Below are positions 1 to 64,000 of a DNA stretch of 64,000 nt, one piece after another. Under the pieces are notes generated by a model that had not been told where the DNA came from, ran no database searches, and saw nothing but the letters and a program-made list of their open reading frames with translations. A program made the position numbers and the translations under genes. Within the stretch, counting starts at the first letter, position 1. Each line of letters opens with the position of its first letter. The DNA is from Amphiura filiformis. Its lineage: Eukaryota; Echinodermata; Ophiuroidea; Amphilepidida; Amphiuridae. The DNA lies in NCBI RefSeq assembly GCF_039555335.1, contig NC_092646.1, forward strand, positions 34,044,880-34,108,879. Reading direction: 5' to 3'.

Positions 1-364
1 ACTGTTTTCAACATTCACTGAAATTAGAAGAGACAAAAAAAAATTATGCAAAAATGCACTATTTAGTTATAGAACAAATGTGAGCAAATTTGAAATTTAG
101 ATAAAGGCAAAAATATGGAGTAAAAAACAATAAAAACATCACAAAACTTCATAACCCTAGAACTAAGTATGCTAGACATTTGGTGTTTTCAGTATATAAT
201 AGCCTAATGTTTGTAAAAGGTGACTCAATTTTCAAAAATGCCTCCTTTGGCCGCCATTAATCAGATTGTGTCACAAATAAGGTATTTCTTTCACCATAAA
301 GATTCAGATTTTCTCCCTCTGTGGAAAACTTTTCTTAAATCTTCCACCGATTTCAAATGGAATA

Positions 365-553
365 CTGTAAAAGTGGAGATTTTCGCACTATTAATGTTTG
401 AACCGTTTCCGTTGTTTTCAAATTCTATTCTAATATCCTTACATTGACCGATACACAAAACAAATATATTCGCACCATGTTATTTTCGCTGTTGGAGCTT
501 AGAATGCAAAAAGCGCGAAAATAAATGGAGCGTGAAAATTTCTACTTTTACAG
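365..553. mobile_element. mariner-type MITE (TIR CTGTAAAAGTGG)
   Basis: Inverted termini starting CTGTAAAAGTGGAGATTTTC on the left are matched, with a few changes, by the reverse complement of the right end. TA dinucleotides lie immediately outside both ends, as expected for Tc1/mariner insertion. The 189 bp length leaves no room for a transposase, so it is a non-autonomous copy. It lies downstream of the last visible exon of the minus-strand STAND gene, presumably in an intron. Confidence 0.7.
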
Positions 554-598
554 TAGTCCATTTTGAGCAGAAAAAAATAACTCAAATGATGAACTTAC

Positions 599-707
599 CA
601 ATAGGCATCTCTGCAGTGGCAAGATTCAGCATGTTATAGAATTTGCTTTCCAGTTGTGTGTACTCCCTGGGTAGCGTAGATACATCCAGATGTAAGCAAT
701 AACATAG
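599..707 (-). CDS. STAND gene exon 9 (last visible)
   Basis: It is 109 bp, phase 0 to 1, with acceptor CCACCAACAG and donor ATTG|GTAAGTT. It encodes LCYCLHLDVSTLPREYTQLE and a helix ending in TAEMPIG. The Walker B region should lie in the next exon, which I could not find in bases 1-598. Confidence 0.8.
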
Positions 708-3700
708 CTGTTGGTGGAATTAAAACACACACTTTGAGATGAAAGATTAGATACAAGCATATACTTTGATCAGCTCGTAAACGGTGGGCCTTATAACATC
801 GCGGATTAATATCAAAATATTTTATTTCGAAAATTTTCTTGTGACATCTCGCCAGAAGCATCACAAATTATTAATTCAAGTCCTATACTTTGTCTGCTTT
901 CTTTAACACACAAAATATAGACAAGACAGGTCAACTAATAGCACTCTTAACGTGGGTCTACTTTTTGGCATAGTGGTAAAAGCCTAACATTTCCCGCTTA
1001 TTAAGAGCTGATCAAACTATATGTGGCCAGTACATGTAACTATGATTAGACTTTCATAATAATTTCAGTTCAGACGTCCGTTTTTGCCCGAAAATCAGTT
1101 CTTAAAGTCTGCTCGCCCATACCAAAATTCAAGTTGACTGCCTGCCTCCCCCTGCCTCATTTCCAGGCAAGAGCATATTGTTTACTCATTCAGTAAACAT
1201 GTATGCTTACTTACTTGCTTAAGATGAGTGGTGTCCTCGAACTACAACAGCACGCCAAACCCTTCTGTCCTGCATGGCCGTTATCAAATCCATAACATCC
1301 AGTCCAGTGTCCTGTTTCAATACATCCACGTATGTTAGAGGGGTCTGCCAGGTTTTCTGTTTCCATGTTTTGGTGTCCAATGGATCAGCTTGGCTACAGG
1401 CTCATTTTTGCTTCTGTATGCATGCCCAGCGAAACGTGTCCTCCTCTCTCTGATCTTCTGTGAAAGTTTCGGTAGGTCCCCATACAGCTCTTTGTTTGTG
1501 ATGTACTGCTTCCAATTGATGTTGTAAACTTGCTTCCTGCTGGGCTGCAGAAAGTCCACAGCTTTCCTTTCCTCTTCCTAAAATAAGTGTTAGCACAAAT
1601 CAGGTTCTTTTCAATTGCCAGATCAACCAAGAACTTCCCATTCCTATTAGTCATGTCATGGTAGGTGAACTTTGCATCCTCTGTTCCAATTCTGCCATTG
1701 AAATCTCCTACAGGATGTATCAAAATTATTGGTACCCATCAATTTTGCTGTTTATTAAAACGCCTGTATCTTCCGAATCTTACATTGGATATTCTTGAAA
1801 TGTTCAGAATATATAGTTTATGACTTGTTATACAATTTATCTATAAATTATGTGGATTACGTGTTGAATTTTTATGTGCAAGATTCATAAATTATCAATG
1901 GAAACAAATGGGTACCAATATTTTTGATACACCTTGTATAACCATCAAGACATTATGCGCAGGGATGGAATCTATAGTTCTCCTCAAGTTGTCATAGTGA
2001 TCTTCTACTTTGTCTTCGTCTTCCACATTGGTGGGACAATAGGTAACAATAACAGTAGTTGCAGGGTTTCCTTGAAAGTTGGCAACCAATATTCTTTCTG
2101 TATGTGGTACCACACCAGCCAGTGAAGCCTTTGCATTTGCACTTAGCACTATTCCTACTCCCCCTGTAGCTGCACCTGCTCTATTCCTGGTAGCTGATGT
2201 TGTGATAAGAGTCTGTCCCAGGATGTCTTCATATTTGACTGGTTCTTTATGCACTATGCGGTGCTCCTGGATCCCCAGGATGTCGATGTTGTATTCTATC
2301 AAGTTTGACACTAGCTCTTCTCTCGGATGGTTCTCACATTCATTGTGGAGATGTTGACGATTTTCTTGCAGTTCATTAGGTTTTTCCTGTTACAAACGCT
2401 CTTATCAGACTTGTCCCTTCCATAAGGCTTTGAGGAAAAGTCGTCATTTGATTTCTTCCAATCAGCGTCAGTTTCAGAAATTGATGTTTTGGGACTTTAA
2501 CCCTAGTGTTATATAGGTTTGCTGTCATAGTTTTTCTGTTGCTCTATAATATCTGTGGTCGCAACTCCTACAGAATGGTTTAACATTGGAGTTTTCCTTC
2601 TCACAGCTGTCCAGTGGCCGCAGCATACGAGATATTATCTGATCCACATCGCCTTCACTCTTACCATCCCGTCTCCAACCAGATATGGCAAGTAGTACAG
2701 GTCCCAGGACTCCCTGTTTGCGTTCACTGGCCGTGATATGAATGTAATCCATGACGCCCTTCTGCCAGAACAATGCCGGGCATGACTCGAGACTGTCCGT
2801 CTGAGGTAGTGAACTACCTCAACTACCTCAACTACAAACATGTATACCCTGCTCAATTCTATACAGCAAAAGGTGTGTCAAAAGTGTACCAAAGTGTATT
2901 AAAACTATATCAAATGGCAATCTGATACAGTTTCATACCTGCCAACAATAGAAAGTTCAAAATCGGAACACCCACAGGGCGTACCCAGAAACCTTAGACC
3001 CTGGAGTGTACAATGGGAACCGCAAGGTACACAGCTGCAAGAATATAGCCCCAAAACGGGCTGATTTTGCATGTATTAGGCATAGACCCTACCCAGTGTG
3101 CGCGTGTACCCTCTGCACCTATCCTTTGACACCATAGTATTAGTTATTGATTATCATTCATATATTGCAACATTTTATTCATTGGGCTGTTTTTGTGTTA
3201 CCTAAATTTGTTCTTTGAATGATTTGAAAATCTGATTGTTCAGATTTTTGGGAGTTTCAAAACTCAAAAATCTTAACAAATAAGATTAAATCTGAACAGT
3301 TGGTAAGTATGCAGTTTTGATATATGAAGGCTGTATTGAAACTGTATCAACTGAAAATATAGGGTATCAATAAAAACTGTATCAAATACCACCCAAATGT
3401 ATCAAAAATGTGTCAAATGTGTATCAAATGAGGGTTCCAATTCTTTTATAACTTTTATTTGCTACATTTCTGATACTATGTAATTAAGGTGCTTGCTTGG
3501 TATGCATTTTGGAAACAAGAGCATCTGTGGAGAAGTCCAACAATCATTGTTGCAACAAAAGTCAAGCTTTTTCACACCACTTGTGTTACAGTATTGCTCT
3601 AAGGCTGCGAGTCCTGGGTGATATCTACTGACATGGAAAATAAGATCAACGCTTTTGGTACATCATGTTACAGGATAATGCTGAACATCAAGCGCACGAT

Positions 3701-6700
3701 GTTAGTAATGAAAGGGTCTATACCATCACCAACACTGTGCCTCTTATCAACTCTGTCAGATCCCGACAACTACGATTCCTGGGACATATGCTGAGAATGC
3801 AGGAAGATGAACCATGCAGAAGATATGCTCTTTACACCCCGTTACATGGTAAAAGAAGACCTGGAAGGCAAAGAACATCCTACTTGTCTTATGTGCAAAA
3901 ACTGTTGGGGGATTTTGACAACTTTCTACTAGCAGATGCCATTGCCACTTTGGCTTCAGATCGTAATACATGGAGAAACTTTGTAGTCGCCTGCTTCGCA
4001 GCCGAATGAAAAAAAAATCAAAAGTGTAACATGTTTCCCCTGCTGGTATACTTACTTGTAGACAGATGCTATAGAGTAGATCTCTGATATTGGATGACTC
4101 TGGAGTGATGCCAATAAAACGGATCACCATGATAGGTCTGCAACAAAATAGGAATTAAAAATTGTCAGTGACATGCTGGAGCCACATTTGTCCACTTTTA
4201 CTCATTGAAGGAATTGGATAGCAATGTTTGTACAGTATTTTTGTGGGTCCAGAGAGCACATCAGACACAACAAATTGCATTCTAAATATGAGGAATGTCC
4301 TTCTGATATTTCAAATAATTTTGGAATTTTTGAAATTTGTGATATAATATAAATTTTATGACAATATGATTAAAAATTGATATTTTTTATATTTAACAGT
4401 CCTCGATATAAACTTTATAAATCTAATGATATGTACTTATGGAGCTGGGAGGAAAATCCATCCATCATTTGAAAGTTTTGACCTTTTGTATTGAAGATAT
4501 ACATTTTTAGTGTGCCCTAATAATTGTTTAACCCTATTCTATTACCCCCACAAAAGTGGTATATTTGAGTGGTGTGGAGGTATCATATTAACTACTGCGT
4601 TGCAGTGTTATTGGTTGGGTAAAACCCAATAAGTGGCATACCATTGGCAAGCTTGGACTTTAAGCTTTTAGAAAAACAAGTTTAATATTTAATTATGTAA
4701 ATATTATGCAAATTAGCTTGTGAATAATTAATGAGCTCATAGCCAAATATGATCAAAACATTTCATTTACAATTTTGAAGTGTATGAGTACATCAATGTG
4801 GCATTTTTATGCATTTTTAAATACACTGCCGTGTTTCTACATGTATAATAAAAAGAAATCCGAGTTACTTTGGACCATATTTAAAAAGTTTATGGACATT
4901 TTTGGGCTATTTTTAGGGCAAAATTTGGCCTAAAAATTGTCAAAATATGCAGGTTTCCAACATTTTAAACCATTTTATGATGTGTTAATGGTAGCTGTAT
5001 TAGGAAAAAAGGTGTTTTGTTGAAAGAGAAGTGATAAATTATCAAAACTATTCCAAAAATAAGACCTTATTTGTGTAAATAATTTTTTTACATGCATATT
5101 AAGCCATTTCGTGCCATATGGCACGAAATTGATAGGGGGTAATAGAATAGGGTTAAGAAGTGTAGGACAATATTTTTGGTATTATACAGATCGGGATCAA
5201 GATCCATTCGGCCCATTCAGCAAGCGCAACGATCGGTGATCAGCCGATTCAGTTCTAGGGTGGTCGGTGCATCAGTAGCGAATTCATACCTTCCTTCCTC
5301 TTTGTTCTCCCATTTCTCAGTGAAGTTACTGTACAATTTGGCCAAGACTGAAGACTTGCCAGTGCCTCCTTCCCCATGTATTGCATAAGGCTGTTGGAAT
5401 TAAAACCAAACAAATTGTGTTTAATAGGCAACAACAACATTAAAAAATACCTGTTCTACGGGTGGGAGGACTTTCAAAATAGGGTCAGTCGGTCATGATT
5501 TTTTTTCTGATAGTGGCTAAATGACCCTTCAACTATATGCAGGAAAATAGTCTTGCAAAACCAGAAAATATTAGTGCACATACAATGTGAAATATTTGGT
5601 TTATTACTTCACTAGAAATCAATTATATTGAACACAAACTTTCTGCTAACGTGAATAGTGAAAGATAAAAATGCCCACTTCATTTGATACCAAATTCAAA
5701 GTTCTAATTTCACCTTCTTTGAAAAAATGTTATTCTTGTACTCATACAGCAATATATATATCACCAAAACACACTGGGCTATTCCAGTTGAAATCCATAC
5801 ACCCCTATGTAAGAAATGACTTAATCTTCCACACAGGGAGCGTGAATTTCAAATAGGATTACCTGAATGGGTGACTCTATTTGAAATCTACACCCCTCCC
5901 TGCGTGGGACATTAAGGTAATGTTTTCCAGGGGGTGTATGGATTTCAACTGGAACAGCCCATTTATTTGTCTTACCATTTTTCCATTTGGTTGCTCCAAA
6001 TGATTCATGACAATTTCTAAGATATCTGATCTGCCCACAAACACTTCTGCCCTTTCTCTACAGAATATAGCATGCAACACTACTTCTGCATAATCAGTAT
6101 GGTCAAATGCTGTTGCTTCTGATAAGGCACCTGCATGAAGGAAAATATGCTGCTATCAGTTTAGGTCAAAAAAAGGTTTGTTTTTCACACAATTTGTAAA
6201 AACGCTATGTGTTTTTGTTTTTATTTTAGAAAAACAAACGAAGGTTCGACTACATAGGATTCTTTTTTTTAAAAAGTATTTACTTTATCTTGCTGCTAAA
6301 CCAGTTAAACAATGCACAGCATATAGGGCTATGCTCTAGGATGATGGCTTTCGCATACTTATCTTTAATAGCTTTTAATGCACAATAGCGGAGGTATCTC
6401 TCCAATGCATTTGGCATGCAATTGGGATCTACTTACATGTACTGCAGATTTCTGCAAGTTGAGATCGGTACTTGTTTGGAGCTACGTTCCCGGTTTGAAT
6501 GCATAAAGTCTTGTGTGTATATCCTTGCAGGTTAACATGCCTTGCCCTACAAACACTACTACTCATATTCATTTGCAACCCTAGACAACTGGATTTTACA
6601 CCGATGAAATGATTACTGATATTTCACTTTTAAACCATGGACTACACAACTGTATAAATCTGACAACTAATTGCCACATGTGGACCTGACGTAAAATGGA

Positions 6701-9700
6701 GAACCTATAAGCTGAATTCTTTCTAGAACCTTCTGGAATAGGTCCTGCAACTGGGGATGTCCACTGTGTGTGTGTTCACATTTTATGACCTTGAATTCTT
6801 ATTATGAAAATCCACGGTTGCAGGGGAAAACAGATGCACATCCATAGCTCCCACCTTGATACTTTTAGACGATGCAACACTATCCTGGAACAAAGGACAT
6901 TCAATGTTCCTGCGCATCATCAGCGATACATATTTGTTCCGAAGTCCTCATTTGCCTGCATTTACAAACACACCCCCACCAACACATAAACAAACACATA
7001 CCTTCACGTATAGAGTCCATCATATAGCGGCAGAATTGATCTAAGAATTTCTTCAGTTGTTCTTTGTTGTGTTCATTATTGATCATTTCCTCACTGCTGG
7101 GCAGGAACCTGAGTTTGTATCTGTAATCACATCCAAAAAAGAATGTCCCTACTTGATTAGATGGTCATTATTCTAAAGGGGATTTGCCATTTGGTCTAAT
7201 ATCATTTGGTCTAATATCCATTTCGTCTACATCCATTTCGTCTAAATGCACTACGTCCAATAATCATTTGGTCCTTTAACCATTTGGTCCGATACCCATT
7301 TGGTCCGATTAACCATTTAGTCTAATAACCAATAAGTCTAAAACCATTTAGTCTAACAACCATTTAGTCTAATACTCATTTGGTCTATAACCAATAGGTC
7401 TAATAGCCATTTGGTCTACACACCATTTAGTCTTACAAGCATTTAGTTTATTCATAAATAGACGAAATGGTATTAAACTAACTGGTTATTAGACCATATG
7501 AATATTAGACCTAACGGTTATTAGATCAAATGGTTATTAGACCGAATGGATATTAAAGATATATTAGACCAAATGGTTATTAGACTATATGGTTAGTAGA
7601 CATACTGGTTATTAGACCAAACAATATTAGACTAAATGAGCATTAGACTATATGATTATTAGACTAAGTGGCAATTAGACTTTCTGGTAATAGACCCATT
7701 GAATATAGACTAAACGGGAATGAGACGAAATGGTATTAGACTAAATAGCAATAGACCTTTCTAAATATCATCGATTTTCATTCTCTAAATCAATATATTA
7801 TTGAAAAATAACACTTAATGTTTTACAAAAGTTCATTCTACAAATCATATACTTTGAAAACTTGCTTGATTTATTGTTGTCAATGAGTTATGTATGTTTT
7901 ACAAAAGTGTTGTTGTTTCAGCCCTCTTTATAACATAACTCAAGAACCACAGGACCTACAAAAGTATATCTGTGATATTTGAATTCTTCCACACACTCGT
8001 TATGAAATGATCAATGCAATTTTTGCTAAAGCTCACTACCATTGGCAAGTTGCTGTGAACTACCAAATCGCAACAGTTTAAAATAGTTGCTAACCTTAAT
8101 GCACTCATTTGCACTCATAACCGATTCTATTTGAAAATCATCCTCCCTCTTTGGAAGATTCGGATTGAATCTTTCTCAAAGGGTGTATGAAATTCAAATG
8201 GAGCTGAATAATGTGTACATTTCATTTGAAACTCATACTCCCTATGTGGAAGATATTTCCAAAATCTCCCACAGGGGTAGTGTGGATTTTAAATGGATTA
8301 GCCCAATACAGTAAACAAGCATACAATACCTGTACATGGCATCTTCTGGCATTTTCTTTCGCAAATCCAATCGTAACTCCTGAAGTTTAACCTGTGAGTC
8401 TCCATCAATCTCGCCATCTTGGGATTGGTCAATAAAATTACGGGCGTTGGGCTCAGATTCGTTAAAATTGGATAATGTACGATTGAAGAGAAACATCCGG
8501 TTCGGTTGATTTGGATCCAGATCCTTCAAACCTTGGACGATTTCACCTGTAAATATAGCAGCATGTTACACACAAAAAGTCATTTTTTTCTTTTTCTTCA
8601 AAACATATCTTTTTCATCATCACCACATGCAAAACTGTATTTACCGTACTGATGCGAGTATAGTCCCACCTTCGAGTAAAGTCCCACCCCCCAAATTTTC
8701 GATTTCAATGCAATGCATTTTGAAATCATTAATAGACTATGACATGAATACAAATGATCAATTTTCATATTAAAAATACAAAACATCTTGGAAATTTTTA
8801 AAAATTTTTTTAGGTCAACCATGAATGATCCTAGCATTTAGGTCTAGGTCCAGGGACACTACAAAACCGAAAAAATACCAAACTTTTTTTTTTTTTTTAA
8901 ATTCGAGTATAGTCCCACCCCCCAATTTTGAAAAATTTTCACCCAAAAACGGGGTGGGACTATACTCGGGTCAGTACGGTAATAACCCTTTTCCTCTGGC
9001 ACGCACCATGTTGCTGGATTTTGGTCAAAATCCATGAGAAGTTTGATCTTGATGTTATTTTGCCGTAAAAGTGATGATGTAACAGGATTAACCCATAGAA
9101 ATAGGTTAAAACAAATTTTGATCAGCCAATCGGCATGATTGTTTATCACTGACCATGGAAGTACTAAAAAATCTACTTTAGCATGACTAACCTTCAGTAA
9201 CAGACCATGTGAGTTCATTGATCATCTCTTCTGGCAGACCGCTACCTCTGATTACTGTGAACAATGCCGTTCGCATGACTTCAAACGTTTGTCTCCATTT
9301 GCCGACGGCATTTGGGCAATTCTGTGAAAACTTGGGGTAGATTGAGTCGATTGGTTGCAGAACTGCAATACGATCTGAAAAGCAAGAGGTGTTTGTGCCA
9401 CATGAAAAATATTGTAAGATTTTAACCCCCTGGACACTACTGGTCATCTAACAGCATTTCTGATTGGTTGATAACTTGAAATGCTCATTTTAATTGCCAA
9501 ATTGTTTTAACTATTTATGGTCAGACTTGTATTTGCAGATGATCTTATTAAATACCCTCCTTGATTGGTTCAAAATTGGACACTACATTCACTTTGGTCA
9601 ATCAGCAGGTAGTTCTCATAGGGTTAAGGTGTAGTCAAGACAATAGTTAAATAGTTATATTTTTGCATTTAATTCTTCACTGCAACATTAATACTATAGG

Positions 9701-12700
9701 GGATTTTATTTTCTTTCTGGGTTTGTTTTAAACTGTATTAGATCTATAGTGCCTCCAGATGCTTAAGTCAGTCATTTTCAGCAGATGCTTATTAAACTCA
9801 TGAAATGAAAGCCACAAATATAATGGGAAGTACCGTACTGACGCGAGTATAGTCCCACCCCGTTTTTGGGTGAACATTTTTCAAAATTGGGGGTGGGACT
9901 ATACTCAATTTCAAAAAAAAAAAATTATTTTTTAATTTTTTGGTTTTGGAGTGTCCCTGGACCTAGACCTAAATGCTAGGATCATTCATGGTTGACCTAA
10001 AAAAAAAAAAAAAAAAAAATTTCAAGATGTTTTGTTATTTTTAATATGAAAATTGATAATTTGTATTCATGTCATACTCTATTAATGATTTCAAAATGCA
10101 TTGAATTTGAATGCATTTTGAAATCATTAATAGAGTATGACATGAATACAAATTATCAATTTTCATATTAAAAATAACGTAAACATCTTGAATTTTTTTT
10201 TTTTTTTTTTTAGGTCAACCATGAATGATCCTAGCATTTAGGTCTAGGTCCTGGGACACTCCAAAGCCGAAAAAATAAATAACTTTAAAAAAAAATTTAA
10301 ATTTTTTTTTTTTTTTTTTTTTTTAATTTCTGAAATTTTCCGAAAGTTTGGGGGTGGGACTTTACTCGAAGGTGGGACTATACTCGCGTAAGTACGGTAC
10401 TAAGGCTGGCATTTTCGGTCGGGTAAACGGGTATTCGCCCGAGATTTTTTTTTTTTTTTTAAGTTTTTTATTTTTTCGGTTTTGTAGTGTCCCTGGACCT
10501 AGACCTAAATGCTAGGATCATTCATGGTTGACCTAAAAAAAAAAAAAAAAAAAAAAAAATTCAAGATATTTTGTTATTTTTAATATGAAAATTGATAATT
10601 TGTATTCATGTCATAGTCTATTAATTAATTAATTTTTTTTTTTGTTGCAATTTGGTACCGGTTACCCGCCCGAAAATTATGGCGGTACCGGTACAAAATT
10701 ACCCGAAAATGCCAGGCCTAGGAAGTACACACCAGGAATAATGAACAATGGGATGGGCAAATGAAATGATGTAACAAAACTGGAAGATGTAGCCTAGGTC
10801 ACAATAGGCGGTCATTAGAGGCCATTTTGTTTCCTACATGATGTTATTCATGTGTCATTATACTTTATAGTACACAAATATATCATTTAACAGTTTCCAA
10901 TTTTAAATTATATTTTGAGTATACAATATGTTCTGTAGTAAATCGATCAAATGGCGGTGATTGTTCAGGTATTATATGCTTGATAGAATTAAACCAGCTA
11001 GTCCTCCGCTGTCATTGTGATTCCAGTCACTCCAAAAGCTGTATTGACGATCGACATGCATGCGTTAAAAATGATGTAGCCTAGGTCGAACAATAGCGTG
11101 ACGTGGTTCCCGATATTTCCCCTATGAACCCTCACCCTCCTGTACACTGTACAATGTACAGACATAAAAGATACAGTGTATCTGAAGTCAAAATCAGACT
11201 TCTTCAAAAAATAAAACTACACACAATATTTTCTTCAACTTACCTAATGCATTTTCATCTATTTTGAAGCACATTTCAATCAATCCTTTAGCCTCCCTCA
11301 TCACTGGATCCTGTTCAGCCAGTCTACTGATAGATCCAAGGAAACTGTAGTACAGTGTCTCTGGGAGTGTGTAAGGGATTGGTCTCCATCCGTACTTCTG
11401 ACCCAAAATTCCAACAAAGAAAGGACCAACTGAGTTTTCCCTGTTTAGAAAATAATATACAAAATAAATGAATCAGTGAATTACTTTTAAAAGGTGAGTC
11501 GGAGGGTGCCGGCCTTAATTTGTCCAGTTTGGGTAATTTTGCTAAAAATACAGGAATGAGTCCAGGCAACCCACTGGTCACATTTCCATAATGTAACATT
11601 GCAGTTATTGAGTTATGACAAAAAGAAAGTTTTTGTTATTCCCCCCTCCCAGGAAAAATCATGCACATGCTGAGAAAAATAAACCCTATTACAATGAGAC
11701 TTGGTATCTCATGTACTGAACCAGCCCATACCTTTCCCTGTGATTGTGAGCTTTGTTCAGGCACCACTCTGACTCCTCTTAAAAAAACATTCTTACTCAT
11801 GAAATTGACAGGTATTGAGATACACATGTAGTATGTATATTCAACTTTATAGCCCACCATTGAAGTTCAAGGACAAAAATATGTTTTAAAAACTGAATCA
11901 ACATCAAACTGGGCATTTTCAATGCAAAACAATTTTGCAATTCCAGATGAAACATATTGCCACATAATAATTTGCAACCAGTTTATGAAATTGAGAAAAG
12001 TTTTGACAGCTGTAGGCCCTAGAAATCAAGAACAATTCTCAAACATTAATCTGGCTCTCTGTGTAGACCCCCTCTAAATTTGTCACCCCTGTGCCCCAAC
12101 TAAATTTCAGTTGGAAAAACAAAATTTTCAGAAAAATTACAAAACTTACAAGTGATTCAGATATTTAGGGATATGTACTCCCAGTTGAAATCCATACACC
12201 CATGGAAGACATGACTTATATACATGTAGGTAACCCATTTAAAATTCACACTCCTTGTGTAGAAGATTAAGGTCATGTCTTCCATTGAGGGTATATGAAT
12301 TCAATTGGAATTCAGGGCAATTCGTTTTTCACTGCAAGAATCAATCTTGATTCTTGCAGAATAAATTTTTGGGAATCATTTGATTCTTGCAAATCAACTT
12401 CTGTGTAAACTACAAATGTTTGCGAGAATCAACTTAGAATCATGCAAATCTTTGCAAGAATCAATTCTCTGATCCTCACTGAAATTCTGACCCAGAACTT
12501 ACTTGCATCTCTGTACTTCTTTCAAGCATATCTGAGCTGATAAATGCTGATTACAAGCGGTTGCTCGTATTCCCCATCTAAAATCTACGACATTAAAGGA
12601 CAATCCGATCTCCCTGCAGTAATCCCTTATATACGGATACACATCCTCCATCAGCAAGTCTCTCTCATGTCTCGTGTCTGTAAACGTCGAACTCACAAAA

Positions 12701-13026
12701 ACCCAACATTCACGACCATGTCGTTTGATATGTTTCCCTGGGATCATTCCCATCATCATGCCATGAAACAGTTCAGTTGACTCTGTGTTCTCTTCTTCCG
12801 CTTGCAAGCGTCGCTCTTCTTCAAATTCATCCGCAGCATTAGCAAGGATAGTTTTCCACGGCTCGCGCTCGAGCCTCATGTCATTGTATACTTCATTCGC
12901 TTGGTGCGTGAATCGGCAAGCTGCGTTGAGACCGAGACGAAATTTTGTGAGTTTGTTGGAATGCCATCCATTCCTTATGACCTTGGGGTCTTGCCCCCAT
13001 GAGTTTACACTTGCAGCATTCCCCAT
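599..13026 (-). CDS. DUF4062-NACHT STAND NTPase, 5' nine exons (partial)
   Basis: Nine exons join with consistent phases: 13026-12503, 11440-11244, 9374-9192, 8546-8330, 7120-7002, 6130-5976, 5390-5290, 4137-4056 and 707-599. Together they give 562 residues, and the last exon ends in phase 1, so the gene continues past the left edge. The start is the first Met after an in-frame TAA and has a strong GCC-ATG-G context. The protein begins MGNAAS, an N-myristoylation consensus (Gly2, Ser6). An acidic/charged segment follows (about 50-85), then a DUF4062 domain with VFVSSTFTD at 109-117, FRWGIR near 149-154 and GQKYGWRP at 188-195. A P-loop GEGGTGKS sits at 471-478, followed by the strand VIRFIG seen after the P-loop in NACHT/NWD/TEP1-like proteins. 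This architecture belongs to STAND signalling ATPases (NWD1/2, NPHP3, TEP1 relatives), whose C-termini usually carry TPR or WD40 repeats; those would lie outside the window. Which relative is closest cannot be decided here. Introns are full of transposons. Confidence 0.88.
769..1015. repeat. Dispersed repeat, copy 1
   Basis: This segment (CAGCTCGTAAACGGTGGGCC ... CTTTTTGGCATAGTGG) is repeated imperfectly at 47505-48090, where a MITE has inserted into it. No coding content is visible. Its superfamily is unclear; the GGCATAGTGG end loosely resembles a Pol III A box. Confidence 0.6.
1225..2500 (-). mobile_element. Degenerate RTE/CFDP2-like LINE, split by a MITE
   Basis: From about 2440 down to 1395 the minus strand encodes an apurinic-type endonuclease domain: an NVRT-like start, then NIDILGIQEH, a region ending in PTNVEDEDK, and GDFNGRIG. 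It jumps straight to a LINE C-terminal tail (LSQKIRERRTRFAGHA; continuing to about 1225). The reverse transcriptase between them is missing, an internal deletion. A 226 bp MITE at 1711-1936 sits exactly before GDFNG. The element is dead and lies within an intron of the STAND gene. Confidence 0.75.
1711..1936. mobile_element. TA-flanked MITE nested in LINE endonuclease
   Basis: Its long terminal inverted repeats contain TGTATCAAAAATATTGGTAC at both ends, with TA on both sides (1709-1710, 1937-1938). It interrupts the older LINE. Removing it together with one TA restores the endonuclease frame exactly, which defines its borders. Confidence 0.85.
3585..4009 (+). mobile_element. LINE C-terminal fragment
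   Basis: The plus strand encodes a LINE tail: GCESWV and YRIMLNIKR, then after a frame change SVRSRQLRFLGHMLRMQED, GKRRPGRQRTSYLSY and RNTWRNFVVACFAAE, ending in a stop at about 4009. This is the conserved C-terminal region of RTE/CR1-like reverse transcriptases. It is 5' truncated and frameshifted, and lies only about 46 bp from STAND exon 8. Confidence 0.75.
4056..4137 (-). CDS. STAND gene exon 8
   Basis: It is 82 bp, phase 2 to 0, with acceptor TTTTGTTGCAG and donor CAA|GTAAGT. It encodes RPIMVIRFIGITPESSNIRD, the second beta strand and polar loop of NACHT/NWD-type NTPases. The intron that follows on the minus strand is about 3.3 kb and carries LINE debris. Confidence 0.85.
4232..4350. 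repeat. Partial copy of the 43.7-44.1 kb TIR element
   Basis: TTTTTGTGGGTCCAGAGAGC and the AGGAATGTCCTTCTGATAT block match, in inverted orientation, one end of the element at 43673-44149. Only one terminus is recognisable here. Confidence 0.5.
4528..5156. mobile_element. TTAA-flanked TIR element
   Basis: The termini CCCTATTCTATTACCCCC and its exact reverse complement lie directly inside TTAA at 4528-4531 and 5153-5156. TTAA duplications point to a piggyBac- or Kolobok-type transposase. At 629 bp with no ORF it is non-autonomous. A small internal palindrome (CGTGCCATATGGCACG) lies near the right end. Confidence 0.8.
5290..5390 (-). CDS. STAND gene exon 7 (Walker A)
   Basis: It is 101 bp, phase 0 to 2. 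It encodes PYAIHGEGGTGKSSVLAKL; GEGGTGKS (471-478) is a canonical nucleotide-binding P-loop with its Lys and Ser intact. The acceptor is TTCCAACAG and the donor GGAAG|GTATGA. Confidence 0.9.
5776..5962. mobile_element. Palindromic MITE, GGGCTATTCC family
   Basis: It begins GGGCTATTCCAGTTGAAATC and ends with the reverse complement GATTTCAACTGGAACAGCCC. The two arms share the ACACCCC motif and a TCTTCCACAC-like block. Related copies lie at 8112, 12178, 55466, 58286 and 62474. The left side of the copy begins just downstream of STAND exon 6. Confidence 0.75.
5976..6130 (-). CDS. STAND gene exon 6 (pre-P-loop helix)
   Basis: It is 155 bp, phase 1 to 0, with acceptor CATGCAG and donor AAATG|GTAAG. 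It encodes FDHTDYAEVVLHAIFCRERA and FVGRSDILEIVMNHL, the pattern that precedes the Walker A motif in NACHT and AAA-like STAND domains. A palindromic MITE lies directly downstream in the intron. Confidence 0.85.
7002..7120 (-). CDS. STAND gene exon 5
   Basis: It is 119 bp, phase 2 to 1, with acceptor GATTACAG and donor GAAG|GTATGTG. It encodes YKLRFLPSSEEM and a helix that includes QFCRYMMDSIREG. The 5' flanking intron contains the 7.2-7.8 kb foldback array. Confidence 0.8.
7187..7758. repeat. Foldback array of ~17-bp GGTCTAATA units
   Basis: About 260 bp of degenerate units (ATTTGGTCTAATATC, CCATTTAGTCTAATAA and so on) is followed from about 7455 by about 300 bp of the same unit in reverse complement (ATTAGACCAAATGGT). 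The whole stretch is one large imperfect palindrome made of short tandem units, like foldback transposon arms. It lies in the intron between STAND exons 4 and 5. Confidence 0.85.
8112..8312. mobile_element. MITE of the TTTGAAATTC/GGGCTA family
   Basis: It starts with a TTCTATTTGAAAATCATCCTCC-like arm and ends GTGTGGATTTTAAATGGATT followed by AGCCCA. Its internal blocks (GGAAGATATTTCCAAAATCT, CACAGGGGTAGTG) recur at 55466-55553 and 58286-58640. It ends about 18 bp from STAND exon 4. Confidence 0.6.
8330..8546 (-). CDS. STAND gene exon 4
   Basis: It is 217 bp, phase 1 to 2, with acceptor ATTTACAG and donor ACAG|GTATTG. It encodes EIVQGLKDLDPNQPNRMFLF followed by a charged, Asp/Gln-rich segment and RKKMPEDAMYR. 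The linker before the P-loop is common in this family, but its sequence is poorly conserved. Confidence 0.82.
8644..8979. mobile_element. mariner-type MITE, CCGTACTGA family, copy 1
   Basis: The termini CCGTACTGATGCGAGTATAG and its inverted mate are flanked by TA (8642-8643 and 8980-8981). Internal inverted GTCCCACC/GGTGGGAC blocks repeat near both ends. It has no ORF. A second, palindromic copy starts 850 bp away. Confidence 0.85.
9192..9374 (-). CDS. STAND gene exon 3
   Basis: It is 183 bp, phase 1 to 1, with acceptor TGCTTTTCAG and donor GAAG|GTTAGT. It encodes a helical linker (RIAVLQPIDSIYPKF ... ELTWSVTEG) between DUF4062 and the NTPase core. The reading frame joins seamlessly with both neighbouring exons. 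Confidence 0.82.
9419..9627. mobile_element. MITE, ACTACCTGCCGATTGG family, copy 1
   Basis: The ends are TTTTAACCCCCTGGACACTA and the inverted GCAGGTAGTTCTCATAGGGT. Internal CTGATTGGTT and TGGTCAATCAGC blocks are inverted CAAT-box-like sequences. It is related to copies at 46268, 49743, 53220 and 53695. Confidence 0.65.
9833..10397. mobile_element. CCGTACTGA MITE, palindromic dimer
   Basis: The termini CCGTACTGACGCGAGTATAG and inverted mate are TA-flanked (9831-9832, 10398-10399). Unlike copy 1, the internal sequence occurs twice in opposite orientation and meets at about 10095-10105 (TGCATTGAATTTGAATGCAT), so nearly the whole 565 bp can fold back. A- and T-rich runs mark the arms. Confidence 0.85.
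10403..10718. mobile_element. Chimeric TA-flanked MITE (AGGCTGGCATTTTCGG TIR)
   Basis: The termini AGGCTGGCATTTTCGG and CCGAAAATGCCAGGCC are flanked by TA. These TIRs are different from the neighbouring family, yet the core at about 10440-10625 is the same sequence as the arm of the CCGTACTGA MITE. It starts only a few bases from that element. Confidence 0.75.
11244..11440 (-). CDS. STAND gene exon 2 (DUF4062 C-half)
   Basis: The acceptor CTAAACAG and donor G|GTAAGTT bracket 197 bp, and the phase passes from 2 to 1. It encodes the DUF4062 hallmark NSVGPFFVGILGQKYGWRP followed by a helical stretch ending DENALG. This is the most diagnostic exon of the gene. Confidence 0.9.
12178..12322. mobile_element. 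GGGCTATTCC-family MITE, degraded
   Basis: CCAGTTGAAATCCATACACC at the left and an inverted, decayed mate near 12300-12320 enclose the shared block AGATTAAGGTCATGTCTTCC. Most similar to 62474-62656. Confidence 0.6.
12335..12470. repeat. Local palindromes of AAGAATCAAT type
   Basis: Several inverted and direct copies of CAAGAATCAATCTTGATTCT-like sequence occur here. A similar AGAATCAGAGAATTGATTCT cluster lies at 42060-42215, so this is a dispersed repeat. It ends just downstream of STAND exon 1. Confidence 0.55.
12503..13026 (-). CDS. STAND gene coding exon 1 (start, DUF4062 N-half)
   Basis: It encodes residues 1-174. The donor is CAA|GTAAGT and the exon ends in phase 2. It holds the MGNAAS myristoylation-type start, a Glu-rich linker and the first DUF4062 strand (VFVSSTFTD), with a following helix that includes RHERDLL. 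A stop codon lies in frame seven codons before the ATG, so no longer N-terminus is possible within this exon. Confidence 0.88.
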
Positions 13027-13029
13027 GGC

Positions 13030-14270
13030 TATGACTTTGTGAGTTATATTTTATTTCATGGCTTTGTTGTCAGTGTTGCACTGCTAGCTACAGCTCATCT
13101 GGATATAATGAAATGAAAAACAAAGGGTAAGGCTAATGAAATGAAATGATTAGTTTCCCATCATATTTTTTTTTCAGTGAAATATGAGGTCATGATTTCA
13201 TTATTCATTATTTTGGAAAATTTCATTATTTTTTAAACTTTCATTTTTATGGCTATTTACCTAGATACTGTTGATGAAAGACATTTGGTTCTCAAAACAG
13301 GTAATAAAGCTAAAAGCTAAAGATCATCATTACAGACATTTTGCAATAGATTGAAAAAAGATTTGAATTTGTTTAAATTTTTGTAATCATTAGAAACATT
13401 CATGAGGTAATCCTTAAATTTCCATTTAGTTACTTGACTCTATTCCTACAACTAAGAAAAAATGCTGATTATGATCAGCAGGGGATGTCAGACATTTTGA
13501 GAGTTTCAATTTTGATCATTTCCATCTCAATTTTCAGACAATTTACTTTTTTATAATACGGTAATGAGAGTTTTTGTCAAATTGAAAAGGTGATGCGGGC
13601 GGGGAAGGGAAACTAAGAATCAACTTTCATTAGCCTAATCATAAAAAATTGTAATTTTAGCAATTGTTCATAAAAGTTCATATAAAAGACCTAAACATTA
13701 GATCTTTTAGGAAACTTTACAATGTATTACCGGTATTAGGTGTATTAATTATGGAATACTTTATTTATACTACTTGCAAAACACAGTACGTAACAATAAC
13801 ATACATGTATGGCGTGTGGGCAGTCGTGACATATCAAAAGAGCTGGCCGACACTCCTCACATTTGAATAAGTGGCTCGCATTTGCCAACATATGCGCTGG
13901 TATTAAATAGCAATTTTCTTTGTATTGCCTCGTCTGTTTGGGTCCAAATTAAAAGAGGACATATACATGTATTTGTTATATTGCCGGCTCTCCTCTTAAT
14001 AAAACTATCAAGTTATATCATGAATATATATGTATTTGATAGTTTTCCTCTTTAATAGACGATCAGAAATCAAACAATCAAACGAAGATTTACAATAATA
14101 TCATCAGTTATTTATAATCATGTCTCGATCCTACCTGCTCTCTCCGAATCCCCTTTCTTAATTATTTTTTTTATATTCCTCCCCGAGCAGCTCCTCCTCC
14201 AAATAAAATGCAAACGCTCACCACGCAAACGCTCCCTGCACAACGGGCCGTGTCACACTGCGGAAAGCCT
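13030..14270. other. Region upstream of the STAND start, nothing coding
   Basis: This is AT-rich sequence 5' of the STAND ATG. It should hold the promoter or a 5' UTR intron, but I see no TATA box or CpG concentration that would place a start site. A short block at about 13905-13970 (AATAGCAATTTTCTT ... AAAATTAAAAG) recurs at about 19165 and 21610, so part of it is dispersed repeat. Confidence 0.4.
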
Positions 14271-14274
14271 ATTA

Positions 14275-14556
14275 AAAGGGCGTTTGTGATCCACAGCTTC
14301 ATCCCCCCACTTTTCTCACAAAAAGTTGAGATTTTTATACTCACTGGAAACCTCTGGCTACATAAATATTTATGTACAAAAATTTCTTGCAGATTAATTC
14401 GTTTAGCAAAAATATTGCCACATTTGAATTTTGTTCTGGTATACCAGGGGAGGGAAGAGAATTTGTACCTAAGGCAAGCCCAAGGCTCGAACCTTCGCCT
14501 TTCGTATCTCCCGGCTGACAGCGCAGTGCCTTAACCGCTCGACCATCTCGCCCTCT
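14275..14556 (-). mobile_element. tRNA-derived SINE (Leu/Ser-like head), minus strand
   Basis: Read on the minus strand, the head carries GATGGTCGAGCGGTTAAGGC (A box) and AGGTTCGAGCC (B box) with tRNA-like spacing; the GGTTAAGGC loop is typical of class II tRNAs such as Leu or Ser. The body (ACCTCTGGCTACATAAATAT on the plus strand) recurs headless at 50262-50415. Confidence 0.7.
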
Positions 14557-15095
14557 ATATCATGACAACATATCTTTCCTTTCCAATACTTCCTATATAG
14601 CAGCTCATTTGAGCTAAACTGGAAGTTCTCTGGAACTTAGAGGAAGTGATCATACAGATATCAGAACCCAGGATGGTCCCCCTTCTCTTTTCGAATAGAT
14701 CTGACTCTTAACGTGTACAGAATTTGACTCTTCCTGTACACAGGAAGAAATTTCAGAAAAAATTTGTTATGGAAATGTTTAATAATACCCGGTAATTAAT
14801 AATATGGCTTTCAACAACTCTTCCTATACCTTTGTACAGGAGCCAACCATTGTTAATCTGTGATGAACCCACACTTTTCCAGTAGCGTATGTATACGCGA
14901 ACGCAAGGACAAGGTAATGCGTACGCGTTTGCGCATAAAATTCGCCATGCCTGGAACTAATGCGTAAACACTTTCTTAATATGTTATTAAAGTGACAGAG
15001 CTCTATAAAACATTGTCGTTTTATTCTTTAGTTTTATTGCTGATATCAACAGAGAATTCATCGATCTTCTTGTAAGGTTGAGTGGCAATGACAGA

Positions 15096-15497
15096 TTGCT
15101 CGAGAACTCTAGCTTCGAATTTGCACACGATAGTTACGCATTCGATGCTAGAGTACTTTACTATGGTTTTTCGGTCGGACAGCCGTGCAATTTTTTACAC
15201 CGGAGGTTATTTATTCTGTTAATGTTGAAATTTGGATGAAAGTTATTGCGATGAGTCATCTGTATCTTTTGAGGAAGATTTGCGTATTTTGGACAGTCTA
15301 AAATTTTGCTGAAGTGTAATTTTAGCAACATTTTTGATGCAATCGCCTGTCGTGATCGGCTGTGTTTACTTCTGACCTTCCATTGCTTTACACTGTGTCA
15401 TGCTTCAGCGAATCCAACTAGATTTTGAATGCAAAGGTCTCTAGCCTAGAATGTGAAGCTATCGGTGAGCAAATTCTTGGCTAGAGTTCTCGAGCAA
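15096..15497. mobile_element. Non-autonomous element with 8-bp TSD (hAT-like)
   Basis: Inverted termini TTGCTCGAGAACTCTAGC lie between perfect 8-bp repeats ATGACAGA (15088-15095, 15498-15505). An 8-bp duplication suggests hAT, though the TIR lacks the usual CAG start. The equivalent place in the other copy of the host repeat (about 39935) is empty. A fragment of the left end recurs near 40880-40930. Confidence 0.85.
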
Positions 15498-15572
15498 ATG
15501 ACAGACTGATATTCTGAATGAAAGAATCATGTGAATTAGACAATCTTTAGCTTGTTTTCGTTGTTGAAAGGC

Positions 15573-15657
15573 GCGTCCGGTGCGTCTGCGTGGTTTACTT
15601 CGCTCGGGCAGCTAAAGCTGCCCTTGCGAAAGTAAACCACGCAGACGACGCGGACGC
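15573..15657. repeat. CpG-rich long hairpin
   Basis: The left arm GCGTCTGCGTGGTTTACTTC ... GGGCAGC and right arm GCTGCCC ... AAGTAAACCACGCAGAC are near-perfect reverse complements, each about 40 bp, around a TAAA loop. It is far more GC- and CpG-rich than its surroundings. The right arm survives, degraded, in the other copy near 40030-40060. Confidence 0.85.
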
Positions 15658-15719
15658 ATCGTTGTTAATCGGTGATGAACAACGGTGAAACATGATTGAA
15701 TCCCTAATTAAGTCTACTT

Positions 15720-17690
15720 GTAAATTTTAGCAACAAAATTAAAAAGCTTACAACATCTTATGGAAGTTTGCATCATGCTTGTGGCCATGGCATCATCACT
15801 GTGGGCATGATCATCACTAAAATTACCTTAGTTCTTCATGTCTTGCACCAACCCTGTATCAAGTGTCATCATTCATTCTGTAGTGTAGGCATGGTTGCGG
15901 CCAGTTTACATCATTCATTCTGCAGTATAGTATGATGACAAGCCACCTCCATGTTGTTCTTCCTGTTACAATATTTTAGACATTGTTATGTAATCACCAT
16001 GAGCATAGCTGAGGTAAATCACTATTTGTATGGCCATTGATTAAAATGCATGATTATTGATCATGTTGATAGAAAGCTCATTTATTCATTCAACTTGAAT
16101 TTTAACTTCAAGTGCATACCGCATACTTCAGACAGACTCAGTCTCAGTAAACTTGGGAGACTTGGATGGCTTGGGCTTAGCTCTGAGTGGCATAAATCAA
16201 TACCCAATTTAATTGCATGCATACAAGCACCTTATCTTAAGTGGGTAATACAAACTGTTTGCCATGAACAAAAATCGATGATGATTTACACACGATCAAA
16301 TCCGCTTTGGCAACCAAGTAACATAATAACATAGTCTATTGTACACGCACACTTTGAGATACAAAGTTGCTCATGTAGATTTTATGCATGCACAAGAGAC
16401 TAATTTGTAAATAAAGAAGCCTCTGCGACAGTTTGCGTATAAACACTGAATGCGAATACCGGTAGTACAATTTACGATCTATGTATGGAGACCTCTATGT
16501 ATGAGACATCAATCAATTAGCTATTTTATTTTTATCTACTACAAAACTTTGGTATTTTAAACATGTAATGCACCCCAAAATGCCTTTAAGTCAATTGTTA
16601 TAATTTTTAAATAGGTATAAAATTATAATTTGTACAGATTAATGCGCATTTTGTATTGAAAAGACTGCCAATAAATGACATATTTTCTTAGAATTTTAAA
16701 CAGATGCAAAGAAAATATAACTCAATGGGGAATCCCCTGAATGCTATTTTAAAAGAATCCAACTAAAGGCAGCGTAAGAGTGAATGACGTCATTTCCAAA
16801 TATGGTCAGAGTTGATACGAGCTGCAAATGTAGCATGCAGCATACGGGCTGTCCGTCACTTGTCATTTGCCGGGAGATACAGTTGTTTGTAAACAAGGAA
16901 CATTTCAGTGAATAATGCAGTGCTGAGCACATAAAAGTATTGTCAAAATTGATATAACGTGGAACTTATATTTCTAATCAATTATTGTAAACAGTTGCAA
17001 TCCTACAAATCTCATCACTCTACGAGAAATGGCACGGGTTCGTGACACAGTCCCCAAGTAATGAATTGCACCATACCACCTACCGCGTACCGGGAATACC
17101 TTGCCAGTTGCATTGTAGCTGATTGTAGTAAACTACAAATTTAGCTAAATTTCGAATGTTTAAGCACTTGTTCTCAAGTTGTAGAAAGAGCCATAGGGTG
17201 TCTCCAATGCAAACTGTTAAATATTAGTTTACATGAATATGAAAACCTGTTTGAACTATCCGACCATATATTCATACATTGCTTACCTACTGTGTTTTCA
17301 AATCATATTTTGTGGTTAAAATAATTACAAATGTGTAATTTGCAATTAATTGTAGAGCAAAGATTTCCTTGTTCTGACTGCTACAGATGTGAATTATAGG
17401 TTAATAATAATAATAAACATGTTTCACTTGTTGGGAGTGAAATTGTACAAAATAATGCACACATACTGAGATATTGATGCATCTATGATACACTCGCCCT
17501 GAAGGAGAGATTGCATTAGATGCATCAACATCTCAGTACAAATATACTTTATTTTGTACAATTTCTCTAGCACCAAGTGATACGCATTTATTAACCTATT
17601 TTATACACGAGAAAAAACTCCTGTTAATTTTGCAATTTTTATAACAAAATTGTCACTAAAAAAGGTTGGAAAATGAAATGTTTCAGTTCA
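15720..17690. other. AT-rich intergenic sequence
   Basis: No exon chain or intact element is visible. At 16748-16812 a block (CAACTAAAGGCAGCGTAAGA, TGACGTCATT) matches 41450-41512 in inverted orientation, so it is a dispersed repeat; its TGACGTCA is a CRE-like site. The remainder gives no recognisable signal. Confidence 0.4.
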
Positions 17691-17697
17691 AAATGAG

Positions 17698-18016
17698 GGC
17701 ACGGTGGCTCAGTGGTTACGGCCTTGGACTCATAATCAGAGAGCTTGCTCGGCGTGCGTGGGTTCGATTCCCGTCCCACCACCGTGTTGCGCCCTTGGGC
17801 AAGGTGCTTTGCCTCGCTTGCCTCACCCCACCCAGGTGCAATGGGAAGCTGTTAGGGGTAGTCACAGTCCTTGTACTGATGGACCCTGCGCCACTTGTAG
17901 GCTGCAAACGTGGTTCCGACATATTCTAATGACGGCGGAATAAATGTAAAGCGCTTAGAGGCTGTTTACGGCATAAAGCGCTATATAAATGTCTACATTT
18001 ATTTATTTATTTATTT
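17698..18016 (+). mobile_element. Full-length tRNA-derived SINE, family S1
   Basis: The head has A box TGGCTCAGTGG (17705-17715) and B box GGTTCGATTCC (17761-17771). The body follows (GGTGCAATGGGAAGCTGTTA, GTAGGCTGCAAACGTGGTTC) and the 3' end is AAGCGCTATATAAATGTCTA, then (ATTT)n. A headless copy lies at 60488-60674. The 3' tail matches that of family S2, suggesting the same LINE mobilises both. Confidence 0.9.
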
Positions 18017-18019
18017 AAA

Positions 18020-21000
18020 ATATGACGAATTGTAAAAAATTCTAACATACTTTGGGACACCCTGTATTCCTAGATTACCAAACAGCTGTGATTTTTTTTT
18101 CTTCCAAAGTCTGTAGGCTCCCCTATCATCCTCTAACTAAATAGATGTTGTTTACTTTCAGTTTATTACTGCAAGTTAGTAATAAGCAACGACACTTTTC
18201 ACTTTTTTTAAATCAATTTACGTCGCATTTTCTTCTTTTAATTTGAAAACAGAACTCTTAACTTTATCTGTCGTTTTCCCTGTAAAATATCGATTAGCTC
18301 ATTAAGGAAATACGGCTAGCGACCAATCATACTAGCACACAATCATGCGATGTCCAAATATAGACTGCTGCCCTCAGTCGTCAACCGTCTGGATTGACGA
18401 CTGAGACACCTACGTCCCAAAACAGTGACGGATTTTGCATCAGGATTCCTGTGGCATAGTGCATGCGCAGTTGTGTCCAAATTGACCTTTTGACCGAGTT
18501 TGTTGTTTTTAGAAGTTCAGAGCGCGATCTTGTCACAGCGGCGCGGTACAGCGACGCAGTACACGGGCGCCGCTCGTCAGTCGCGGTACGGCGCATAACC
18601 AAAGTCGCATTGAATAGTTTTCAGAAGTCCGTCATGATTTGGGCTGTAAGATAATCAGTCGTCACTACGAAGCATGACAGTACATGCGAAGTGTAGGCGG
18701 CTGATTGGAATTAGTCTAGTCCAAATCGGCAGCCAGTGTAAATTGTTCGAACGCGTAACACATCACGTAACACGGTCATTGTAGAGAGTACTTTTAGCTA
18801 CGTCACGAGACGCGGTCATTATACTTTTTCAATGACCTGCATTTGCGTCCGCGTATTTAAAAGTTATTCTCTGTGATTGGATCGCACTTTGCTGCGTATA
18901 TTAATGAGGTTATGAATAAGTTTTTATAATATAAAACCGGAGATTTATTTAGAGTTCACCAATCGAGTGGTGGCTAAACATATCGCTTGCATGTGTATTG
19001 AATCTTATAAACTGTTTGCATATCGCTATTCGTCTTACATCTTGACGTATAAACTGTGTGCATATCACTATTTGCTTGTTCGTCCTAGCTGTGTGAAGCT
19101 ATGCCAATATTCATGATAATAATTCAATCAGCGAGCTAATACACGCATTGAAGGCGCTGGAAAATAGCAATTTTCTTCGTTTTACCTCATTTGTTTGGCT
19201 CAAAATTAAAAGGGGACAATGTGATCAGTGAAAACTAACATTTAAATAGGAATCCTATTCTGTATGCAAATCACACATTATGGCTTTAAAATATGGTAGT
19301 ATCAATATAAATGAAAATGTCATACCGATAAATGACACACCTGTTTTGCCTGATTTGTTTAAGTTTGCACTGCAAACTAGTGACAGATATAAAATAAAAT
19401 CTGACAATTTTGTCAATCATATATAGTCAGGCTTGTTTAGCATGAGGCCTAGGTTTACTGTTGCTGACATCGTTATCAAATAGACGAATCCAACAACCCA
19501 AGTCATGGTCAGGATTTGGTCAGCCATATACCCGCATGCACCAAACAGGCGTTGTGAGTACCCAATTGGGTGGATTAAACCCGCTTAAAATTCAATGTTG
19601 GATTCTTTTGTGTTGTAAACTGTCATCATTCTTTTGTCTACGTGTAACACGGTGATAGAATGCGGTTTATAATACCCTTCAAGGCCGCATCATCCCACAT
19701 TCTAGGTGGGATAGTTGGGTACCCGTTGCGGCTAAGGGCTGCCATTGAGGAGCAGGAATGCGTGAAATTGGATTCGTCTATAACGACAGATGATAAATGA
19801 TGGCAGGGGGGGGGCGGAGGTTCCCCTCTAATGTGGGGAAAGAGAGAGGAATGATTACATTTAACCTGCCACAATCCGCTGTGCTTGCTTCTGAACTCTT
19901 ATTGCTTTATATTGTATGATGCTACATCAATTTCCACTCAATTTCGATTTTCTTGTTTTCAGCCGATTGAAAGTTTGTTATACTTTTTTCCCCAAACAAA
20001 ATTTCTTGTTCATTGCAAATGATATGTGCATCTTTACTGTTTGAACATTTTCAGTTTATATCATCATGTTGATTAGAACCACGTACCCCATATTACACAC
20101 ATAATTAAACAAATAAAATTCAATGCAAGTTAATCTTCCCAGATAAAAGCACTTCCCCATGCCATAAGGTTGGCTAAAATACTGAATGAAATTTGTGAAC
20201 TACAAGTAATTAGCCTGTTTCATGATTAATTGATGAAAAAACACACGTATTGTCCATTTTAAAAGTATAATAAACTGAAAACCAGGGTCTGTTTTTTGCA
20301 TTTCATGCCCAAACCGAGCTTTTATTTCATTGCAAACAAATCCAAAAAAAAAATAAATAAATAACGATACCATCAGGTGATGGAAAAAACCGGTTCGACA
20401 GGCAAACAAACAAACCCTTCAAGTATGGAGGGTCAGGCAGGCGGATTTATTTCCTTGCTCTGAAAATCACAAAAATCATTAAATAAAGTGCAATTCATTG
20501 GTAATTTACTTCACACATTTTTCATTTTTAGACAAATCTACATTTTGACCAAAACAGCTAATTTTACATTTATACAGTAATTTTAGTTTCCACTTTTGTC
20601 CAACAAACAGAGAATTTATATAACATGCTTACAGCGAATTGAAAAAATTACACAATTGTCATAGCAGTATAAAAACTGAAATGCAACAATTTTACAAACG
20701 TACACACATATAAAATATTAAAATACATAAGTATAAATGCTAAAATACAATGTACATATAAATACAGCAAAAACATGAAGAAAAAGGCAAATTACATAGT
20801 AAAACATCCACACATTCATTTTCACCCATTCATCCACATGTACACCCCCACACACACCTCTGCATCCCATATCCACTCATAAACTATCACTACCACAAGA
20901 TCACACCCACTGACCTTACACACCACTTATTCAAACTCTTTCTCTACTCATGCACTAGTGACTACATACTCAAACTCCTTCTCGCACACACATACTTTCA

Positions 21001-22010
21001 TAAATGAATTACTTAGCATATTAAGATCATATTAAATGAGAGAAACAGAAAATATATTGCACATAATAATGTTTATAAAATTTGGTGGAGATGGGAGTGA
21101 AAATGCCCTTGTAAAATAATTAAAAAGCTAAAAACTAGGAGTCTTTTTATTCCACATATTGGCCATGTACACCAGAGGGCTTTTCTGACAACGCAATGTT
21201 CTACACCTTGGTACCGACAATTGGTCAGAATTTCAGAAAACAAGAAATACAGGCAAGAGTAATATCTTAAATTAAATATTTACAAAATGACTTTGATTTC
21301 TGTATTATACTATCCCTCTGGGCCAGTGAGATTATAAAGCTACTGGCCCAGTAAAAATTTACTGGCCTAGCTTTTTCAATATTTTCTCCTGCAAAATTAA
21401 GCAATTGACAACCAAGTAAATCCCATCTTTTTGGTTTAGCCAAGTAGTATTGGCAGCCCACATAATTGCAGCCATATTGTAACAGTTGCTGAGGATGCCC
21501 TCAATATTTTTTTTTAATTCTGTTTTTTATACGATTGTAATGTACTTTTGTAAACTAACCTACCATGCAAAATTCAAGACTTTAGGTGTTGCAGTTTTGT
21601 CAAAATGGAAGATTCTTTGCTTTGATCACCTCAGTTGTTCGGCTCAAAATTAAAAGGACATATATCTGACAGTAAAAGCTAACATTTTATAGAAAAGAAA
21701 TACTAATATATTTTCATGGAATTGTTACAAAATGGCTTTAACAAGAAAACAAATTTTTATGTGTTGGGTCACTCAGGGTAGTCAACACATTCCTATAAAA
21801 TTACAAAAACTGGTCAACACAAATTTAGCATTCCCTTGGATATCAAATTCACCTCTTCTAGTCTACAAAGATTTTCTGGAGAGCCATGCTAGATTTGGGG
21901 TTCCTGGAGGTAACCCCTACTGTCTAGCGGGACCACATTTCTATAAAAACATACCCCTAGCAAGATTTCTATAACAAACATACCCTAACAAAATTTCTAC
22001 AATAATTTCT
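18020..22010. other. Intergenic, with CpG-rich patch and low-complexity DNA
   Basis: 18360-18850 is unusually CpG-rich for the window (runs such as GCGGCGCGGTACAGCGACGC), with TACGTCAC sites, and could be an unmethylated island or a repeat. 20825-21000 is CA/TC-rich low-complexity sequence. 19165-19260 and 21610-21720 share a dispersed AAAATTAAAAG repeat. An inverted pair GACGAATCCAAC/TTGGATTCGTC (about 19483 and 19770) may bound a decayed MITE. I see no gene. Confidence 0.4.
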
Positions 22011-22014
22011 GCTA

Positions 22015-22473
22015 TAAATAAATAAAATAAATGTCGGTATTTATATAGCGCCTTACCACAGATCACGGAGTGTGCAAAGCGCTGTAATTTCGCTGCCACT
22101 GTAAATCATCACAATCAGATTGCATCAACTAGGCATTGGGGAGCTGCACAGATAAATGGTGGATGTTACAATCTAAGTGCGGATAGGTTTGCGCTATTCC
22201 TTCTGCACAATGGTGGATGTTACAATCTAAGTGCGGATAGGTTTGCGCTATTCCGCTGCACAAATTCCATTGGGTGAAGGAAGTTTTGATAACCAAACAA
22301 ATATCACCAATTTTTTGAAAGACGAGGAAACCGGGATCCCGGAGAAAACCTGCGAGAGCGAGCATGGAATCGGAATAAACCAAGTGCACATGAGTCCTTG
22401 GGCCACACCGGAGCTTGAACCCGGGACCTAAGTGGTGCAAAGCGAGGGAACTACCGCTGCGCTAACTCCCCCA
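22015..22473 (-). mobile_element. tRNA-derived SINE, family S2, minus strand
   Basis: On the minus strand it begins GTTAGCGCAGCGGTAGTTCC (A box) and has GGGTTCAAGCTCC (B box). It shares the body CTCATGTGCACTTGGTTTAT with the plus copy at 27499. The 3' end is GGCGCTATATAAATACCGAC plus an ATTT-rich tail. A tandem duplication of about 55 bp (GGTGGATGTTACAATCTAAG ...) lies at about 22150-22262. Confidence 0.88.
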
Positions 22474-22474
22474 T

Positions 22475-23600
22475 GCTATATAGTTCCATTTAAAAAAATA
22501 GCCTTATTTGACCTCAGATATCCGACTTCAAAAACTTGGGAGCACATATATACATCCTAGTTTCATGAGAATCCAATATTTCACCCCTTATGACTTTAAA
22601 GGGGCAAGGTTTGATTTTTTATGTTATGTTTTCTATCATACATGATAATGATGCCTACCATTAAAACGATGTTTCCAAACAAGCAAAAATATGTATACCA
22701 ATGCACCATACATACTTCAACCACAATCCACCATATTTTTGTTCACATCATCTAAACAAAACATATCTCAGATGTTCAATTTTACTGGGGTAATGAGAAA
22801 AGTATGATCTTTCTTCTAATACCATCTGAATAAGAAAAATGGGGAATTAGTCCTGTGACTGCCCCTTCCCTCTGATCGTGAAATATACTCCTCAAAAGAA
22901 TTAAAGCATCAGATGCATATCAGCGCATTTTTGAAAACATTGGATATGATGATATTATTATTGATAATTGTGCTTGATCTTTCATTACATCACTTGTTCC
23001 CTAAGCTGCATACAAAATTCACTGATTACAAATTTCTGCCATCACCCACATCGTGAAGGGAGGGAGGAAAATGGAGGCAAAATTTCTATTTTGAAGCCAT
23101 TTTTCAAACGTCCACCAACGCCAAGGTCAAGTCACACATTGGGGGTGGAGAAAGTCATTAATGTAACCGTGCACAAAAGATGACCACCCAGCCTCCTCCT
23201 CATTTCTCTGAGGGTAGGGGTATTAATTGTGATCATTAAATGGTACAGAACATAGAGTATTCATTTATGCATTATGTTGCACTATAAGGGAGCTCAATTA
23301 TGACCCCTACCCTCAGACATGTGAGGAGGGGCCGGGGGATTATCTTTTGTGTGGTTACCTTAATGACTTTCCCCACCGAGTCAGATTTGGATCGCATACA
23401 CTAACTTGCCTCAATTTAAGTGAATTCCAGTATCACACAATAAATGGTCACCCATACCCAGTATCCCACTTCACCCGATCCACTGTGATCATTATTGCAT
23501 TACCTTGCATCACCCACAAACCCTTTGCTCAGTAAAAATGAATTTAAAATATGGTATATGTTATATGACTTCAAATGAACTTGCAAATGACCTATAAAAG
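22475..23600. repeat. Intergenic sequence with a long palindrome at 23140-23385
   Basis: The arms GAAAGTCATTAATGTAACCG ... CTGAGGGTAGGGGT and its reverse complement at 23290-23385 form an imperfect inverted repeat centred near 23262. This looks like a palindromic MITE whose outer ends I cannot fix. The rest holds nothing recognisable. Confidence 0.55.
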
Positions 23601-23625
23601 TGTTGACATATATGGTAGTACACTA

Positions 23626-23830
23626 GACAGCAAGTTGCATGCATTTTGTATCTACAGTAGACAGCAAGCTGTATGTATTGCTATCTACAGCAGACAGCAA
23701 GTTGTATACAGTAGACAGCAAGTTATATACATTGCTATCTACAGTAAACAGCCAATTCTATGCATTGCTATCTCCAGTAAACAGTTGGTTGTATACATTG
23801 CTATCTTCAGTAGACAGTAGTTTGTATGTA
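23626..23830 (+). repeat. 33-bp minisatellite, first block
   Basis: Units of the type TTGCTATCTACAGTAGACAG + CAAGTTGTATGCA (33 bp) run head to tail with some truncated units. It is separated from the next block by a MITE at about 23831-24107. Confidence 0.9.
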
Positions 23831-24107
23831 TAGTCCAACCTCTCTTATCCGGATCTCTTTTATATGGATCTATCTGTTATCTGGCTGTGAAATCTTCACA
23901 GGAAAACATGTTTTTGATGATTTTTGAATGACATCTATGTTGCATAGAGCACTCTAAAGCCATCTTTTAGTGTTTATTAGTTTCCTCCATGTTAAAACAA
24001 TCTTTTGTTGTCACAATTTCAGTACTTGGGACAGTCAATGCAGAATTACATGCAATTCACTTATCCAGATTTTCACTTATCCGGACAGTGCTTGGAATAA
24101 AAGAGGT
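23831..24107. mobile_element. pogo-like MITE inside the minisatellite
   Basis: The left end TCCAACCTCTCTTATCCGGA and the right end TTATCCGGACAGTGCTTGGA ... AAAGAGGTTGGA are inverted repeats. The CAACCTCTCTTATCCGGA pattern is typical of pogo/Tigger-type elements. Minisatellite units abut both ends. Confidence 0.75.
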
Positions 24108-24835
24108 TGGAATGTATTGCTATCTACAGTAGGTTGTGTACATTGTTATCTTCAGTAGACAGTAGGTTGTATACATTGCTATCTACAGTAGACAACAAGT
24201 TGTATACATTGCTATCTACAGTAGACAGTAGGTTGTATGCATTGCTATCTACAGTAGTATTGATATATACAGTAGACAGCAAGTTGTATACATTGCTATC
24301 AACAGCAGACAGTAGGTTGCATGCATTAATATCAACAGTAGACAGTAAATTGTATATATTGCTATCTATAGTAGACACGCTTAGAGGGCAGGTTGTCTAC
24401 ATTGATATCTCCAGTAGACAGCAAGTTGTATACACTACTATCTTTGAGTAGACAGTAGGTTGTATGCATTGCTATCTACAGTAGACTGTAAATTGTATGT
24501 ATTGCTATTTACAGTAGACAGTAGGTTGTATACATTGCTATCTTCAGTAGCTAGTAGGTTGTATACATTGCTATCTACAGTAGACAACAAGTTGTATTGA
24601 TATCTACAGTAGACAGTAAGTTGTGTACATTGCTATCTACAGTAGACAGCAAGTTGTATACATTGATATCAACAGTAGACAGTGGGTTGTATGCATTACT
24701 ATCTACAGTAGACAGTAAATTGTATATATTGCTATCTATAGTAGACAGTAGGTTATGTACATTGCTATCTTCAGTTGACAGTAGGTTGTATACATTGCTA
24801 TCTTCTGTAGACAGAAGGTTGTATACATTGTTATA
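24108..24835 (+). repeat. 33-bp minisatellite, second block
   Basis: It is a head-to-tail array of the same unit. The part from about 24375 to 24832 is nearly identical in unit order and in individual variants to 26116-26570, so it is one arm of a larger duplication. Confidence 0.92.
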
Positions 24836-25426
24836 TACTTCATTAATATATTCTTGTTCATTGATTGGTTAAAAGCGGATCACATGACCAAAAATAGTTC
24901 TACCATCAGTACTGCTATCCGTAAATAGTACCTCTAAGCCATAAATAGTATTTTTAATGTCCCGGATGAGCCGTAAATAGTACCTCCAAGCCGTAAATAG
25001 TACTTTTGACCATGTCTTCCACGTGCGGCGCATTCGATGCGACGGAACAGTTCACGCATACGCTTGAAACTGCCATAGCGTCATTTCGCGCTGCTGTAAT
25101 TGGTTAGCCCGATTTTAGGCTATTCGATTTTTTGAAGGGTAGGTTGTGCTTAAATTGGTCGTGCTGTTCACTCAAGATAGAAGCGGGAGAGTCAAAACGT
25201 CAAATGATTTTCTTTTAACAAATCAATGAACAAAGAACATATTAATGAAGTATATAAAACAAATATATACTGCCTTTATTGAAGTTCTGGTTAAAACTAT
25301 GGTCCCTCGTTGAGATCAATTAATACTATTTTCCTTCGGGCTGCGCCCTCAGGAAAATAGTACTATTGATCTCACCTCGGGCCCATAGTTTTAACCAGAA
25401 CTTCTCATGGCAGTATATATTTGTAT
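24836..25426. mobile_element. Compound inverted-repeat insertion in the minisatellite
   Basis: Two adjacent inverted-repeat modules are seen. In the first, ATACTTCATTAATATATTCT is mirrored at 25222-25256, with internal CCGTAAATAGTACCTC repeats. In the second, AATATATACTGCC ... AAAACTATGG is mirrored at 25380-25425, giving a foldback around a GC-rich loop (TTCGGGCTGCGCCCTC). The duplicated array copy at about 26565 lacks this 590 bp and shows the empty site. Confidence 0.8.
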
Positions 25427-27498
25427 ACTATCTACAGTAGACAGTAGGTTGTATACAATGCTATATACAGTAGACCAACACTAGATCTACAGTAGACAGT
25501 AAATTGTATGTATTGCTATCTATAGTAGACAGTAGGTTGCACACATTGCTATCTTCAGTACACAGCAAGTTGTATACATTGCTATCTTCAGTAGACAGTA
25601 AGCTGTATGCATTGCTATCTTCAGTAGACAGTAAGTTGTATGCATTGCTATCTACAGTAGACAGCAGTTTCTATGCATTGCTATCTATAGTAGGCAGTAA
25701 GTTGTATGCAGTAGACAGCAAGTTGTATGTATTGCTATATACAGGAGACAGCAAGTCGTATGCATTCATATCTACAGTAGGCAGTAAGTTGTATGCATTG
25801 CTATCTACAGTAGACAGTAAGTTGTCTGTATTGCTATCTACAGTTGACAGTAAGTTGTATACATTGCTATCTACAGTAGACAGTAAGTTGTATACAGTAT
25901 ACATCAATTTGTATGCATTGCTATCTACAGTAGACAACAAGTTGTATGTATTGCTATCTATAGTAGACAATAGGTTATGTACATTGCTATCTTCAGTAGA
26001 CAGTAGGTTGTATACATTGCTATCTTTAGTAGACAGTAAGTTGTATACAGTAGACATCAATTTGTATGCATTGCTATCTACAGTAGACAATAAATTGTAT
26101 GTATTGCTATCTATAGTAGACAGCAGGTTGTGTACATTGATATCTCCAGTAGACAGCCAGTTGTATACACTACTATCTTCAGTAGACAGTAGGTTGTATG
26201 CATTGCTATCTACAGTAGACTGTAAATTGTATGTATTGCTATTTACAGTAGACAGTAGGTTGTATACATTGTTATCTTCAGTAGCCAGTAGGTTGTATAC
26301 ATTGCTATCTACAGTAGACAACAAGTTGTATTGATATCTACAGTAGACAGTAAGTTGTGTACATTGCTATCTACAGTAGACAGCAAGTTGTATACATTGC
26401 TATCAACAGTAGACAGTGGGTTGTATGCATTACTATCTACAGTAGACAGTAAATTGTATATATTGCTATCTATAGTAGACAGTAGGTTATGTACATTGCT
26501 ATCTTCAGTTGACAGTAGGTTGCATACATTGCTATCTTCTGTAGACAGAAGGTTGTATACATTGCTATCTACAGTAGACAGTAGGTTGTATACAATGCTA
26601 TATACAGTAGACCAACACTAGATCTACAGTAGACAGTAAATTGTATGTATTGCTATCTATAGTAGACAGTAGGTTGCATACATTGCTATCTTCAGTAGAC
26701 AGTAGATTGTATACATCGCTATCTACAGTACCCAGCAAGTTGTATACATTGTTATCTTCAGTAGACAGTAAATTGTATGTATTGCTATCTACAGTAGACA
26801 GTAGGTTATGTACATTGCTATCTTCAGTAGACAGTAGGTTGCATACATTGCTATCTTCAGTAGACAGTAGGATATATACAATGCTATACAGTAGACAGCA
26901 AGTTGTATACATTGCTATCTTCAGTAGACAGTAGATTGTATACATTGCTATCTACAGTACACAGCAAGTTGTATACATTGCTATCTTCAGTAGACAGTAG
27001 ATTGTATACATTGCTATCTACAGTACACAGCAAGTTGTATACATTGTTATCTTCAGTAGACAGTAAGTTGTATGCATTGCTATCTACAGTAGACAGCAAG
27101 TTGTATGCATTGGTATCTACAGTAGACAGTAGGTTGTATACATTGCTATCTTCAGTAGACAGTTGTATACGTTGCACAATAAGTTGTATACAGTAGACAT
27201 CAATTTGTATGCATTGCTATCTACAGTAGACAGCAAGTTGTCTGTACTGCTATCTACAGTAGAGAGTAAGTTGTATACAGTAGACAGCAAGAAGTATGCA
27301 TTGCTGTCTTCAGTACACAGAAAGTTGTATGCATTGTTATCTACAGTAGACTGCAGGTTCTATGCATTGCTATCCACAGTAGACAGTAAGTTGAATAAAG
27401 CAGACAGCAAGTTGTATGCATTGCTATCTTCAGTAGACAGCAAGTTGTATGCATTGGTATCTACAGTAGACAGTAAGTTCAAGTTGTATGCATTGCAA
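25427..27498 (+). repeat. 33-bp minisatellite, main block
   Basis: About 2.07 kb, corresponding to roughly 60 units of consensus TTGCTATCTACAGTAGACAG + TAAGTTGTATGCA. The 33-bp period equals 11 codons, so the plus strand reads LLSTVDSKLYA repeatedly (276 open codons at 25504-26334). The minus strand reads LLSTVDSNAYN (217 open codons at 25671-26324). The core CTATCTACAGTAGACAG is a 17-bp near-palindrome (7 of 8 pairs), which is why both strands spell LLSTVDS. I do not annotate a gene here. Confidence 0.95.
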
Positions 27499-27901
27499 GT
27501 TGTAGCAGCGGTTATTCCCTCACCTTGCACCACTAAGGTCCTGGTTCAAGCTCCTGCGCACCTCAAGGACTCATGTGCACTTGGTTTATCCCGATTCCAT
27601 GCTTGCTCTCGTAGGTTTTCACCAGGATCTCTGGTTTCCTCCTGCTTTCAAAATCGGTGATTAGTTGCTTGGTTATCAAAAACTTCCTTCACCCAATGGA
27701 ATTTTGGGAGCTGCATAGATAATTGGTGGATGTTACAGTTCAAGTGCGGATAGGTTTGCGCCAAGTTCAGCTGCAACCAGCCTAATTGATGCGATCTGAT
27801 TGTGATGATTAACCATGGCAGCGAACTTACAGCGCTTTGATCCCTCTGAGATCTGGGAAAAGAGGCTATATAAAACACCAGAATTTATTTTATTTATTTA
27901 T
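27499..27901 (+). mobile_element. tRNA-derived SINE, family S2, plus strand
   Basis: The decayed head GTAGCAGCGGTTATTCCCTC and B box GGTTCAAGCTCC precede the same body as 22015-22473 (GTGCGGATAGGTTTGCGC, ATTGATGCGATCTGATTGTG). The 3' end GAGGCTATATAAAACACCAG precedes an ATTT-rich tail. It has inserted within the minisatellite, which resumes directly after the tail. Confidence 0.88.
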
Positions 27902-28125
27902 TGCTATCTACAGCACATGTTGTATGCATTGCTATCTATAGTAGACAGTAAGTTGCATGCATTGCTATCTACAGTAGACAGTAAGTTGTATGCATTGCTA
28001 TCTACAGTAGACAGTAAGTTGTATGCATTGCTATCTACAGTAGACAGTATTAAAAGTAATGCATTGCTATCAATAGTACAGGTTGTATGATTTGCTCTCT
28101 TCAGTAGGCAGTAAGTTGTATGCTT
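27902..28125 (+). repeat. 33-bp minisatellite, last plus-strand block
   Basis: Several units (TTGCTATCTACAGTAGACAG + TAAGTTGTATGCA) are close to the consensus, then the array decays around 28030-28125. Confidence 0.9.
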
Positions 28126-28925
28126 TGTATGCATGTATATATATGCATAACCTGAAGTTCCAAGAATACAAAGAAAATACTGTTTACTGCTCTCAATTAT
28201 GTCCTGCTGATTCTAGTATATAAGACTTGGAAATGTCTATTCAGGCATCGTCATCATGACCGTGACTCCATGAACGTGTACTGTACCTGTTGCCGACACA
28301 AAGTCAGGGTGCTTGTGATGCGATGTAATATCTTTTAGTTAAGCAGCAAATGTTGCTTTGCTGGTGGTTCTCGGCACCCCAATGGCGATCCCCATATATG
28401 CGTCAAATTTTGTGATTTACGGCAGGTTTTTTTCATGCTCCATAGCATGCAAGTCCATGTTTCACAGTTAGGACCTTTTCACAGCAACACATCCAACCAC
28501 ATAATGAATGCCTCAGCATTCCTGTCCTTCCATTTGTGTTACTGATTCTTCTCCACTGTAGAGAATAAAAGACGAAACTGAGTGAATGTAACTGAACAAA
28601 TGCCAATGGTCTAATTGGAATACACATCAAATGTATGCATTATTTAATTGCATGCTTGTAATATCTCTTAGTTAAGCAGTCAAATTTTTTTATATGGATT
28701 TTAAATATTGTTTTGTGAATGTGTGTCTCTGAAGCGTTAATAACCGTAAAATACTATAAAAAACGTTGGTGGGCAGAAAACAGTATCTAACATGAGTGTT
28801 ACAGAAAGCATGACTAGACTAAAAATGCACCCTCTCCCCAATGATAACAATATCCTACAAGGTCCAAATTTACAAATATGACCACTTTTTCATGTTAAAC
28901 TGGGTTGACAAACATCTTTCAATTT
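28126..28925. other. Intergenic sequence, nothing recognised
   Basis: No splice-bounded ORF, tRNA-like block or inverted terminal repeat was found. GTAATATCTTTTAGTTAAGC and GTAATATCTCTTAGTTAAGC (about 28327 and 28660) are a short direct repeat. Confidence 0.35.
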
Positions 28926-28927
28926 AC

Positions 28928-29053
28928 CTCTCTCCATTTCCCATTTGAACTTCATTGGGATCAGTAGCAGATGTTGTAGAACCACTATTATCATCAGTGC
29001 TGGGATATACCAATCCAGATCCAGATTCATGATCAATGCTCTCAAAAGGCTTA
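28928..29053 (-). CDS. Candidate internal exon, unknown gene
   Basis: On the minus strand, acceptor TTTTTATTACAG and donor AGAG|GTAAATT bracket 126 bp (42 codons). Phase 2 gives KPFESIDHESGSGLVYPSTD followed by a Ser/Thr/Asn-rich acidic stretch, which reads like disordered protein. Another phase is also open. It could be a 5' exon of the STAND gene lying further upstream, but it does not join in frame to that gene's ATG. A possible upstream donor (AGGAG|GTAAGTG) lies at about 32297. Composition and splice sites are the only evidence. Confidence 0.35.
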
Positions 29054-29054
29054 C

Positions 29055-31525
29055 TGTAATAAAAAGAATTTATTCAATCTTATTTTGTTCATCAATTGTT
29101 ACCTATTTTCTTTAGATATTTTGCTTTAAAAGACAAAAATTGATGATTCCTTATGTTTCCTTATCCCATACAGTAACCTCCATCCAATTAAGTCTTGTTT
29201 CTTATAAATACTGTCTTGTTCCTAATAAATACCCCATCAGCTCTAAAATACCCCCCATATTTTTTTCCCTGAAAAAGTTACCGAAATGCAAATATTTACA
29301 TGCCATGTCATGAGAACAAGCTTAAAACTGGCATTTGCCGCATACAATGTATTTGATAATGCTAAATTACATGGACAAAACTTCAATTTCCATCCAGTCC
29401 ATTGCCAAATTATAGTAGAATCACATTCTTGCATAAATGATGTAGTATTTACCGATGACTTGCTGCTTGTCAACTCTTGTTGTAGACACCATCATCTTGG
29501 ATTCGAACTGGAAGTAGGTTGTATTTCTTGTTTTTAAAGCTTTTTTCCATTGGAAATTTGGCTCTTCATTATTTGCCCTCTCCTTTGTCTTTACCAACTG
29601 GCTACAATTCCTCATTCAATCCAAGTAGGCAGTCACAGCTGCAAGAAGAAAAAGGAACACTCGTTGTTGACGATTTAAAAAAATTGGGACAGCATATCCA
29701 AAATAGGTCATCCAAAGATATAAATAGTGAGCACCCTATATTATATAGTGCAGCTATGCCCAGGTTTGATATAAAATTGATTATTTGAGCCCATATTTAT
29801 TGGTCGAGCCGAGTTTTAGAATATTGACGAGACGTAGTCGAATCTAATATTTTAAAATTAAAACTCATAACGAGATCAATAATATTGGGCGTAAAGCATC
29901 CAATTTTATCATTATTTTGTGTTTGATACAATATTTTCACACACTTGATAATGATTACAATTGGATTTGAATATTATTTTATTTTTCAGCCTATTTTACA
30001 AGTTGACATCCTTAGGCTGAAGAGCAGGCAACCACAGGATTCCTCCATACATATGCATATGTGACAAGTACAGCTATCTATTCTGCTTGAATCATGTCTT
30101 CCTCATACCTTAACACATGCCTTCATCATACCCTACTGGCTTTCTTCAGGGGAAATATAACTATTATATATGTATAATTTACTGAAGCTACTGATTTCAC
30201 AACCACAAAGTTCTCAATATCATTTGATTTGTTTCACCTTACAATTTGGTATACTTTGTTCAGCTGGTAATAGTCAAGACTTATAACATTGTGGATTGAT
30301 ATAGAATAGCATGATGTACATACAGCACCAACACAAAGTGCACTATGTATTGCATGCGCTAAACACACAACATTACAAAAACAAATAATTCCTGCCTACT
30401 ACAAGAGGGGTGCACATTGGTAAATAGTCTCCATTGGCATTCTGTACAAACAGGGTCCGGGAAAAATAATTTTCTTGACATGAGAGCGACTCAGCTCTTT
30501 AAAACTTACACTTTCTGCAAGCTGAAGGTCAGATAAAGACAGCTTGTGCAGAGGAAACAGAGAGTCCAGTGACTTTTTGCAGGATATTGCCGACTAGATC
30601 GCCCTATATGCCATACAGCTTACATAAGATTGAAAATAGCATGGTGTTTCTCATTTCTGAAATGTCACACATTTTGAAAGCTTAGCCAAATCTTCATAAA
30701 AAGTCAGATCATGCTCATTTTTCATAGACAATCTAATTCCTAGGCCTAAATGAGGATTAAATATGATTCAGGGCCTAATAGTTGGGTTTTCAGCCTTTTC
30801 TAATGCATTGCCGTACTTTAAGTTCCATGGCATTTTCCCTCGTTTGAAACACAATGATTTATCATACAAGGGTATCATAGATTCCTCTTAATAATGGTTT
30901 TCACTCTTAGGTGTGCTGTCACAGTACTAAATTGTGTGTGCTACCTACACTCTTACAGCGCTTATAGGTAAAAGGGCGATAGCACTTGCCATGTAAGCAC
31001 TCTCAAGCTCTCTGATATCACTACCAAATGAGGTAAAACCAAAATAAGTCAAACAAAGATAGCCTACCTCCTTTCACTCTGCCTGGAAGAACATTAGTAT
31101 TTTCAACCTCCACATGTAGGCATATATATTAATTTTTCATCTTGTGAACAACTTCCACACACAGTCATCCACTCATATCAGCACCATGAAGCTATTCTTA
31201 TCCATGTCCAGGTTAAGAGAAATAACATCTCTAATTGGAAAGAGTCAACTTCCTAGGGCAGATAAAAACAAAACACCATTTCATTTTGTCAAAATAAGAA
31301 AAATACAAATGCAATATATCATAGAATTTCTTAACCTCAACAAAGTACAAACATTGCCACACAAATACACAATGTGTCCCAATAAAAAATAAAATGATGC
31401 TTTATTTTGTACTCTAAAAGTCAATATTAAAATCACACAATTAAAAAAAAAATATGTAGCACAATTTGTTCCGAAATTTGTTTGAATTTGGTTTAGTGGT
31501 TAATAGAAAGAAATGGATTTATGAT
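29055..31525. other. Intergenic sequence, nothing recognised
   Basis: AT-rich DNA with short incidental open frames. A stretch near 29810-29900 (GAGCCGAGTTTTAGAATATT, GACGAGACGTAGTCGAAT) looks repeat-derived but I could not delimit it. Confidence 0.35.
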
Positions 31526-31529
31526 TATG

Positions 31530-31889
31530 TTAAGAGGGTACTACATCCCTGCACAATTTTGTGCCTATTTTTTGCATTTTCTCATAAATTATAGTGCATT
31601 GGTGACAAGTAAGATATGTATATTATAGGGGCAAGGACTACAACTACTGCACTGGAAATTTTATTTCAGTACAGACAACATTTGTGGGGTTACAGTCAAA
31701 AATGAGGGAAAACCAATATTTGATCAATAAATCAATAACTACTTGCCTTGAGTTGCTGAATTTTCAGTGCACTAGTTGTAGTCTTTGCCCATATAAAATA
31801 CATATCTTACTTGTCACCAATGCGATATAATTTTTTTGAGAAAATGCAAAAATAGGCACAAAATTGGCCAGGGTGTAAATACCCCTTAA
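31530..31889. mobile_element. TTAA-flanked palindromic MITE (GGGGGTACTAC), copy A
   Basis: TTAAGAGGGTACTACATCCC at the left mirrors a right end running GTGTAAATACCCCTTAA. Internal arms (GGCAAGGACTACAACTACTG and inverse) also pair. It is the most decayed of three copies (others at 42535 and 52864). Confidence 0.8.
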
Positions 31890-31959
31890 TGCAGTTTTTT
31901 CCAAGAAGGTCCTTATGCCATTCATACATGTATGTGTTCATTCTCAATTGAGTTATTTG

Positions 31960-32135
31960 CAGGGGCGTAAAGCAAGCGGGTGGATAGGGTGGACAAAGTC
32001 CATGGGCCCTGAGGGTTCAGGGGCCCCAAGTAATAGCAAAAATAAAGAGGGTTAGGGCTGATAAAGCAGATGTTAAAAGGGACCCGCACTGCTCCTTGTC
32101 CATGCATGAGCCCTGAAGCACTTGCTACGCCCCTG
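31960..32135. mobile_element. hAT MITE, CAGGGGCGT family
   Basis: The 176 bp element begins CAGGGGCGTAAAGCAAG and ends CTTGCTACGCCCCTG. The flanks GTTATTTG (31952-31959) and GTTATTCG (32136-32143) are an 8-bp target duplication with one mismatch, as for hAT. Confidence 0.88.
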
Positions 32136-32149
32136 GTTATTCGATGTAA

Positions 32150-32850
32150 ATATTTATTTCTCATGAATATCTGGTATGCAACCAGATATGCCACTTCCCC
32201 TAGTCATCCAATACGCATCATCATTTTTATGGGGGGTAGTAGTTTTTAGGCTGAATACTGAAAAATGCTATAGATATTCCATAGAATCTTCACTTACCTC
32301 CTGTTTCACCTCCATAATGATAACATCTGCCCATTAAATTTTGGAAAATGGACCATAACACTTTCCTTCATCATGAGGACCACATCAATTGTTCCTATGT
32401 ACAATGATGTAGGCACTAACACCCCTTCAACATAACACTGTGGTGACAATTCTGTCTCTGTAAATTAAGAATCAAGGTACAGAAGTTATATATCAAACAT
32501 ATTGCAGTTTTTAAAATATGACATGTTGCACAGCAACAAAATTCTTTAAATCCATGATATTTGATCTCAAGAACAGAAATGGTAAGTTTTACATTAAAAA
32601 GTATATCTCATGCAGACTTTTGGAGTTTGTCCAATTTGTATGTCTTGCTATGTAAAGTATATTGATATTGACAAGATGGCGGACAGTACAACACTGCACT
32701 AAGAGGTAGCGCTCATCTGCCGAGCCATTATGACTCGCTTCATGCTTTTCTAACACTATAATTTGACTATCACACAAACGGAAGTATCTTACATCACTCT
32801 GATACTATTGGTATGTCAGTTATAACTATAAATCTCCTGTAATTTGATAA
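32150..32850. other. Spacer before the LINE
   Basis: AT-rich, no element recognised. On the minus strand AATTTAATGGGCAGATGT ... ACAGGAG|GTAAGTG (about 32297-32340) could be a small first exon with a good donor, but it is unsupported on its own. Confidence 0.3.
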
Positions 32851-33062
32851 ACTCGAACTGTGACTTGTACGTTTTGCCCGCCGTGTTCAATTCTACTATA
32901 CACTCACGTGTGTTACTGTAGCTCCATTGAGTTTGTGTGGGCGCTCTTGGACGATTGCTCACTAATTTTAACTGTGCTGATACGCCACGTTGATTACCAG
33001 ATTCACGCTTCGGTGGTATTCATTTGCTCTTCGGCTGATTATAAACTTACGCTGATCTCATA

Positions 33063-33767
33063 ATGGATGAAACAACTCAGTTACTCAAATTGATGAGGAC
33101 TGACATGACAAAAAACTTTAATAGTCTATCTCAACAGATATCGGACTTAAAAACTGAACTTACTGGAATTAGAGCAGAAATTTTTGATCTAAGATCCAGC
33201 ATCGAGCACGTTGATAGTGAAGTTACAGACCTTCGCGAAGACACAATTCCTGCTCTTCGTGATGAATTGAAGAAAGACATACAGTTACTGAAAGACCAGC
33301 GTTTGGAGACAGAACTGTATAGCAAGAAAGCCAACCTGTTATTCTATGGAATTGAAAAGCCAGATGACATGGATGAGGATTGTGAACAAACTATCCGGAA
33401 CTTTCTGCATGAAGAACTTCACCACAAGGAAGCGAAAAGTATGTTGTTTGTTAACACGCACCGCCTACCAACTAGATCTACAAATGATAAACCTAAACCC
33501 ATCATTGTTAAGTTTGTTCAAATGAAGGACCGTGATTCTGTGTTGAAGCTAGCTCCAAATCTATCAACTTCAAAGAAGAAGTTTGGTATCTCTCAGCATC
33601 TACCAAAGGAAATGCAGTCTAAACGCCAAAACCTGCTACCCATCAAGAGTCAAGCTAAAGCTGCTGGAAGAAAAGCGTACATCAAGACCAAAGGTACTGA
33701 CGTCATACTCTACATAGATGGGAAGGTGTACGATCCAATCTTCGCACCATTTGATCCTACAAAGTAA
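33063..33767 (+). CDS. LINE ORF1 protein (coiled coil plus L1-ORF1-like domain)
   Basis: It encodes 234 residues. Residues about 10-95 are a heptad-rich coiled coil (SLSQQISDLKTELTGIRAEI), as used for trimerisation of L1-type ORF1 proteins. After that, NLLFYGIEKPDD resembles the start of the RRM-like domain and GISQHLPKEMQSKRQNLLPI the C-terminal domain of that family. Such proteins bind and chaperone the element's RNA. The frame is intact from start to stop, so this copy is fairly young. Confidence 0.8.
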   Translation: MDETTQLLKLMRTDMTKNFNSLSQQISDLKTELTGIRAEIFDLRSSIEHVDSEVTDLREDTIPALRDELKKDIQLLKDQRLETELYSKKANLLFYGIEKPDDMDEDCEQTIRNFLHEELHHKEAKSMLFVNTHRLPTRSTNDKPKPIIVKFVQMKDRDSVLKLAPNLSTSKKKFGISQHLPKEMQSKRQNLLPIKSQAKAAGRKAYIKTKGTDVILYIDGKVYDPIFAPFDPTK

Positions 33768-34422
33768 CTTTTCAAATTGATCCTTGCTTAGCTTAATCCA
33801 GGAGCACTTTTATATTGCTAAAAACATTTGGTACCTCCTTGAGCTATAAAGCATGCATGCTCATGTTGTTATTTTTTATGTCATCTATATCATTTTCATG
33901 AACTTTGAACTGTTGAAATATGAAGTATGAACTATGACCTATAAACATGAATGATATTTTTCAGTCATAACAAAAAGTTTGTGCATCACGATGCCTCTCT
34001 GAGTATAGCTGCACGTGATTGTTTATACCATTCAAACTGTCTCATCAAAATTGAGGTGTTTCTTTCCCCTTTGTTATTTCATCAGACCCTTCCCAACTTC
34101 TGCTTCTGTTTAATAAGTATTTATTTATTCAAACTTCCTTTTTATTGCATTGAAAAATATTCTTTTTTTCTTAAAATTAATGGCCCGGCCCAACCCTGGT
34201 GTTAGATGCATCTGTCTTGCCATGTACTATGGCACGCCAAATTGGCCCATATTCATCTTTGTTTATACTATATGTGTATAAATGTTTTATATGTTACTTC
34301 ATGTTGTATGTTGGCAATTGGATTTATTGTATTGGTTACTAAGGTATACTTAAATGATGCTTACTGCTTATGTTATGACACTATTTGTATGTTTACTACA
34401 ATGATTAATGTGATTCCTCAGG

Positions 34423-37400
34423 TTGAATTTAATTATGTTAAATAACTGCAACTCCTGTCACAAAACCATTCTACCCCGTCAGCCTAATATTTTCTGTTGC
34501 CTATGTAATTCATTTTACCATACTAGATGTGTTTATACAGACACAAGGGATCACGATGACTGGTTTTGTTTCAATTGTACAGGTGATTTATTTCCATTTA
34601 ACCATTACGTAGACGATGATGAATTTAGGTTCTCGTTATATTATCATGGTAATTCTATCGATTATAATCGTTTGATGGGTATGAGATTGAATCCATTTTT
34701 GTTCGAAGAAAATCTCCACACAACTGATGATTCTAGACATCTAAATGATTATAATGTCACAGCTTCATGTAAATATGTTATTGATAACAATGATTTGACT
34801 GGATTATGTAATGATGACTTTTCTGTTCTACATCTTAACTCTCGCAGTTTTAACAAAAATTTTGATAGCATACATAATTTTATTTCAAGTTTCAATCATG
34901 CATTCAGTATAATAACCTTATCTGAAACTTGGTTTTATGAAGATAACTCTAATGTAATTGATATTGAAAATTATATTCTTTTAAGTGCCCCTCGAAAAGA
35001 AAGGAGGAGTGGTGGAACGGCTATTTATGTCCACAACTCACTTTCTTACCGTATCAGAGATGATTTGAAACTTTGTACAAATGACATTGATTTACCCCAT
35101 TCAGAATCTGTTTTTATTGAAATTCTAAGTCCCACCACCAAGAATACAATTATTGGTTCAATTTATCGTGCACACAGAACTGATGTTAATTTATTTATTA
35201 CCGATCTTGATCATAGCCTCAACACTATTTCTGCTGAAAACAAAAATTGTTATATTTCCGGCGATTTTAATTTAGATCTACTAAAACACAGTGAAAATGA
35301 TATTATTGATAATTTTCTGGAAACATTCCATAATAATAGTATGTATTCATTGATTGATAGACCTACCAGAGTGACACCTACTACTGCAACTTTGATTGAT
35401 AATATTTTTACGAATGTTCTTGACCATCAAATCAAATCTGGTGTGTGTGTAGTAGGTCTTACTGACCATTTTCCAATCTTTCAATATACAAAATCAATGC
35501 CACTTCGATTTATTCAACCACACATCGGCACTACTCGCACTTATAACCAAAGTTCAATTGAACATTTTTATAATCATTTGAAATTGATTGATTGGAAGTT
35601 TGTCACTGATATGACATCTGCTGATGGTTCGTACGAAGCATTTATTAGTAAATTCCTTCATATTTATAACATTCATTTTCCTGTTAAGGCACGCGGTACT
35701 AGAAATTCACGTAACCGGCATATACCACGTAAACCATGGATCACATCTTTAATTCTCAAATCAATTCACAGAAAAGAAAAGCTCTATAGGAAATATATTG
35801 GTCATCCTTCATCAAGCAATAAAAATACTTATATTCCTTACCGCAACAAACTTACTTCCCTTATAAGAGCCGCAAAAAAGAATTATTATGCAAACAAACT
35901 CGAAAATTGTAAACATAACACTAAACTTATTTGGAATACCCTAAATGATATTCTCGGTCGCAAAAAAAAACACCCTCTACCGTCATTTTTCTTCGATGAT
36001 AACGCTCACCATGCGCAAATTATAGATCAAAACATAATAGCTAATAAATTCAATTCTTATTTTGCAAATGTAGGTCCTAACCTAGCCCACAAAATCCAAA
36101 CTGATGCTAATTTTCATACTTTTCTGCGCAATATTAATTCCCCAAATAATTCTCTGTTTTACTCCAACTGACCCCGAGGAAATGATAGATATCTGCCGTT
36201 CATTCAAATCAGGTAGAAGTAGTGGCTTTGATGAAATACAACCCGATATTGTTAAATCCGTCCGCACAATCATAGCTTCTCCTCTTGCTCATATAATTAA
36301 TTTATCATTAACCACCGGCATTGTCCCAAATCAGTTAAAAATGGCCAAAGTCATTCCTATTTTCAAGAACGATGACCGGCACAAATTTGGTAATTATAGG
36401 CCAATATCCGTCCTCCCTGTTTTTTCGAAAATTCTTGAGCGAGTTGTGCACAATAGATTATATGGTTTTATTTCAAGTCTCAATATTTTGCATCAATCTC
36501 AATTTGGTTTTCGCCCAAATCATTCTTCTTTTATGGCTATTATGGATGCATACAACAAAATTGTCACTGACTTAGATAACAATCAGCATAGTGTTGGGAT
36601 CTTCCTGGACCTCTCGAAGGCATTTGACACGCTAAACCATGACATTCTTTTATCTAAACTAACTCACTACGGTGTACGTGGCGTTGCCTTCGAGTGGTTC
36701 AGGAACTACCTCATGAATAGGCCACAGTATGTTTCGTTTAATAACGTTAAATCATCATTAATTCATCCCACTTGCGGAGTTCCTCAAGGTTCAATTTTAG
36801 GTCCTTTACTTTTCATCTTATATTTGAATGATATTGTTTACTCCTCAAAGTTTTTCAAATTTATAATTTTCGCAGATGACACTAATCTCCTGGCTTCCCA
36901 TAAAGACTTCACCTATCTTATCAACACAATAAATCAAGAATTATGTAACATTTCCAACTGGCTTAAAGCAAATAAATTATCACTCAATATAAATAAAACT
37001 AAGTACATTATTTTTAAAAACAGATTTAGCAATCGAATGTATCACAATTCAGCCATATATGTTGACAATGTATCAATTTCAAAGGTTTCTTCTATTAAAT
37101 TCCTTGGTATCACACTGGATGAGTCCTTTACTTGGAACCACCACACAACATATATAACTAATATTGTGTCCAAATATTCTGGTATTTTATTTCGGCTCAA
37201 ACATGTCTTACCTTTAAAAACATTGTTTGCATTATATATAAGTTTGGTCTTGCCACACATTAACTATTGTAATATTATTTGGGCTGATCAAAATAACTGT
37301 AACTTAAACAAAATTCACATTAAGCAAAAGCGAATAATTCGATTGTGTTCGAATTCTCACTTTCTTGCCCACACTCCGCCCCTTTTTGCTTCATTCAATA

Positions 37401-37702
37401 GTCTCACAGTGTATGATATCCACAAATTGCAGAAAGCAATTTTCATGTATAAATTTTATAATGATCTTCTACCAGATATTTTTGCAAATTATTTTATTAA
37501 AGCTAGTACGATCCATACACATAATACTAGATCATCTGATATGTATAGAGCACATCATTTTAAAAATGATTTAGCCCGTAACACTGTTAGACGACAAGGT
37601 CCTATACTATGGAATAATGTTAGTTTAAATACCAAAAATTCACTTACTCTGATAAGTTTCAAAAATAAGTACAAATGTGAGTTATTATCTCGTTATGAAT
37701 AA
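34423..37702 (+). pseudogene. LINE ORF2: PHD finger, endonuclease, reverse transcriptase (frameshifted)
   Basis: Frame 1 (34423-36171) starts with a PHD-type zinc finger: CNSC, CCLC, H-x2-C and WFCFNC, a C4HC3 pattern at residues about 5-54. An AP-type endonuclease follows (LHLNSRSF, ITLSETWF, SGDFNLDLL, GLTDHFPIF). Frame 2 (36104-37702) carries the RT: NYRPISVLPVFSKILE, FLDLSKAFDTLNHDIL, GVPQGSILGPLLF and the catalytic FADD, with a tail ending LLSRYE. The frames overlap around 36104-36171, and one indel there breaks an otherwise long ORF of about 1090 residues. The missing RNase H and the PHD finger fit CR1-like elements. Confidence 0.85.
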
Positions 37703-38000
37703 TTTTGTTAGTTTGTATAATCATGTAATTGCATAATTATTATTAATATGTATTATAATAAGTAATCTTAAACCATTGCCAACACTGTCTGTCTCACGTG
37801 TCCTGTCCGGTCTTTGTCTGCACATAATTATGTCTGATACGTCTTCTGATTGTGTTTCGTCCTAAATGTTTAACTTATTGTAAAGGGTGGCCAAAATTGT
37901 TCGAGCCCTGCTCTGTTTGGTCTCCTACCATATGATTTTGCTATACTTATGTAAAAGTTATTGAATGGTGAAATAAAACTAAACTAAAGTAGACAGCAAG

Positions 38001-39104
38001 CAGGGAGGTAAATAAGGATAATTTACTGGGTGGGCAATTTAATTTATTTTTGCCCTCAAATTAGGGACAATAATTTACTGGGTGGGCAGCGATAATTAAT
38101 TTCATAAAGGCCTTTGGATTTTCGGAAATGTAGACCTGGTTTTGCGTGGAAGTTGGCTTTGATGTAAAAAGTGGACTTTACCCTCTCCATAAGGCCAAGA
38201 AAGAAATTGTTTCCTTGCCCTCAAATGAATTTTAACAATTGGGTCGGTCGGTCGGGATATCTTCTTTTTTTTTATTACTAGCAAACTCTACTGTTTGTAT
38301 TAATCAAGGCTCAAAATATGAAAAATCAGACAATTTTGGTTTCAAAATGAATCAACTAACATTACAAAGAACTAAAATGTTGAACACAAGCTCTAAAATA
38401 CATTTTTTTCATCTTCAGAATGCAAAAATTTTCTTTTGTACAGTAAATAGAAAAACAAACCCTTTTTTTCTGATTTCCAAAATTAGGATCGGTCGGTTGT
38501 TGAGGGCAAGCAAGCATATTTTTTTTTTGTTGGCCTAAATGCATCTTATTAGCATATGTTGCAACATTCAAGACAAATTGTATATCATATTATATTTCAC
38601 TTTGGACATTTAAAATCTTACACTAAATTTTCACTCACCATTACACCTAGGCAGGAAAAAGCAGTAAAGTTAGATTCAAAGTTTCAAATAATTATAATGT
38701 TCCAAGTCTATTAAAAACACACCTTATTCAAGAATATTCAAATTTATGGGCTCATAAGCATGATAAGAATCTTTTCAGGTTTTGTGTGAAATTGCTCAAA
38801 ATTATATTAATTTTGGCTTCTTATATACCATTTTGTACTGTGTGATCATTAGTACTCGAAGATGTAAACATGGTAAATGAATAAATTGGCAAATGTTAAG
38901 AAAAGATACATTTACTGTCATCACTTTCAAAATGAACGTTGGTACTAGTTTTTGATTATTATTATGGTGTCCAATTTGTTGTGGGCAAAATAATTTACTG
39001 GGTGGGCACTTTTGGGCAATGGGCAAGTTGAATTTACTGGGTGGGCAAAATAATTTACTGGGTGGGCATTTGCCCACCCAGTTAACATGTTATTTACCTC
39101 CCTG
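38001..39104. mobile_element. Non-autonomous hAT element, 1.1 kb
   Basis: Inverted termini CAGGGAGGTAAATAA and TTATTTACCTCCCTG are flanked by perfect 8-bp duplications ACAGCAAG (37993-38000 and 39105-39112), which are part of a minisatellite unit. Subterminal copies of ATTTACTGGGTGGGCA (two near the left, three near the right) look like transposase-binding repeats. It has no ORF of any size. Confidence 0.95.
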
Positions 39105-39660
39105 ACAGCAAGTTGTTTGTTATTTTGCTACATGTATCTTTGGTAGACAACATATTAGCTCATATTCTATACTTGATTTTTTTTTACACAGGAAGTTCTA
39201 GATGCCTTGCTACATGTATCGGCAATCTACAGGCAACTTGTCTACTGAAGCAAGCAAGCACAGATTTTGTTGCATACAACTTGCAATCAACTGCAAAGAC
39301 AGCAAGGTATACAACTTACTGTCTACTGAAGATAGCAAGGCATACAAACTGAAGATAGCAAAGCATACACATTGCTGTTTGCTGAAGATAGTAAGGTGTA
39401 CAACTTAATTGCTTACCGGTACCAGCTTGCTGTCTTCTGACTATTTACAAACATATAACATGTTAGCTACTAAAAATAAAAACTTAATAAAAAAAAATAA
39501 AAAAATTTGTTGTATACTGTAGATAGCAAGGGCAGGCATACAACTTGCCATCTACTGATAATAGCAATGCATACATCTTGTTGTATACATACTGTAGATA
39601 GCAAGAGTAGGCATACAACTTGGCATAGTATCTACTCATAATAACAAAGCATACCTCTTG
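39105..39660 (-). repeat. Minisatellite, mostly inverted orientation
   Basis: After a short plus-oriented stub (ACAGCAAGTTGTTTGTTATT), units read on the minus strand: ACTTACTGTCTACTGAAGAT + AGCAAGGCATACA. They are more diverged than the 23.6-28.1 kb array and interrupted by AT-rich stretches. Confidence 0.8.
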
Positions 39661-39661
39661 T

Positions 39662-40112
39662 TTTCAACAACTCTTCCTGTACCTTTGTACAGAAGCCAAG
39701 CGTTATTAATCCGTGATGAATCCACACTTTTCCAGTACCGTATACACCAGGTTAGCGTGTGACGTGTTACGTGTGAGTGCATAAAATTCATCATTTTGGA
39801 ACTTATGTGTAAACACTTTCGTAATGTTCATTGTTATGAAAGTAGCAGCTAACTTTACCACTTTTAGTTTTATTGCTGATATCAATATCAACAGAGAAAT
39901 CACTGATCATCTTGTAAGGTTGAGTGGCAATGACAAACGGATATTCGAATGGGAAGAATCATGTGAATTAGACGATATTTAGCTTGTTTTTTCGCCGTTG
40001 TTTCACCGTTGTTTATGACCGATTAACAACTCATGAGTAAACCACGCGAGACGACGTGGACACATCGTTGTTAATCGGTGATGAACAACGATGAAACATG
40101 ATTGAATCCCTA
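39662..40112. repeat. Dispersed repeat with GTTGTTAATCGGTGATGAAC ends, copy 2
   Basis: It matches 14810-15715 without the 402 bp insertion. It is flanked on both sides by inverted minisatellite units, so it inserted into the array. The CpG hairpin of copy 1 is reduced to one partial arm here. Confidence 0.8.
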
Positions 40113-40425
40113 ACTCTACTGTAAGAAGCAAGACATACACTGTACAACTTGCTGTCTACTGAAGAGTGAAGATAGTAAGGTATACAAGTTGCTGTCTATT
40201 GAAGATAGCAAGGTGTACAACTTGCTATCTATTGTAGATAGCAAGGCATACCAGCTTCCTGTCTACTGAAGAAAGAAAGCATATCATGTGTTGCCTACTG
40301 AAGATATGTATGTAGCACAGCATATAACTTGCTGTCTACTGTAGATGGCTTAGCATGATAGCAATTCTACTGTACAATGTAGGTAGTAAGACATGTCTAC
40401 TGAAGATAGCAATTCCAAAAAAGAT
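40113..40425 (-). repeat. Minisatellite, inverted orientation, last block
   Basis: Units such as ACTTGCTGTCTACTGAAGAT and AGCAAGGTATACAA run to about 40410, then decay. Confidence 0.8.
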
Positions 40426-40429
40426 GACA

Positions 40430-42530
40430 GTTTGATCATGGTACCATAATATACATAAGGACCAGTGATTACAATGACATAATTTCATTGATAGCGCTTT
40501 ACTTCTGGGTGATTTCAAAAACTTAGATGAAAGAAAGGTCCAATATTTGTTTGTAGCGGCCGTGGCGGCATTCACTGTTTTAAAAAATTACCCCCTGCTA
40601 CTGGAACGTCTCAGGACCCTTTTATAACATGTAAATTTGTCTCTAATAAACGCCTGTTAGGAAAAAATTGGGTAAACCATGTAAAAAATAAGCGCCCACC
40701 CATAATGACTTTGTTAAGCGTCCTGGGTGCTTATTAGAATGAATACGGTACTCTTTATTTCATCACTCTGCATAAGCAGTACACACAAAACTTGTCTATT
40801 GTTGACAAATTTTTTTTCACCAACGCCTTTGTTTACCGACAGCCAGATAAACCAACGCCATGAGCTACGCCTTAATGTACTCGAGAATTCTAGCTTCAAA
40901 TTTGCACACGATAGTTACGCATTCGATGCGTTTTTTGTTTTTGTTTTTTTACGATAATAAAAGATTGAGAATGTGCCAAAAACTTGGGACATGGGTTCCA
41001 GTTATATGCATATGCATGTACTTTAGGATTTTACCACTCTAGATTTTATAAAAGTCATAGAATTGATTAAAAAGCAGTACTTTCGGAATTACTGCATGAC
41101 TGTGGGCACCAAACCATCGAATTTTCACGTGTACAATGTTAATGTGTATACACAAATTGTATTGAGTTGAGTATTGCTTAAGCTTACCGTGCTTTAATAC
41201 TCACTCACACGCTGTCTAAATAAGTTCAGTTCGTAAACATTGGTAAACAAAAGTACTACGATCTTCTTGATCTTACCAGAACTGACAACACAAATCCGTA
41301 GCAATCTGGCGACTTTGGTCATAAATTAACACACAAATTACGTGGAAAGTTATTGCTATACTCACTACACAACCAGGCACACAACACGGCATCGCCAAAG
41401 TACGCTGTTCAATATTTGTAAACAAAGTTGAAGACCCCGCTGAAGTGTGTTGACCATATTTGGAGAGTGACGTCATTCACTCTTACGCTGCCTTTAGTTG
41501 GATTCATTTTAAAACAAAATGAGCAGACTGATGCAATGCAGCGCAATCGCGCAATTTACTCTCGCACCTTTCTCTAAAATGAACTATCCAGGGGTTCTGG
41601 ATTGTGCTGACATTGCTGATACGGAAATTATGATGACATCATACACACAGTTTGCATAGATATGAGAAAATCCCAGGGGCGGATAGTACTACTGACAAAA
41701 CGTTGTGCAATCCACTGTTTACTAATATGCTCATACATGTAGTACTTGGTTGCATTTCCAGTATAAATATGAGTAACAAAATCTCTATTGCACCATATAG
41801 ATATAGTTGGTTACTGCAAGAGGTACAACACTTCTGACACCTGCCAACATCTGGTGGGCCACTAGAGCAAACGGTTTAACCTGGTAAGTCATTTTTGTGA
41901 GCTCAATTCAAACTTGTATGTAATTTTGCTGGAGAAACAGCAACAAATTTGCTCATGGATGCCCTCGCATTCGTGCAAGCTTTGCGTTAGAGAAAATGCA
42001 TGCTTCAACAAATGTAATTACTTCAGTACTGCATGACTGTACCAGGGTCGATATTTTGGCAAGAATCAGAGAATTGATTCTCAAAATGATTTTTTTAATG
42101 GTTTGTGAGAATGAACATTTGATTCACATAAAGTTTTAGTAAACAACGTTATATATTAACTGATTCTCAACAAATTCTAGTTGTGATGATTAAGAATCAA
42201 TATTGATTCCCCAACTACAACAAAATAATGGTTGATTTATAAGTTATTACAGCTCGGAGATGATCTTTGTTTGAATATTGTTGTTGATTTGGGATAATGT
42301 TGCTCGAGAAACACTAGCAACGAATTTGATTGTGGATGCCCTCGCAAAGCAAAGCTTTGCGTTAGAGAATATGCTCAAACAAGGATAATGGGAACAGGTT
42401 GAAGCAAATTGTTTTATACTGTGCTATGAAAGTACCAATCCCGGGTACCAATACCGTATGTCAAAATGTTTTCAGAAAATCAATCAAACTCAAGTTCATG
42501 TTTGAATAACATACAATGTATATTTTAAGG
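40430..42530. other. Intergenic region 5' of the TROVE gene
   Basis: It holds a fragment of the 15096 element (about 40880-40930), the inverted mate of the 16748 repeat (41450-41512, with TGACGTCA), and a duplicated block of about 75 bp (GGATGCCCTCGCA ... CTTTGCGTTAGAGAA at about 41960 and 42330). AGAATCAGAGAATTGATTCT palindromes lie at 42060-42215. The noncoding first exon of the TROVE gene may lie here, but I cannot place it. Confidence 0.4.
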
Positions 42531-42534
42531 GGGT

Positions 42535-42888
42535 ACTACACCCCTGCCCAATTTTGTGCCTATATTTTTGCATTTTTCTCAAATATCATAGCGCATTGGT
42601 GACAAGTAAGATACATGTATGTATATTATAGGGGCAAGGACTACAACTACTGCACTGGAAATTTTATTTCAGCACAGACAACAGTTGTGGAGTTACAGTA
42701 AAAATGAGGAAAACCAATATTTGATCAATAAATCAATAACTACTTGCCTTGAGTTGCTGAATTTTCAGTGCAGTAGTTGTAGTCCTTGCCCCTATAATAT
42801 ATATCTTACTTGTCACCAATGTGCTATAATTTATGAGAAAAATGCAAAAATAGGCACAAAATTGGGCAGGGGTGTAGTACCCCCTTAA
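42535..42888. mobile_element. TTAA-flanked palindromic MITE (GGGGGTACTAC), copy B
   Basis: TTAAGGGGGTACTACACCCC and its perfect inverse bound 354 bp whose arms can pair over nearly their whole length. It lies about 450 bp upstream of the TROVE 5' UTR acceptor. Confidence 0.9.
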
Positions 42889-43334
42889 TAGGAATACTAG
42901 TATAAACATGCGAAAATAATGTCTGGTGATAAATAATCAACTCACCAGGATTTTAGAGGCCTATTTGTTGGGGAAAAAACTTAATTTTTTGTATGTAAAT
43001 TCCAGTATTAATACCCTTCACATGGTGTGTAAACATGCATAACCATGTACTTGTATACGGTACTCAGAAAAAGGAAAATATTCTGAGTGTAGTCTATGCA
43101 GACTCAATAACATCAAATTGCACAACAGTGTGCCATCTGACTGCATATCATTGATCAGTGCCAATTAAGCTTTAAAAATACCGGTACTCTTGGTTTTCAA
43201 TGTAATGCAAGAAAATATGTTTGATCAACTTTATTATTTGTCATATTTTTTACATATTTAATTTGTTTTTAAATTGCTGTTTGTTTCTTTATTTATTGAT
43301 TGATTAAATTCATTTATTTTCTTTTTTAATACAG

Positions 43335-46300
43335 CTCCCCACATATTAAAGTGAAGATTCACATGAGGTGATCGATCTCCTTTGAATTATTTCTACATAA
43401 ATTTAAAACAATCTCAATATGCCAAACCGAAGAGGAGGACGAGGTGGCCGAGGCGGTGGACGTGGTAGAGGTCGAGGCAGAGGGCGGTATAATCGAGGTC
43501 GAGTCAATCAGCCAGCACAGCCTGCTGCAGCAGTGTCAGATGATTGGTCAGCAGTAGCAGTTGGAGCTGCTGAAGCAGCAGCACAGGGGAAGGAAAGTGT
43601 AAGTAGATTGGGTATCCATTTGAAATCCATAGATTTTGATGCCTCATTTGTCTAGGACTCGGATAGCGACATTTTCACATATATTTTTGTGGAACCTGAG
43701 AGCATCATTAGATTAGGCCAAAAAAAAAAAGTTCGTCTCAAAGCTTGCACGCGCGTTTGTAAAATCGCACGATTTGACAAAAAAGAAATGCGGAAATTTT
43801 TTTTATTTCAAAAAAAAAAAAAAAATTTTATAGTTTTTCCAGAAAAAATCGGCGAAAATCAGACTATATATACCATGAAAAAAGTCGGAATAAAAAAAAA
43901 AAAAAAAATCGCATTTCTCGTGAGCTTTGAGACAAACCTTTTTTTTTTTTGCCTTAATACAATTTACTTCAATGACTGTTAAATTTCAAGAATATCAATA
44001 CTTAGCCATTTGCCATGAAAATGTGTACATTATATTGCGAATTTCAAAAATTCAAAATTATTTTGATATCAGAAGGACATATTCCTCATTTTAAAAATGC
44101 TATTTGATATGTCTGATGTGCTCTCAGGTCCCGCAAAACAATATGTGAAATCATCTATCCAATTAGCCCTTATTTAGCCCAAAATTTGTTGCTATGAGTA
44201 TGAGTGACTCTTTGAATGAAAAAGGCCTGGGTGATGTCATTTTTCATATTTATTCTGGTTCATTGCTTTGCACTGGAAAATATCCATTTTGATGGATTCT
44301 AAATTTGGAGTGATTGGTTATGAGTGTCCACTCTTATTTGGTCATATAGGCATATACATTTGTATACTTTAATCTGGGGCTATTATATTTACAGTAGAAA
44401 AGATAAAAACTGATTCTTAGGCCATCTTAATCACCCACTTTTTGCATGTTATTCCTGCTGGATTGAGTAACCTTTTTTTTTCCAAATCCACCACATATAA
44501 ATCTCACATCTGACATCATCAGACATCAAAATGTAGCCAAAATAGTAAATCGTAATGAAATTCTTCATCTTAACCAGTGCAGTATAACCTCCTTGAGAAA
44601 TGAAAAGGTGGTCTATTCTTGTCAAAAAGCTCTCCCCACAGAAAAAAAAGTAATAAAATTAAAATCTAAGAAAAAACCCGCATTTCGCATTAGGTGTTCA
44701 ACTTGGGATGGGCTTTGAGACAAAGTATTAAACTAAGAAGATGGCCTTATAAATTGATAAAATTGATACAAACAAACAATAAAAATAACAACAGACAATT
44801 GTTTTATTTCAATTTACAGGATAAGGAAGTTAGTCTTGAGCAACTCTTTACCAGTGACAGTACTTTTGACCGTCACTATGCTGCGCAGGAGACTAACTGT
44901 AATAGATATCTGGCAACACTTCTTGTTCTGCAGAAAAATGGAACTGAAATAGCACAAGGTTAGTATTTTTATTAATAATAAACCATATCGTTAAATACCA
45001 TTAATAAGAAATGCCATATGCTCAGTTTTGCTCGCTCATCAATGATATATACTGCACCAAAAAAGTATCCTTACACTTGACAAAAAATCCTTATTTTAAA
45101 ACTAAACCATATTTGGGTAAATTAATTTGCACTCTCTAATCCTGCACATTATGACAACCCATTGAATCCAATGTGACAAAGTAAAGTTACAAGCATTTGG
45201 TTAGACAAAGGTCCAGTTTTAAAAGTGGCCAGTTTGTCACTTTTAAAACTGGACCATCGTCCAATCAATTGCTTGACTTCTTGAGGTCACATTTGGATTC
45301 AATATGGGTGTCATAATGTGCAGGATTAGAAAATTTAATTTACCCAAATATGGCTTACTTTTAAAACTGGGATTTTTTCCAAGTGTAAGGATACTTTTTT
45401 GGCGCAGTGTAGCTTTGTATCACATTTGAAACAAGATGGATAATCATTCTTGATGATAGTATGCACTATGTAGTGATTGTTCCTGCATGTATGAGTTCAT
45501 TTTTCATTTTTAATAGGGTATGGAAGTGCAGCTGGGATTCTGAAAACAATCCCTTAAAAATTTACTGAATTTGACAACAATAGACCCAACAATATACAAA
45601 TGTTTGATTATATTTTATGTTCTTTTAGAGTAAATTTGACTAATTCTGGAAACATTTTACAAAGATTGCTAAAAACCAACCACAAATTTGCACTTTTTAC
45701 AGACTTCAGGAGAAAATTTACCCCATCTCTAAACCAGTTGTGTGAAAATTACACTCCAAAGTTATTTCAAGATGCCTGAGAATACACCAGCTGCCGCGTA
45801 TCCCCTTGCTGTCATTTCCACCAGTACCCTCAACTCGGGGCATGTGTCCTCCCTTCCTTTTTATATAAATAAAAAGGTAGGGAAACTTGATCAGATATAC
45901 TGAGGGGGAACCCCATTCGCTCTGAATCCTCAGGAAGAAGCATCCTTGGGGTACGAGCTCTAGCGGTGTCCGCACGTACACAATGTCATCTCAAAAACTT
46001 CTATCCTATTCTTAATTTCAGTCGCCAAGATCAGAACATTAGCAGCTGCATGGGCTCGCAAGGATCACAGGTTAGCCAACCGTCTCTTAGGTCAGTCTAC
46101 CCAGTTTGGCTTGGTAGAGGTCCTCAAGGCTCTGACCCTCCTGGATGCGGGGAGGAAGATACGTGAGTGGGAGAAGAGGATGAAGAGATATCAGATGCTA
46201 CCAAAAATAAAAGCTAGGAAAGTTGGGCAGATCAAGTCAAATATTGATAACTTGGGTGTTATCAGGCCTAAGGTGAGTCTTAACTCCATGAGAACTACCT

Positions 46301-49300
46301 GCCGATTGGCCAAAATGAATATTGTGTCCAATTTTGAACCAATCAAGGAGGGTATTAATAAGATCATCTGTAAATGCAAGTTTGACCATAAATAGTTTAA
46401 AGCCAAGTTATAATTGGCAATTGAAATGAGCATTTCAAGTTATCAACCAATCAGAAATGTTGTTAGGTGACCAGTAGTGTCCATGTTTGATGCCTTAAAC
46501 AAGTTAGACCAGGTTTAAATTAGACCGGGTTTTAACTATGAAGATTGGTCTTACAAAAGAGGAACTTGTTGGTGTTTAATACATACCAAGTTATTGTATA
46601 TTATCGTAGATACTGTAAAGGGTAAATAATTGTAGCTTAATATTGGATGGCTGCAGTTTAACTTTTGGACTTAGTAGCTCTTAGTCAGACCATAGTTAGA
46701 CCAGGATCAATTGTTTAACCTGGTCTAAATATCTAGTATTATGTAGCCTTACCAAATGTATTGTTTTGTGTCCTTTCAGATGGGGTCAGTGAGTGGTGCA
46801 TTAAGCAGACACATTCGCAACTGGGTAAGACAAATCCCAAAGTCACAGCTAGAGTTCTATGCATTGCATTATCCCAAGGAACCATGGAAGAGATTGGCTG
46901 ACCTTTGTCACTTGAACCCAAAGAAGGTGAGTGTACACTGTACAGCAAACTGATCTAAAAGGGAAATTGTTGACACCCAAAACCTAACCCTCTCCATATG
47001 GTGGTGTCAACTGCAGACGACAAGTTTCAAATTTTCGTTACAAATTTCATAATTATACATTTTCATGACCATATTTGGCATCAGCATGAAAAATGCATTA
47101 AAATGAGTACAAACAAGCATAGTATTGGTTCAGTGATAGGTTTTGATATTTTGAGAAAATCTCTCAAAACTTGGACTTTATGTTGAAGCCCTATGGCCAG
47201 CAAGCAGAGCATTAAAACCAATTTATTGATATTTTGATAAATAAATAAATAAAATAGGATATAAGTTCAGATTTAAAAAGCCTGTTGCCTGAACCTGCTA
47301 CTGAATTGAACTTGAAACTGTTTTCTGTATTATATTCTTTAATTGCCCTGTTGGAATCCACTATCCCCTGGCACAGGTGCAGCTGACCAGTACAGCAGCA
47401 ACCGCACAAGATCTCGGTCTCATAATTATAGCGTATGCAAAACAGAGTATGACTGTTAACTGTCATCCCCATCCAACACTTCTTCAAGTCAAGCATGTGT
47501 ATCAGTTTATCAGCTCATAATCGGTGGGCCTTATAGATGAGTTGACGCTATCAACAAAGACAAGGGACTGGTATATCAATATGCTTGAACGGACTGAATA
47601 CAACTCCTCTACACTGTTCAATAGCCTTATTGTCATTGTGGCGGAAGTTTTAAAACCATGGGCCCTGAACAAAATATGGATTAATATAAATTTGTCTTGT
47701 GACATCTCGCCAGAAGCATACAAACTATTAATTGAAGTCATATACTTTGTCTACTTTCTGTAACACGCAAAATATAAACCATACAGGTCAACTACCGTAA
47801 ACGTTCGCCTAATGGCGCACCTATGCTCCTTTGCCTTGGGGTAAATTTCATGTATAAATACAGAGCTCCCTCCTCTAAAAATGCCAACAAGAATTAAGGA
47901 TATGTGTCGTTATTTGCTGGTGGGATTTTTATGGGAGGGCACTTTTAGTTTGTGTCTAAAATTCCAGTTATGTCAAGGGAGCCCATAGCGCCATTAGGCG
48001 AACGTTTACGGTATATCACCTTTAAATATGTTTGTCTACTTTTTGGCATAGTGGTAACAGCCTAACAATTCCCGCCGATCAAAGTATAGCTATCAGTCTA
48101 TTTTGCAAATCCCCCCACCCCGGTGTCTTTCATTGATTTAGCATTTCTGTTTTTCCTCTTCGTATAGGACTTTCCTGAGCTACCATGGTTCCTTCCATTC
48201 TGTTTTGGGGAAGCAGCTCCTGATAGTACAATGGTATCCAAATGTGCTCTCGTGAACAAGGACAATCTCAATGAACTGATTGAAAGCTACGAAGTACCGT
48301 ACACGCACATAAAAGAACACAAGAATAAGCTTACGAACGAGAGCAAGAAGCGTATTGCAGAGTATGAGACTAAATTAGATACGGTATTGTGGTGAGTATC
48401 AAAGGATATATTATTAACATAATTTTACACCAGGTTCACCATCGCAAATAATAAAGGAGACAAATAGAAAAGGTGACCCCATTTGGGAATCGAACCCAGG
48501 ACCTCAGGTTTATGAGACCCATGCCTTTTGATAGGATAAAACCACCTTGCTACAGATTAGATGGGTTGAAATTCAAACCTATACTGGTATACATGCGGCA
48601 TTGAAAAAATAGAAGACTTCCTATATTTTCAAGGAAGTTTAGTCAGCCTGGTCCATATGGGGTCTCTCTGTTTAGTCTAGAACACCGTCAATCCCAACCC
48701 AGTCAGTCCAAAAATCTGTTAGGAACGGGTTTTAGGACTGACGGGGGTTCGGATTACCCTAACCCGGATGGATTTTTGGACTGACGGGGATTCGGATTGA
48801 CGGTGTTTCGGACTGATGGGGTGTCTCCCTAATGTCCCCGTCCATATGGGGGCCAAAGGCAGCAAACATTAAATTGAGATATAGGCAAAATAATGGAGGG
48901 GAAAACCCCAATAAAATACATAAAGAAAATAAACATCACAAAACGTCAGAACTTTATAACTAAGTATGCTTAGACCTAATGTTTGTATTTAAGGTAATAA
49001 ATAGTAATTCAATTTTCATAAAAGGATTGAATTTTGCAAGTGGCATATTCATTTGATAAAAATTATAATTGGTAATTGGTTTATCCTGAATTGACTTTTG
49101 AAACTGAAAGATATCTGGATTTTTATTTTGGTACTTCTTTTTCACTTCCTTCTTTAATAAAAATCACTATAATTGGTGACTTCTTTTTCACTATAGTCAG
49201 AGCATTTGAAAGAGATGAAACTGCACTATAGAGGCTATTTTAATCACAATTTTAGTTTTGCTTTGATAATATGTACCATGTATTAAATGATACATTTGGT

Positions 49301-52300
49301 GCAAGAACTTTATCAATTATAGCTGACCGTTGGTACATGACCATATATGACAAGTCCTCTGTGCACAATGGCCATTTGATATATCAAAGAACCATTTTTC
49401 TAGGCCAATTATGGTATATGGATGGGTCATTTGTTCAAATTTTTGCTTTTTTTTGTACCCAAAAGCTTAGAAATTTGCAAACAATTTTGAAAAAATTGTT
49501 AAAACTGGCAATGTGGTTGAAAATTTTGACTTTTGGTATAGCAGCAGGTCCTAATTTCTTGGAATATTGGTGACCTTTCAAATTCGCAGTGGCACATTTT
49601 TAGTCCCCCACCTCACTCTGAGCCCAGAGGGATTTCTTTATGTCAAACTCTGTTTTAATCATTCATACAAAGCTATGTGTACTCAAGTTCAGAGCTAGAA
49701 TGAAAGTTCATCTGTGTTGGTAGTAAACATAGTTTGATAGTTTAACCCCATGAGCACTACCTGCCGATGTAACATTGCCTCTGATTGGTCAATTACATGA
49801 TATCTTCACTTTAATCACCAATCAGAATGGAGCTTTGCAAATAATTCAACTCAATTTTTTTGCATGGTGTAATTATTGGTCCAATTGACAATGAAAACTT
49901 CTTTTTGGCCAATCGGCAGGTAGTTCTCATGGGGTTAAATGCTCGATGACCCACAGGAAGTATCATTTCTATAATGAACAAAAGTAAATAGAATGAATTA
50001 AGATGAGGTGTAACAAAATTACTGTATTTTTTCAGGTATTATGAAGACTTGGAATGCCCAGAGGTGGATGAGGTCATTGTGAAGCGCATGAAATCAGGAG
50101 AGACTATCGGTCTACCTTATGGCAAGTTGATGGAACGGCTGCTTATGTTGAAAATGCTCAACAGAACAGGTGAATAAACAGCACAAAATATAAATGCTTG
50201 AATTTTCTGCCTCTTATTGGTGAAATATATTGTGTTAATGATTTTGATTTGAAGGGTTTTGAGCAGGAGCATGATGGGGCATTTCTTGATCCACAGCCTC
50301 ATCACATTTCTAAAAAAAAATTTATAGATTTTTATACCAGCGGAAACCTCTGGCTTCATAATGTTTGTGTGCAAAATATTTCTTGCAGATGCGTTCACTT
50401 TGCAAAAAAAACCCAGATTTACCACAAGGGTCATTGAGTGATAGTGGGCATTGAGTGAATGTTCTGTGAAAAGGTGATAAAAAAATGTTAAAATTCAGCA
50501 AAAAAGCAGGACAGTCTGGTCCTAAATGTGACTTGTTGTGCCTGAAAGTAACCTGTCCATATTATTTTATGTCTAACTTAATTGGTTTTATGTATCAGTG
50601 CTCGGGCCTTGTCTTACTCCCAATTCCAGATAAATACAGCACTAATTTTTTGGGATTAAAAAAATATGATCAAGTTCTGCAAAATAAAACATAGCTAAAT
50701 CCTAATCCTTTAGTTAGTCCTAACTGGCAATAACATGCATTTTTGTCATGTTTTCTGACAATCGAGTCACAAAAATCAAAGACTTGGAACAAGTCTAAGC
50801 ATTCAAAATCTTGAGTAGATGCCGCAATTTTGCTCTAATTCATACTTTTTTGTGTTACTATAATTAAATAATGGGTTATAAAAATGAAACATGTCTTTTC
50901 CAAAAACTAGAATGCATAAACTGAAATTAGTCTTAGTACAAGTCTTTGAGCTTGATTGTCACAGCATATGAAAAATACCCTAAAACGCATGTTTTTGGCC
51001 CTCATTTCAAAAAATTGGCCAAATATTAAAATTTTACTTTTATTGCCAGTTAGGACTAACTAAAGGATTAGGATTTCTAAAGCTATGTTTCATTTGGCAA
51101 AACAGGATAATATTTTTTTTATCCCTAAAAATTAGTGCTGTATTTTTTTCTGGAATAGGGAGTAATGTCTGTAGTTATCAGTGGACAATTACTCAATTTT
51201 TCCTGGTATTTTGGCGGTCAGTACTAACTAGCCAATTACTAGTTATAATGACAAGTTTGGGCAACACTTTAGGGCTTCCATTGAACGGGTTGGTTGGTAA
51301 AAATAGCCCTTCCATCCAAAAACAAAGTAGCCTGTCTCGGATGTGCTTTAATAGGCCTACATGGGTGCTTTAATACAAGGAGTCTTGTTCTGTGACATCA
51401 GGTACAAAATGCATGCCTTGATTTTGGTAGACTTCTCCGTAGTCCACTTGCCAATTGTGCACTACTCTGGCTATTACATTTAAGCTTAAAAACTCTGATT
51501 TAATTAATGAGTGCACAATTGATAGATTTTCACAACTGATCTTTTCAGTCACCGTCGCCCTCTGTTTGTTAGCTTCCCAAGTGGACTACTGACTTTGCCT
51601 TGAGAGTTAGGCCAATTTCTGGCCTAACTAAAATTGGTGATGATGTAATGCATCTTTAAAAATGAATCTGGCTTGTGATTGGTCGCCCAGATCTCGTTAT
51701 TGTTTAAATCCTCCCGACGCGTACTGGTACCATTATAACTATACATGGTACACAACTATCTAGGGAATGCGGCGCTTTTGTGCTGGTGGATAAACGTATA
51801 TGCATCTAGCGCGTATTGTACCACCATGCTTAGTCTTGTGGTTAGATTTTATTGATAAACAAGTATGATTGACAGTGTGTGAGTCCCGGGGGTAAAGTTC
51901 TGCATAAAAGTGAAAGTCCATAGTCGGTTTTTCGGATAATAAACTGGCAGATTCTAAAATTAGAATTGTTCAGTATTGAAGTGTCATTATAATTATGCCA
52001 TTATGATATGTTGCATTCAATAATATAAGCCTACGTTAGGGCCTATACTTTACTTTTACTGTCACAAATATAATAATATAGCCTAAACTTTTTCATAACC
52101 ATTTTATACTAGTATTTTGATGTACATTGTAGGCCTACTAAATATCAGTATAATTTCGAGTTCAACTGAATGCGTTTATCATGATTAATAACATTTTTAT
52201 TTATCAAAAATCGACTATGGCATAGTCTATGATTTTGGGTACAGAGTAGATATTTGAGCAAAATGTTCTGAAATTATCATGATTATTATACTTTTTTTCA

Positions 52301-55300
52301 GGCAAAGTACCTTTCATGGATATGCTCATAGCACCTGCTGAGGCAAGATTGAAGGAGACCAGGTAAGGGATAAAAAATGTACATGGTCAAATCCAAACAA
52401 CTTCATATAAATGCCTACCAAAAGGTAATTATAAAACTCAAAATCTATCCATCAAATTTAAAAACTATTAAGGCAAATGAGGCATCAAAATTTGCAAAAC
52501 AAAACTGGGTTTCCTTTTGCTATTTCAGTTCTAAATTTTGATGGATAGAATTTGAGTAATAATCTCATAATAAAAGGGGGGTAATTACTTTTTGGTAGAT
52601 GTTTACAAGAAAACATGATATCTATGTGCATAGACTGCGCTTGTATAGTAACATGCAAATTTGCAGGTTTTTGTATTTTTTTCCAAAAAGTTGCCAAATA
52701 TCAAAATTGTATTTTTACTGCCAGTAAGGTTTGATTAAACGATTAGGATCTAGGGCAGTAGCACTGTAAGCATTACACTTTAAGCTGATTGGCTTCTCCA
52801 AAATAAATGCTGATGGTGAGCACAATACTCTAGCTGCCTGAAAGGAATAAATGTACTTCCTAGTTAAGGGGGTACTACACCCCTGACCAATTTTGTGCCT
52901 ATTTTTGCATTTTTTCAAAAAATATAGCGCAGGGGACAAGTAAGATATGTATATCATAGGGGCAAGGACTACAACTACTGCAATGGAAATTTTATTTCAC
53001 CACAGGAAACAGTTGTGGAGGTACAGTCAAAAATGAGGGAAAACCAATATTTGATCAATAAATCAATAACTACTTGCTTTGAGTTGCTGAATTTTCAGTA
53101 CAGTAGTTGTAGTCCTTGCCCTTATAATATGCATATCTTACTTGTCACCAATGTGCTATAATTTTTGAGAAAAATGCAAAAATAGGCACAAAATTGGCCA
53201 GGGGTGTAGTACCCCCTTGACCCCATGAGAACTACCTGCCGATTGGACAAAAAAAAATTCATTATCAATTGGACCAATCAGCAACATTGTTTGAATAATT
53301 TCACCACACAAAAAAATTGGGATGAATTATTTGCAAAGCTCCATTCTGATTGGTGATTAAAATGAAGATACCATGTAATAAACAATGTTAGATCTGTAAG
53401 TAGTGCTCAAGGGGTTAAGTAATTCTTTGAAACTGTTAAAATGCTATGCCTGTTGGTTTATTTATTTAGAAAATAGAATTTTATCACAAATTCTTTCTTT
53501 ATCATTTCCAGTGTTTCTCTAGAAGCGCCAGTTGTTGTCATCGGTGACCGATCCTCCTCCATGGGTGTGGCCGTGAGAACCTCAACCATCATTGCATCTG
53601 TTCTCTGTGCTATTTGCAAAGCCAAGCTGTGCTTCTTCAATGATGGAAATTATGAACCTCCAACTATGCCAAGGGACATCCCACAGGTTGGTGTTTTAGC
53701 CCCCATGGGCACTACTGGTTTTCTTACAGTGCTCCTGATTGGTTAATTACATGATATAATCATCTGAGTAACCAATCAAAATTCAGCTTTTAAGATGTTT
53801 AGCAATATTTAGCTTTACCCCCTTTTAGTGCTACCAATTATTCTTACCATAGAAAGCAAAATTATACTCAAATTTGGAACACTCACCGGGTCAACCGGCA
53901 TCTTGCTCTGAAGATTTGTTGTTGCTAATGATGTTGTTGAGACATCTTTGATGATATGAGGTGTACAGAAAACTGAATAAAATAAAGAGCGGTAAAGCTG
54001 GAGGTCCTGACGGAATACCAAGTAGGATTATCCGCGAATTCTCGTATGAACTGAGCTTAGGGGAGAGTGGGGTAAGTTGAGCCAGGGGGTAAGTTGAACC
54101 ACCCCTCTAGACAGAAAATTAAAAACTTATCTTACTTTGCAATTCCACTTATTTGTATATGACATAACAGAGGCTTCTCAAGTGTAATATGGAATCACTT
54201 GCACTTAAGAAAGCTACATAAGAAAGTTCATTTTTTGCACTTTTGTTGAACTTTTGGCAAAAAACTATTTTTTTCATGTTTCACCCAGAAAGAAAAAGGC
54301 TAAAATGATAGCATTCTGGGTATTGAGGATGTGATATATGAACACTATTTTAGAAAACGATTTACAACAAATAAAAAGTTTTAGTCAGGCGGGAGGCTTG
54401 GTTGTTGACAAAAAGGGTCATATGGGGTAAGTTGAGCCACAGGCCATGGGGCAAGTTGAGCATAGGAAAAACCTGCAGAAATTTCCCAAATTTTTTTATT
54501 CAAAGGAAAATCTTGTCAGAAATTACTTGTATGCACTATTTAGATCAAACTACTTCTATATCAAACTATTTTTCGAAATAAATAACTGAAAACAACAATT
54601 TAAAAAAAGGCAAAATTGAATTTCACAGCTATGGCATATAGGCCTACTGTGCATTTCTATGGTGGCTTAACTTGCCCCCGCGACTGGCTCAACTTACCCC
54701 ACCGTTGGGGTAAGTTGAGCCAATTTGCAAATGATTTTTGGCATCTCACTGTGAAAAAGTGCAATATATTGATTACAATTTTGTGGTATCATAACCAAGT
54801 AAACATACATATGTTTCATTTGTAACACTGCATATGGGTCCTGCTTTATTTATTTGAGCGTAGTAAAAGTAAATGTAAAAAGTGGCTCAACTTGCCCCAC
54901 TCTCCCCTACCACTCTCCAACATCCTTAACAGATCTTACGCAGAGGGTGTTGTGCCACCCCAGTGGAGAAAGGCCACGGTGGTCCCTATCCCCAAGAGTA
55001 AGCCTGCAACATATAACAGTCTCCGCCCAATATCTTTAACGGACCATTTTGCTAAGGTAGCCGAATCATTCATGAATCAGTGGCTCATGGACGATATTCA
55101 AGAACATATTGATCCCAACCAGTTTGGAAACCGGAAAGGAGTGGCGACTCGCACTACCTTGTCAAAGTGTTGCATACGCTACACAAAAATGCTGAAAAAC
55201 CATTAAGCCACAGTACGCTAGTTTTCACTGACCGCATAAACCACAATGTACTCATTCGCAAATTAATCAATCTTGAGTCCGCCCCTGTGGTTGCGTGGCT

Positions 55301-57181
55301 TTGCAGCTTCCTTACGCAAAGAGCACAATGTGTTCGGTACAAAGGCCATTTCATCGTGGATAACGCTGAAGGAAGCTTACCCCAAGGCACCTTATTCGGT
55401 CCCAATGGATTTCTTGTCATGATTAATTCTGCACTTGTTGACACACCATCGCCTATCTGTGTTTAATATCTGTGAAGATTAATACTCCTGTGTAGATATT
55501 TCCCATATCATCCACAGGAGTAGTGTGGATTTTAAATGGAATAGCCCCATGTTACTAGGGATAATAATTATGATTATGTTTTTTCCTTTGATCCAGGTTC
55601 TTAACGTAGCTACTTCCATCCGTGCCAGTGGCTGCACAGCACCTGCAGCTAGCTTATGGCCATATTATGAGAAGAAGGAGATTGTCAAGACATTCATTAT
55701 GGTCACAGATGAAGAGGAGAATACTTCCTGCCATAACTTCAGGTAACTTGCACTTTAAATGGGTGTGCACTAGTCCTGATTCCAGAAAAGAGTACAGCAC
55801 TATTAATTGTTTTGGATATTATTTTCAAAAATTGACCAAGTATCCAAATTTTAGTTCCAACTAAAGGATTGTATTGAGCTATGTTTCAGGCTTCCGTAAA
55901 CTTGCATTCGCATAAAAAGTGTGGATCCATCACAGATTAACAACATTTGCCTCTTGTTTTAAAGGTATTATAGGAAGAACAAAGAGATTCATTTGGTAGG
56001 ATTGTTGTGACCATAAACTGGTTAATTTTGTTAACCAAATCAAAAAAATATTACTTACCGAACTGAGTTTTCGCCATCTTGGCTGATGGCTTGATCACCG
56101 ATGAACTGGTCCACTGCTTTTCCCGCAAAACTTGGTTGCTAATGATGCATCCTCGTTACCTGGAAGTGATGTTGAAAAAAGGCAAGAACTCACTCAACCG
56201 CGATGAGTGTGCATACTTTCTAGATCATGTATACGACCCATTGCTTAAATCAACATCACTTCCGGGTAACGAGGATGCGTCAATAGCAACCAAGTTTCGC
56301 AGGAAAAGCAGTGGATGTCAACTTTTTGGACTTGCTTGGCGTGAGACACTGTCGAACAGAGGCGTACCGGGACGTAATTATTATTTGCCGACTATACAGT
56401 GTTAATTTTGACCCATGATTATTTGAGCCACGACACTCAAGAATCTAAAATGTGGGGCGGTAGGGACAACACAAAATTTTTATAATGCGTGAGATTTACG
56501 ACCTAGACGTGAGATTATACTACCTTGGCGTGAGACCATGAGAAAGTGGCCCAATGCGTGATAGTTGACAGCCCTGGTTAAAGCTCAGTTCCTTGATTAA
56601 TTAATATTTTTTTGGATTTGGCTAACAAAATTAACCCGTTTATTATAGGAAGAGTTGCTAATAATGTATAGACCACTAACATTTTAACCATTCATTTTGA
56701 TTTAATCAGTTGATAGTTTAATAATAACAAGTATCGATCGAAGCAGCATCACTTTTGATCCTAATATTTGAAGGCTGCATACTCAAATATATCTAGTATA
56801 ATTTTAAGTAAAAAATACAATGTCAATGCCACTATTTTAAAAATGTTTCTTACATTATTTTCTTCCAGGTTTGCAGCGCTGTTCAAGAAATACCATGATG
56901 AGATCTACCCTGCTCGTCTCGTCTTCGTCTCTTTCCTGCGGGGTCAGCACAGCAGAGCCCAAATGACACAAGAACTGCAACAAATGGGGTATGAACCGCT
57001 TCAGTTTAAACTGGATCAAAAGAGACCTGACTTAACCAAACTAGACAACTTGCTTGGTCTTCTGGCTAAGGAGGCGGTCATGGATTTCAAAGAGGAAGTG
57101 GACAAGATGGAAGTGGAGATAGCGGCTGGAAATCTTGCTGATGATGTGGGAACAATGAAGTTACCTGATGACAAGATGTAA
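43335..57181 (+). CDS. Ro60-like TROVE/vWA RNA-binding protein with RG-rich N-terminus
   Basis: Ten coding exons join in phase: 43419-43598, 44820-44958, 46022-46272, 46780-46926, 48168-48391, 50036-50169, 52302-52362, 53512-53686, 55597-55742 and 56869-57181. They give 589 residues, with TAA at 57179-57181. The start follows an in-frame TAA (43404-43406) and a 5' UTR that begins at an acceptor (TTTTTTAATACAG, 43334), so an upstream noncoding exon exists. Residues 4-28 are an RG/RGG tract, a usual RNA-binding and arginine-methylation segment. The middle is TROVE-like; GALSRHIRNWV ... WKRLADLCHLNPKK (exon 4) resembles the matching part of Ro60. The vWA domain has MIDAS DRSSS (Asp391, Ser393, Ser395), Thr451 and Asp475 (VTDEEEN). 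Ro60 binds Y RNAs and misfolded small RNAs; this protein is probably a relative, perhaps a distinct paralogue because of its RG tail and diverged TROVE core. A possible ATTAAA signal lies at 57812. Confidence 0.88.
43419..43598 (+). CDS. TROVE gene coding exon 1 (RG-rich tail)
   Basis: It encodes residues 1-60: MPNRRGGRGGRGGGRGRGRG and onwards to Arg28, then an Ala/Gln-rich linker. Donor AGT|GTAAGT, phase 0. The exon begins upstream at 43335 with an 84 bp untranslated part. Confidence 0.88.
43673..44149. mobile_element. TIR element in TROVE intron 1
   Basis: TTTTCACATATATTTTTGTG ... CCTGAGAGCA and the inverted TGCTCTCAGGTCCCGCAAAA ... TATGTGAAA define termini of about 35 bp. The interior is rich in A/T runs and has no valid ORF. 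A partial copy is at 4232-4350. Confidence 0.75.
44820..44958 (+). CDS. TROVE gene exon 2
   Basis: It is 139 bp, phase 0 to 1, with acceptor TTCAATTTACAG and donor CAAG|GTTAGT. It encodes DKEVSLEQLFTSDSTFDRHY and a helix with NRYLATLLVL, the start of the helical TROVE region. Confidence 0.88.
45050..45409. mobile_element. mariner-type palindromic MITE (CTGCRCCAAAAAAGTATC)
   Basis: The ends CTGCACCAAAAAAGTATCCT and inverted AGGATACTTTTTTGGCGCAG are TA-flanked. The arms pair for over 100 bp (AATCCTGCACATTATGAC and its inverse). It lies in TROVE intron 2. Confidence 0.85.
46022..46272 (+). CDS. TROVE gene exon 3
   Basis: It is 251 bp, phase 1 to 0, with acceptor CTTAATTTCAG and donor AAG|GTGAGT. 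It encodes paired helices (VAKIRTLAAAWARKDHRLAN, GLVEVLKALTLLDAGRKIRE) and a Lys/Arg-rich segment (KRYQMLPKIKARKVGQIK), suited to RNA contact. A MITE of the ACTACCTGCC family begins almost at the donor site. Confidence 0.9.
46268..46500. mobile_element. MITE, ACTACCTGCCGATTGG family, copy 2
   Basis: It runs from CTCCATGAGAACTACCTGCC to GTGACCAGTAGTGTCCATG, in reverse orientation relative to 9419-9627 and similar along its length. Its left end touches the donor of TROVE exon 3. Confidence 0.7.
46780..46926 (+). CDS. TROVE gene exon 4 (Ro60-like signature)
   Basis: It is 147 bp, phase 0 to 0. It encodes GALSRHIRNWV, a helix, then PWKRLADLCHLNPKK. This matches the Ro60 pattern in which a GRALRKAIADW-like helix is followed by DLLRLSHLKP, and is the best evidence for TROVE. 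Confidence 0.9.
47505..48090. repeat. Dispersed repeat, copy 2 (interrupted)
   Basis: Segments matching 769-1015 (CGGTGGGCCTTATA, GTGACATCTCGCCAGAAGCA, CTTTTTGGCATAGTGGTAA) are separated by about 170 bp unique to this copy and by the MITE at 47795-48011. It ends about 80 bp before TROVE exon 5. Confidence 0.65.
47795..48011. mobile_element. TA-flanked MITE (CCGTAAACGTTCGCC)
   Basis: Perfect 24-bp-class termini beginning CCGTAAACGTTCGCCTAATG at the left and inverted at the right are flanked by TA. It is nested in the repeat at 47505-48090; the other copy of that repeat (about 938) lacks it. Confidence 0.9.
48168..48391 (+). CDS. TROVE gene exon 5
   Basis: It is 224 bp, phase 0 to 2, with acceptor CTTCGTATAG and donor TTGTG|GTGAGT. 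It encodes DFPELPWFLPFCFGEAAPDS, a helix NLNELIESYEVPYTHIKEH and a Lys-rich helix. Human Ro60 has helical repeats at the equivalent place. Confidence 0.88.
48472..48558 (-). mobile_element. tRNA-Met-like SINE head or tRNA pseudogene
   Basis: On the minus strand it reads TAGCAAGGTGG (A box), GTCTCATAAACCTGAGG with a CAT anticodon position, and GGGTTCGATTCCC (B box). The D-arm/anticodon region holds extra bases (CCTATCAAAAGGC), so it cannot fold as a functional tRNA. It lies in TROVE intron 5. Confidence 0.65.
48678..48812. mobile_element. Palindromic MITE (ACACCGTCAATCC)
   Basis: AACACCGTCAATCCCAACCC ... AGTCCAAAAATC pairs with GATTTTTGGACTGACGGGG ... GATTGACGGTGTTT. The GACGGGG/GTCAGTCC blocks repeat within each arm. 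Short, no ORF. Confidence 0.7.
49743..49938. mobile_element. MITE, ACTACCTGCCGATTGG family, copy 3
   Basis: The ends AACCCCATGAGCACTACCTG and inverted CAGGTAGTTCTCATGGGGTT are the best preserved of the family. Internal ATTGGTCAATTACATGAT and TCACCAATCAGAATGGAG blocks recur in copies at 53220 and 53695. It lies in TROVE intron 5. Confidence 0.8.
50036..50169 (+). CDS. TROVE gene exon 6
   Basis: It is 134 bp, phase 2 to 1, with acceptor TTTTTTCAG and donor ACAG|GTGAAT. It encodes WYYEDLECPEVDEVIVKRM and PYGKLMERLLMLKMLNRTG. Confidence 0.88.
50262..50415. repeat. Headless copy of the 14275-14556 SINE body
   Basis: It shares GATCCACAGCCTCATC, GGAAACCTCTGGCT and ATTTCTTGCAGAT with that element. 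No tRNA-like head is visible. Confidence 0.6.
50575..51190. mobile_element. Long inverted-repeat element (TCCAGATAAATACAGCACTAA)
   Basis: The left arm (ACTCCCAATTCCAG ... TACAGCACTAA ... AATCCTAATCCTTTAGTTAG) is mirrored at about 51030-51175. Arm length is about 150 bp around a single-copy centre. Decayed relatives lie at about 55775-55890, 59905-59960 and 61990-62210. It is in TROVE intron 6. Confidence 0.7.
51200..52290. other. Intron 6 sequence, nothing recognised
   Basis: No exon or clear element was found. The stretch 51600-51900 is somewhat CpG-richer (CCTCCCGACGCG) but has no promoter signal I can name. Confidence 0.35.
52302..52362 (+). CDS. TROVE gene exon 7 (short)
   Basis: It is 61 bp, phase 1 to 2, with acceptor CTTTTTTTCAG and donor CCAG|GTAAGG. 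It encodes KVPFMDMLIAPAEARLKET, linking the helical domain to the vWA domain. Confidence 0.85.
52864..53220. mobile_element. TTAA-flanked palindromic MITE (GGGGGTACTAC), copy C
   Basis: TTAAGGGGGTACTACACCCC at the left mirrors the right end GGTGTAGTACCCCC; the right TTAA has become TTGA. It abuts the next MITE with no spacer. Confidence 0.88.
53220..53418. mobile_element. MITE, ACTACCTGCCGATTGG family, copy 4
   Basis: It runs from ACCCCATGAGAACTACCTGC to GTAGTGCTCAAGGGGTTAAG, inverted with respect to 49743-49938. It ends about 90 bp before TROVE exon 8. Confidence 0.75.
53512..53686 (+). CDS. TROVE gene exon 8 (vWA MIDAS)
   Basis: It is 175 bp, phase 2 to 0, with acceptor CATTTCCAG and donor CACAG|GTTGGT. 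It encodes VVVIGDRSSSMGVAVRTSTI; Asp391-x-Ser393-x-Ser395 are the metal-binding residues of the MIDAS, all present. Then comes LCAICKAKLCFFNDGNY, the second vWA strand. Confidence 0.9.
53695..53822. mobile_element. MITE, ACTACCTGCCGATTGG family, copy 5
   Basis: It begins GTTTTAGCCCCCATGGGCAC 9 bases after TROVE exon 8 and contains GATTGGTTAATTACATGATA and AACCAATCAAAATTCAGC. It is shorter and decayed. Confidence 0.6.
53925..55466 (+). mobile_element. 5'/3'-truncated LINE reverse transcriptase, split by a transposon
   Basis: KIKSGKAGGPDGIPSRIIRE (from about 53965) and, after an 848 bp insertion, WRKATVVPIPK, LRPISLTDHFAKVAESF, DPNQFGNRKGV, DRINHNVLIRKLI and GSLPQGTLFGPNGF follow the order of RT motifs 0 to 4. 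There are several frame breaks, and it ends before the catalytic YxDD motif. It is a dead copy lying in TROVE intron 8. Confidence 0.8.
54060..54907. mobile_element. TA-flanked element (GGGGAGAGTGGGG) nested in the LINE
   Basis: The termini GGGGAGAGTGGGGTAAGTTG and inverted CAACTTGCCCCACTCTCCCC have TA at 54058-54059 and 54908-54909. Extra copies of GGGGTAAGTTGAGCCA occur internally in both orientations (about 54425, 54700). No transposase frame. Its position between two RT motifs shows it is younger than the LINE. Confidence 0.9.
55466..55553. repeat. Half MITE of the GGGCTA/TTTAAATGGAAT family
   Basis: Contains AGATATTTCCCATATCATCC and GTAGTGTGGATTTTAAATGG followed by AATAGCCCC, matching one arm of 58286-58640. 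It lies about 45 bp from TROVE exon 9. Confidence 0.6.
55597..55742 (+). CDS. TROVE gene exon 9 (vWA middle)
   Basis: It is 146 bp, phase 0 to 2, with acceptor TTTGATCCAG and donor TCAG|GTAACT. It encodes IRASGCTAPAASLWP (MIDAS Thr451, like the GGTDCSLPM of Ro60) and TFIMVTDEEENTSC (Asp475, like FTDNET of Ro60). The three metal-site loops are therefore preserved. Confidence 0.9.
55745..56868. other. TROVE intron 9, mixed repeat fragments
   Basis: It holds a partial copy of the TACAGCACTAA element (about 55775-55890) and an inverted fragment of the GTTGTTAATC repeat (about 55890-55970). 56079-56405 is an open frame with no recognisable domain; its GATGCATCCTCGTTACCTGG and CCGGGTAACGAGGATGCGTC form an inverted pair, so it too looks repeat-derived. 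Confidence 0.45.
56869..57181 (+). CDS. TROVE gene exon 10 (vWA end, stop)
   Basis: It is 313 bp including the stop; acceptor ATTTTCTTCCAG. It encodes FAALFKKYHDEIYPARLVFV, then a charged region and an acidic C-terminus ending DDKM. The C-terminal part after the vWA fold extends well past the usual Ro60 end and is not recognised. Confidence 0.88.
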
Positions 57182-57218
57182 ATGGTTTAATTATAGGCTT
57201 GGACAACTAAGTTGCTAA

Positions 57219-57413
57219 CAGTGGCTGTGCTAGGGGGGGAGGCAAGAGGGGCACTTGCCCCCCCCAATATTTTTTTTTTTTTCCCACCAGTTTCCCCCAG
57301 TTTTGCAGCTTTTAGGCAAACCCCCAAAGTAGTATTTTTGCACAAAATCAACAAATTTGCCCCCCCCTGAAATTCACTTTGCCCCCAACGAAAAAAAATC
57401 ATGGTGCGCACTG
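57219..57413. mobile_element. hAT-like MITE just after the TROVE stop
   Basis: It starts CAGTGGCTGTGC and ends GGTGCGCACTG, with flanks GTTGCTAA and GTTGACAA (6 of 8 identical), fitting an old 8-bp duplication. The interior is C- and G-run rich (TTGCCCCCCCC). It lies 37 bp after the stop codon, so it is probably transcribed in the 3' UTR. Confidence 0.65.
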
Positions 57414-57421
57414 GTTGACAA

Positions 57422-58285
57422 TAGTTGTTAGTCGCGACTTTTACTGGTAGTTGTGACTAAGACTATTGAAAACCAAAAGCCGACTAACACAACTATATTT
57501 TTATGTTAAAAAAATCATGTTAAAAGCGCCAGATATCCGCACCAAAACCAACCAAATACTAACATATCAAATGCAAAATGTGATAAAAAGTTGTGCAATA
57601 TACACAAGCCTGCACTATAGCATATAAATGTTGTAACAACTTATCGTTTCTTTATTTCCATGCATATCTTACTTGTTTAATATGAATTATAAAAACTAAA
57701 TTTACATCAATCTTTCACCTGATTTTTCAGTCCAATTCTGACCACAGATAGTCGCGACTATACTCGTAGTCACGACTATTTGCCGACCAGTCAATTAGGA
57801 AAAAAGAGATAATTAAAAGGACCAATCCCTTATCCAAATAATGCAGCACCATTTGTATTTCACAATTATGAAGAAACAAAGATTGCAATGGTGAAAACTA
57901 CTGCACTTTGACCTAAACTGGGGAAAAGCATTCATTTCGGTCAATATGGAGGGTTTGTAATGTTTTCTGACAAAAAATAATGTAAAGTTTCTTGGAGCTA
58001 ATATATGGAATGTGTGGTAACACATCATTCTTAATTTCTCGCTTTTGTTTATATGTTTGTGATAAAAGAAAAGAGTAAACATGCATGCATGCCAAAACTC
58101 AATCTGTATATTTTGACATTAATCTTTGTTTTTAAAAGTCTTTCAGCTTGATTATTTTACCGCACAACTCAATTTCAAAATTTCCAACTATGGTCCGAGT
58201 TTAGATCATGCCACATATTATATTATATCATTGTTTTATATTGTATATTACATTATGTATCTAAAATTTGATAAGTAACAAATTG
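57422..58285. other. 3' flank of the TROVE gene
   Basis: No coding signal. The motif GTCGCGACT occurs near 57431 and 57750 in inverted settings and may bound a decayed MITE. ATTAAA at 57812 is a possible polyadenylation signal, unsupported otherwise. Confidence 0.35.
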
Positions 58286-58640
58286 GGCTATTCCATTTAA
58301 AATCCACACTACCCCTGTGGAAGATTTTGGAAATATCTTTCACGGAGGCAGGTTGGGAAATAAGTGGGGGCCAGAGGCAGTTTAGCCCCTGGTTCATTGA
58401 AAATAGCCCCTGGTTCGTCCCTGTAAAACTAATGTAAAATTAACATATTTGGCAGCTCAATTTGAATTTCATTCACCCTCTGAGAAAGAGTCAGTCTGAA
58501 TCTTCCACAGATGGAGGGTGACTATTTCAAATGGAGCTGCAGAGTGTTAATTCCATTTGAAATTCATCCTCCTGCTGTGGAAGGTATTTTCAAAATCTTC
58601 AACAGGGGGAGTGTGGATTTTAACTGAAATAGCCAAATGT
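58286..58640. mobile_element. GGGCTATTCC-family MITE, long copy
   Basis: GGGCTATTCCATTTAAAATC at the left is mirrored by a right end of GATTTTAACTGAAATAGCC. About 70 bp of other sequence (AGTGGGGGCCAGAGGCAG ...) interrupts it near 58365-58440. Internal TTCAAATGGAGCTGCAGAGT matches 8112-8312. Confidence 0.65.
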
Positions 58641-58644
58641 GTAA

Positions 58645-60487
58645 TTACAATGAAAGAGCATTGTTCCATATTTGACATCGTATTTCATATTTTTTAAAGC
58701 AATTATCTACTAATTACATGTATATAAATCAGGAATGTAAATATTATATTGTATCGGTAAATATTAGTTTATTAACAACAAAAGTAATAGGTTTTATAAG
58801 TGCAATTGGATGCTTATTAGCACATTAATAGTGTATTATGATGTATGTTGTATAGTCTTTCCAACATTAGACCAAAAAAGTGTTTGTTTGCCCATAAGAG
58901 ACAAAAATTTGGAGGATCGGTAGGTTAATCTTTTTTCATTCATAGGCACTTCCACCCCATTTTCACATATAGAAAGTGAAACCACATCTTACAGCGTAAC
59001 TAAAAATTAAGTTTGACGATAATAGTAAAAAATGGGCTGAAAAGTAAAAAAAAAGTCCAGAAATTCTATTAAGATTATTAGGATGGCCAGCATATAGAGG
59101 CATTGTTGTGGATATATCTAGGCTCTCCAATGTTCCAATTTGTTATCTGGAAGTGGTAAAATGATCCACAAAACTCACTGATAGCTTAAAAAAAACATTT
59201 TTGCAAACATATTTTAAAAAACTGTGATCCTGTACTTGTGTGCCCCCCCAAAAAAAAACAGCTGTTTTTTACAGCTGTTACAGCAATTTTTTGTTGCCTT
59301 AACACTGTTAGGTTGGAAGTTGAACTGGCTCATAGACTTAAATATAGTATACACTTTGTCATTGCCTAATAACTTTGTATATTAAAAAAATAGTCTAAAT
59401 ATACTAATGGATCCTAACGCTTGTGATCTGTATGCAGTGTGACTTTGCCAAGTATTAAGTAAAAATTCTATTTTGAGCAAACCTTTGATTTCTGTTTTCA
59501 TGCACCATCCATTTTGTCATTTAATGTCAACCTCTGCTAAAATTGGTGAGTGGATAGTGGCCCATGCATGACAATATAACAATGTATATTGTGTATTGAG
59601 TTTCCATATAGTGTTATGCATGGGGCCACACCAAGACTGCGTTAAATTGATTTTTGTATGAATTGAAAATAGTTAGCATACTGTATGTATGCTTTGTACT
59701 TACCCAAATTCTGAATTCACATCACTAATAATAGTAATTAACTTTAGTAAAAACCACCCAGGCATATAATTAAAATATGTTTAGTATTTGTCACAAACAT
59801 GCCAACTGAAGCTAATGACCCACGTCATAAACAGAATGTACAGCAGCTAGTTTATCATTAATCTGTTGATCACCTGTTGTCTCTAAAATGAATGCCAAGT
59901 TAGGTTACTTCCAATTCCAGAAATCAGCACTCATTATTGGAGATTCTAAAACACTTGAGAAAGTTTCTGCAATCTTATCGGTTAACGCGATACTCGAATG
60001 CGCTATATGAACCAATCGGAGGTGCATAGCAACAATGGGACTGATCAATTCTAAGCCCTAGGTAATTCCTTGTAAAATTGAGGATTTACTTTGATTAAAA
60101 TTTGGTATTTATTTCAATTGAAGTGAAATTCATATAAGAATGAGAATAAAAGTATTGTTTTTAGCTCCTGTTGTGCATCTATCGTATTATATAACACTAG
60201 CGACATCATTATTTTTGGCGTAAAACAACTCGGCTCCTTCTTGTGTATAATTATGTTGCCTGTGTGATATGAGACGATAGATGCACGACTGCATGCTAAA
60301 AACAATACCTTTATTCTCTAATTAAAGAAAATTATACCGGAAAGAAAGATATATTATCCTGATTTGCCAAATGAAACATCATAATCCTTGCGAGATGAAA
60401 ATACCTAGGTATTTGAATCTCACGTTGCAGCAAACTTGCATTTTTATATTAGGGATTTTTTTTTGGGGGGGGGAGGGAACAATTGTA
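58645..60487. other. Intergenic, little recognised
   Basis: AT-rich DNA with a partial TACAGCACTAA-type fragment near 59905-59960. An inverted pair TATAAGAATGAGAATAAAAG/CTTTATTCTCTAATTA with AAACAATACC near 60130-60320 suggests a small palindromic MITE (ATCTATCGTATTATA / ATGAGACGATAGAT). No gene. Confidence 0.4.
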
Positions 60488-60674
60488 CACCCCACCCAGG
60501 TGCAATGGGAAGCTGTTAGGGGTTGTCACAGTCGTTGTACTGATGAACCCTGCGCCAATTGTAGGCTGCAAACGTGGTTCCGACATATTCTAATGACGGC
60601 GGAATAAATGTAAAGCGCTTTGAGGCTGTTTACGGCATAAAGCGCTATATAAATATCTACATTTATTTATTTAC
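60488..60674 (+). mobile_element. SINE family S1, 5'-truncated
   Basis: It lacks the tRNA head and starts at ACCCCACCCAGGTGCAATGG. From there it matches 17831-18016 closely down to AAGCGCTATATAAATATCTA and the ATTT tail. A G-run (TTTTGGGGGGGGGAGGG) precedes it. Confidence 0.9.
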
Positions 60675-60679
60675 TTGGC

Positions 60680-61420
60680 ATAAGTTTAAGCATTCATAAT
60701 CTACTCATAACCATACCATTTTATGTAAAACTCACTATGGACCACAATAGCCTCATCCCAATGGCATAGTTCAATAACCTCAATTAAACAATCACAGTGC
60801 AAAATTTGACCTAAAAGTTGCAGAGTATGAGTTTTCATACCCAAATTTTCAAAGGTCATTCAATAAATGTACAAATATATTGGGGTTAAAGAACTGTGCC
60901 CCTGATAGATGAGCATGTTGTGGATCCTAGTGATTGACTAGACCAGCATGGAAACACTGACAGGATGGATCCAAAAGGATACAAGTGTGTCACACTAACA
61001 TAGGATGAAATCATAGGCATAGATCTGTTGGGGGATTTTGGCCAGGGACGGATGCTCCATACACTCATCCCCCAATGTTGACACCTGTACGTAGGTTTCT
61101 GATCAAATGAACCTCATATTTGGCCATTTTAGCCCCAAAAGTGCCAAATTTTGCATGCTTCTCACAAATTTATTCCACTTTTGAACAATATGTCGCCAGT
61201 TTTGCTTCAATGTGGCAAACTTTTACATTTGTACCATACACTTATTTTGTTGCCAAAAGGTGCTGGATTCGCATTACTTCCAAGAAAAATTTTCCAACCC
61301 CCATCCCCCCAATGTCAACAAGAAATCTACACCACTGGGTGAAATTAAGAACAGCAAAAATGTGACATAACATCCAATGTGGGTAAAAGCAATACACAAA
61401 GTTTAAAACCCAACTGTTCA
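60680..61420. other. Intergenic, one duplicated block
   Basis: 60876-60936 (TTGGGGTTAAAGAACTGTGC, GATGAGCATGTTGTGGATCC) is repeated at 62826-62884. Nothing else recognised. Confidence 0.4.
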
Positions 61421-61429
61421 TTTATAACC

Positions 61430-61725
61430 TAACCCTAACCGCCTAGGGGCTTTTTTAGCGTGACGGAAGGGAAAGAAGGAAAGAATAAAGAGAGAAAAGA
61501 AGGAAAGAAGTTGTTTGCTCTGGGTGGGATTCGAACCCGAGACCCCTCGCATGCCAAGCACTCGGTCGGCGACACTTTGCCACAGGTCTTGGGCTTCGCT
61601 GGCCAGCTTAAAACCATGCCTATATATCACTTAGGGCGATTGCGTCATCACACCACGTGGGATGCATGCACGAACAGCGCATATATCAAGTAGTATTTTG
61701 TAGTATACAGGAGGGTTAGGGTTAA
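61430..61725 (-). mobile_element. tRNA-like SINE head between telomere-like ends
   Basis: On the minus strand, GTGGCAAAGTGTCGCCGACC, AAGCACT-type loop and GGGTTCGAATCCCACCC (B box at about 61528-61540) form a tRNA-like block. The outer ends CCTAACCCTAACC (about 61430) and GGTTAGGGTTAAG (about 61713) are inverted, perhaps termini of the same element. Function cannot be assigned. Confidence 0.5.
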
Positions 61726-61729
61726 GAGC

Positions 61730-62470
61730 TGGACTCAACAACTAATATATAGAGCTGGTCTCTCTCCTTTGGAAAAAGAAAAGATTTGTCTTTTCAAAAT
61801 GTTGGATTTTTAACTTTGTGTTTTTATATGTTTTTACCCCTATTGGATTGTTGCATCACGTTATTGCTGCTTTTAATCATTTTATGTTAATTTTTAATAA
61901 TTTGTTATAGATTACAAAATGTGTTTGCTAAATAGAGTGTATGACATTAGGCTTTGTACAAACAGCATATAAAACTCACTTTGTTTATACCCTTAATTAT
62001 TTCCAACAATTGACCAAGTATTAAAACTGGAGTTTTATTGCCAGTTAGGAATTAGATGTAATTGCTGTATCAAAAGGAATGGACACCATTGGAATGAATG
62101 CCCAGGGGAGTTTTGGGGGCTCAATCAAGTTTAAACCCCAGATTTATGCAAAACCATGAAAATATTTTCATCCTATTTTTAGGCTTTGTCCAGTCTTTTA
62201 ATCCCAACTCCACTAGGTAACCAGCCTGCCCTAGATCAGATATAATCTACTGTAAAACCCCGTCTACAAGCATAAAGAGTGTTTTTGATGAAAGCTAAAT
62301 TAATACAAAACAGCCATAAATATGCCAATGCAACAGATTGGTCTTACAATAGTACTTGTTTGTGTTATGCTTGTATCGGTGATTTATTTGTTTATCATTT
62401 TGTTGATTGGTGATGCCTGGATTAATTTATCCCTCATCAAAAGCACAATATGCTTGTAGACGAGGTTTTA
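61730..62470. other. Intergenic, decayed repeat
   Basis: 61990-62210 resembles one arm of the TACAGCACTAA element (CCAACAATTGACCAAGTATT, TTTTATTGCCAGTTAGGA). TACTGTAAAACCCCGTCTAC (about 62250) and its inverse GTAGACGAGGTTTTACGGTA (about 62457) mark a TIR MITE of roughly 225 bp. Confidence 0.5.
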
Positions 62471-62473
62471 CGG

Positions 62474-62656
62474 TATTCCAGTTGAACTCCATACAAGCCT
62501 GATGGAAGACATGACCTTAATCTCCCACACAGGGGGTGCAGATTTCAAATGGAGTATCCCATTCAGATAACCCCATTTGAGATTTGCACTCTCTGTGTGG
62601 AAGATTAAGGTCATATATCTTCCATAGGGAGTGGATGGATTTCAAATGGTATAGCC
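62474..62656. mobile_element. GGGCTATTCC-family MITE, copy at 62.5 kb
   Basis: ATTCCAGTTGAACTCCATAC at the left, the inverted ATGGATTTCAAATGGTATAG followed by CCC at the right, and the block AGATTAAGGTCATATATCTT within. Similar to 5776-5962 and 12178-12322. Confidence 0.7.
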
Positions 62657-62764
62657 CAAGATGCTCATTTTGCAAGCTCTTAAAATGATACATAATTTGG
62701 CTATAAAGTACTAAATTTGTTTCAAGACCTCTTGTGCTTACATTTCTTTTGTATTTGATTGTAT

Positions 62765-62945
62765 TTTGAGAACTTAAAATGGCTATAATTCAGATACACC
62801 AAAATATCAGTGAACATTATCAGCCAATGTATTGGGGTTAAAGAACTGTGCCTTGATAGATGAGCATGTTGTGGATCCTAGTGTTATGAGAACTTAAAAT
62901 GGCTGTAATTCAGAAATACCAAAATGTCTGTTAAAACATTATCAG
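62765..62945 (+). repeat. Tandem duplication of ~117 bp
   Basis: TGAGAACTTAAAATGGCT ... CATTATCAGCC occurs twice (62767 and 62887) with a block shared with 60876-60936 between the copies. Not coding. Confidence 0.65.
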
Positions 62946-63511
62946 CCCATGTGCTTTTCTGTACACTGCGATTAATTAATACTCAACTGGAAAAGGCAAC
63001 AGAAGGGAACTGAGTGAATTGAACTCGATATTGAGTAAAAATTTAATCAACATTGAGTTCTATTTGACTCATTTTATTGCTCTGATCCATTTTTACTCAA
63101 CATTTAGTCATTTTTACTAGGTCTTATTTAGAATGTATAGTGTTAAATTTATACATGTATCAATTAGTAGGTTTTAGCGGGTTCGCCGTCGGACAAGTTT
63201 AGAACTGTCAAGCTTTAGTCAGGAGTAGCTCTGACTTCTTCAGGACAAAGTACCTAAGAATGAGACATGTAGACCGCCCCTTGTCTACTGATGACTCTGA
63301 AAAGAGCCGTTTGCTGAAGACTGCCCCTTGTCAACAATTTACATATTTTATAATATATATTATAGTGGATTTAGCAATTGTCAGTATTTTTTAACCTATT
63401 TTAAAACTCCAATAATGATGTAATAGTGTATGTATATACGATATAAGCAGAATTATATAGAGTTCAATAATATTTTTATATACTTATTATAGATCCTGTT
63501 GATGATATATA

Positions 63512-63961
63512 CACCAGGCACAAAAAGAAACTCGTCAGTTATATTCATCCTTGCTGTTCAATAACTTGATAATTCTGGATTATTCTGAAATATACATTTT
63601 GTTAATTGGACTTTGCTTTCTCATTTGACACCCTGTTCGTGAATACGAACAAGAATTGACCAAGATATGCGCCTCAAAAACCCCAAAATCAAAAGTCGCA
63701 TTTTCAACCATGGGCCAATCTATTAAGCACACAGTGTAACAGTCACAATTGAATCGTTAAAATTGCAACTTTTCATTTTGGGGTTTGAGAGTTTGGAGGT
63801 GCATATATCTTGATCAATTCTTGCTCAATGATCACGAACATGGTGTCAAATGAGAAAGAAAAGTCAAATTAACAAATGTATATTTCAGAATAATCCAAAA
63901 TTATCAAGTTATTGAACAGCAAGGATGAATATAACTGACGAGTTTCTTTTTGTGCCTGGTG
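63512..63961. mobile_element. mariner-type palindromic MITE (CACCAGGCACAAAAAGAAAC)
   Basis: It is 450 bp with arms of about 200 bp: CACCAGGCACAAAAAGAAAC at the left is mirrored at 63942-63961, flanked by TA. Arms include TATTCATCCTTGCTGTTCAA and CCTCAAAAACCCCAAAATC with their inverses. A non-autonomous Tc1/mariner relative. Confidence 0.9.
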
Positions 63962-64000
63962 TATGAATAAAAGGTATTGTAATTATACAAACCATTGCCT

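Follow-up and report, generated by a model that had tools for sequence, protein, structure and literature searches.

Tandem-repeat detection in the 64-kb stretch of DNA analysed here (the window) revealed a degenerate array of 33-bp units, arranged head-to-tail, that spans about 23619-28127. The array was aligned cyclically to its own consensus in four segments (Table 1), which gave 106 rows when partial rows at the ends are counted in, and 70 of these 106 rows are gapless 33-mers. The majority consensus of the unit is CTATCTACAGTAGACAGTAAGTTGTATACATTG. Its four most variable positions are 28, 20, 18 and 7: position 28 varies most (A 53, G 42, T 1; n = 96), and the counts at the others are A 63 and G 36 at position 20 (n = 99), T 63, C 29 and A 3 at position 18 (n = 95), and A 70, T 26, C 3 and G 2 at position 7 (n = 101). 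A first-pass annotation had described a single 33-bp minisatellite across 23626..28125. The tandem array is indeed present, but it is not continuous, being broken at three places.

Table 1. Features of the first 33-bp array, its inserts and the second array (positions in the window)
Feature	Position	Strand	Basis or remark
33-bp array, segment 1	23619..23832	+	repeat detection, cyclic alignment
Insert with short inverted ends (TCCAACCTCT...AGAGGTTGGA)	about 23833..24114		boundaries by eye
33-bp array, segment 2	24118..24835	+	as aligned; last five bases overlap start of 597-bp insert
597-bp insert, two inverted-repeat modules	24831..25427		inverted-pair search, inspection
33-bp array, segment 3 (longest)	25425..27500	+	repeat detection, cyclic alignment
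Stop-free frame, 286 codons, no Met	25474..26334	+	not considered a gene
Stop-free frame, 231 codons, 3 Met	25671..26366	-	not considered a gene
Dispersed repeat inside array	about 27505..27904	+	inverted-pair search, inspection
33-bp array, segment 4	27900..28128	+	repeat detection, cyclic alignment
Second, more degenerate array of the 33-bp unit	39238..40413	-	pieces aligned 39238-39440, 39500-39662, 40135-40413

Minisatellites consist of head-to-tail units of roughly 10-100 bp, and the array has this organization, with a 33-bp period. The three block pairs found inside it show that it has also gained or lost whole units or blocks. The first of the inserts that break the array is presumably MITE-like. 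The second, of 597 bp, has its inverted arms at 24831-24888/25199-25257 and 25281-25320/25365-25404. The third is a dispersed repeat, which by eye we take to be SINE-like, and a second copy of it lies in inverted orientation at 22011-22460.

As for the surroundings, the window holds a long reverse transcriptase frame of LINE type (RVT_1), another frame that matches DUF4062, and many inverted-repeat elements, which together make an animal source likely. There are 289 ORFs of at least 55 aa; ten of those listed were picked by eye for a Pfam search, in which only two gave matches, weak and below cut-off, and one was picked for a PDB search, which returned no match. Rfam likewise gave no match at gathering scores. 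An exact 29-base pattern had no match in viral and prokaryotic contig collections, a result with little bearing on an animal repeat.

Block duplications within the array

The three block pairs were obtained by a diagonal scan; a BLAST comparison of the sequence with itself, filtered at 94% and 120 bp, gave none. The longest pair, 24439-24844 and 26173-26578, extends over 406 bp at 95.8% identity without gaps, and its last bases enter the 597-bp insert. A second pair of 171 bp (25424-25594 and 26561-26731) is 93.6% identical, and a third (26884-27065 and 26950-27131) is 94.0% identical. Since the block pairs match on either side of the 597-bp insert, the duplicate crosses the site without the insert, and the uninterrupted form of the site is found at 26532-26598, inside the internal duplicate. 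Judging from this arrangement, the simplest order would be that the block was duplicated first and that the insertion into one copy came afterwards. Alternatively, the insert may have been lost from the other copy.

Open frames on both strands

The 33-bp unit had been noted to have one open frame on each strand, and this holds for the majority consensus. The consensus peptides, LSTVDSKLYTL (plus) and NVYNLLSTVDS (minus), agree with the previously given LLSTVDSKLYA and LLSTVDSNAYN except at the variable residue that position 28 determines. In addition, C at position 18 opens a second plus frame. The lengths of 276 (plus) and 217 (minus) open codons first assigned to these frames are corrected here to 286 and 231 stop-free codons.

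We compared this double openness with chance in two ways. When tandemly repeated, 78.3% of random 33-mers of window composition (n = 20,000) are open on both strands, as are 83.9% of 33-mers taken from the window outside the arrays (n = 20,000). We also generated 3,000 control arrays for 25425-27500, which combined random window 33-mers with the substitution columns, transition/transversion classes and indels of the array. The median longest runs in these controls were 226 (plus) and 219 (minus) codons; the better strand reached at least 286 codons in 54.6% of the trials and the worse strand at least 231 in 25.2%, and both observed lengths were jointly equalled or exceeded in 23.3%. Thus, the double openness of the array is unremarkable. 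Three features account for the openness of both strands: the period is divisible by three, 11 codons are too few for stops to be likely in all three frames, and the near-palindromic unit yields nearly the same frame on each strand. The option of pure geometry, one of several offered in the first-pass annotation, is therefore supported for the double openness by both comparisons and by the variant test described below.

Tests for a coding signature

The long stop-free frames on both strands nevertheless raise the question of whether the array is translated into a repeat protein from one or both strands. To address this, we analyzed the substitutions in rows with at least 30 letters, dropping shorter ones, which gave 282 cells and 55 distinct changes; expected values came from moving each base change to a randomly chosen column with the same base. 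Among the 55 distinct changes, three give stops in the plus frame (2.7 expected) and three in the minus frame (2.0 expected), and 15 (15.4 expected) and 13 (14.1 expected), respectively, are synonymous. Counted as cells, stops number 4 in the plus frame (8.3 expected, P = 0.36) and 7 in the minus frame (6.9 expected), and the synonymous cells are 76 against 95.1 expected in plus and 102 against 90.9 in minus. By plus-frame codon position, the variation is distributed as 114/91/77 cells. No gapless unit out of 70 carries a stop in the plus frame and three do in the minus frame, a hint of constraint that is not significant. Given the wide spread behind the P value of the plus-strand stop cells, a weak coding constraint may act on the array.

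The lengths of the units were also considered. Of 16 length anomalies between full units, a count that leaves out a few irregular units at the ends of segments, seven keep the frame (six of net -12, the commonest type, and one of net -15) and nine break it. The 286-codon plus frame contains no methionine, whereas the 231-codon minus frame contains three; within 25425-27660, the longest ATG-started run is 20 codons on the plus strand and 128 on the minus strand, where a run of 115 codons is also present. Of the 18 frames of the three second-array pieces that were aligned, 17 are interrupted by stops.

Two of the three Pfam matches of the plus frame exceed the whole-protein cut-offs, namely Baculo_PEP_C with 41.4 bits (cut-off 38) and DraK_HK_N with 32.2 bits (26.4), and these matches, together with the long frames, are what favors translation. 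However, no single stretch passes alone, so that we read them as sums over repeats, and the minus frame has no match. The array shows neither fewer stops and frameshifts nor an excess of synonymous change, and stops arise in the unit variants as often as expected by chance rather than more rarely, which is the sequence side of what the first-pass annotation had said would mark an ordinary minisatellite. Its suggestion of a bidirectionally translated repeat is thus not borne out: stop avoidance is not significant, synonymous changes are not in excess, frame-breaking indels are present, and the plus frame lacks methionine. On these grounds, and on the openness of random units and control arrays, we reject translation of the array, which we consider extremely improbable.

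Self-complementarity and folding of the unit

The 17-bp near-palindrome with 7 of 8 pairs that had been reported in the unit is real; among controls, 4.5% of shuffled units contain a palindrome of this quality, as do 6.0% of 33-mers from the window. The symmetry of the unit extends beyond it. When compared with its own reverse complement, the unit shows 22 matches out of 33 positions as T18/A28, 24 as C18/A28, 20 as T18/G28 and 22 as C18/G28, and the consensus of the second array shows 26. The chance of 20, 22, 24 and 26 matches is 0.14, 0.030, 0.005 and 0.0006 in shuffled units and 0.12, 0.036, 0.008 and 0.0018 in window 33-mers, although the smallest of these values call for reserve, since the variants were chosen after the fact. 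Six other tandem-repeat consensus units, hand-picked from the window (two of them representing one family), lacked comparable symmetry (P 0.84-0.99). The unit of the array is therefore somewhat unusual in being quasi-palindromic.

This symmetry introduces the possibility that single-unit hairpins or cruciforms cause slippage by which the array grows and shrinks, a variant of our preferred explanation (see below) rather than a competitor that excludes it. Besides the self-complementarity, which the six other units do not share, folding gives this some support. On either strand, four-unit tandems of C18/A28 rank above about 99% of controls in folding (P 0.013 or less), and the 39 tiles of the array fold on average somewhat better (-13.6 kcal/mol on the plus and -15.4 kcal/mol on the minus strand) than background (-10.7). 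However, 20% (plus) and 13% (minus) of 600 background tiles reached the array means. The T18/G28 unit, with its 20 matches, is within reach of chance, and four-unit tandems of T18/A28 and T18/G28 do not fold in a clearly unusual way (P 0.04-0.20). Among six natural stretches folded as DNA, only one had a strong score (z = -3.48), the other five lying between -0.20 and -1.27.

We also looked for compensatory change at the 16 pairs of the symmetric structure, using 40 of the 70 gapless units. No excess of compensatory change was observed: 73.3% of the cells were paired versus 73.8% in shuffles, pairing in 487 of 500 shuffles equalled or exceeded that of the data, and two-sided changes were seen at 2 pairs versus 3.1 in shuffles. 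When the partners were slid by 1-3 columns, pairing fell to 30-45% and the score for covariation dropped from 0.138 to 0.038-0.084, which speaks for the structure, but worse slid controls are to be expected because the structure was derived from the consensus. Stem-keeping compensatory changes of the kind that indicate a conserved hairpin were thus not detected above shuffles in these 40 units, and we reject selection for a stem. Moreover, the three detected expansions are copies of multi-unit blocks, for which no hairpin is needed. The earlier proposal of a substrate for hairpin-driven expansion is favored by the good folding of the C18 tandem, but gains nothing from compensatory change or from the detected duplications. 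Such expansion is possible, and we regard it as unlikely.

The second array and a possible carrier

The second array lies 11 kb from the first, in the opposite orientation. Its consensus differs from that of the first at 2 of 33 positions (C18 and C30), each of which adds two self-complementary matches (22, 24, 26), and by eye it contains 12-bp arms GTAGACAGCAAG/CTTGCTATCTAC with 11 of 12 pairs and an 8-base loop. A profile search with the 33-bp unit gave no match with an E value below 0.2 outside the two arrays.

Two arrays of one unit in opposite orientations could mean that a Helitron- or MITE-like element, with the array as its interior, brought the unit to both sites in the window. There are precedents for such an association. 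In molluscs, satellite repeats have been described as components of elements of the Helitron superfamily (PMC5139131; see also PMC7492417), and BrickBuilt is a minisatellite with a 23-nt unit inside a MITE of the bacterium Porphyromonas gingivalis (PMC4596501). The mollusc arrays resemble ours in lying among transposable-element sequence, although the names BIV160 and Cg170 (PMC5139131) suggest units longer than 33 bp. BrickBuilt is similar in that a short tandem unit occurs together with inverted repeats; however, it is bacterial, its unit has 23 nt, and the array lies inside the element, whereas here elements interrupt the array.

Unlike in the mollusc case, neither a carrier element, searched for as inverted pairs of at least 25 bp, nor common flanks were found here. 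None of the 10 such pairs in 22000-28600 brackets the first array: five join the dispersed repeat to its inverted copy, three lie in the 597-bp insert and two in the left flank. The flanks of the two arrays (0.6-0.8 kb) have only two 11-bp matches in common (E = 0.39). With no bracketing pair of at least 25 bp and no common flanks, we do not favor a carrier element, and consider transport of the unit by one to be very unlikely.

A different origin may also be imagined, in which the unit derived from a small near-perfect inverted repeat whose hairpins drove both its amplification and its appearance in the region in both orientations, the first array having since drifted to the less palindromic T18 and A30. 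We think this rather improbable. If it were true, the pair of arrays would offer a natural comparison of two versions of one unit that differ in how palindromic they are.

Nature of the array

The locus thus holds an array with block duplications and interruptions and, in the tests run, no coding signature. It is highly probable that this array is a non-coding minisatellite that grew partly by multi-unit block copying. A quasi-palindromic 33-bp unit would have been amplified in tandem, and the array would have been enlarged in part through copies of multi-unit blocks, presumably by unequal exchange or replication slippage. Its units would have mutated free of detectable coding constraint, and three elements would have inserted into it. 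With other minisatellites (variable number tandem repeats), the array shares the short head-to-tail unit, the variant units and the multi-unit block duplications, here known from one sequence; it differs from them in its quasi-palindromic unit. Apart from this somewhat unusual unit, it is an ordinary non-coding minisatellite.

The array also calls for caution in a more general sense. Where the period of a tandem repeat is divisible by three, long open frames on both strands are to be expected, and overlapping ORFs in repeats should therefore be compared with random units of equal period before they are called genes.

Repeats and protein-like frames in the window

The 33-bp array, a degenerate, very probably non-coding quasi-palindromic minisatellite, carries six identical copies of a shortened junction, TTGTATRCAGTAKAC, which may reflect either a 12-bp loss that recurred or a single loss that was spread by copying.

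Self-complementary sequences were also found elsewhere. The palindromic element of ~360 bp is present in three copies, which share 89.6-91.5% identity with one another and are each 76-79% self-complementary, and a separate 355-bp palindrome, accompanied by two partial copies, reaches 93.6%. A 189-bp repeat is present twice, with 96.3% identity between its copies.

In the LINE-like element two frames overlap: one matches reverse transcriptase (RVT_1, E 4.6e-37), and the other resembles an endonuclease (Exo_endo_phos, E 3.4e-4, 20.9 bits, under the Pfam cut-off of 24.5). Two minus-strand frames, one with a weak AAA-ATPase-like match below the cut-off (AAA_16, E 0.004) and the other with a DUF4062 match barely above it (E 1.7e-5), could, as a guess, be exons of a single gene.

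Finally, two 16-bp minisatellite arrays lie back-to-back in inverted orientation, and their consensus units, CCATTTGGTCTAATAA on the left and TAGACCAAATGGTTAT on the right, are reverse complements up to rotation. Such a pair would be predicted to form a large fold-back.

Positions of the features within the window
Feature	Position	Strand
AAA_16-like frame	5220-5399	-
Paired 16-bp arrays	7187-7756	
355-bp palindrome	9928-10282	
Its partial copies	8707-8981; about 10451-10625	
DUF4062 frame	12499-13050	-
189-bp repeat	17824-18012; 60488-60676	
Shortened junctions	23702; 25702; 25888; 26041; 27184; 27271	
~360-bp palindromic element	31526-31890; 42521-42889; 52863-53221	
LINE-like element	34414-37702
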